Source: Chaetoderma sp. LZ-2023a (Eukaryota; Mollusca; Caudofoveata; Chaetodermatida; Chaetodermatidae). Taken from it: a stretch of 64,000 bases of DNA. The notes beneath the pieces were generated by a model that worked only from the letters and a program-made list of their open reading frames with translations, had not been told where the DNA came from and searched no databases. Shown here piece after piece: positions 1-64,000 of this stretch. The position numbers were made by a program, and so were the translations under genes. The stretch lies in contig CM067370.1 of the NCBI GenBank assembly GCA_034401795.1, positions 67,143,188 to 67,207,187 on the forward strand, written 5' to 3'. How positions within the stretch are numbered: position 1 is the first letter of the stretch; every line of letters starts with the position of its first letter.

Positions 1-1140
1 ATCAAAATTCTGTATATATGTTCTGAAGCCTATCCCCATAGGGTTGTTCCACTCAAATTATGTTGAAATCCGCCAAGAGGTTAATGAGGAATTGCGTTTT
101 GACAATTTCCAGGGGTTTTCCCATGAAATTTAAGGTTTACACCAAAATGCTTGACAAATCAAAGTTCAGTATACAAGTTCTGAAGCCTAGTCCCACAGAG
201 TCCTTCCAACCAAAGTAAGTTGAAATTCAGTAAGCGGTTAATGAGAAGTAGCATTTTAACAATTTCCAGGAAATTTTTCATAAGATCTAAGATTTTCACA
301 CAAAAAATTGACCAATTAAAATTCTGTTCTGAAGCCTATCCCCATTGGGTCCTTCCAGGCAAATTAGGTTTAAATCCACCAAGCAGTTAATGAGGAGTAG
401 CATTTTTAAACCAAAGTTGACAGATGGATGACGGACGACAGATGGTCCCCATGCATATCCGTGACCTTTACTTTTTACCATTTGACACCAATATCATTGT
501 GTGATGCCGTGTCATTATAAGGAGGCATGTGTCCAAGTTTGGGTCCAGTATGATTAACCAAACATAACTTGTAAGATATAAACAAACACACGACAGACGT
601 TCTAAAGCCGATATCATTAGTGTCCTTGCAGCCAAATTAGGTTGAAATCTGTCAAGCGGTTAATGAGGAGTAGCGTTATATATAGCTCTGAAACCTATCC
701 CCATAGGGGCCTTCCAGCTAAATTAGGTTGAAATCCGCTAAGCGGTTAATAAGGAGTAGCATTTTTAAACCAAAGTTGACAGATGGATGACAGACAACAG
801 ACAGTCTCCATGTATATCTGTGACTTTCACTTTTTTTCCATTTGACCCCAACATCATTGTGTGATGCCGTGTCATTATAAGGAGGCATGTGTACAAGGTT
901 GGGTCCAGTATAATTAACCGAACATAACTTGTAAGATATAAACAAAAAAGTTGAGCCAAACAGAAAATTTTAAAGTCCAAAATACAAGGTTTTTACCAAG
1001 GTCACAGTGACCTTTGACCTATTGACCCCGAGGTCATTGTGATGCCGTGTCATTATAAGGAAGCAAACATGAGATATAACCAGAAAAGTTTAGCTAAATG
1101 TAAATTGGACGATGATGACGATGCCACCGATGTGCAGGGT
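1..1140. repeat. Dispersed intronic repeat, several decayed copies
   Basis: Imperfect repeated blocks share strings such as 'AAGCGGTTAATGAGGAG', 'CATTATAAGGAGGCATGTGT' and 'CCAGTATGATTAACC'. The same blocks recur in the same orientation at about 61560-63070. They contain no long open frame and look like a non-autonomous or satellite-like family. I cannot name it. Confidence 0.7.
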
Positions 1141-1197
1141 ATCGCAATAGCGTGTTTTATTTCGTAAAGTCGAGCTAAAAGACTATACATCTGTTGA

Positions 1198-1285
1198 AAA
1201 TTTTGAAACTAATTCGACTGGAATTTGTTGTTGCCTAGCTGGCAGTCAAATTAGTTTTAAAATATTCAACGGAATATTCCTTACA
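1198..1285. repeat. Short hairpin repeat (family H), copy 1
   Basis: An imperfect palindrome of about 85 bp. The left arm 'TTTTGAAACTAATTCGACTG' is mirrored by a right arm 'CAGTCAAATTAGTTTTAAAA'. Related hairpins lie near 3117, 33975, 34915 and 50792, so this is a small MITE-like family. No gene is seen between here and 2017. Confidence 0.65.
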
Positions 1286-2014
1286 TCATAAAGAACCTGT
1301 TGTTTCTGGTATGTTAAGAAAGATATGGTAATCAAAGACGATTGGCTATCATCTGGCACCGAGGTCAAACTGATCACACCTTTAGTTTAAGATGCACTGA
1401 TAATAGGGCTATGCCGTTTCACCCACATACATTTTGGTTTCAAAAAAACTTGATATATATCGTTTTTAACCAAATACACAAATTTTATTGTAGGGAGGCA
1501 TCATTGTTCCCCTGGCACAATGTGAAGCATCTTATACGCTCACATGTCTCGCTAGTCATCCTTAATATAAACTCATTATACCTGTTTCAATAAAGCTATG
1601 TGTGGACTGGTTTTCTTTGAGCCGAGATATAGTTTTGACAAATGATTGACTCTATCTAGCAACACATTTTCAACATTTTTTTCAACACAGCAATATCTCT
1701 GGCAGAACATGGTCATATTTGGTTGAAATGCAATTGCAACTAATGTCTTATCACAAGGTAGTGATGTAACAGATATAACATAATTTTTAGTTGTGACTTG
1801 CAACTAATATATGTCTATCTGTCCATCCGATAATTCTTTTGACATTTCTGACAAAGATACCTAGGTCACAATTATAGCATGTCACATGTGTGTTAATTTT
1901 AGGGGAGATACTCTGGCAAATATGAGATGTCGACGAAACATAATCCCAAGAATGCTCCTCTTAGTATGGAACTAATTTAAAGTGAATGCATCTAGGTGTG
2001 TTATGTTGCAGAAT

Positions 2015-2017
<3 letters not shown>

Positions 2018-2075
<58 letters not shown>
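2018..2075. repeat. (AT)n microsatellite
   Basis: An almost pure AT dinucleotide run of nearly 60 bp, ending in a T stretch. The rest of 1286-2548 shows no recognisable gene or element. Confidence 0.95.
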
Positions 2076-2079
<4 letters not shown>

Positions 2080-2548
2080 TTTTCCAGGCATTAACACTTA
2101 ATACGAGAATCTGATTTTTGGGGAAATAACTCTGGCAGATATGGACAGATTAAGCTCTCGGACCCATTCGCAGGCACCTTATTGTCACAAGAGCTCAATG
2201 TACCAAGTTTGTAGTAGATTCAATTGTAACTTGAACGAAAAGTTGGACAGAAATCTCTCCAAATTGCGAGCTATTTGCTATTACAATGAAGATCCACATA
2301 GAGATAGTGGACTCAGATCCAGATCAGCATATACAGAAGGATTTGTGGAGAATTTGTTATATAAATGCTCTGTATCAAAATTGAAGCTGCCAATATGACT
2401 GTCACTTTTAGAGAAAAACTGAGGCCGCAGATGCGGATGACACTGTCACTGCCGAACACTTACCATGCCAACAACTAATTAAAGATTTGCTCATGAATGG
2501 ATCTAGAAAACCAATGACCGTAAATATAATATGTGATTAAGTACATAC

Positions 2549-2733
2549 TCCATATGACTGGTTCCGCGTAGTTGACAGCTTTCAAAGGTAAAACTTCTCC
2601 TGTCTGCAGATAGTTCTGGATTAATATCTTCAGTCGTGATTGATTTAATGTCTCCATGACAACACATGTGACAGCAGAATAATTTGCATATAAATGAATA
2701 GACGTGAAAATGATATACAGTATCCATATCAAG
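2549..2733 (-). CDS. RUSF1: RUSF1 exon (LYANY...METLN segment)
   Basis: This 185-nt exon has acceptor TTTCAG at its high end and donor GTATGT at its low end. It reads ...FTSIHLYANYSAV, then METLNQSRLKIL, then EVLPLKAV and EPVIW. The vertebrate counterpart reads TALHIYANYRAV and METLNEGRLRLV. It joins the previous exon in phase 2 and leaves one base for the next, which is not in the window. A hydrophobic run (ILIWILYIIF) at its start fits a membrane segment. Confidence 0.93.
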
Positions 2734-5700
2734 CTGAAAGGAAGACATTTTTAGAATATAATAAACTGATCTTTTCAATCATACAGACATATTTTAAAGC
2801 GAACGTTAATAATTATCAATGTTTAGTTGTGACTTGCAACTACCGGGTAGTATTTCAATCAGTTTGTGGGTTGGTTAGTCAGCCTGCCTGTTAGTCAGTA
2901 AAATTTGTATGCCGCCTATCTCGCAATTATAACGTATCACATTTGTTTATTTTGAGAATAACTGACGGTTAGTCATTTTGCTGAAAGATAGGAAATTATG
3001 CTATCAGATCTCTAACTCAATCATATGACGTCATTATCAATTGTTACATGAAGGCTGATGTCACAATCATAATAACGAATGACTCCATCATGAAGCTCGA
3101 AAATTAATAATTTAATTAACATTTTGTTCAATATTTTGAAACTAATTTGACTGGGAGCTGATGCTGCCAGAGACTCAAGAAAGCATCCGCTTTTGTTTCT
3201 ACGAGAATTCTTAATACTTACCAGATGTACTATTATGATAATGTCTATTATCTAGTCTAGCTCAAAATAAACAATTAAAACTCCGCACTCTCCTGGTCCT
3301 GCCCATACTGTGTCCGGGAATTACCATAGCCGCAGGTACCGAGTCAATTCCCAATCACAGTCAGATTCGTCTTATATTTGCCTTGACAAACAGCGAAAGC
3401 AGCTCAGCCTCACCTCAGAGGGGCGGCTGAGGGAGGGCCATAGTACATCTGGTAAGTATTAAGAATTCTCGTAGAAACAAAAGAGGATGCTTTTTTGATT
3501 CTACTTCGAATAATACTTACCAGATGTACTATTATGATAAACTCCGGATTTCGACAGCCAGGAAATACCGGTGGGAGGAGGTGAGGCTCGAACCAGCACT
3601 CATCTACCATCCAACAGAGAAGGTTGTGAAGAGACTAGAACCCTGGCATACGCTTGGGTTCTGCCATCTGACTCATAGAGTGCTAAACTTCCATGGTCTA
3701 GACCGCGCTCCCCCCCTCTTTTGTCCACACAAAATTCAGAGGGCTGTCAATGGGGATGCAACACCCACCAGTCTCAGCTAGGGCAGTCCTGTAGAGTGCA
3801 AAGAAGCTACTACAACTTCTAACTTTGAAAAAATATCAGTATATCGATTAGATTTTCAAATTGGAATGAGTCTAATGTCTGTTTGAGAGGATAAGTATAC
3901 TCTTGTACCAGACTATTTACCTAAGCAGTCTGGTATTTCGACTGTAAGTAAATATATTTATAGTCACTTAATTAATGTAAACACTCACCATTTTGAGTGC
4001 TTGATCTTTTCTTGTTCATCACAGGAGCTCGGCCCAATCCACGGTCGTACTCAAGTCATGTGCATAGCCATTGTTCAGTGTAAGTGGAAGACTTTGTGAT
4101 GTGTGCGAAGTAGTGGTCGGATGTGGCTTAGTTTAGATTCGATAAATTGGCGACGGCTACCGGATTAAGTGCGCTGGAGATGTCGCGAAGGTAGAAATCA
4201 GTGAATGACGACTCAGCATGCCATTGTGCTACAGACATCACCTCCTCTAATGAGACACCCTTATAAAGGGCCGATGATGCTGCTAGTGCTCGGACCTGAT
4301 GGGCATTCGCACGATCAATCTGCTTTCCTGTAGCGATTTTGTGCGACATCTGAATAGCGTCAACTATCCAACGAGAAATAGTATCTTTCGAGGCGCGTAA
4401 ATGAGGAGCTTTGAGACATAACCACAGAGATTTCGGGTCATCTCTCCATTCCTCAGTACGTTTCTTATACATTTTCAGACATCTGACAGGACACCAAGCA
4501 GAAGAGTTTGGGTCATGTCTAGTTAAACTTGGCAAATTGATCGGCTGTCCTGGATATTTAAGTGACTGATTCTTTGCCAGGAAACAAAGACGTGGAAGTA
4601 GTCTTAAACCTTCACCCGTGACGACAAAACGGTCTTGTTCGGCAGAAAGCGCATGTATTTCGCTTCTCCTTCTCGCCGATGCTGCTGCAACCAAGAAAAC
4701 TGATTTAATAGTTAACAGTTTAATGTCTATAGATCTAATTGGTTCAAAGGGAGCATGCCCTAAAACCTGTAGAACAAGAGATAGATTCCATGCTGGGATA
4801 GGAATTGGCTGTCTAGGTCGCAGATTGCTCATTCCTTTAATAACTTCATTCAAGGTGTCATTCTCCACTCCTTCAATGGCCAGACTGGGAATGACTGAAG
4901 CTAATGCAGACTTATATGCTGCTAGGGTTGAAGGTACAAGTTTGTCAACTTCGTATAAATGACAGATAAAATCTGCTACGTGTTGAACAGATGCAGAAAA
5001 GGGATTGATATCTCTTCCCTTACACCACTCTGCAAATTTGTTGATTCTATAATTATATGTTTTCGTGGTTGAACCTCTTCTGGCTGAAGCAACAAACTTC
5101 GCTGCTTGCTCAGAAAAGCCACCCTCAATTGCACGCTGCTTGATAACATCCATGCAGTCAATTTGAACATTTATGGTCTGTCGTGAATGTACAGACCCTT
5201 GTTCTGAGAGATTAGATCTCTTCTGTCTGGAAGAGGGATTGGATTGCAGACCAGAAGGTCCAGCAGATCCGTAAACCATGATCGGCCTGGCCAATAAGGG
5301 GCGATCAGTAGCACTTGGCACATTCCCTCTCTTATCTTTGCCAGAACTTTTGGGATGAGAATTGTTGGAGGATACGCATACGCGTACATTCCCTTCCAAC
5401 TTATCGCCAGTGCGTCTACCGCTAGAGCTAGCGGGTCCGGGATCGGTGACACGTAAGTGACCATCTTTGCGTTTTGTTTCATCGCAAACAGGTCGACATT
5501 TGGCTTGCCCCAATGTTTGAATAGAACCTCCGCTACCGACTGGTTGAGCTGCCATTCCGTCGGACGACAAACCGTCCTTCGACTGAGAGCATCCGCTAGG
5601 ATGTTCAAACTTCCTGGAATGTGTGCTGCCCGAAGAATAACATTCCTCTCTTGGCACCACAGCAGAAGGTTACAAATCATCATACACAACTCTGGTGATC

Positions 5701-8700
5701 TCGTCCCGCCTTGGCGGTTCAAATAAGACACCACTGTTGAGTTGTCTGTCCTTATTAGGACAATCTTGTCTTGAATTAGACTCTCGAACTTTCGAAGTGC
5801 CAATACCACCGCTAATAGTTTGAGAACATTGATATGTTTCTGCGCATTGGTCCGATCCCATTCCCCTGACACTGACTGATCGTCCAATACTGCTCCCCAA
5901 CCCGTCGTCGATGCATCTGTGAAGATGGACATCTGAGGTTGGGGAGGTTGTAGAGGAACACCTCGCAGGAGATTCTGTTCTGATTTCCACCACTGAAGGT
6001 GGAATATCAATGGTTCTTTCACTGGTATCCTCAGAGATAACGGATCCGTTTTCTGAGACCAGAACGACATTAGATACATCTGAATTGGCCTGCGCCTGAG
6101 TGCCGCATATGGAACCACCTTCTCCAGAGATACTAGTAAACCCAGTATTCTGAGAAATTGGTGCGCCGTCAGATAGGCTCCTAGAGAAACCGACTCCAAA
6201 ACTGCAATCAGGCTCTTGACTCTGCTCTCCGCCGGAAAATCTACGCCGTCCCTGAGATTGAAAAAGATTCCCAGATAAACAAACTCCTGGGATGGAGTCA
6301 ATTCTGATTTCTCTAGATTCACAATCCATCCTAGATCCTTTAATAAGGCTAGGACTACCTGCAGATTGTTGCGTAGAGTGACTGGGTTCCCCGCCTTTAG
6401 CAGCCAGTCGTCTATGTAAGTATGAACAGCTATGTTTCTCCTGCGAAGGAAAGAAGTCATGGCGAGAACCACTTCGGTGCTGTGGTCAGGCCGAACGGAA
6501 GCGCATTGAATTCCCAAACATTGTCTTGGAAAGCAAAGCGAAGGTATTTCTGAAAAGGAATTGACATTGGAATATGAAAATAAGCATCCTTCAGATCTAT
6601 CGACACTGCCCACATGCCTTTTCTCAGCCCTGTCATTACTGCTGCCACAGTCTCCATCTGAAATTTGGGAGAAAGAATAAATTTGTTCAACGGTTTGAGG
6701 TTGAGAATTGGTCTCCAACCTCCGGTACGTTTCGGAACGAGGAACATCATCGAATACAAGCCTAGAGATGACTGATCGCGGACTAGATGAATCGCATTCT
6801 TCTGATGAAGTGATTCTATTTCTGAGCAAATGGCATCTAGACGATCGGATTCCCTTGGAACAGGAGTCCATAATGGAGTCGATGTTAACGGAACTAACGA
6901 TTGATGGATGAGCCAGTCCGGTTTGTAGCCGTTTCTTATCCATTGACAGACTAAACAATCTCGCACGACCTGTTCACATTGGCCTAAGAACAGTTGAAGT
7001 CTGCCTCCGACGAAAGGAATCTGCACACAGCTGGCGGTCAAGATTGCACGTGAAGACGCTAAATCGCTTGGGTGAAGATTCTCGACTCCCTTCGTTCCTG
7101 ACGTCACCGGAACTGGTCCCGCCTGAAACCCATCAGGACCGACTCCCACGGCCGCCCCGCAGCTTCTTGGAATATGACGGTCCGGAACCGCCGCCACGGT
7201 TATCCTTACGGTAACCGCCGCGGCCCGAACCGCCACCCTTCCTGTCATCTTCATACGGCCTCTTATTAGAGGATTTGTATGAAGATGAACGGCCAGGTCC
7301 TTGAGAGCCAGATGGCCGATGGGCATCACGACCTGAAGGACGGAAGGGCGATCTTGGACACTGTCTCTGCTGCTCCTGGTGATGTTGCTTGTAGGACTGC
7401 TGCGGCTGTGTCCTCTTAGTCGACTTCCACGACTTGCCAACTACCTCCTGCTCTGCAACCATTGACGCGACCTTGGAGAGAGCTCGTCCTGCCGAGCCGC
7501 CGAACAAGCCTGGACCGATGAAAGGCGCAGATGACAACGCAGCCCTCATCTCTGGTCCTGGTTCTACACAATCGAGAACCATTCTCCGTCGCTCTGCCAA
7601 TGTCCTGGTGATCACCCTGGCCAGGCAATCTTGAGACAGGTGCATGTTGTCCCGAATAACTCCCGGAACAGCCTCTGGCACCTGCCCACCGTCCTCCGCG
7701 CAGGACAGCATTCCCTGCAGGAGGGTACATCCATGCGAGAGCGCAGCCATGGCTGCCCTCGCCGCATCTTCAATGAGCGTAAGCTCATTAAACGGATCTT
7801 TATTGGTCTGGGAAACCAAAGGACGAGAACGCCCCTTAGACTTCCCAGCCAACGGCCTGTTCAGCGCCTCTCGCTCCCCGACGGAAAGCCGTGGAACCCG
7901 GGCATACTGATGGTAGGCCTGCTCCGGAAAATGGACCCTACTCCTCACCCCCTTGGGGGCTTTGGGCAGTGCATACTCCGGCTGAACCAGACGGTATGCC
8001 GCAACTTCCAACATGTCGGAAGTCTGCGTGTCCAACGGGAGTGTCGGCATGGCAGAAGAGCCACTTGACAGAGCGCTAGCCGCTCGCTCTGACATCCGTT
8101 CCATCGCCGGATCGCGCTGAGATCCAAGCTCAGATGCCAACCCGAGACGGTCGGACATCCAGCCAAGGACCTGCACCCATTCAGCTTCGGTGCAGAAAAC
8201 GGATTCGTCCATTAAAGAACTACCGTTCTTATCTTCTCTCTCTCCCTTGGATGAGAAGGCCACCGACGATCCATGCTGTGAGCTATGGGACGCACCTCTA
8301 CCTACATAGGGCGCATCCAGAGCCCGACCACCAGCGGCACCGGTGTCCAGCGAATCGCCAGACACGGATTCCCCGCAGTCCATCAGCTCCAACACGGGAG
8401 GCGGGACCACGACCGCTTTGCCTACGGCACGCGATGGCAATCCGATAGGAGCCGCGCCTAACGCCGCCGGGATGCCGGTAGGAACCGCAAAACACGGCTC
8501 CACCGACACCACGGGTTGCACAAACCCTGGATGGCAAATGCCCGACGGAACGTCGACATCACCATCCGCCTGGCAAACCCGTACAAATCCCGAGGGAGAC
8601 CCCTGGGAAGTACTGGGCATTGCCGTCATCGAAATATCTGGCATGCCGGAATCTTCCATGAGAAGATCTTCCTCCTCCACCGTCGGCTCTTGAGCCAAGG

Positions 8701-11700
8701 ACAGAGAAGGGGCAGGTGCGTGTCCCTCCGCAGAACTAGCCGGACCACCTAAAGGTTGCCCTGCACCAGCCTGCATCGACGGGACCGTGGACTGCAATGA
8801 GTCGAACATTGCCTTGAACTAAACGAAATCTAGGATTTCTTTTTTCACGAGAGAGTTGATACTTACCTCCCTAATACTTTTGATATTGCTAAATATTGGC
8901 TTTCACTCAATAAACACTCAGATTTAAAACAGTTAGGTGCCCCTACTGGGCAGGGAGTCAGAGCGTAGTCTGGCGGATGCCAGCCCCACCACCGCGCATG
9001 CGCAGACTAGCACTTCCTCTGACTAGATTATTGGCTGACACACATGCAACTATTAAGAGCCTGAAGACCGAGCCTCTGTGGGGTGGAGAGGCCGGGTCCG
9101 TATCTAGGGAGGTAAGTATCAACTCTCTCGTGAAAAAAGAAATCCTAGATTTCGTTTATTTCACTTCAAGAGTATACTTACCTCCCTAATACTTTTGATA
9201 TTGCCAGAATTCGAAAGTGAATCTGGCGGGAGGGAGGCGAGGTCAAAAGACCAGCTCATCCCTATACGCTTTTCTGCGTTTAAGGCACTTAAACTTCTGA
9301 AACTGTAAGAAAAAACAGTCAGGATTTGACTAACCATCGGATAACACCACCGATGTATGAGAGATGACCGAATGTCATATGCGCTCCCCCCCCCCTCCTT
9401 CCTGGGAGGAAGAGTCGACTGACCTCAATGTCCTATACGCTCTCTATGTACAAGTGCCATGTACTACAGGACAGAGACGAAAAAGCTCCATTTTCGTAAC
9501 TCTCAACAATGAACCACACAAATACACAAACCATCACCATATTAATAACGGGTAATCGTGACAATACAATCAACAACGGACAACACATGAACAAGACTGA
9601 CCTTGTTGAAAATGGCTGCTGACATCATCTTCCCATTGGTAAAGACTGATGCAGGCCCAAAAAAGTGGGTGTTTCCATAAATTAATTGTGAAATATATAA
9701 GTAATGAGGAAAACCTCCTCAAAAAATATAAACCGATTTATTTTTTCAAAACCGACAAGGCGAGAGGATTAGAGGTGTCACGGAGATAATGGTCTGTAAA
9801 ACTTGACTCACAGTGCCACTGAGCCACCGACATAATATCATCCACAGGGACCCCATTAAATAGGGCCGTGGATGTCACTACGCCGCGGACACTGTGAGCC
9901 TTGGCCACGTCAACCTGCTTCCCGGTGGCGGATTTATGGCAAAACTGAATGCATTCCACAATCCACCTGGAAATGGTGTCCTTAGAAGCCCTCCCATGGG
10001 GTTCAATATATGACAACCATAACGCTGACTGGTCGGTGCGCCATGCCGCCGTACGTTGTTTGTACCGGCGCAGCGCCCGGACGGGACACCATGCTTTAGA
10101 ATTAGGATCATATCTAGTTAAAGCAGGCAAAATAATAGGTTGACCTGGATATTTCAACGACTGATTTTTAGCCAAGAAATTAATCCTAGGTAGCAGCTTA
10201 AGGCCTTCCCCTGAAACCACAAAACGGTCATCCTCGGCTGATAAGGCATGAATTTCACTCCTACGCCTAGCCGAGGCCGCAGCAATTAAAAACACAGTCT
10301 TCAGTGTTAATAGTTTCATAGAAATGGAACTAAGTGGTTCAAAAGGCTTATCACCTAGTACTTGAAGCACTAGCGATAAACTCCAAGACGGAATCACAGG
10401 TGGATTCCTTGGTCTTAGATTGCCCATGCCTTTAATTAATACATTCAATGTATTTACTTCATCACTTCCCCTCTTAGCCAAGCAAGGAATAACAGACATT
10501 AATGCTGACTTATAACCAGCAATAGAGTTAGGCTTGAGGCTATAGGCATCATAGAGGTGACAGAGGAAATCAGCTACTACTTGAATAGATGAATCCATTG
10601 GATCAATACATCTTTTTGAGCACCATTCTGCAAATCTGTTGATTTTATAATTATATGCTCTGGAGGTTGACCCCCTCCTGGCTTTGGCCATAAACATGGC
10701 TGCTTGCTCAGAAAAGCCCTCCTTAATTCTAGATTCCTTGACAACATCCACGCAGTCAATCTGAACATTGACGGATTGTTGTGAAGGGCCTTGCCCTGGA
10801 AGATAATATCGTCCATCAGAGGCAGAGGAACCGGATTGCAGACCAGAAGGTCCAGCAGATCCGTATACCATGATCGGCTTGGCCAATCCGGGGCGATCAG
10901 AAGCACTTGGCATTCCTCTTGTCTGATTTTCTGAAGAATTTTTGGAATCAGGATTGCTGGAGGGAATGCGTATGCATACATTCTCCCCCAGCTGATAGCT
11001 AACGCATCTGTTGCGAAAGCGCTTGGATCCGGAATCGGAGAGACGTACGTCGTCATCTTCGCATTCTTCTTCGTTGCGAACAAATCGATGTTGGGTTTCC
11101 CCCAATGGTCGAACAGACGATCCGCCACACATTGATTTAGTTGCCATTCCGTGGGTAAAACACTCATCCTTCGGCTCAATGAGTCTGCTAGCAGGTTTAA
11201 CCTTCCCGGAATATGAACTGCTTTCAAGGTAATCTGGTGATCCAGACACCAACAAAGCAGTTTCCATGTCATCATACAGAGACTGGGCGACTTCGTTCCG
11301 CCCTGGCGGTTTATGTAAGTCACAACTGTTGAGTTGTCTGAACGAATAAGAACAATCTTGCCCTGAACTTTCTGTAAGAAATGTTCCAGGCCCAGGACTA
11401 CTGCTCTTAGCTCCAGTAGATTTATATGTTCCTGTGACTGTTCCAGATTCCAAAGCCCTGATATCGTGGATTCTTCCAGGCAAGCTCCCCAGCCCTCCAT
11501 CGATGCATCTGTATACACAGTCACCTGAGGGTGGGGAGGGGTTAGCAAAACCCCCGGCAAGAGATTCTCTGTATTCAACCACCATTGCAGGTGGTGAATC
11601 AGAGGCGCCAACACTGACACATTCGAGTCCAGCGAACCTGTACTCTGGGTCCATTGTGTCATGAGAAACAACTGGATCGGCCGCCTGCGTAAGGCGGCCT

Positions 11701-14700
11701 GAGGAATGACTGGTTCCAACGAAACCATCAACCCCAGCATTCTCAAGTAAACCCGTGCCAGGACATGACGACTGTCGCACACTGACTGAATCAACGAGAT
11801 GAGTATTTGAACCCTCTCCTGAGTAGGATAAACATATCCTGTCTCTAGATCGAAGAACATCCCCAGGTAAACAAACTTCTGGGATGGAGTCAGCTCTGAT
11901 TTTGGGAAATTGATCATCCAGCCCAAGTCTGTGAGAATTTTCAAAACAATCTCCAGATTGGCGGACAAACTTTCCCGGGTGTGCGCTTTCAACAGCCAGT
12001 CGTCTATGTACGTGTGGACTGCTATGCTTCTCCTGCGGAGGTATGCTGTGATCGCAAGAACCACACGGGTGAAAACCCGAGGAGCCGTGGAAATTCCGAA
12101 GGGCAACACCCTGAATTCCCACTGTCTGCCCTGGAATGCAAATCTCAGGAAGCGACAGAAACTCCCGTGGATGGGGATGTGGAAATAAGCGTCCTTCAAA
12201 TCTATCGACGCCGTCCACATCCCCCTCTCCAACCCCGCCAACACCGAGCGCACCGTTTCCATCTTGAAACTGGGCGTCTCGATGAACTTGTTCAATGGCT
12301 TGAGGTTGAGAATCGGTCTCCACCCACCGGTGCGTTTTGTTACTAAGAACAGGGTTGAATAGAAGCCCGGACACCTTTGTGCCGGCTGAATAGCTCCCTT
12401 TTGTATGAGGGAATTTATCTCCTCCTCGATACACAACCTTTGCTCTGGATCTCTCGGAATGGGAGTCCAGACTGGCACCAGAGACAGTCGCGACGGCGGG
12501 CCTGTCACCCACTCTGGATGATACCCGACGGAAAGCCATCGCAAGACTAAACGGTCCTGAGTTAACCGTTCCCACTCTTGCAGGTGGCCGGCTAGCCGGC
12601 CTCCCACCGGCCCACCTAGGGACCGCGGTGGACACGAGGCATGCAAGAGCGGCACTGTCTCCGCCGCCATACACACCGGAGTGGTTCTTACCGCGGTAAG
12701 CGTCCTGTCAGGACCGATAACCACGCCCAGATCCTCGCGCGCCCCGCCCCGCCCCGCGCGCACCTCGGTGCGCGGGCGGCTGCCTGGCTGACGGCGCCTG
12801 AGGAACCTGCGCCCCCCTCGCTGCTGGCCGAATCGCACGCGGCCGAGGCCGACGCTGCGACGGTGGCTGGCCACTGACCTGGCCAGCACCACCTCGAGCC
12901 TGCAGGGGACGATACGCCGGGGCCGCGGCGCGAGCGTTAGCACGACGCAGCACATCAAACTGCTCGCGCAGCGCCCTCTGGTTATTCACCAGGGTGACCG
13001 TCTCCTGGAGGTGGCGACATCCCTCACCTCCAAAAAGACCAGGGCCCGTCATAGGCGTACGCAGTAGCCTATTGTACAGGTCCTGAGACGGGCACAAATT
13101 GTCCAGGGCAAACGTGCGTCTTGCCCTGACACTCCTGGTCACCGCCCGAGTCACACAGTCCAGCGCCAGGTTAATACCATCCTGGATGGTTCGCTGGACA
13201 GTGACCGGACTTGGCTGGCGCGATGCGGATGCCGTTACTACCCCCTGTAACAGCTGGGAGACGTGGGACAGAGCGGCAATCGAAGCCCTCCCACTCTCCT
13301 CCGCATCACGCAACGCGGTATTCGCCGAACGCAACGCGTTCGCGCACAAGACACCCGTGTCAGAACGGGAGCCTGGCCGCGCATCCTCACCCAAAGCCGC
13401 GCGGTCATCCACGCTGGGCTTGGGTACCACACCGTACCGCTGGTAATCCAGGGGCACGATGCGACAACGCCTGGCCACCTCGCGAGGGGCCTTCGCGAGA
13501 CGTCCACTCAACTTAATGGACGACTCCGCCGCCTTGAACATGTCAACGACATGCTCCGCCAGCGGCAGAGAAGGCATAGCGTTAGCAGTCGGTTTCCCAG
13601 CTAACCACGGCGTGTGAACACGCTGGCTAGCCGACTGCTCCACGGGCAGATCAGGCCTAACGCTCACCAACCACTGGCAAGCGTCATACCAATCCTCCTC
13701 CGTGGCTAACTGCGAGCGCTCTACAAGACGGGGTCCTTCGTCTTCCTCCTGAGCGCAAGCAGTAGAGCTTGACGGCGGGTATGCTGATACACCTGGCAAG
13801 CCAGGGAAAACACGCGGGCCTGACAGCACCGGCATGAGAATATCACTGGTTTGACCAGGAGCAGGCACCGTGGCAGAGCGCGGGGTATATATAGTCTCAC
13901 CACGGGCCCGGCCAGCACCAGCAACACCCTCGGCAAGCCGAGGTATGCGGTACCGCTGGCCATCAGCAGCGCCCTGGGCCACCACCTGAACCGCGGACTT
14001 TACTCCAGGGTGAGTAAAACCGTGGAACAAGGCGCCTGTATTCCCCGCGAGGGGTGCACAAACGTCTTCATCCATGTCCACGTCGTCAGACGGCGACCCT
14101 AGCAGGTAATCCTCATTACCCAGGTCAGAAAGATTAGACCCCGGGTCAGCAAAGAGAGCTAACCCGGGCTGACCAGGAACGGTGCCATAGGAGGTACTGG
14201 CCACCGCGGCGTGCGGATACCCCTGGACTGATAGGCAGCCCGCGGGTTCCAGCGACAACCGTCCACGGTCCCCTATCGGCGCGGCAATAAGCCTGCTGCC
14301 AGGGCCGTGGAACGCCCCCTCTAATGGGGCCACCTCTGAATCGTCGGACAACGGAAGCGGACTAAGGAAAATCGATCCAGAGGCGGGGATTACCTGCTCC
14401 GAAGCCGATGATGAGGACAGTAAAGGATTTGGTCCAGGAAGCATGCCACGAAGCAACCCTGGAACCAAATCCTTTATTGTCCTCTTCATCACTCCCAACA
14501 TCTCGGTCCGGAAGGCCTCCATATCCACCGCGGACGAGACCTTCCCCTTACCCTTCCTACTTACAACCTCTCGTTTCCGCTTCTTCTTCTTCTCCTCTTC
14601 TACCACCTTGTCCGTCGCCTGTAAACAGCACAAGAATTCGGACATTAACTCGCCCCCCCAGTGCTTACATATGTCACAATTAACCAATGGACCACAAGGG

Positions 14701-17700
14701 CTACATTGACAGCACAGATGCGGCCAGAACTTATCCGGCAGAAAACAACCACAGGACGCGCAACCCGGTCCCTGAAACAGGGCAAAGGACAAGGAGTATG
14801 AGCAACTAGTTAAGCTTAGAAAACTCAATCCAACTCAAAGAGAAGGAAAACGATCATAAAGATCAAAATACATCAGAAACCAGCATAGCGCTTGAATTGC
14901 TGATAAACACATAGCCAGGCTGATTATGACGTCATCAATCCCGTGACAGGAAAAATTCGATCCCAACAAAACATCCAAGTGCAAGGACGAATTGTATGCT
15001 GAATGGATAAGTTGACTACACAACCATCAGATACATATAGATAACTCTTTTCTGGCAAAAATGTTAATTATCTCCCTTTGTTTGTTTACAATAATTAACA
15101 TCACCACATTATCAATAACTAGATACCTGACACTTTGTATAGACAAACCATCCAACGTGACGAACCGGAGAACTCCACCATCTGCACGCCTCTTAACTCT
15201 CTCCACCTCATGGGGAAGGAATTGGATCAAGAGGGCAAAGTGAGACCTTTATACTAGGCCTCCAACTCACTGGACATATTTTTCATTTGGTTAGATAACC
15301 TAACAGTGTTAGTAGGAAATGGAACCATGGTGGAGAGAAAACTAACTCTCAGCAACTGTGATGTCACCACCTAGCGTCATACAGACCTGTGGACATAAAC
15401 AGAAAGAGAAATTAGTCCTAGGTAGCACCGAGTTGACCTAAACCAACTAACTAAGGCGCTTATCACGGTAAACGCGAGTCCCGGAAACACAATACACCGG
15501 GAAGAAAACTCGCTAATTTTACTAGAAGTCACCTGATTTAAAGGTCCTAAGTCCTTCTTTGGCGAATTGAAACTTCCCGCCATCCAAAAAAGTGACTATC
15601 ACACCAACCAACACCACTTAAACTAGTTTAAGATAAAGAAAAGCTTCAGCACAAAAAGACATGTGTGAACTCTCTGCCAATAATCTAGCAAAGAGGAAGT
15701 GCTAGTCTGCGCATGCGCGGTGGTGGGGCTGGCATCCGCCAGACTACGCTCTGACTCCCTGCCCAGTAGGGGCACCTAACTGTTTTAAATCTGAGTGTTT
15801 ATTGAGTGAAAGCCAATATTTAGCAATATCAAAAGTATTAGGGAGGTAAGTATACTCTTGAAGTGAAATGGGCCGCCCATACGCCCAGTGCTGAATCCAT
15901 ACACGTATTCAGACGACCTTCCAGTCCTCTCAACGACGCCTGATCCACCTTGGCCGCCTTGTCCCTCGCGATCCTCTCCAAGCGCGCACGTCAGTCCCAA
16001 TCAAATTCTGCCACCATCTCCGACGACCACTTGGCGCACACATCACATGGGCTTCCCACTTTGCGCAAGATACACAGTGATGACCAGAGTATTTGCGCTT
16101 CATGAACCTGTTGCACTTCTGACATAGAGTGTCCTGGTTCTTGGCTTTCTGCGAACACAAAGAATTAAAACACTGCACATGACTGATGACGAGCAATATG
16201 CACAATAGACCTGATAGTAAAATTGAATTACTAGGAAAACATTAACTTTCTCTCAATTAATGATAATCAAGCCTCAGGCAGGAAATATTTGAAACTTTTT
16301 TGAGTGAAAATTTTTAAAAACAACCTAGACGTCAACTAACGTTAAAATGACCAGGAAATAACCGCCGATCGCTACAAACACCCTCGACAATGAAGTGAGA
16401 GCTAAAAATCGGCATAAATAGAGTGCATAGACACGCGAAGCCAAGCGGAATAAACATCATGGGCGCCGCCATCTTGGCTAAGAGCGCATCCATCTTAGAA
16501 AGAATCGAGTCGCAAAGAGAAAGAACCGAGTACCCGGATTAACACTAATAAGCTAATGGGTACCGGGCGACTCCAACAATGGTTACCATTTTAGAATAAT
16601 GTGCCAATTTAAGGAAATTTCAAACAGTCATTATGGCATGAATGTATAAATTCTAGATTGATACAACCTGCCCTTGTGATGATTTCCCTTTGTCTTCCAT
16701 GATGCCAACAGTAACGCACTCCAACAATGCTTAAATCAGTTAAGATTGAAAATTTTAAGAGCTTTGACAAAAACGTGACTTTCTCAAGTCGCAAAATAGA
16801 CGAATCTGACTGTGATCGGGAATTGACTCGGTACCTGCGGCTATGGTAATTCCCGGACACAGTATGGGCAGGACCAGGAGAGTGCAGAGTTTTAATTGTT
16901 TATTTTGAGCTAGACTAGATAATAGACATTATCATAATAGTACATCTGGTAAGTATTATTCGAAGTAGAAACAAAGAGCACCCAACAAAATTAACTTCAA
17001 AAGGTTAAACAGCTTACCTGTATAGTTACCTGGAAATTGGGGTTCTGGGAATTCAGAATTCCAGGTATATAAATCAATCCAACACAAGCAAGAGTGGGCG
17101 GAGCTTAGCTAGAACTAGTTGTTCATCACATAATCCCAACCCCCTTTTCACCCCACGCATGGTAGCCAGTCACGAAACCCTATTTAAGGCTGTTTGCCAC
17201 AGCGATTGACAGTTAGATTGTATTGGCAGTCAAATACACAAACAAATAAAATGAATCCATACATTATAAGTGAAGTTATTGAGTGGAAACCAAATTCACA
17301 GATATTTTAGACGAATTTTAGGTATTTCAATGGAAATAACTATGGTGGATCTGGACGTGTTTCACTGATACGCAATCCCTACCGACGGCATGTCATCAGC
17401 AGTAGCCATACCAAACTTTAGATAAATCCATCCATTTTAAGTGAAGTTATATTGAGCAGAAATGAAATGGACAGATATTTTTGCAAAGGGAGATAACTAT
17501 GGCGAATCTATGCATTTTGCTGACACAGAATCTTGACAGAGAGCATGTCATCAGGAGTTGATATACTAAATTTTTAATGTATCTATCATTTACAAGTGAA
17601 GTTATTGAGCAGAAACCAAATGCACATTCTGGACAAATTTGAAGAATTTCAAGGGAGATTTAACCACAGTGAATCTAGACATGTTTCGCTGATACGCAAT

Positions 17701-20405
17701 CTCCACCGAGGCCAAATTTGAAATAAATATATCCATAATTATAAGGTGAAGCTATGGAATGAAAACTAAATGCACGGACACACACATGGACGGACAGAAG
17801 TGAAAGCATAATAACTTTCTTTTTTCAAAGAATTTGTATAGTGCTATTTTCTCCACACATAGAGCGCTATTCTCTCCACGCGTATAGAGGGATATTTTCT
17901 CTATGCCTGTGCACATATAGAGGGATATTTTCTCTACGCCTGTGCACATAGATGGATATTTTCTCTATGCCTGTGCACTTATAGAGGGATATTTTCTCTA
18001 CGCTTGTGCATATATAGAGGGATATTTTCTCTACGCCTGTACACATATAGAGGGATATTTTCTCTACGCCTGTGCACATATAGTGGGATATTTTCTCTAC
18101 GCCTGTGCACATATATAGGGATATTTTCTCTACGCCTGTGCACATATAGAGGAACATTTTCTCTATGCCTGTGCACATATAGAGGGATATTTTCTCTACA
18201 CCTGCGCACATATAGAGGGATATTTTCTCTACGCCTGCGCACATATAGAGGAATATTTTCTCTACACCTGTGCACATATAGAGCGATATTTTCTCTATGC
18301 CTGTGCACATATAGCGGGATATTTTCTCAATGCCTGTGTACATATTCAGAGGGATATTTTCTCTACGCCTGTGAAAAAAAGAGGGATATTTTCTCTACGC
18401 CTGTGCACATATAGAGGGATATTTTCTCTACGCCTGAGCACATATAGAGGGATATTTTTTCTATGCCTGTGCACATATAGAGGAATATTTTCTCCATGCC
18501 TGTGCACATATAGAGCATTATTTTCTCCAGACCTGCCCACATATAGTGCTAATTTCTCCATACATATAAATATTTATTACCCCTCAGTAATGTCACATGA
18601 CCATATGCTGTTATTTGATTGGTTAAGATCAGTGATGAAGGTCATAGCATCATAGGTGTTGATGCATTCTGAAAATGATGTCATAAAGTGTTAAAAATTG
18701 GCAATATTTCATATAAGATAAAATCCTCTCTCTCCCCTCTCTCTTTCTTAATCTCTCGCTGACGTCTGAGGGGGTAATAAATTTGTTACACCAGTGTTTT
18801 GTCGGAGATACAGGCTGTTACCACACGTGCAAACAAATATATTTCCCTCGCTAGGCTCAGAGAATATAAAATGTACAACGTTTGCGCATGTGGTAACAGT
18901 CTGTAGACCCGCTAAAACACTGGTGTAACTAATAATATTATACATTGATATTTTCTTCACACATGCACACCTGTAAATGTCTATTTTCTCCAGGACTATT
19001 TTTCTCTACGCACACACATGAGCACCAAGGGCTATTTTCTCCACACCTACAGATGTCTATTTTCACCACACTTGTAGCGCTATCTTTGGTACTTAAGAAT
19101 ACTCACACATTGCACATGTGACTAGTAAAGAGCTATGTATAGATTTAAAATAAACACATAGGCTACATCTATCCTTACATTGGTTTCCCAGACACTACAG
19201 GAAGAATGATAAGGCTACAGATAAGACCTGCCAAGTTGACCAATGTCTCCTGTAAGAAAAACAAGACAATTACAGATTGTGCAGGACTGGTAAATGTAAC
19301 CTTTGACCTCTAAGCTGAATCCATGTTAGATATTCAGTGTAACGGTGTTTACCAACCAGAAATGTGGATGCAATTAGTCTGGTGGATATAATTCTATTTG
19401 AGTATCACGTGCACAAGGCTAACTATCACACTTACCATTTTTCAAAGTGCAAGGTGAATGAAATACAGTGAATTGAATAATGATATAATTAGTATTAAGA
19501 CATCATTGAATTAAATGGTCATTAGAAGAGATGGTATGATTCACGAAAAATAACAATATATCTAAACTCTATAAATAAGGAAAATACCTACTCAAAAATG
19601 ACAAAGACACTATTCTGAAATTAAATGGCAGAGCGATATAGGTTTCTAAATATGCTATAGTATTGAAATAGTAATAATGTTTTATATAAACGTTTATGAG
19701 CATGAGGTTACTACTTTCGTCGTACCAGAATTAAATGCAAAACTAAACCTGTGCTGTATTAAGTCCAGCTAAATACAAAATGTATCCCGAAATGACATGG
19801 TCCACACCTTGAAATTACAAGTGAAAATTACAGAAATACATTTAATTGATTCACATAGATGCGGTAACAGAGCTATAACTGAAGTTGGTGAGCATGGGCC
19901 TCATAGTCTAGCAATAACATGACTAAATTCAAAACTTAATGTGCATTCGCAGTCAACATAAACATAAAATGTAACCTAAAATAACAAAGTCCCTATCCTC
20001 AAGATACATGTCTGAATGATATGAATGCCTTCTAATAGTGATCAAGATGCCATAATAAAGATAGATATATAAATAGCTTGTTGATAATGTGCCTAATAGT
20101 CTAGATGTATACAGATTTATACTACCATAGTTATAAGTGAATGGGTAAAAATAGTCCTATACATGTATGGAGAAATTTTAAGCATTGGTGCCCTTTCCCC
20201 GTGGCTTCGATGCCCTGTCAATGCCAAAATACTGCAATGCCACGACTATTTGTATGGGTAAAAATAAAGTTACCTACCTGACTGCCATCTTTGGCAGCGA
20301 CGTCTGCCATATTGTCTCTACGAGCCTGATGCAGGGTGAGAGCAGCTCTTGTAGCTCCAGCTGCCACACCCACTAATGACTGAAATACAAAATAAGGTGA
20401 AGTGC

Positions 20406-20441
<36 letters not shown>

Positions 20442-21043
20442 TAGTTTGATCGTAAATCCTCACGTTCACCGCTTTGAACTTTTGACACAAACCACCCCTG
20501 GGGGCGGAGCCAAATGTAAACATCCTTTTGCACTCCGCAATCATATGGGTAACTCACATACCAAATTTGTTTGAATTTCGCCCCAATAGTGTCAGAGGAG
20601 TTGCATTACAATCAATTTCACGAGCTTTTGACCGCATCCCACACACCCTGGGGGCGGGGTCATATGTAAATGTGCTCATCTCCTACACAATGATATCGGT
20701 AACTCACATACCAAATTTCGTTGAATTCTGTCCAATGGTTTCGGAGGAGATGCGTTACAATCAAGTTCCGCAGGTTAGAATTAGACATTTTGACCCCTCT
20801 CCCACCCCTTAGGGGCGGACCCAAACCTATATGGCCGCTTGCATTCCGCAATCATATGGGTAACTTAGATATCAAATTTGGTTGAGTTCTGTCTAATGAT
20901 TTCAGAGGAGCTGAATTACAATCAGTTTCATAACCCTTTTACCTCATCCCCCACCCCGAGGGCATGGTCATACGTAAATGTGCTCATCCACTCCACATTG
21001 ATATGGGTAACTGACATACTAAATTTGGTTGAAGTTGAAGAGC

Positions 21044-21100
<57 letters not shown>

Positions 21101-24100
21101 TACATGTAGTTTGATCGTAAATCCCAACATTTACCGCTTTGAACTTTTGACACAACCCACCCCCGGGGGGCGAAGCCAAATGTAAACGTCCTTTTGCACT
21201 CCGCAATCATATGGATAACTCACATACCAAATTTGTTTGAATTTCTCCCCAATAGTGTCAGAGGAGTTGCATTACAATCAATTTTTTTACCTTTTTACCC
21301 CCAAACCCTCACAAACCCCTGGGGGCGGGGCCAAATGTAAATGTGCTCATGTACTCCACATTGATATGGGTAACCCACAGACCAAATTTGGTTGAATTCT
21401 GTCCAATGGTTTCGAAGGACATGTGTTACAATCAATTTCCACAGGTTATAAGTAAATTTATCAAATTTCTTTTTCACGAGTGAGATGACATACTTACCTC
21501 CCTAACACTCTTGATATACTAGTATATCGGCTCTAAATTCAATAATATTCAGAATTATAACAAGTTAGGTGCCCCTAATGGGCAGGTGGAAGTACACAGT
21601 CATGCACATGACAAACACCACCCTCTGCGCATGCGCACACCGGTACTTCCGTTACTAAATATTGGCTGACATAGAAGCAACTATTCAATAGCCAAAGGAC
21701 CAGGCCTCCGTGGGGTGGTGAGCCCGGGATCCTGTTAGGGAGGTAAGTATGTCATCTCACTCGTGAAAAAGAAATTTGATAAATTTACTTATTTCACATC
21801 ATAAGAACATACTTACCTCCCTAACACTCTTGATAAAAACCAGAATTTGAAAGTAAATTTTGGTGGGAGGGAGGCAAGGTCCTGAAAACCTGCACACCCT
21901 CGAAGAGGCTAGGCTCTTTGAATTCTCAAGAGATTTAAAACATCTGAAATTGTGACTGAAACCACAACCAGGAATAGAATTTTGCATCGGATAATCGACC
22001 GATGAAGAGAGATTGATCAAAAAGCAAATGCGCGCTCTCCCCCCCCCCCTCCCTCTTTCTGAGGAAGGTTTAGGAAAAAACGCTGCTTTAAATGACTAGC
22101 ACGTTCTCTAATACTTAATGAAAGTATTACTAGACATTGGAAAAAGAAGAATTGCTTCTATTTCAAACTCTCTGAAAAAACCACAATTAAGAGACATTAA
22201 CCATCACCATATTAAAAAATAAAATGACACCATCACCAAGACAGAAAATCAAAAAATGGTCATAACCACTGACCTCTGATGTCTTGGACGCGGCACTCAT
22301 CTCTTCCCCCACCCGATGAAGAGAAGTGTACCAGCTAATAGTAGGGATACCCCACCAACAAATGTGATATTTGAAAATAGCAGAGGAGGCAAACTATTTA
22401 CAAACATAAACCTCTGCAGAAATATTTTATTTCCTGAGGACTGAGACGGCGAGTGGGTTAGAAGTGTCACGAAGGTAATGGTCGGTAAAACTGGACTCAC
22501 AGTGCCACTGGGCTACTGACATAATGTCTTCAATAGAAACACCATTAAATAATGCCGTGGAAGTTACCACACCACGGACACTATGAGCCTTGGCTCTATC
22601 TACCTGGGCCCGAATTCTATAAACTTCTTAACTTAAGTCTACCAAAACTCTAGGTGGTCTACCTTAGTAAGTGCCCCGCTTATGTTGAGATTCAGAAAAC
22701 GACATAAGTGCCCCACATACGAATGTGGACCGCATAACTTAAGCACCCTGCTTAAAACTGCGCTCGGCTCGTTGTTAGGGTATTATGTCCATATCATGCT
22801 CATTTCTTTGACACTGACTCGACCGTCGGTGACGAAGACAATAGAACGAATAGCGTGCTTTCCTATTAAGCACAAATTTGTATTTGGAAAACGTGTTAAA
22901 TTAGAATTAAATTTTGACAATGGCGGTAGAAAACAGCAAGAAGCGCAAGCCAAATTTTTCTGATGCTGAAAAAATCCGATTAATCGAGGAATATGAAAAA
23001 GAAAAAGAAATTCTTTCCGGCAAATTTGGCCCAAATATAACCAGCAAGAGAAAGCATGAGGCATGGCTGCGGGTCACCAAGAACATGAACAGCCAGAATC
23101 CGTCTTGTGAGAACACCCACCGAGCTGCAGAAAAAGTGGCAAAATCTATCCAGCACCATGAAAGATGACTATCGTCACTTTCGTACAGAGACAATGAAAA
23201 CAGGTATATGCCTATGTATTGAACAACTCTTAGACTGTGCAGCCTAGCATTCCGTACTCCATAAGCAAAATGCAATGAATGATGCCACTACAAACCTTTA
23301 CTTTTCATCATTGATGATGTCTCTGCCTCTGCAACGCCCACCCACCCCTCTACCCACCACAGCACGCATGCACGTTATCTGTGGTATGATACTTTTCAAA
23401 TGTTTTCCGATGACACAGAATGTAATGTTGACATCTGGGTGAATACTTGTTTTCACTTTGCTTAACTCCAAGTGGGGGGACGTGGAAGGCTAACAATGCG
23501 TAGGAAAGCTCACCAAATAAACAATTTGAAGATATGCCTATTATTAATGTATCATTAAATGAATTTTGAAATCCACGTAGTATTAGTGAACTTTTCCAAT
23601 AAGGCCAATTATATGATATGTCAAACGAGAATAAATCATTTGAAAAACGATTGCATCAAGACTAAAATACCCGTACAAGTAGATTGATGTGATAATTAAA
23701 AGATCAAGGCATAGTCGCCATTAAAGTTTAAATTCCAATTCATCTTGATATTCATTGATGATATATTTACTTTATAGGTGGGGGACCTCCGCCGGAACAA
23801 CCCTCTGCTGTCTCTCAAAAGATGTGCACCGTGCTTGGCGAGGACGACCCAACAGTCCACGGTATTCCGGGAGGGATAGATAGTTTGGTGTGTGGTGAAA
23901 ATTCAAGGTACATATGAATAATATGCGTGCGTGAGTGCGTGTGTGCTTGTATATAATTCTAATTAACATTCATTACAGATGCATTAATTGCAGAAAACCG
24001 TCTTTGATATTGAAATATTATTTTGTATAAGTAAGCTAGGATAATACAGCGATTGATTACAGAATGTGTGACTTCACAATGATTAACAACAATTAAGAAT

Positions 24101-25491
24101 ATATTATTTTTGCATGATGGATAAATAAGCTATGCTAAGAAGTTGCTTTAAAAACCATGTGGTCTCCTCGGAAGTACCTTTCATGCTAAGTTTCAGTCGT
24201 TTCACTTTCTTTTTTTGGCACATCAAAATGAAAACAAACCATTTCGTGTGTGATTATTAAAGTTGTCACCAACAGCGTCACATATTTTAGTAAAAAATGT
24301 AAATCTCCCTATCATCTGCCAACAAACTGACTGACAAATGAATTCGTCTTCAGTAACTACTGCTTTGTGCACCAATTAACCCTTTAATGTCTAAATTATT
24401 CATTAAAATATATTATTCTCCCTTACCGTGTTGATTTGCAGATCAACATAATACTATTTTTGAAATTTTACAACTGGAATGACTGCCTCGGTAAATGAGC
24501 CAGTCATTCCAGTGTTAACATTTCGAAAATAGTCTTCTATTATTTGGCTTGTCTTCTAAGGAGGCCGTTGTTAACCGTCTTAGGAGGCAAAGGGTTACAT
24601 ATACGAAGGCTTATTTTACAGATTGCGTCTCTGTCAGGACATTCTTCAGAGTTCACCTCTAGTTATACAGTAATAAATAATATATGACTAAATCACAAAT
24701 ATTTTAATTATTTCAGAAGTTCGTCTGATATGTCAGCCGTTTCGTTCAACGATCCAAGTTGTAGGACACCTCAGTCTGGCTCACAGTCGTTTTCCATGGT
24801 AGCACTAACAAGTCCATCTGCGTCAATCAATGCCAGTACATCTAAAAAAAAGATTAGCGACAATGAAGTAAATAATAACGAGCTGCATCGCGAATTATTG
24901 CAGCTGGAGAAGAAAAGATGTTTAATGGAGACTGAGAAACTAGAATTGGAAATCTTCATATTGAAGGATAAAAAGAAGGAAATACTGGCAAGAGACAGTT
25001 CGCGTGCTGCTGCTGGAGTCAACGACACATTAGTGTATATGGAACTATAGATTCAATGCTATTCAATCAGATATCACCTTAGCCTTTCTTGTTGATTACG
25101 TCAGGCGACATATCTGTAAAACGCGTCTTTGACGCCTAGACCTTTTAAAGAATATTTTATTTTTCATATAAAAATGTCTATTTGTAGACTAAGGGAAGAC
25201 TATTTTTGGAAGTTTACCACTAGAATGACATGCTCGGTAAACGAGCCAGTCATTCTAGTGGTAGAATTACAAAAATAGCCTTCTCTAGGTCTGCAAATAT
25301 GCATTTCTCAAGACCACCACGGAAGCCGTTCTCGGCCCTTTTAGGCATCAAAGATTTAAAGAAAAATCCCACGAATTAATATGTTTTCATCATTTCGAAA
25401 CTGTCTTTTGACAAAACTTGACATTACTACACGTTATTAAGCATGGTGGCGACCACAATTATGATGATGATAGTGATCACGACACCGACAA

Positions 25492-25524
<33 letters not shown>

Positions 25525-28500
25525 TGATAATGATGATGCAGCCAATAATATGATATAGATTTCACACATAAAAAATTAAATATTCATATTTAACAAAACT
25601 GTGAGAGAAAAAACATGAAATTTATATCTCCATGAACTATGATACAATATAGCTAGCATTATTAGTTTCCGAATGTACAGCTGGCTTTGTTTCCTTTAGA
25701 AAGTATCACAGGGAATGCAAAATTGTAATATTGTGAGAATAAATGTACTTGAAGCCATGTCTGCATATTTTATGAGATGGACATTAGACATGGGTCTCCG
25801 TTTAACCATTTACAGTCTTAGACGACCAAAACAGCCTCCTTAGTAGTCATTCTAAATGCCAAATTACTGATCAATATAACACCATTTTTGGAATTTCACC
25901 ACTGGAATGACTGGCTCGGTTACCGAGCCAGTCATGACAGTGGTAAAATTTCAAAATTAGTCTTCTATTGATCGGCAAATTTACACTCTATTGTGAAATT
26001 TTTAATTTTTAAACATAAATTTAGGCATTAAAGGGTTAAGAATTACATATATTGAACAATCTATTCTGATTTTCAAAAAGGTTTTGCACTTACCTAACGG
26101 AAATGGTTATTGGCTAACAGATTTCTGGCTGCGGCACCGGCTGCTCTGACTTCATGTTCTACTTCTACGTCATCAACAGCACCTGGCTCTGCCTGCCCGT
26201 TGACATCATCTTCCTCAAAATCTGGCAAACCTCGGTCTTTGGCGATGTTGTGGAGGATGGCACAAGATCCTATTATGTTACAGGATTTTGCTGGCGAATA
26301 ACGCAGTTCTCCATGAAGACAATGAAATCGCCGTTTCCACTGCCCGATGCCTCTTTCAACAACATTTCGAGTGGATTTGTGAGATATGTTGTAGGCCCGT
26401 TGTTGAGCGTTGTTTGGTTGAAGATACGGCGTCATTAGCCAAGTTTTTAGGGGGTAGCCAGAATCACCAAGAATATATTCATGACCCCTCCTTGTTTCCA
26501 TCAAGCGAGTGAGGCCACTTTCCTGTAGAATAACAGAATCGTGAGTACTGCCAGGCCAGCTCGTCACCACATTGATGAAGCGACATTTAGCATCCATAAC
26601 AACCTGCGTATTAATGGAATGATAGTTCTTGCGGTTAATGTAGCGTTCCTCGTGATCCGACGGGCTAGTAATCCATATGTGCGCTCCATCGATTACTGCC
26701 ATCACAGCTGGAAAACCTGCGATTTCATAAAAATCACCAATGATATTGTGAATATCTTCATTTGCTGGAAATTTGATTATTCTAGGTATTAAATGCACCA
26801 ATGCCTCCGACACATCTGAAACTGCACGACATGTAGTTGATTGCGATACACTAACAGTGTCACCGACCGTCCTTTGGAATGATCCTGTTGCGTAAAAACG
26901 TAGCGAGATGAATAATTTCTCAATGGGTAATAGAGCATGATTTCTCATAGCCCTTGGTTGAAGTTCTTCATGTATTACATCAACAAGACTCAGAATTGCT
27001 TCTCTGACGAGTCTGTATCTTTGATACAGCTCCACGTCATTATAGGCATCCAAAGGATGCAATCGGTCTCTAAAAATGCGTTGTTGACGAATACCACGCC
27101 TTCTTTCTTCTTCCATTATTGCACCGACTATTAGCAAAGCCATTTCTACTACGCTTGTACGATGATATAAATGGTAGATTGGCGAGAGAATAGAGTTTTA
27201 AACACCCCACGCAAAGTTAGGACACCTACCGAGGTGTCTTATTTCTGAGTCGAGATATACGTGCAGTACCGTCGCGAAGAGGTTTTCTGAATACCGCTTA
27301 AGTTAAGCACCCCGCCTATGTGCTAATATAGGTGGGGTGCTTACACTTAAGTAGTTTATAGAATTCGGGCCCTGGATTCCAGTGGCTGTTTTATGACAGA
27401 ATTGGATACATTCCACGATCCATCTGGAAATAGTGTCTCTTGACGCCCTACCATGGGGATCAATATATGACAACCATAGGGAACATGGGTCCGTCCGCCA
27501 AACCTGAGTTCTTTTCTTGTACTTATTCAAAGCACGGACTGGACACCATACTTTAGCACCAGGATCATATCTGGTTAAGGCAGGTAAAATAATAAGTTTA
27601 CCCGGATACTTTAAAGATTGATTCTTAGCCAAGAAATTCAATCTTGGTAGAAGCTTAAGGCCTTCACCTGTAACTATATAACGGTCAGGCTCAGCAGACA
27701 AGGCATGAATTTCACTCCTGCGTCTGGCTGATGCTGCCGCAACTAAAAATACAGTTTTAAGTGTCAATAATTTAACAGATATAGCACTAAGTGGTTCAAA
27801 CGGCTTACCACTCAAAACCTGCAGAACCAGAGAAAGACTCCATGACGGTGTCAGTGGAGGATTTCTTGGTCTGAGATTGCCCATACCTTTAATAAGAGTA
27901 TTTAAAACACTTACTTCATCACTTCTCCTCTTTGCCAAGCAAGGGATAACAGTCATCAATGCTGATTTGTATCCTGCAACAGAATTAGGTTGAAGACTAT
28001 AGGTATCATACAGGTGACAGAGAAAATCAGCTACTACCTGAATAGATGCTTCCATCGGATTGATACATCTCTTTGAGCACCATTCTGCAAATCTGTTGAT
28101 TTTATAATTATAAGCTCTGGAGGTTGACCCCCTCCTGGCTCTGGCCATGAAATTGGCTGCTTGCTCAGAAAAGCCCTCCTTAATCGCGGATTGTTTGACA
28201 ACATCCATGCAGTCAATTGAAACATTGACGGATTGTTGTGAAGGGTCTTGCCCTGGAAGATAATATTGTCCATCAGCGGCAGAGGAACCGGATTGCAAAC
28301 CAGAAGGTCCAGCAGATCCGTAAACCATGATCGGCTTGGCCAATTCGGGGCGATCAGAAGCACTTGGCATTCCTCTTGTCTGATCTTCTGAAGGATCCTT
28401 GGAATCAGGATTGTTGGAGGGTATGCGTATGCATACATTCCCTTCCAACTGATAGCTAGCGCATCTATTGCGATAGCGCTTGGATCTGGAATCGGAGAAA

Positions 28501-31500
28501 CGTACGTCGTCATCTTCGCATTCTTCTTCATTGCGAACAAATCTATGTTGGGCTTTCCCCAATGATTGAACAGGTGATCCGCCACACATTGATTTAGTTG
28601 CCATTCCGTAGGCAGAATACTCATCCTTCGGCTCAATGAGTCTGCTAACAGATTCAGCCTTCCCGGAATATGAACTGCTTTCAAGGTGATCATATGATCC
28701 ATGCACCAGCAAAGCAGCTTCCATGTCATCATACAGAGACTGGGCGACTTCGTTCCGCCATGGCGGTTTATGTAACTCACTACTGTAGAGTTGTCTGAAC
28801 GTATCATCACAAATTTTCCCTCCACCTCCTCTAGGAAGTGTTCCAGGCCTAGAACTACAGCCCGCAATTCTAGCATGTTGATATGTTCCTTTGGCTGTTC
28901 CAGATTCCAAAGCCCTGATATAGTGGCATCTTCCAGGCACGCTCCCCAACCCTCCATCGATGCATCCGTAAACATCATTACTTGAGGGTGGGGAGGGGTC
29001 AGCAACCCCGCCAGGAGATTTCCTCTCTCTCCATTCACCAGTGAAGGTGATGAATGACAGGGTCCAACACTTGAATGCGCGAGTCCAGTGATCCTGAACT
29101 CTGCGTCCACTGGGTCATGAGAAACAACTGAATCGGCCACCTGCGTAAGGCCGCCTGAGGAATGACTGGTTCCATCGAAACCATCAGACCCAACATTCTC
29201 AGATAGACCCGTGCTAGAATATAACGACTGTTGCAAACCAACTGAATACACGAGAGGAGACTTTCCACTCTCTCCTGGGACAGATAAACATATCCTATCT
29301 CCAGATCGAAGAACATACCCAGGTAAACAAACTTCTGGGATGGAGTCAGCTCTGATTTCGGAAAGTTGATCATCCAGCCTAAATCTGTGAGAGTTTCCAA
29401 AACTATCTCCAGATTTACTGTCAAACTTTCTGGGTTGTGTGCTTTTAGCAACCAGTCATCTCTGCAAGTGTGAACAGCTATATTTCTCCTGCGGATGTAT
29501 GCCGTGATAGCAAGTACCACTCAAGTGAAGACCCTTGGAGCCGTCGAGATGCCGAATGGAAGAACCTTGAATTCCCATTGGCGTCCCTGAAAAGCAAATC
29601 TCAGGAACCGACGAAAACTCCTTGCAATTGGAATGTGGAAGTAAGCATCCTTGAGATCTATAGACGCTGTCCACATCCCCTTCTCTAACCCCAACAACAC
29701 CGATCTCACTGTTTCCATTTTGAAAATCGGAGTGTCTAAAAACTTGTTTAGAGGCTTGAGGTTGAGAATTGGTCTCCACCCCCCCGGTGTTCTTTGTCAC
29801 AAGAAACACGGTTGAATAGAAGCCCGGGCAATCCTGCGCCGGTTGAATTGCTTCTTTTAGAACGAGAGAATCTATCTCCTCTTCTATGCACAACCGCTTG
29901 TCTGGATCTCTTGGAACTTGAGTCCAGACCGGTACCAGAGACAAATGCAATGGCGGACCCCTTATCCAATCTGGACGGTATCCGTGCGAAAGCCATTGCA
30001 AGACTAAGCGGTCCTGAATTAACCGCGCCCACTTCTGAATGTGACAAGTCAAACGCCCTCCCACTGGTGCACCTAGGGTTGATGGGGTGCCCATAAATTT
30101 TAGAAGTGGGTGTGTCTCTGATACGAGTGGCAGCACCCGAGTGGTACTTGTGATAACCGGAAAAAAATTTCTTGCATCAGGCCTGGTTACCACGCACCGC
30201 TCCCCGCGACCAGCGCCACGCGCAGCACGGTGCGCGGGTTGCTGTCTGGCAGGCTGCGCTTGAGGCGGCGGTTGTCGCACAACCGCACGCTGCTGCTGGC
30301 GTAGCCGACGCGGTCTCTGAAAACGGCCGGCCGGCTGGCCTCTGACACTGTCAGCCCCGCCACGAGCGTACGGCTGACGAGCAGCCGAGGGCTGAACATG
30401 CACGTGTTCCCTGCGCAGCACTTCAAACTGTGCCCGCAGCTCCCTCTGGTTGTTCACCAAAGTCGCTGTCTCCTGGAGGTGCCGACAACCTTCACCTCCA
30501 AAGAGTCCAGGGCCCGCCATCGGCGCTTGCATCAAGCGCGACTTGAGCTCCTGAGACGGGCACAAATTGTCCAGTGCAAAAGTGCGCCTCGTCCTCAGCG
30601 ACTTCGTGACCGACCTAGTCAGACAGTCCAACGCCAGGTTGATGCCATCCTGGATGGCTCGTTGGACTGTCACGGGACTAGGCTGTTGCTGCACCGACGC
30701 CGCTACCACCCCCGATAGCAGCTGAGAGACTCGCGAGCTCTCCTCGGTGTCACGCAAGGTGGCATTCGCCGAGCGCATAGCGCCCGTGCACAATGCTCCC
30801 GTGTCAGCCCGGGAACCCGGCCGCATATCTTCCCCCAGAGCGGCGTGGTCGTCCGCGCTCAGTCTGGGTGCCAGGCCATACCGAGCATACTGACTGGCAG
30901 TAACCCGACATCGCCTAGCTACCTCGCGGGGGGCCTTCACGAGGCGACCTCTCAGTCGGATCGACTCCTCTGCCGCCGCGAACATATCTAAGACATGATC
31001 AGCGTACGGCAGAGACAGAGCCGTGCTGGCCAATGGCTTCGCCTGTAACCATGCCCGAGGGTTACCTGCGACCGTCTCGTCCACGGCGAGCTCTGGTCTC
31101 ACATCCCGCCTGATGCTTCTCGCGCCGCTGGCACCCCAGGCGATGCAAACATCAAGCCTGGGTCCAAGACGGCCGCCCCTGGATCACTCAACGCCTTGTC
31201 CGAGCTAATAGGCCATGATCCAGGGACGGGGGCTACCTGCACTGAGGTCGATGCGCAGGAAGTTGAAACACCTGTGCCAGGCAACATGCCACGAAGCATG
31301 TCAGGCATCATGTCTTTCAAGGTCCTGCGCATCTCACTCACCAACTCACTCTTGAAGGCCTCGAGCCCACCCTTCTCAGAGGCCTTCTTCTTACCCTCCT
31401 TCTTCAGTTTCTTCCCCTCCTCCGCCATCATCTTCGCCTGCAAAGAGAAGAACTCAGAGGTTAGATCCCCCCCCCCCCCCCACTTTTCACAAATAACACA

Positions 31501-34500
31501 TTTGTTGGACAGCCTACACGGTGAACACAGATGGCAAGGGTGGGGGAAGAATCTAGCTTTCATGGTCTTCAGACAGGACGGGCACTTCTGAAAAGGGAGG
31601 GATACGAAGACAATGAGTATGACAGTCTCAAAGCCGTGATAACGGATCTTTAAGTAGAAACCAAAAACCAACTCGAGAGAAGACATCCACTATTACGACC
31701 ACCCTGACGGGACAGGAGACTTCTCAAGTTAATACACACCAAATACAACCAGAACCCCAAATTAAGAGAGAGAGAGAAAGATTATGACTATCTAGCTATC
31801 TCTCAACACTCTTAATAACAGGGAGATGAACACATCACATACTACTCTAACCTAGGATCATGAGATCAAGGAAAGAGAAAACTCTGGTTGATTATGACAT
31901 CAAACCTCACTATGCAAAAGCTCCTACCAGGAGAGGGGACGTCAGATTTATGCAAGAAATATCTAGATCTCCAGACATTCTCAGCTCTCGACTAATATAA
32001 TATTAAATTATATATACTCGAGAACCCATGCACACGCAAGAGTGAAAATAGTGCAATAGCAAACGGCAGCAGAAAATGTAATTATTTTCAAATAATCATG
32101 CGCCATAATTAATAAACTCCCTTAGCCTGAGCACAGGCAACCATCCTCTTGTGCAGGAAAACACGTCCATCCATCCGCCGAGACTCCTCTTCCAGAAGAA
32201 CTGATGAGGGGGATGGGACAAAAGGAAGGAGATATTTTATTTATTAATATATTATATCTCCAACCCGTAGACATATCACGATGATAAGTCATCCTGGGAC
32301 GTGAACAACCTTCCAGAGAAGACCAGGCAACCTTGTATAAACACAAGACCCACCTGTAAGCATAAAACACAAGAGTTTATTAGCCCTAGGCGCTGGGAAA
32401 AAATTTACAAGGATTCCCAGTGCCTGAAAACGCGGTACCGCCGAAAACGGCCGCTACGAAAACCGGTAACACACAAAAGTTACAAGCCTAAAATAAAAGC
32501 CTGGAACAATGTCACCTTGGATGATGACGAGGAGGACTCCTCCAACATTCTTGCATCAGCCATGATGGATTGGGATGTAATTAGTTCTCGTAGAATTCAG
32601 AAAGAGCCTGTGAGGAATTTCACAAGTTGCTTCTTCAGCCAATATATTAGAAAACAGAAGTACCGGTGTGCGCATGCGCAGAGGGTGGTGTTTGTCATGT
32701 GCATGACTGTGTACTTCCACCTGCCCATTAGGGGCACCTAACTTTTTATAATTCTGAATATTATTGAATTTAGAGCTGATATACTAGTATATCAAGAGTG
32801 TTAGGGAGGTAAGTATGTTCTCATGATGTGAAAAAATTTGACCCTTTGACCCCTCCCCCACCCCATGCGGGCGGAGCCAAATCTAAATGGCCTCTTGCAC
32901 TCCGCAATCATATGGGTAGCTCAGATATCAAATTTGGTTGAGTTCTGTCTAATGATTTCAGAGGAGTTATGTTACAACTTATTTGACCTTCTGAACCCTG
33001 CCACGCACCCCTGGGGGCGGAGCCAAATCTAAATAGTCTTGCAAAGCGGAATCATATGGGTAACCCACATACCAAATTTGATTTAATACCACCCAATGGT
33101 TTGGGAGGCGATAGCGTGATGGACAGATGGACGGACAGACAGAGGCGATTACAATATCTCCAACGTTTTATTAAAGCGTGGAGATAATAATAATAGAACA
33201 GGCAAAAAGCCATATAGTGAATCACTTGCAAGTTTCAAATTACTAAGGTTTTTTTTAAAGATTTGTAATTTTCATTTATGTAATGTCATACATACACGTT
33301 CCTTAAACTCAATTCTTTATCACTATTATGGCAATGCAGTTACTGTACTAAACCAATGTGCCAATCATAACGCACTATCAATTATTTATTATGAATATGG
33401 GTTACCTTGCCAACACCAGCAGCACAAACAACAACGATGAAGTATGAGCCAAATGTTGGGGCGAGTATCTCAAGAAATATTGAGAAGTCATTTACAATGT
33501 CAGCAAACAATCTGCAAAATAAATACCAAACAGATTTATTACATATATTCCATGTTAATCACGAGGAACTGTTGCTATTAGCTTCAAGATATTCGATGTC
33601 TCTAATTGAATAGCTGCTTGGTTGAGAATTTAGGGTTAACCATTTAGCACTTAAGCCAGACAAAACCGGCTTTTACAGTGACCTTACGAAATGTCCATTT
33701 GCAGAGCAAGAGAAAAATATTTTTGAAAATTTACCACTGGAATGACTGGCTCGATAACCGAGCCAATCATTCCAGTGCTAAATTTTCAAAAATAGTCTCT
33801 TGGTTGGCAAATGGACATTTTCTATGAGAAAATTAAAATTTTCGTGAACAAATTTGAGTGTTAAAGGGTTAATTGAATAGATGGTTAGTTGAGATTTTAG
33901 GGTTAATATACGCTGCAACTCTTTAACACTTTCAAACACAAAATGATAACTTCTTTATGATATAAAGAATATTCTGTTAAAGATTTTGAAAGTAAGTTGA
34001 CTGGGAACTGTTACTGCTATGGCTGCAATATGTTCCAGACAATTTAGTTTCAAAATATTGTACAGCTTTCCTGGGGAATTGCCTTGACTTTGAGACAGCA
34101 GAAATAAGGGTTAAATATTAATCTCTGGAGAGCCATGGTTGTCAATCAATTATCAAAAGAATGTGTTTATTACTCAGAAAACAAATTCATGTATGTAGAA
34201 TCATATGCATGGATGAACAATTGAACACATCACTCACGATTAGTCATTCATACTTTGTAGTACAATTATATTGTTAATTTATTTTATTAGAAAAAGATCA
34301 ACAGTTAACAATAAATGTTATACTCACCTCCATCGCTTACAATCACAGTCAAGGCTGGTTCTGAAAAATAAAAATAAAAACTAAATATAGTATACTGTTC
34401 TAAATATCCAATGCACTGATTAACCCTTTGGTGTTGATACTAGCTGTGGGCACCATTTCACTCAAGACAAATACTGGTTGTAGCAGGCCCATACTCATGC

Positions 34501-37500
34501 CAAACATATTCCGTGAAGAGTGCTCTCCATCTAGTCGTTAGATGCCTGTGTTATTCGGGCTTATTTATAACATGTTATCAGTATATGCATTGAAGTTATT
34601 TTAAGAAGAGAGACAGCTTGCCCAGCCATTGGGTGTATACAGTTCAATAAAACCTTGTCACAAGGCATATAGAGATTTAATCAACAATTTATCAGATAGC
34701 TGTGTCAGATACCTCATTGGAAATGGATTGAGTGGACTCAGAACAAACAGCAAAGCCATAATTTCATGTCTTTGAATGTTCATTTTTTCCCAAATTACAC
34801 CCAATTAACTCTGTCCACACAGGATATTTTGTGGAATAAATGCTGCTATGAAAGGGTTAATAAAAGGATTTCAAAATTTCCGCAAGTTTGATTGTTTGAT
34901 TTAACTGTCTGCCTGCTGACTATTTTGAAAACAATCCAACTAAAAGTTGTGTAAGCCACCAACAACTTTCAGTCAATTTGTTTTCAAAACATTCAGCATG
35001 TCCAGAGTTATTACCTATTGAAATTATTATCTGGTGGTTTGCAGCAGTCAGAGAGTTAAGTAGACTCACAGACATGACAGTAAGCAGGCGCAGGGTATAA
35101 TAGAATTAATAGAATTAAACATAAAACAACACACAGTGTATAATGCTTAATTAGAGCACTATAAGTAGTACAATTTACAACTGTATTGACAAAAAAATGA
35201 CACATTTTAGTGGGATTTGTCGCTATACTGTAACCATTTCAACAGTGAAATGGCAACAATTTGTTGTATGGTTTGAAAGTAATATGAATGGATGACTTCC
35301 TATCAAATTACAGGTATGTAAAAGAATTCAACAGAGTATTTTTTAATTGCAAATAATGTGCTGTATCTAGTTTGAATGGTGAACACAAGGAACACAACAT
35401 GGTGTAGAACGCAACAACCATAGAGATAAACAAGTTTAGAGACAAAAGCAGTAACCATAGAGATAAACAAGTTTAGAGACAACAACTCCAGAGATAAACA
35501 AGTTTAGAGACAATAACTATAGTGATAAACAAGATTAGAGACAATAACCATAGAGATAAACAAGTTTAGAGACAATAACCATAGAGATAAACAAGTTTAG
35601 AGCCAATAACCATAGAGATTAACAAGTTTAGAGACAATAGCAGTAACCATAGAGATAAACAAGCTTAGAGACAATAACCATAGAGATAAACAAGTTTAGA
35701 GACAATAACTATAGTGATAAACAAGTTTGGAGACAATAACCATAGAGATAGACAAGTTTAGAGACAATAACCATAGAGATAAACAAGTTTAGAGCCAATA
35801 ACCATAGAGATTAACAAGTTTAGAGACAATAGCGGTAACCTTAGAGATAAACAAGCTTAGAGACAATAACCATAGTGAAACTTTGTTTAGAGACAACAAC
35901 TATAGTGATAAACAAGTTTAGAGACAATAACCATAGCGATAACCAAGTTTAGGGATGACAACCCCAAAGATAAACAAGTTTAGATACCATAACCATAGAG
36001 ATAAACAAATTTAGAGTCAATAAACATAGTGATAAACACGTTTAGAGACAAAAGCCATAGAGATAAATAAGTTTAGAGACAATGACCATAGAGATAAACA
36101 AGTTTAGAGACAATAACCATCGTGATAAACAAGTTTAGAGACAACAACCCCAGAGATAAACAAGTTTAGAGACAATAACTATAGTGATAAACAAGTTTAG
36201 AGACAACAACTATAGTGATAATTAGAGACAATAACCATAGAGATAAACAAGTTTAGAGACAACAACTATAGTGATAAACAAGTTTAGAGACAATAACCAT
36301 AGTGATAACCAAGTTTAGGGATGACAACCCCAAAGATAAACAAGTTTAGATACCATAACCATAGAGATAAACAAGTTTAGAGTCAATAAACATAGTGATA
36401 AACATGTTTAGAGACAAAAGCCATAGAGATAAATAAGTTTAGAGACAATGACCATAGAGATAAACAAGTTTAGAGACAATAACCATAGTGATAAACAAGT
36501 TTAGAGACAACAACCCCAGAGATAAACAAGTTTAGAGACAATAACCAGTGATAAACAAGTTTAGAGACAATACCGGTAACAATAGAGATAAACAAGTTTA
36601 GAGACAATAACAATAGAGATAAACAAATTTAGAGACAATAACCACAGATTTAAACAAGTTTAGAGACAATGACCATAGAAATAAACAGGTTTAGAGACAT
36701 AACTATAGAGGTAAACAAGTTTAAAGACAATAACCATAGAGATAAACAAGTTTAGAGACAATAACTATAGTGATAAACAAGTTTAGAGACAATGACCATA
36801 GAGATAAACAGGTTTAGAGACAACAACCATAGAGATAAACAAGTTTAGAGACAATAACCATAGAGATAAAAAGCTTAGAGACAATAACCAGAGAGATAAA
36901 CAAGTTTAGAGACAATAACTAGTGATAAACAAGTTTAGAGACAATAACCACAGATTTAAACAAGTTTAGAGACAATGACCATAGAGATAAACAGGTTTAG
37001 AGACAATAACCATAGAGATACACAAGTTTAGAGACAATAACCATAGAGATAAATAAGTTTAGAGACAACAGCCCTAGAGATAAACAAGTTTAGAGACAAT
37101 AACCAGAGATAAACAAATTTAGAGACAATAACCACAGACTTAAACAGGCTTAGAGACAATGACCATAGAGATAAACAAGTTTAGAGACAACAACCATAGA
37201 GATAAACAAGTTTAGAGACAACAACCAGAGATAAACAAATTTAGAGACAACAATCATAGATGTAAACAAGACTAGAGACAACAGCCATAGAGATAACAAG
37301 TTTAGAGACAACAGCCAGAGATAACAAGTTTAGAGACAACAGCAATAGAGATAAACAAGTTTAGAGACAACAGTCATAGAACTAAACAAATTTAGAGACA
37401 ACAATCATAGACATAAACATGTTTAGAGACAACAGCCATATAGATAATCATGAGCAATCAGAGAGTGCAGGGCCCTCACATTTTGGTCATATTGTAAATA

Positions 37501-40500
37501 GTTTTGGGTTTTTTCCCGATTGTTTTATTTTCCAGATCATAATGATAAGTTGTTGAATCCAAGTGCATGGTCACAGTTTCTTGAGTTACACTTTGAGCCA
37601 AATCAGATGAGTAGTTTCAGCGATATCCACATAACAAGAATTTGATGTGATCCAGATCCGGTTTTGTTATCGAGATCATTACCAAGGTTGTGAAATCCTC
37701 ATTCATTGTACGACCATACAAGCCTTTGTTAAGATTTGAACTAAATTTGATCAGTATTTTATTATATACATGCACGAACACACACACGACCGCACGCACA
37801 CACAACCATGAATGCAATATGCTATTTCCCATATGGAGCAAGGATGATAATACGACTGATTGAGCAGAAATGAATTCCTTATAATCATAAGATGACATTT
37901 CAACATTGTGCACAATGTATATGCCGAATATACTGTCTGGTGTAAAAATATTAAGAACTGAAATATACAGATGATTGAGGCTAGCAATTTGTCTCCTGCC
38001 CACACATCACTAGCATTTTTGTTTGTACCTCTTGCTCATGACTATGCCTAACAACAGAGAAATCTGTATCTACATGTAGAATCAAAATGATTTACACAAA
38101 TCAGCCGCTTACCCTCTTGCCCACGCGAACAAAATGCTACCAGTCATCCCTGTACCATCTGCAAATAAATTAAAGAAAATCTAGGATTTATCTTTTTCAT
38201 GAGAGTTAATACTTAAGATTACGAATACTCTTGATACATCATAATATATCTAGCTGACTCTAATTTACATTTAAGAACCTGCCCTTACTAGGCAGGTTAG
38301 CTATCTGACAGTTCTGCTCACATGGAAGCCTGCCCGCGCATGCACCAACTGGCGAATCACCAAGATAATAATTCATTGGCTTAGAATTAGCAACTGCGGA
38401 ATATGACCATGCCTCTGTTGACCAGACGCCGGGTCGTTTCATGATGGCGAGTATTAACTCTCTCATGAAAAATATAAATCTTAGATTTTTTGTATTTCAC
38501 ATCAAGAATATAGTTACAGTCATGAATACTTCTTATATATGTGAACTTGGAGGGAGGGAGGTGCGGTCATCAGACCAGCTGTTTCCCTGCAAGAGTTTGT
38601 TTTTGAAGGCGCTAAAAGCATCTGCAAACTGCTATTAATAGCAACCAGGAATAGAACAAATGATCAGCTGATACGCCCGATGTGGATAGATAACCGCTTC
38701 GCAAAATATGCTCCACTCACTCTTTTTAATAGAAAGGAGCGATAAATGTCCTACACGCTCACCTTACTAGTGCCAAAGTACTATAGGACATCGAACAAAT
38801 AGGCTTTGCATTTCAAATACTCTTGAAGTAAGACCGATATAAAACACAAACAATCACCAGATTAGTTACATAACAAACAAGCATTCTGTAAGTATTGCTT
38901 TACAATACATGTCCCCTACCTGGTGATAAATCTTTAGAGATTGACAGTCAAAAATTTCATTAAAAATTGTCAAAAGCAGCTGAAACTCGAACTTGATCTG
39001 TAACATAGCAATAAACCAAGTCTCAGTTATATATGGTGAAAGAGAAGGAAAAAGTCTTGAAAGCTGATATGTTTGTATTTCATAAGTCGAAAGGGGACAT
39101 AACTCCATCAAAAAATGACACAAATGCCTGAAACCCGAACTTGGTCTGTAATTTCTCATAATAAAGTAATGTACCAATTCTCAGTTGAATATCTTGAGAC
39201 TGCGAGAAAATGGGCGGAAAACTAATATTTTTCGTATTTCATAGGTCGAAAGGGGGCATAACTTCATCAAAGATTTATGCATACGCCTGACACTCGAACT
39301 TGCTCTGTAACTTCTCATAACAAAGCAATGGAGCAATTCTCAGTATAATATCTTGAGACTGCGGAAAAAAAGTGCAGAAAACTATTTTTCGTATTGCATG
39401 TCGAAAGGGGCATAACGTCATGAAAAATTGACGAAAATGTCTGAAACTCGAACTTGCTCTGTAACTCCTTATACTAAAGCGATGCACCAATTTTTGCTTA
39501 ACTATCTTGAAGGAGTGCGAAAAAAAATGTGGAAAGCTGATATTTTTCGTATTTCTTAAGTCGAAAGGGGGCATAACTCCATCAAAAATTTACACATACA
39601 CCTGAAACTCGAACTTGGTCTCTAACTTCTTATAACAAAGCTATGTAGCAATTCTCAGTATAATATCTTGAAAGACTGCGAAAAAAGGTGCCGGAAAACT
39701 AATATTTTTCATATTTCATAAGTCAAAAGGGGGCGTAAATCCATCAAAAATTGACGAAAATGTCTGAAACTCGAACTTGCTCTGTAACTCCTTATAGTAA
39801 AGCGCTGCACCAATTTTCGCTCAAATATCTTGAAGGAGTGCGAAAAAAAGTGCGGAAAGCTGATATTTTTTGTATTTCTTAACTCGAAAGGGGGCATAAC
39901 TCCATCAAAAATTGACGCATATGCTGAAACTCGAACTTGCTCAGTAAGTCCTTATACTAAAGCGATGCACTGATTTCCGCTTAAATATCTTGAAGGAGTG
40001 CGAAAAAAAGTGCGGAAAGCTGATATTTTTCGTATTTCTTAACACGAAAGGGGGCATAACTCCATAAAAGATTGATGCATATGCCTGAAACTCGAACTTC
40101 GTCTGTAACTTCTTATAACAAAGCAATAACCCAGTACCTTGAAGGACTGCGAAAAAAAGTACGGAAAACCAACTGCGACAGACGGACGGACGGATGGACA
40201 AAGACAGACGGATGGACAGACAGACGGACAGACAGAGTGCAAACCTATAGTCCCCACGGTTTTACTGGTAGGGGACTAATAATACGTGACAAAATGGAAC
40301 ACCACAAACATAGGACTGACCTTGTTTTGTGAATGAAGACATCTTTCCTGCTTTTATGATGAGAAGTTGTGGAGCACATGTGAGTGAGTGCTTCCTTATC
40401 ATATGTGTAGCACATGTTATCAATGACCTTTATTTACAGTATTTTCAAACCTTAATTTTTTTCAAAATTCCACAGCAAGAGAGGTATTCGAGTCACATAA

Positions 40501-43500
40501 GTAATGGTCATTAAAGCTTGCCTCACAGTGTCACTGTCATACTGTCCTCCACAGAACTCCATGGAACAGAGCCGTGGAGGCTTTCGCTGGTGTAGTACGG
40601 ATCACGTGTGCCCCGAGGTCGAATTGGCCAGGACTGAACTGATCCCATCTCACCCCTAGTACGACCAATCAAGGCCTGTAGGTGTAGCCCGAATACGCTG
40701 TGAGCATGAAAATGACTTAGTCTGTTAAACCGCGCATTGCACATGCGGGCTATTCTAGATAGACGTCTACGCTATGTAGTAATTATAGAGTGTGGCATAA
40801 CTTCTGTAGCTAATTGCCTGTATTTTCCAAATCATTAATACTGGGCCTCTCCAATCGTCGACTTATATGAATCTGTTTACAGAATCAAAATCAGACAGAA
40901 ATTGGCTGAGATATCCTTAAATTAAAACCTGCACTGATGCTGACCCGTATGATGGGCCGTATCACGCGTGCCCCATAACGCTTGGGGGTGAAGGTCGTTT
41001 GTGACATCACTAAAACACGTGACATCCTGCCTTTTACCTGGTTGATTGGCTGAAAGGACTTGGTGGTGCTAGCTGATTGGTCAAGGAATCCTTTATAAGG
41101 AGCCGTATCGGCCACAAATCCTCAGTCGGGATGGGGATGTGGTTTGATATGGTTGTCATTTGATAGAAGCTCTTCAGCACTATGTCGAGCAGCCATTGCC
41201 AATCTACACAGGTCTAATCATTTAACATCTGAAGCTGCGATCATGGCCTACCTCGCCGAGTGCCAAAGTTCTAATTTTTCTGCCCTTCTTCAAGGGCTAA
41301 TCAAACTAAAGTTATGGTCTCGACTCAACCTGAGAAGTAGCACTCAACGGCGCATCTAAATTAACCGATGACGCAGAATTAAGCTACCGTTTACAACCCA
41401 AAACGGGGCTCGCTTTCGAATGACATTAACATCACCAAATTGAACTATAGGCCTTTCTGGCCATTGTGTATCTCCTTGTGTATCTCACCAACTCCTGTCC
41501 AAGACACGCCTAACAAGTGGTTCCAAACTAGCACCCTACTGGGGCTCATCTTAATGAGCTGAACTTCTGCATGAACTAATCAGCCGATTTTCGTTGTTCT
41601 CGAGATAAATGATTAAAAGGTGTTCTTACACCTTAACTTTATTTCCTACACGCTGACGACTAATAGGCATGCATAGGTCAGCTAGACCTACATCTTTCGT
41701 TTTAAGCTAATCACGGTGATATCTACGGCATTGGCCGATTTTTTAGCATTGTTCTTTTGTTTATTCATGTTCAAATAAATATAACTCGCTAATAAAGATT
41801 ACAGACACTCAATAGTGCATAAACCTAATAAGTTCCTAGTAAGTTCTTAATAGCAACACGTTTCACTAGTAACCAAATCTATGCTTAGAATAAGACAGGA
41901 TTTGGCTCTAAACCTATCTAATTATAAGCTCAGATAATTCAGTTAGTTAATAGCAGATAGAAATCGCTTCCGCAATAAAAAGTACTGCCAAACATTGTAT
42001 AGGGCGCTACTGTGTGATAATATACTATTACACCAAAAGATCAGACCGACCAGTCTGCTTGCTTCCATTGCACTTAACTCCGGGCAACCTGGTTCTATGT
42101 AGGATAGTCATAGAAAACTGGGATCCGACCGCTATTTTTCAGTACATTCTTTGCAATGGAGCAATACATGGACCAGGCCTTTGAGCTACGGTCAAATCGC
42201 CTTTTAAAGGCAAGCAGAATAATGGGTTGACCAAGATATTTCAAAGACTATTTCTTAGTTATAAAATTAAGACTACCGGTAGGTAGAAGCCTAAAGCCTT
42301 CCCCTGGAACCACAAAGCGGTCTGGTTCAGGTTTCAAAGCGTGAATTTCACTTTTTCGCATAACTGAAGCTGCAGCAACTAGACCTACAGACATAAGTGT
42401 TAACAACTTCATTGAAGTAGCACATAGTGGATCACCAGGTTTATTGGCTAACACAAGTGATAAACTTCAAGATGAAATCACAGGCGTATTCCTTGGTCTT
42501 AAGTTTTTAAACTCCATAATTCACCACTTCCGCTCTTAGCCTAAGGCGTAAAGTTATGAGTATCATAGACATAATAGAGGAAACCAGCTGCTACATGAAT
42601 AGATGCTTCCACCGAATTAATACATCTTGTTGAGCACCATTCTGAAAATCTGTCGATTTTATATTTATATGCTCTGGTGGTTGATCCACTTCTGACATTG
42701 ACTATGAAATTGGCGGCTTACTCAGAAAAGCCCTCCCTTAATTGCAGGTTCTTTGACAACATCTAGGCAGTCAATTGGAACATTGAAGGATTGTTGTGCA
42801 GTTGTCTATCACAGGTGCTGGATTGCAGACCAGAAGGTCCAGAAGATCTGTATACCTTGCTCAGCTTGGCCAGTTCAGGGTAATCAGAATCATTTAGCAT
42901 GACTTAAATGTACATTGAAAAACATTTATCTGCACAGCATTTGGATTGCTATGTCAGGCCATGCTATGCTTCACATAAGGCTCGACAAAAACCATGTTGT
43001 CATATGACATAGGCATAAAATTATGCCGAAAATTGTGATTAACGGGAAGAACTAGCCAACACGGAACCCGTAAATAGCCATCCCGGGCCTATGCCATGCC
43101 TGCTCTATGGATGGCTATACTATACGCATGAAGGCAAGAATGTCTAAGAAACAATTTTCCCCCTCTGCGCATGCGCCTGGCCACTGAGAGTATCCCTGTA
43201 ATGGACAGGTTTTCTTTCATAGCAAAGGACATGGCCACATTCGCGTGATGCTGATGACTGAGTTGACACCTTTAGGTATGTATGTATATATGATTACTGT
43301 ATTCCGTGGCCGTAGTAGTAGAAACATCCTACAGCTGCAATCAGTCCTTCTTCACTTTTGCCCACTGTGTCTTGCCCTCAGTCAAAATCCGTAGCTTCCT
43401 CAGGTCCATTCTTGACTTGCGTGTACCGAGTCCTGCTTTCTTGAGGTCACCGTTTAGCACGCTTAGCAGATTTATGCAATGACATCCTCTCCTGGCTTTG

Positions 43501-46500
43501 TATTTTCTGGCTACGAGTAGGGCGATTCCCAAGGCTCTCTTGTGCTGTGTCTCTTCTGGCAGCCTTAGTGCATGGTCAAACATGGACCATCTTTGCTGGG
43601 CGACCTTTACAGTCCATCGTTGGAAATTATGCTGTCTGGGCATCAGTGTCCAGTGATGGTGAGTAGGTGTTAGCGGTAGCAGGCATCAAGTTTGTCTAGA
43701 GCTGCCTTTGGATGCCCAGCTGTTACAGTTATACAGCATCAGTGAGACGCAGGTTGCATTGCATAAACATAGCCTTTTTATCAAGGGCTTCTTTGATCTA
43801 CGAATCCATAGCTTCCAGAAGGACTGGAAAGCTATGTTCCCCATGACGCAGCATGTAGCAATGTCAGCAGTACAGCAAAGCAGTGAGCCAAAGATTGTAC
43901 TTTTCCTCCATGGTTCGTCGCCACGAAGTGGGTCATTATTTTCTTTAGTTTCATGCTTTGTAGATAGGTATATGTGGGTGAACTATGTTTTAGATTCATT
44001 CATAGAGATTCTCAATTTTTAGTTTGCTTGCAGCTATTGGGAGAAGTTCGTCAAGGGGTTTCTTTTCCTCGTCTATGAAGTCCACATTATCAGCATGTTC
44101 CATCTCTGCTGGCATAGCCAGTATTGACACTGGGGGGTTTGGAACTTTCCCGCACAGATTTCAATGCAGCAGCAAGGTAACAGGTGAAAAGCACCAGAGA
44201 TAGACCATCTTCCTGTGGGGAGCCGATTGATGCTTCAAACTCTAGACTTCACTGACTTGACTCATACTCTCAGCTTGGTGTCTGCAAGCAGTAGTCTCAC
44301 TAATTGTAGCTCATCTTCATTTCAACTGGCCTGGCGCAATCCATCTAGGATATTTAATTGTGTCGAAGGCTCATGACATGTCAATGCCCATTTTGTGGAA
44401 ATCCCAGTGTTTGAACATGACTACTGACACAAGCCCATATGATGCCTGTGCAGCTGCGTCCACATTTGAAGCCATTTTGACATGACTCGGTGAAGTCATC
44501 GATCTTGTCTCGGATGCAGCATAGAGTAACATTGGATAGGATTTTCAGCATGCTATTCAGGAGTACAATGGGCTGCAGATTGGCTGGGGGGGAGGTGGCT
44601 TCTTGGGCTTGGGTAGTGCGATAAGGGTGCCTTATCCTACAGCATCGATGGGAATGTGGTGCAGCATAAAAGCTGAACTGATTAGGTGCGTGATCAGTTT
44701 TGAGATGCACGTCCATTTTTCAGGGCTTTAAGTGCCTTTTCAACTTCTGCCATTTTAATTGGTGGCCTGGGTTTCCTGAGAACGGGTGTAAGGGCTCATC
44801 ATCATTGTCAGTCAACTGTTCCTTGAACCATTCTCAAATCGCCTCGGCTTTTCCCCGGTCAGTCCCGATAAAGTGTCCTTCAGAGTTGTGTACAGTGAGT
44901 GGTGGTGTGTAGTCAGTAACTCTTAGGGCTCGGGCTGCCCGAAATATTATATGACAGTCATCCATGGCAGTGATTTCATCTGCTAGGGAGTCTGCTTGTT
45001 GAATAGCAAGATCTTTTAAGCATTCGCTAATGTGGCGCAGAATGTTATTGCGCTCCGGGCGTAGTTTGTTGCGGTCTTCACTTTGGCCACTTTGATAGAT
45101 GCGCCGCCGTAACACTTTCTGCTCTGCTGACAGTTTTACTACTAGAGGTTCATTAGTATACCTAGTTTGGTTGTTTTTAAGAATACCTATGGTGCTGGTA
45201 GCTGATGATTCCATAGATTTCAGTATTTTGGTTAGGGCTTTGTTTGGATTGGAGCTGATGTCGATGTTAGCTATCTGCTCCCCGAGGGCCTTTTTGTATG
45301 ACATTTGAGTGTCAGTGTCGCTGATGAGCTTGGGTAGGTTGTAGGTGACTCTACCCTCTTGCTGGTATGGTGTTTATATATTAGGTAGAGACACATTTTT
45401 CTATATAAAATCTTTGCACCACTTCTTCCTTGAAATAACGGCCATGATCACAGCGGGAATGTTTGGTACCATTAGACAGTCTGAAGATTCTGCATCATCA
45501 AAATGACAACAGCGAGTCAAGTCAAGAAGAAAACGACCCACAAATTCCTGAGTACGACCCCGCCATTCAACGGCTGATTTCTGCTGGAGGCTGCTGAGGC
45601 TGGTGCCTCTGTACAGATGATCACCAATTGACGAGATATCGCAAGAAAGCCAGCCATTCGTCAAAAGATAATGAGATGCAGAGCAGAGAGTATAAAAGCT
45701 GCTCGCTCTGCGACTTAAAGCACCGTGACACCAGTCCAGGTTTCACACTAACGCCTCCCCAACAACCCCAGTCGACGGTAATTGTTCAGCTTCTTTGCTC
45801 TAATACCTGGCAGGAAAAGCACAGAGGAGCTTCTGACTTAAACCGCTCAGTTTAGGACGTCATTTACAGAATATTCGCGCCGCCACTTGACACGAAAGAG
45901 AAGTAGACATCAACTCCACAGTGGCTGAACCTGCCAATGTTTCCTGCGCTGTAACATCATCAAGAAAACATCGCTGCTGCCCACCGCTTGCTGCGAAGGA
46001 ATTCAGAAAGTCTCTGTTCGGTACTAACCTCAGACCAAGTTCCGCTTCTGCTGCTTCGTATTGTCTTGTTCTGAACGACACTTTTCCCCCCCACTAAAGA
46101 ACATTTTTGTGAAAGATAACTTCCACTGCACTGCCCTCTTTTCAACAGAAACACCCCGTTAGAATCAACTTCCACCACGCCATTCTCGCGACAACTCCTT
46201 GTGAAAACAGACTTCCTCCGCGTCGTTCTTGTGACTGCTTCTCCGCGAGAATCCGCTCAGCTTTTGTTATCTCTGGTCATCGAGGATTAAGTCACTGCGT
46301 GACGTTGTGCCTTGGGAATATATCTACCAAAGCTGGTTCAAAGCCAACAACGCCCCCAATAGCAAGCCTGCAACCTACAACCGCGGGACTTCTTGTGATT
46401 GTGAACTTTCTACCATCCTTCTAGGACTTGAACAGTGCATGTTAAATCTTAAATGTCCTCACTAATCTAGTTCTCTATTCTTTACAAATTTCTAGATATA

Positions 46501-49500
46501 TCACATTAAGCGTGGTTTATTATCATTTAGGAAATGCTCAAAAGGAGATCTCCCATCTTAGCCATCACCTGCAGACGACGATCTTGTGCCCTGCTCAATG
46601 TGAAGACAAATACTAGCATTGTAGCGGTGTTGCTTTTCAAATACTTGTAAATACAAATAAGGACCATCACCATTTTTACTGCTTTTCTAAGCGGCTGATG
46701 CCCTCAGCGCTTCGCATAGCGTAAAGAAATTGAAACAACGCTGCGATGGGAGACGTGTTTTCCGACCTCCAAAAGGGTTACTCCTTGTTTTGTAGCTCCC
46801 CTGCACTTCACTTGGACTACCCTTGAATAGTGTAAAGTCGCCAGTGGATATTTCTGCCGCTTTTCCCCCTGCGTGCGCAATCAACGTATGTCTTCCGACT
46901 CCTCAATCTGCGCTGCTTCGGCTGGACCACGAGCCGCTTTGATTAGGAAATACTGCTATGGCTAGGAAAGCTGATTCCCTCGGTTCGCCACGCCTCAAAG
47001 CTCGCCTTACCCGCGCCTGAAAATCTCGTCACTGACTCCCCGCGCCAGTTTGTCGCACCTTCTATGCCTGTCATCACTTTAGAACGTGGCGGTGTCCAGA
47101 CTTGGCAGAGGTTCTACGAAACTCTTTCCTCTTTATTTACATGGGCCAGTTTGCGCGTCTGCATCTTGCAAGGACCGGCCCTTGGACCCTCTCAAGATAT
47201 TTTGGACGTTGCTGAAGTCGGTCTAGGCACTGAGCCAAAGATTCGCCTGACCTTGCAACAGTAGAGGTTCTCGCTTAATCTAACCGATCAGGTCCTGCGG
47301 CGACCTGAGGCCTTACTCTGCAAAACATCCTAAGTAACTAAACTACCGCCTCGTGCGGGATCCGTTTAGGCACACACAGAAGGCCTGCATCTGGACATTT
47401 ATTGAGAATCGGATCAACCTGGCGGCAACTACTAAAACTTCCCTCCATGTGTTCTACCCCTTAGGACACTAAAGTAAGATTCTTCTCTCTGCTCCGCCTT
47501 AAGCGGGCCACTAGGAAATAGTTACTTTTCAGAGCTAAACAACATTTACGATGAATTAACCATAGATATATGGACTGACGAGACAAATAGTAACCATTAG
47601 TGACGTACTGACTGCCAGGGATAGATAGGAAAGCCTGCTGTCTCTTCCCTCGCTCCGAAGGCCTACCCGCCTCCTGAGTGATGTTATTTCGGAGAGGCTG
47701 ACGCTCGGCGGATGATTAGGACACGAATTGCTCCTATCATCACCCGGTGTGCAACTTTCGGCCGATGGCATCGCGCACAGAGCTTAGGAAACCTAAAACA
47801 TTAAGCAAGACCATCCTCGCGACCTCTCTCGCTCCAGTTTCCCACCTCGACACACTAATTAGCACCCGAGAGACGCTTAAAAAGAGCTTGGCTCGAAAAC
47901 AGGCAGGAAAGATCGAAAGCCATCTGCGGTAAAGAGAGCCACCTGCGGTCCTTTCCTCCCATTTTACATGCACCACATCTGTATGCACCTCCTGTTTCCC
48001 ACAGGATTAACCCGGAAGGAATGATTCATTGGCCTGGGGATGTCTTTTCATCAGTGCGACCCTCTGGCTCCGCTTGGTGACTAAAAGGAAACAGAAGGAA
48101 GGAAACATCCAAAGTGGATCGGGATGGATATTGCAAGAGGAATGGCTGCTCCAAGCTCCGATCTTCTGCCCACGGAATGCGGAGATGAGACTGACATACC
48201 GACCACTGGGGAGGATCCAGTCTCCTTGATACGTCAAACTCAGGCACACTGCCACGTCGGAAATGTCTTGGCAGACCTGCGCGTCTCTAAGGAGACTGCT
48301 GACCACTCTGGTCAGCAAACGTTTGGGGGGGGGGAAAGCCCCAACCTCGTATGCAGGGAACGGCGTCGCAAGCCCCGAGACTGGGACAGATACCAGTTGC
48401 CCCGGTGCAACGACCGGCCACCCAGTTTCCTCAGACTGGGACAGGCACGGGACGGCGGCCCACTGCCCTCATCAAAATATTTGAGCACTAGGTATCAAAT
48501 TACGAGTGAGCAGGTCCCAAAAACTACATACAACCATTTGCGCTGTTAACTAACAAAATCTTAATTTTGATTGGCTGGTTACAACGATGTCTTTTCATGC
48601 AACAACCTCTCTTGAATAGACTTGAATGACCCATAGTCGATATATCCCATATTGGACAAATTTTCGGTTGATCCATTGAGCGATTCCTAAGTTGTTTTCT
48701 TAGCTAAATGACATCCAAAATGTTTGCCAATCAGGTTCTATAGAATGAACTTGGTTCAGACGTTGACATATAGACGATGTTTCTTGAGAATTACGTTAAT
48801 GACCCAAGCAGTTTCAAATATTTATCCCCACATTTTGAACAAACTGAAGGGATTTTGCAGTCACCTTCGTGAGCCTGTCAGTCCATCAGGCTGTCTCATC
48901 AGAAATGGTTTTGTGGAATTCAATAAAATTTGTTATGTCACATGAGCTACCCATATGGATTGGGGTCTGTAAGATGACATGTACATCAGACCCCACACGG
49001 GCAGAAAATCAAAGTTATGGGAATCCAACTAGATTTGGTATATTACATCTAGTTATACATAGGCATGCTGTGGATTGCAAGACACTGTTTATATTAGGTT
49101 CCATCACTGGTGTGAGGTGTGGGTCCATTGATGGGGGCAGAATTGCAAAACTGGCACAATTCAATCAAAATCGGTATGCGAGTTACTCATATAATTGGGG
49201 ATTACAACGTGACTATATTAGTTCTGTCCATGAGATGGGGTTTAGAGGGAAGAGCGGCAAAGTTGGTGAAAGCATGGGCATTTGAGATGTGTTTAAATAT
49301 GTTGCTAATAAGGACAAATCTGTCCAATACCCACGCTGTTGATATATTTTTCAATCAGGCTCCTGCGAGGACAAAAGTGTCTATTTTGGAGACAATGTTG
49401 CCCACAGCTTGTGTCAGTGGTGTGATCTTTTGACCTCAAAATTGGTACACGTCTTCGGGACCCTACAGACATACACCTACCCAAGTTTGGAGATCATTCC

Positions 49501-52500
49501 AGTAGAACCAGAGTTATTAAAAATGTCTTAAGAACAACAATAACAACAAGAATAAGAAGAAATAGCACTCCATGCTCGCAGTAACTCTTGCATCTAATGA
49601 CTCAGGTAAAATAGCACAAAATTCAAGATGACGACTAACTATATCACCAATCAATTCTGTCAGGACAACAAGACTGATTAATTTAATTCAAATGTATAAA
49701 ATTTGTACTTAACAGCCACCAAAACCTATGTATCAAAATCGTGCCAGTGGTTCTCAACCATGCATCACTATCGTCCTGATGATTCTTGAGAAGTCTTTTA
49801 AATGAAAAGTTGATGACTTATGACATGGACAGATGATGGACAGCTATAATTACATAAGCTCACTTAGCTTTTCACACCAGTTGAGCTAATAATGCGAATG
49901 TCAATAAGAGGCCCAAGGTCTAGTGTGACTCACCCGGAACACCAGGATTTGAGCAAAGTTAGCTTTAGTAGAATCAATAGCAACTAGCAATGTGGGAATT
50001 GTTCACTCTAGGATCCTTCCACCAAAGTTTACTGAAAATTGACGAGTTGACAAAAATCCTATACAATATTTCTCATTCCACACTCAACTGCTTTACAGGG
50101 ACACTCAACTGTGCTACAGGGACACTAGACTGTTTTAAATGGACACCCAACTGCTTAAATACAGGGACACTCAACTGCTTAAATACAGGGACACTCAACT
50201 GCGTTACAGGGACACTCGACTGCATTACATGGACACTCAATTGCTTAAATATAAACACTCAACTGCTAATATAGGGACATTACTCAACTGCTTTACAAGG
50301 ACACTCAACTGCTTTACAAGGACACTCAACTGTTTTACAGGGACACCCAACTGCTTTAGAGGGGTGCTCAACTGCTTTTCAGGGACACTCGACTGCTTTT
50401 CAGGGACACACAACTGCTTTATAAGGACACTCAACTGTTTTACAGAAACAACCAACTGCTTTAGAGGGACCCTTCACTGTTTTACAGGGACACTCGACCG
50501 CTTTACAGGGACACTCAACTACTTTACAGGGACACTCAACTGCTTTACAAGGACACTCAACCGCTTTACAGGGACACTCAACCGCTTTACAGGGACACTC
50601 AACTTCTAAGTACAGGGACACTCGACTGTTTTACAGGGACACGCGACTGCTTTACAGGGACACTCAATTGCTTTACAGGGACATTCAACTGACTTACAGG
50701 GACACTCAAATGCTTTCCAGTTTTTGCTATGCACCACTTATCTCTAGCTAAGCTCCAACCACTATCAATTTCTAGAAAACTCTACAGGTAAGCGGTCATA
50801 TTATTTTGAGAATAAGTTGACTGTGTGCTGTTGCTGCCTACACCGCCCACTCAAATTAGTTTCAAAATATTCAACAGAATGTTTATTAAATAGTAAAGAC
50901 ATATGGCAGCAACACCACCCAGTAAAAATTAGTTTCAAAACATTCAACAGAATGTTTATTAATTAGTAAATACATACAATTCGTACTTATCTACATCACT
51001 CATGACATCATTGATTGACGTCATCCTACACGTCACATACTTACTTATGACCTCATTTGATGGATGGATGGATAAACTGGAAAGGTCCATTACCACACAT
51101 AAGCACGCTAGACAGGATTAGTGTCATAAGTCAATGTTTGTTTAACAAATCGAACAACTCAATGATTAAAATAAAAATTGTCGAAGATTGATTAACCTTT
51201 TAACCTTACAGGTGAGATAACCAAATGTCAGAAATATCACTCTGAATGTTTTTTAATTAATTAGATTGGCAACGTTTACTGTCCTCGTGCCAAATTGTTT
51301 CAAGATATCCAAGGATGAACGAGTGCTTACGTCTGATTATCCATGTCATAGCAGCACCTAATGTAGAGGCATTTGCCTTGCCCACGCCCAGTCCAGACAA
51401 CATCTGCTCAGCAGCCAGGGCACCAGTAATACTGCTAGCAAATGCCTGCAGAGATAAAGACAGATTTAAGGGAAAGGAAAAGGGAACTCCTAAATGACGT
51501 TGATTGGTAAAACCACACACTTATGAAAGTACTATCATCGGTAAAGAATATAAAATGAATCAGTATAACTTAATGTTCTCATAAAAAAAGAAACCGAAGA
51601 ATGACAATCAGATTGTTGAAATCTATGCCCACCCCACCCCCACCATCAAGCAATGGATTAATGTAGTATTAACACGGCATATTGGAAACTGGCACAGCAT
51701 ACATGTATTGGGTTTATGCCCATTAACATATGCGAGTATGCACTATACTGATGACATTCAGTCAGTTATAAAGGGCATATCATTATAATTAAAAATAAGA
51801 GGTCCAAGGGGCCTGTGTCACTCACCTGTCAAAATTGTTGGTGGGTGGTTTAGTAGTCGTTTAAATGAGTTTGTGGACATTTTTGCAAGTGCAATATGGC
51901 CGCCAAACACGCTACATTTTGATTGGCCCACGGCACCCAGGTTGGGGTTTTTTGACGGATCAACTTCCCTTGAACAAACTTTAATGGCCCCTTAGTCCTT
52001 AATCACACCGCCCAAATTTCGGCCTGATTCCTTCAGCGGTTCTGGAGGAGTTGTTTTCGGGAAAACTAGGTCATCCAAGATGGTCGCCGAACCATTTGGT
52101 CAATTAAGTCCTCTTGAAGAAACTTGGCTTACCTCTTGGCCTAAATGAAGATTCCCCAAGCGGTTTCAGAGAAGATTTTTAGACATTTCCTAAAATTGGC
52201 CAAAATCCAAAATGGCCACCGGGCAAATTGGCCTATCGGGTTCATTTGAACAAACTTGGATCCCTATGCCCTAAGGATGCTTCCTGCCAAACATAATTGA
52301 AATCGGCCTAGTAGTTCTCGAGAAGACATTTTAAATTTCCCATTGCTTTAGCATGGGAGCTTTTGACGAGAGAATTATCCAAGATGGCCATCAAACTGTT
52401 CATCCGACAATTTCAAAAATTGCAAATTTAAGCCCAGAACACCCAAAAACATACACAGAACCAATTTTGGCCTCAAAATCCATCAAATAAAAAAATCCAA

Positions 52501-55500
52501 TATGGCCACCAAACAGGCCATAAGGATGCTTCCTGCCAAATATAATTGAAATCGGCCCAGTGGTTCTTGAGAAGTCATTTAAAGGAAAAGTTGACGGACG
52601 GACGGACGGAGGATGGACGGATGAACACACGATGGACGGTGGCCACGGCATAAGCTCACTTGGCCTTTCAGGCTGGGTGAGCTAATAATCACAATTTCTT
52701 AAATTAGGTCACTGGAACCTCGACCTTTTAACCCCTAAAGTAAAAATTTTTAGACCCCCCCCCCCACGAGGAACACACAGGCCTAGTTTGCTGAAGATGC
52801 CTCCGGTAGAACATTCGTTATAATCTGGAAATGCAACTCAATTTGGTAACCATAACCTTGACGCATGAACTGTCAACCCCAAAATTAATAGGCTTCTTCG
52901 GTTCCCCCAAGGGCAGCACGCAGGTTGAAGCTTGGGTTAAGATCGATTCCTTCAATTGTCATCCGGCAAAGTAACTCAATTTCCTTAATTTGGTAACTAT
53001 GACCTTGAGTCCATGACCTACAGTATCAACCACAAAATTAACTAGATTGATCGGTCGATGACGCCTGATCACAAATTCCCACATTCACCGCTTTTAACTT
53101 TCGACACCACACAACCCAACCCCGGGGGCGGAGTCAAATGTAAACATCCTTTTGCACTCCGCAATCATATGGGTAATTCACATACCAAATTTGGTTGAAT
53201 TTCATCCAACAGTGTCAGAGGAGTTGCATTACAATCAATTTTTTTACCTTTTGACCCCCACCCCCACCCCCTTTAGGTGGTGGTAGTCTTGTGTTATACA
53301 CCCCCCACCCCCATGGATACTTACCTCCTCTAATACTATTTGCTATATAGATCCGGGTATCTATTACATCTGGAAAAAACTTCAGCTGACTCTGCCATCC
53401 TCATATAACTTCATCCTCTTCTATATTCTCTTGATTTGAGCTTCCAGCCTCATATCAATTACTGCTCAAAACGCAAATCCGCGTTTCAACAAACCCGGTC
53501 TAGCCGGGTGATGTAATCAATGCGTTGCGCATAAACTTCATATTTTATTTTTACAGAGAAAAAACAAAAATACCGTGAGACACGATTTGAAATGAGGGGC
53601 GGTTGAGGTAGGCCATAGTATTAGAGGAGGTAAGTATCCATGGGGGGGGGGGGGGTTATAACACCAGACTACCACCACCTAAATGGGGAAGTCTGGGGGT
53701 CGTTATACCTACCCCTAAGATACGTTACCTCCTCTAATACTATTAGCTATAACCCCAGAATTCGTCATGATCATATATTAACCTGAATTTTGAAGGTTAT
53801 AATATGAATAACTTTCACCTCTAACACGGAGGGTAGGCAAATTGCGTGAGGCGGCAGGTCAGCAAAATGAGAAAAGGTGCATAATACACACACAACATGA
53901 TTGTTAGTATCACACGTGATAAAGATGATGATAAAATTCTTACCACATTAAGAACGAGACGATGTTGAGGGACGAGACGTTGAAGAAGAAGCACACGGCA
54001 AGTGCGGAATGGCTCGTGAAGATAGATTAATGATATTGCAAAAGAAGGACGAAGATGGGCTCTGATCTTTAAGATAACAATTTATAAAGGTGGACTCATG
54101 TATCTAGCCGTCGACTTGCATAATATCCGAGATGGATGAGCCTGCTAAGTGGGCGAGGGTAGTAGAAAGACCCTGGACATCATGAGATTTAACCCCTACT
54201 ATCTGCCTATCGCCAGGAGACGCAAGATCATAGCAAGTAATAATAGTCTCAGTAATCCATTTTGCAATAGTCTTAAGGGATGCCGCACAGTTAATAGAGG
54301 GAGCGTAAGTGACCCAAAGATGTTTATTGTCAGGACGTTTAAAAGCGGTTTGGGTTTTATAAATCTTTAAGGCCCTGACCGGACACCAGAGCTCGTCACC
54401 TGGAGAAAAAGACAATTTCCTAAGAACAATGGGTTCTGCCGGATGAGGAAGAGTTTGTGATTTGGAAAGAAACTCCCTTCTGGGGTAGAGAGTAAGGCAA
54501 TTTCCAGAGTCACAAATGTGGTCACTTTCCGCTGAAAGAGCGTGAAGTTCCGAACGACGAAGGGTAGAGGCAGCGGCCACCAGAAAAATAGTCTTGAAAG
54601 CAAGAAACTTAAGACAAACAGATCCTAGGGGTTCGAAGTGTTTGCTGTTAAGGACTTGTAGGACCAGAGACAAATTCCAGGAAGGAAGAGGAGCCTTGTC
54701 CACTGGACGAATGTTGAACATGCCTCTAACAAAATTGTTAAGAGTAGAACCATCCGCTGGAGGTGTTAGAAATAGAATGGACAGACTGAGCTAGCGTGAA
54801 ACTATAGCCTCTAACCATGTAGGCGGACAGGTGTAGTGTCAAATAGATAAGTAAAAAAGTATAACACCTCTGATAAAGATGCCGAATCGGGCAGGATATG
54901 GTGGTATTTGTTTGGTCTGGACAGTTGATCGGCAATGAAGTTCAGACGGCCGGGGATATGAGCTACTGTGAGAGAAATGTTGTGATCTCTGCACCACATC
55001 AGACGATGAAAGGACCTGGCACAGAGACGGGGATTTGGTACCTGCCTGGCGGCTGAGATAAGACACTACCGTTGTGTTGTCTGATTAGAACGTGCTGATT
55101 CACAAGAATATGAACCCAAGATTGGAGGGCTTTCGAAACAGCTAAAAGTTTGAGAAGAATGATATGAAGAGAATCTTGATGGGACCCAAAGAGCTCCCCA
55201 TCCGTCTAGGGTGGCATCGGTGAAAATAGTTGCCGATGGAAGAGGTTTCCGAAGAGGGACTCCTACCGAGAGATAATCAGAGACTAGCCAAAATGGAAGA
55301 AATTCCAGGAGAGGACGAATTGGAATCAGTTGATACAAGGGATCTCTGGATTGGCACCAAAGGGACATAGATAGAGTAGGAGAGGATGCCTCATGGCTGC
55401 CGCCCAAGGAATTACTCTTTCGACCAACACCATGAGACCAAGGACTCAGAAAAAAGCGAGTTGATACCACCTTTTGATTGACAAGAATCGAAACCGCAAA

Positions 55501-58500
55501 CTGGAGAGCTTCCAGCAAGGAAACGGTAGGGAAAATTTTCCCTTAGACTAGATCGAATCATAAGGCAAAAGGGAAGAGCACGAAGCTGCCACACCTTGTC
55601 TCTGTAGGCAAAACGAAGATACGGCTGGAAGGATGCATTGGAATATGGAAGTAAGCAGCCTTCAGGTCGATTGAGCAGGTCCACATACCGATATCTAGGG
55701 ATGCAATCACCGACTGGATGGTTTCCATTTTGAATGAAGGAGTCAATATGAACTTGTTGAGTTTTGAGATTGATGATGGGGCGCCAACCCCCACCCACCA
55801 CCACCCCCACACACACCCCCAGTTTTCTTTGTGACTAGAAAAATGGTGGAATAATACCCTGGATTGGTTGTCCAATCCAGAACCTACTCTATTGCCGACT
55901 TTTGAACTAATGACCGAAACTCCTCTTCCAAGGTAGCTAATTGGAAGGAGTCCTTGGGAATGGGAGTCCATTTTGGAATCAGAGATAAAGGAGGATCCTG
56001 AAACCATTCCGGAGAATAACTGCCTCGAAGGACCGAAATAATCCACTGATTGTCCCGAGACAGGGGAGACCACTAATGCCAGAAATGACTCAGATGGGCC
56101 CCTACAGGAATGGATGGATATGAGAACATAGAAGGCCCACCGGCATAGGAGGATATGGGGGTGGCGAGATTGGACCATTAAAAACGCTGTTGATAAGACT
56201 TCTTGAAAGAACTACGACGACCTCTGCCTCGAGAAGATGACCCACGATTGGATGATGAGGAAGACCGGCTTGAGGAAGGCTCATAAGACTGAGGCCGAGA
56301 ACGAGCTTCTACTATTTCATAGAAATGGGACTGGCCATAGACTGAAGACGATGATTTCTTCTGAGGCCGAGGAGATGAAGTCGGAGAACTGGAGGCATCT
56401 GAGACAGACATACGACTGGAGGGACTCGAGCGATGGGGTCGATTTGAATTAACGAAAATCCTGGATGGAAAGGATTGGGAAGGTTTAGACTTCTTACCCG
56501 ATGAATGATCAGAAGTACGAAAGGGAATATCCGAACGACATTTGGATGTGATATTAGGAATAATAGCATCAGCTAGTGACTTGCGAGTAGATTCTTTTTG
56601 GATTAATGAAGGAGCCGAGGTTCCAAAAAGATCTTGAACGAATGGATGAGCAGACAGTAGTTGTTTTTTTAGCTTACGGGATAGAGATGCACAGGACACA
56701 AATTCTTTCCTACAAGTGTGATTAATAAAAGCCAAAGAACGAGCGATTGTATTAAGAGACGCTCTTGTTGAATCAGCCAAGGACTTATAAATAGAGGATG
56801 GGACTGGATCGGAACTAGATGAATTAGGAGAGAACCCGCTAACAGAGATTGGCAATTAGAAGTTTGAACAAATTCCGAAGAGCCTTTTCCAAGCTACACA
56901 GATCGGACTGACCAGCAGAAATGGAAGATGATTGAGGAATCTGAGACCCAATAAGATCTGAGGTTGGGTCCAAAAATGTTTGGACTGAACCAACATTATC
57001 GAAGTCAACCTTGGATAAACGTAACACTTTGTGGGACCCTGGCGCTACCAAACGAACATGAGAACCAGACGTCATAGCAGTAGAATAAAAATCCAACATA
57101 TCAATAGATAGTGAATCCATAGGGAGGTGAAGTTGAGATTCCGAAACGACTGGTTGAACCAATGGGGAAACAAAAGAACGTTGAGAGGAAGGCTCCCGAA
57201 CTAATGGAATTTAGACTGTGAAATGAATTGAAAAGATTCATACCAATCAGAGTTTGATGCCCTGAACAGAAGATATTGAGAATTAGATGAGGAACCATCT
57301 GAAATAAGAGGCGGGATGAAACGGAAAATGAATCCCCCAGACCAGGACCAGAATCTGTATCGTGGTCATCAAGAAATGAATTATCGTCAAAAGAAATATG
57401 ATCGGAAGGATAAGGAGATGGAGTGGGAATGGAATACACTGGATCAAGAATTGGAGGAGGTGTATATGAGATCGAAGTAACTGGAACAATTGAGCCTTGA
57501 TGTGGAACGAAAACACTTGAAGGTAACAAAGCTAGCAATGATTTTCTAGCTGAAATAAAGAGATTGAACGAATCCTGAGGATAGAAAATGTGAAAATGAG
57601 ATGGATCTAAATTCATAAGGGCGATTTCACGAATAATATCGTCCTTAGCGACTTCAGACACCAACGAGTCATGATCAGCAACAGAACCAGAAATATCAGA
57701 AAATAAATGGATTGAAGAAACTGGGTTTGCTAAACTTACCCTTCTTGAATGTTGTGACTGATGAGAATGATGCGGATTGGATACACCACACTGGTGAAAA
57801 TTTGAATACTGAACATTTGAAGTATGAATAGGCAGAGATCTAGAGTCCACAGTGGATGTTAGCGTCGCCTGTGATTGAATGCCGGGTATTGCCAAAGACA
57901 ACGTAGAAGTCAAACACGAGCTTGGAAAAAAAGAGGGTGATGGAGCATAGCAAACACCAACTGGAGTTTGTGATTGACTGGAGGACTGCAAGAAATGACT
58001 GGCAAGTGATACTGAGTCAAACGATTGAGAAGGCCAGACAGAGGTAGATATCATTTGATTGCTAGTATTCACCGGGAAACTGTACCTAGGTGCTGAATTA
58101 TTTGAATGTCTTGAATCAAGAGCCTGAAAATCCTGCTAGACTTTGATAAGACTGAAGATCGGAAGCAGAGGACTGAAAACCGTTAGTTTTAAAACCGGAA
58201 ATTAACTGACCGGAAGTCCCGAAACCGGGAGGACATGAACCGGAAGTACTGGAACCGAAGACATGAACCAGAAGTACTGGAACCGAAGACTGAAAAACTG
58301 AAGTCTGAAAACAGGAAGATGTGTGACCGGAATAAGGATGATAACTGGATGCCTGAAAACCGGAAGACAAAAATCGTGAACTGGAAATGGAAGATCCGGA
58401 AAATTTATGGCCGGAAGTCCTCGAACCGGAAGGAGGACCACCGTAAGAAGACGAACCGGAAAAATGATTGGAAAGGAGAGAGCTGAAAGAGGCCAGACCG

Positions 58501-61500
58501 GAATTGTCCAAACTGGAAACTGCCGACCCAGAGGTACCAGATGAGGCACTAGCCTGACCGGAAGTACACAAGCTGGAAAGTCCCGAACCGGAAGTAGTTA
58601 ATGAAACACCGGAAGACGCCAAACTGGAAGCCGAAAGCGAGGTAACAGGTGAAATCCGATAATTGACACCTTCAAAGGTAATAATGCTGGAACCGGAAGT
58701 GGAATCAGATCATTTCTTATAAGGCCAGGCTTTATACCGGACGAAACCAATGCAGAAAATGAGGTACTAGGAGGAAAATCTGGAAAACCCAAAGGAGATT
58801 CTACAAGTCACAAGCCCGCAGAGGACCCAAAATTGGACGCTTGAGAAAAATAAGGAGAATAAGAGGAAGGTTTCTGATTCGGTAAATACAAAAATTGACC
58901 AGCATGCTGCTGATCTGGTCGAGCAAAAAGCTGAGACGAAAAACGCGGAGCGGTATGATGAGCGGAATGATGAGGCTGGAATTCTGCAAACGCATAAGGA
59001 TGTCTCAGACCCGCAGAATTATCAGGAGCTTCTGCATACGCAGGTGGATAACTCAGAGGAAACTATAGGCGGACACAGTGCCTTAGAAGGATTTTGCAGA
59101 TCGGGCAGATCCACCTTCTCTTCGATACACCCTGCTCTCTTATCCAAGAACCTAGTGGTCACACCAGAGGACAAGGATGACTCTGTGGCCTTCTTATATC
59201 TATAGGGGTCAACTCTGCCTACCACCTCCGATGTGCCGAGAGCGGGCTAAAGTTGACGAACTGGTCAGTTCCTCCTTTTCTTTCTTCGGTGAATCCTCTT
59301 AATCTGTATATGCCGGTACGACGCGCAAAACCTTCCTCTTCTTCGATAAACGCTTATGCGGAATAAACTGCATGATCCGTCAAGGGAATCGCCTGGGAAA
59401 ACCGAGTTTTTCTTTTGCGCGCGCCTGCAGAAGACCCCGAGCCCTCGTCAGTCGACCCGCCAGGAGATAAACTCTTTTTATGAGAGGGTCTATGACGAGG
59501 GACCAGGGCCCTCTGTGATGCCGGCTCTAATTTGATTATGCTAGGAGACATAGCCACCGGACTGTAAACCAGAGCTGTTAAAACTAATGGGTCTGAGGAA
59601 GGCCCCCCTCCCACCCCACCCCGCTGCCACTTGGTTGTTAGTGATAATAGTAGTGGTATCAATTGGAGCGGGAGGTGGAGAGGGGGATCACATCCCAAAA
59701 GAGACATAAGTGAGTCATTGAATGTTTGAAACTGGAATTGAGACCGTCCCGCACAAACCGAGCACTTGTTAGGTCTCGAACATGTACTGCATAAAACGCA
59801 GGGATGTTGACGGTATTAGACAGAGTGCTTCCTGTCACAATCTTTGTTAGAACAACGCACCACAGGGTTGTACGCCTGTTTAGAGGCAGCCTAGAACAGC
59901 AAACAAAGGCTGATACGTCATTTGACTAAAGGCCTATATTAAGAAACAAGCCATGCAACAAACTGACTCATCTATGAAGCTTGAAGCCTATGCGAATGAA
60001 GATAATCTGTAAAATTCCTGAAGGAGTGATCTCCATAAATAAAGGCTGTAATACGAAGCCAATTATAAAAACATAACGGATTGAACCGAAGGGACGTGAC
60101 GTATTGTCGATATTATTTATGTATATCTCGGATACAGACAACTCCATAGAGGAACAAGGCCTTTATATAAGGCAATATTTTAATAAAAACGGACTCAACC
60201 GTAGGCTTGGTAAGGCCGTGGAGTATGGTTTAAATATTATCTATTACCGGGATAATATTAAATCCCCTTGTTAACAACTTGACTCACGAAAACCGGTATC
60301 ATACTATATCGCGTAAGAAAGAAATAAAAAACCATAACTACATATCTTAGCAGGCTTCTCCTTGGAACCGCGCATGTTTCTGATGTAAAATCCAAAATAT
60401 TTGAGGTGATCTGCTGTATCTCTGATGACATTTTGATGACTTTAATCTTGCAAAATTTTGTGATTACCATAGATACTCGCGGAAAAATAAATGACGTTTG
60501 TGCACAATGCATTGAGTATGTCACCCAGCTCGACCAGGTTTGTTGAAATGCGGATTTGCGGTTTTAGCGGTAATTGATATGAGGCTGGAAGCTCAAATTA
60601 AGAGAATATAGAAGAGGATGAAGTTATATGAGGATGGCAGAGTCCGCTGAAGTTTTTTTCGGATGTAACAGATACCCGGATCTATATAACGAAAAGTATT
60701 AGAGGAGGTAACGTATCTTAGGGGTAGGTATAACTTTGGTGGGTCTGTTCACATTTCGCCGATATGCAAGCCCCACCGAGGTCTTGCCATAAGGAGTTGA
60801 CGTTCCAAATTTGAAATGAATCCATTCAAGCTAACTGAAGTTATCAAATGGAAAATAAATGTGGATGGATGGAGGCATGGACATACGTATGGATGGGGCC
60901 TGTTTCCATAGTCCCCATCGGAGGACCAATAAGCCAATTCCATGTGACAGGTGCTAAATTCCAAAGACATTTTACAAAATGACAAGAATCACCACAAAAG
61001 AAAAAACTGTTGGATTAATAATTTATGATAGCATGGAAAATCTGTTACTGGCTCTGGGGGAGAAGCTACGGATCAGTCCTGGTGACGGAATGATCAACAG
61101 ACAGGTGATTGTCTATTTTTGGATGATTGATTGGCAGATAAACTGACAGACATCTCAATGACAGTTGTCTACATGGATTCACTGATGGACATATTGAATG
61201 ATGTACTGCCTGATACATAAATGTAGATGGATTGAGACTGACCACAATATTTTTCACTGACTAACAGATTAATGCTGATTAGGTCAACTTTGACTTTTAA
61301 CAAGAAGACAACAAGGCAATCTTTACTATATTATATCTTTCCTCTCCATAGATCATAATTTTCAAATCAATAACTCAATATAACAACAGTATACTCAAAA
61401 TGTAACTCTTTTGGGATACCCCACCACCTCTCCACCTCTGTATACCAAAAATGTGGTTGCAATGCAACCATGAAGTTCAACTTTATGACTTTGCAATGAA

Positions 61501-63105
61501 CTACGAAGTTTGACTTCAAACATAAAATAAACATAGAAGGCTTATCAATACCCTTACCAACAAGAGGCCCAAGGGCCTGTAATGCTAACCCAGACCATTA
61601 GTATTTGAACAAGTTGCATTTAAATACTGGTAGACATGCTGGATAATTTTCGAAAAACCCAAGATGGCTACCACCATAGGATCATTCCACCCAAGTTTCG
61701 TTGAAATCGCGCCACTAATTCAGGAGTAGCATTTTAAGTGGTTCTGGAAAGTTTTCAAAAAATTCAAATGGCCGTCTACAAAAAGTCGATCAATCAAAAT
61801 TCTCAATAGAAGTTCTAGAGCCTACCACTATAAAATCCATCAAATGGTAATGGAGAAAATGCATTTTGATAATTTTCCGTAAATTTTTTATAAAATATAA
61901 GATTGACTAATCAAAATTCTGTATAAATGTTCTGAACCCTAGACACATAGTCATTCCAGCCAAAGTAAGTTGAAATCCGTGAAGCGGTTAATGAGGAGAA
62001 GCGCTTTGTCAATTTGCGGTTAATTTTTTATAAAATCTAATGTTTTCACCAAAAAACTTGAGCAATAAAAATTTTGTATATACATATAAGTTCTGAAGCA
62101 TAGCCCCATATGTTCCTTCCAGCAAAAGTATTTTGAAATCCACCAAGCGATTAATGAGTAGCGTTTTGACGATTTCCTGTAAATTTTCCAAAAACTAAGG
62201 TTTTCACTAAAAAACTTGACCAATCATAATTCTGTATACAAGGTCTGCAGGCTTATCCCCATAGGGACCTTCCAGCCAAAGCAAGGTGAAATCTGCCAAG
62301 TGGTCAATATCTGTAAGGAGTCCCGTTCTGACAATTTTCGGTAAATTTTTCATAAAATCAAAGATTTTCACACAAAAAAGTTGACCAGTCAAAATTCTGT
62401 ATACAAGTTCTGAACCTGAAAACATTAAGGTCCTTCCAGTCACATTAGGTTAAAATCTGCCCTGCAGTTAATGAGGAGTAGCATTTTAAAACAAAAGTTG
62501 ACAGATGGACGACGGATGACAGACGTTCAACGTGCGTATCAGTGACCTTGACCTTTTGACCACACATCATTGTGTGATGTCGTGTCATTATGAGGAAGAA
62601 TGAGTCAAAGTTTGGATCCAATATGATTAACCAAACCTGAAATATAAACTGAAAATTTAGCTAAATGGAAAATGTTAATGTTGAAAGAACAAGGTTTTTA
62701 ACCAAGATTATAGGGACCGTAACCTTTGACCTTGTGACCTGAACGTCATCGAGTGATGTCAGGTTATTATAAGGAGGCATGTGTCCAAGTTTGGGCCCTG
62801 TATGATTAACCAAATCTGAGATATATACAGAAAAGTCGGGATAAACGGAAAACGTTAATGTTTTTTTTTACCAAGGTCACGGTGACCGTGACCTTTTGAC
62901 ACCAACGTCATCATGAGATGGCATATCATTATAAGGGAGCATGCGCCCAAGTGTGGGTCCAGTATGATAAACCAAACCTGAGATATAAACAAAAACATTG
63001 AGCTAAACGGAGATTGGACTACGACGCCTCAACCAGCGGACGACGTGCAGGGTATTACAATAGCTTGTTTTACTTCGTACTTAAAAGTCGGGCTAAAAAT
63101 CCAAA

Positions 63106-63142
<37 letters not shown>

Positions 63143-63937: not shown

Positions 63938-64000
63938 CTGGCAACAAGAATACAATTAAAACATACATATGGTACTATACTGAGCTTCTAACATAGAACT

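Follow-up and report, generated by a model that had tools for sequence, protein, structure and literature searches.

The window, meaning the whole 64-kb stretch of DNA analysed here, is animal in content and carries on its minus strand a chain of RUSF1 exons, located by tblastn of the window with human RUSF1 as query. Eight exons (E2-E9) have AG/GT borders and, when spliced in silico, yield a single open frame of 245 aa; its product matches Pfam PF04884 (4.5e-94) and aligns with PDB 9sdh (RUS family member 1) over 242 residues without a gap. The exon considered here, E4, and its neighbors are:

51331-51445, minus strand: RUSF1 exon E3, which precedes E4
38159-38160, minus strand: acceptor AG of E4
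38113-38158, minus strand: RUSF1 coding exon E4, 46 nt, entry phase 1
34328-34360, minus strand: RUSF1 exon E5, which follows E4

E3 contributes one base to the first codon of E4, the last two bases of E4 belong to a codon split with E5, and skipping the 46 nt of E4 would shift the frame. The initial annotation had described a 46-nt exon at these positions with this acceptor AG, and had called it coding and conserved: its borders are confirmed, a GT donor is also present, and its coding character and conservation are borne out by the eight-exon frame, the PF04884 match and the ungapped 9sdh alignment.

No second copy of E4 was found among the tblastn matches within the window. Upstream alternative acceptors were ruled out, as all six in-frame AGs within 300 nt of E4 run into a stop. 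The AG at 38150-38151, 9 nt inside E4, is in frame and open and is a possible NAG-type alternative acceptor, the use of which would cost three residues. A RUSF1 pattern search returned 39 matches in genome contigs and 30 in viral contigs, none of them confirmed. Two minisatellites lie in the same region, one of 31 bp (~66 copies, 35412-37447) in the intron following E4 and one of 21 bp (~30 copies, 50080-50720) ~600 nt downstream of E3.

DIRS elements in the window

DIRS1-like elements are understood here as in the part of PMC3266345 consulted, which describes inverted terminal repeats at both ends, internal complementary regions (ICRs) that lie toward the 3' end and are complementary to the termini, genes with tyrosine recombinase, RT, RNase H and methyltransferase domains, and a 3-bp circular junction common to element and target, without target duplication. 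The elements in the window are:

3175-16975, minus strand: DIRS-A, inverted terminal repeats 3192-3390 / 16780-16975
8820-15868, minus strand: DIRS-B, with inverted terminal repeats
21449 to ~32833, minus strand: DIRS-C, with inverted terminal repeats
38171-42900, minus strand: DIRS-D remnant (3' part)
~53267-60734, minus strand: DIRS-E, with inverted terminal repeats

DIRS-B appears to be nested inside DIRS-A. It has an RVT_1 match (5.1e-22) above the Pfam cut-off and RNase H (1.6e-4) and Dam (0.0055) matches below it; frames of A, B and C have integrase SAM-like Pfam matches, all below the curated cut-offs. The ICR junction is AAT in B and C, with the trinucleotides at the actual element ends deviating in part; AAT circular junctions are tabulated for several mollusc elements in the portion of PMC3266345 used. 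All five elements are oriented like RUSF1, on the minus strand, which is weak evidence of a bias (n=5, one nested). An open frame at 26094-27197, inside the DIRS-C region, contains a DDE_Tnp_4 domain (1.3e-39) and is presumably a Harbinger-type transposase. The DIRS end pattern had no matches in viral contigs.

A further feature of the element ends is the motif AGGTAAGTAT, which occurs 10 times in the window against 0.18 expected, each time in a terminus or ICR of DIRS B, C or E:

8859, 9110, 9174, 15844, 21490, 21741, 21809, 32807, 53317, 53628: AGGTAAGTAT sites

This motif matches the 5' end of U1 snRNA at every position. Its counterpart in DIRS-A is TGGTAAGTAT, and in DIRS-D the GT is lost. 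A conserved stretch of at least 10 nt at the same place in DIRS1-like elements is described in PMC3266345 (seen in part), the main text of which has no matches for “splice”, “splicing” or “donor”.

The boundary of DIRS-D beside E4

The ICR of each of DIRS A-D runs straight from one element end into the other, so the end of an element can be taken as the point where agreement between terminus and ICR ceases. Comparison of terminus and ICR in A-D places the DIRS-D boundary at T 38171, or at the 3-bp junction position 38169-38171. The initial annotation had begun the element at about 38173: the terminus is real, and the same comparison moves its boundary by 1-2 nt, to 38171/38172, a shift that leaves the conclusion unaltered. 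The acceptor region of E4 is then composed as follows:

38161-38168, minus strand: host part of the E4 pyrimidine tract, adjoining the AG (10 nt if extended to 38170)
38169-38171: 3-bp circular junction position, common to element and target, with adenines at -12 (38170, in the candidate motif discussed below) and -13 (38171)
38172-38215, minus strand: 3' terminus of DIRS-D (probably the right extension), with the distal pyrimidine tract and branch-point window of E4
38450-38497, plus strand: DIRS-D ICR half complementary to the terminus
38498-38540, plus strand: DIRS-D ICR half complementary to the other element end, in which a branch candidate of TGTAAC type lies at 38514 (minus strand)

The complementarity of 38450-38497 to 38171-38215 is the ICR arrangement of the class, and A, B and C are arranged alike. 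The inverted match between 38161-38260 and 38401-38560 scores 60, whereas the best of 2000 dinucleotide shuffles reaches 28. Compared with the termini of the other elements, the D terminus scores 57 with B and 34 with C (neither reached by any of 500 shuffles) and 22 with A, which is at chance level (35/500 shuffles reach 22). Terminus and ICR are identical in 46/48 columns in A, 48/48 in B, 50/50 in C and 38/46 in D, the lower agreement suggesting that D is older than the other three.

Beyond the ICR, DIRS-D contains a decayed putative tyrosine-recombinase gene (42900-42090 and 40626-40456) that matches the recombinase-region frame of DIRS-B at E 7e-52. Homology to DIRS-B extends over 38424-38864, 40457-40578 and 42204-42900, of the B pol frame only the C-terminal end is retained (2e-20), and a 161-bp tandem array interrupts the element at 39059-40124. 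A second inverted terminal repeat was sought by comparing the reverse complement of the left 280 nt with 38500-51300 (best E 0.42), and by running the right repeats of A, B and C against 38000-64000 together with a 16-mer right-end scan, none of which gave a convincing D end; a 16-mer match at 38818 (4 mismatches) was dismissed as it sits within a B-homologous stretch. The element looks truncated near 42900. At the level of the DNA, exon, acceptor, element and boundary are established.

The 3' splice site of E4

What remains of host sequence at the E4 acceptor is 8-11 nt plus the AG. From -14 outward the sequence is that of the element, which therefore holds the window where branch points usually lie and some half of the pyrimidine tract. 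The initial annotation had put the -18 to -40 window inside the DIRS terminus, where by the mapped boundary it lies wholly, and had called the pyrimidine tract a host/transposon hybrid, as the boundary at 38171 also makes it. Judged from sequence, the putative transposon-derived signals of E4 are thus located within the element. Pyrimidine content from -20 to -4 is 0.76 for E4 and 0.65-0.88 for the seven other RUSF1 acceptors examined.

A model for the origin of this arrangement is that a DIRS1-like retrotransposon inserted in gene sense ~10 nt before the AG of the conserved 46-nt RUSF1 exon, which put kilobases between the exon and its former branch point and distal tract. Both would have been replaced by the 3' terminus of DIRS-D, whose U-rich stretch by the junction would serve as distal tract while an adenine, either within DIRS-D or right at the junction, would act as branch point; the insertion may have survived so near an exon because the terminus is U-rich and supplies adenines. 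We give a probability of roughly 0.8 to such a near-exon DIRS insertion with its 3' terminus replacing the distal tract and branch-point region of E4. On the gene side it is supported by the in-frame joins of E2-E9, the ungapped RUSF1 alignment and the frameshift expected if E4 were skipped; on the element side, by a terminus/ICR match far above shuffles, the like layout of A, B and C, and the recombinase remains in D. We infer that AG 38159-38160 is the splice site used for E4, that its branch point belongs to DIRS-D, and that the insertion is both old and fixed. With 7 random points, the chance of at least one falling within 13 nt upstream of one of the 8 acceptors is ~0.012, and the true chance of such proximity is higher, since the window has more than 7 transposon ends. 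Differences between the D terminus and its ICR at splice-relevant bases show a trend too small for a test of selection.

Several adenines could serve as branch point; they were ranked by a crude yUnAy score, not by a trained model. The best, TATTAAC at -48, is separated from the true AG by two others, which end at -34 and -23. An AG that lies farther than about 8-12 nt downstream of its branch point tends to be selected (PMC7969005, in part), a tendency that argues against -48 unless these two are masked. A candidate at -30 scores weakly, and a third, CTTTAATT at -12 (A = 38170), lies on the junction and very near the AG. Folding the terminus with the ICR, ~235 nt upstream, predicts that the two pair (mean probability 0.80-0.81 across the terminus; z-score -4.3, with 0/100 shuffles as stable), leaving -26 to -50 largely buried (mean unpaired 0.11) and the AG likewise (0.14). 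This predicted burial speaks against the simple form of the insertion model, unless the helix is opened. The initial annotation had raised neither the choice among adenines, nor this pairing, nor the in-frame AG at 38150-38151.

One possibility is that the pairing itself is put to use: terminus and ICR may pair in the pre-mRNA and so loop out a ~330-nt hairpin, which would bring a branch point just past the ICR, for example in TGTAAC (A 38514), to an effective distance of ~29 nt. The predicted pairing fits this, as do candidates at 38514 and 38520 (effective -29 and -35), and such a hairpin would also conceal the AGs at -34 and -23. The fold is derived from a single sequence, without covariation, and its minimum-energy stem extends into the AG and the exon; the stem has moreover decayed (-37 vs -80 kcal/mol in element B), as drift would also bring about. 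Splicing is usually co-transcriptional and helices are opened by proteins, which counts further against a looped hairpin, and on balance we consider it unlikely. A looped hairpin would still leave the branch point to DIRS-D; among the candidates, the adenine at -12, on the junction, is the one that would not clearly do so.

That adenine is the basis of another possibility, that the host still supplies the branch point, with the A at 38170 serving either AG 38159-38160 or the in-frame AG 38150-38151. The motif is of yUnAy type, no AG lies between it and the acceptor, and it is predicted to be unpaired (0.73-0.95) in four folds. Its position, nearer to the AG than usual metazoan branch points, counts against it, and use of AG 38150-38151 would remove its three residues from a stretch of ungapped RUSF1 alignment. 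A branch point of host origin seems improbable.

There is a very small chance that E4 is no longer spliced in at all, because this RUSF1 copy is broken, because an alternative exon lies elsewhere, or because the assembly misjoins DIRS and exon. All eight exons are open and conserved, loss of E4 would break the frame, and tblastn shows no second copy in the window; as for a misjoin, the D terminus stops where the A, B and C termini stop, unlike an arbitrary join. Finally, a small foldback DNA transposon (MITE) at 38171-38497, which the two arms by themselves resemble in the form of a 330-bp inverted-repeat element, has a negligible probability and was rejected, as homology to DIRS-B continues past the inner arm (38424-38864) and into the recombinase remains, to 42900, and A, B and C share the terminus/ICR layout.

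A more general idea, which is highly speculative, is that the inverted terminus/ICR pair of DIRS elements could be a ready-made splicing module, in which the hairpin masks inner AGs and offers adenines past the ICR at a normal effective distance, with AGGTAAGTAT as part of the same splicing-compatible design. If true, a DIRS end could insert directly ahead of an acceptor and the exon would still be kept.

Known systems and implications

Transposon-supplied splice signals are already known, and the arrangement at E4, though unusual, is of that kind. The canine merle SINE in PMEL (PMC7349775, in part) is likewise a retroelement at an intron/exon boundary beside an acceptor, which changes how far the branch point lies from the acceptor and carries a pyrimidine tract of its own. 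It is young and polymorphic, has a 15-bp target duplication and alters splicing, whereas DIRS-D is old and the gene looks intact. DIRS1-like elements are also present in the host genes TMPO (LAP2alpha) and ZNF451 (PMC4495291, in part), where the authors inferred splice signals from the element; in those genes an alternative exon arose from DIRS coding sequence, whereas here only intronic signals are concerned, for an ancestral exon. Insertions in OGDH (PMC7969005, in the sections available) show that transposons can alter branch-point choice by bringing or removing competitors; unlike DIRS-D, these were experimental insertions with distant branch points in vertebrates.

In mammalian statistics, intronic transposons have zones of underrepresentation near exons, and most such insertions are taken to have been removed (PMC3088655, in part). 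Given this selection, a transposon so close to an acceptor should be rare; in contrast to the mammalian depletion, DIRS-D would be an insertion that was tolerated, in an invertebrate-like gene. A further precedent is found in yeast, where stems lie between a branch point and its acceptor. In the part of the literature covered by our search, no DIRS terminus acting as branch-point region of an ancestral exon was found.

Judging by the sequence, the end of a retrotransposon appears to have taken over almost all of the 3' splice site of a conserved coding exon, of which only the AG and ~10 bases are left from the host. An orthologous intron free of the element, with a classical branch point beside ATTTATTTGCAG, would prove the replacement and date it. 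If the arrangement holds true in RNA, E4 would be a natural test of the minimal host sequence that an acceptor needs, and of how far a long terminus/ICR hairpin before an exon can be tolerated.
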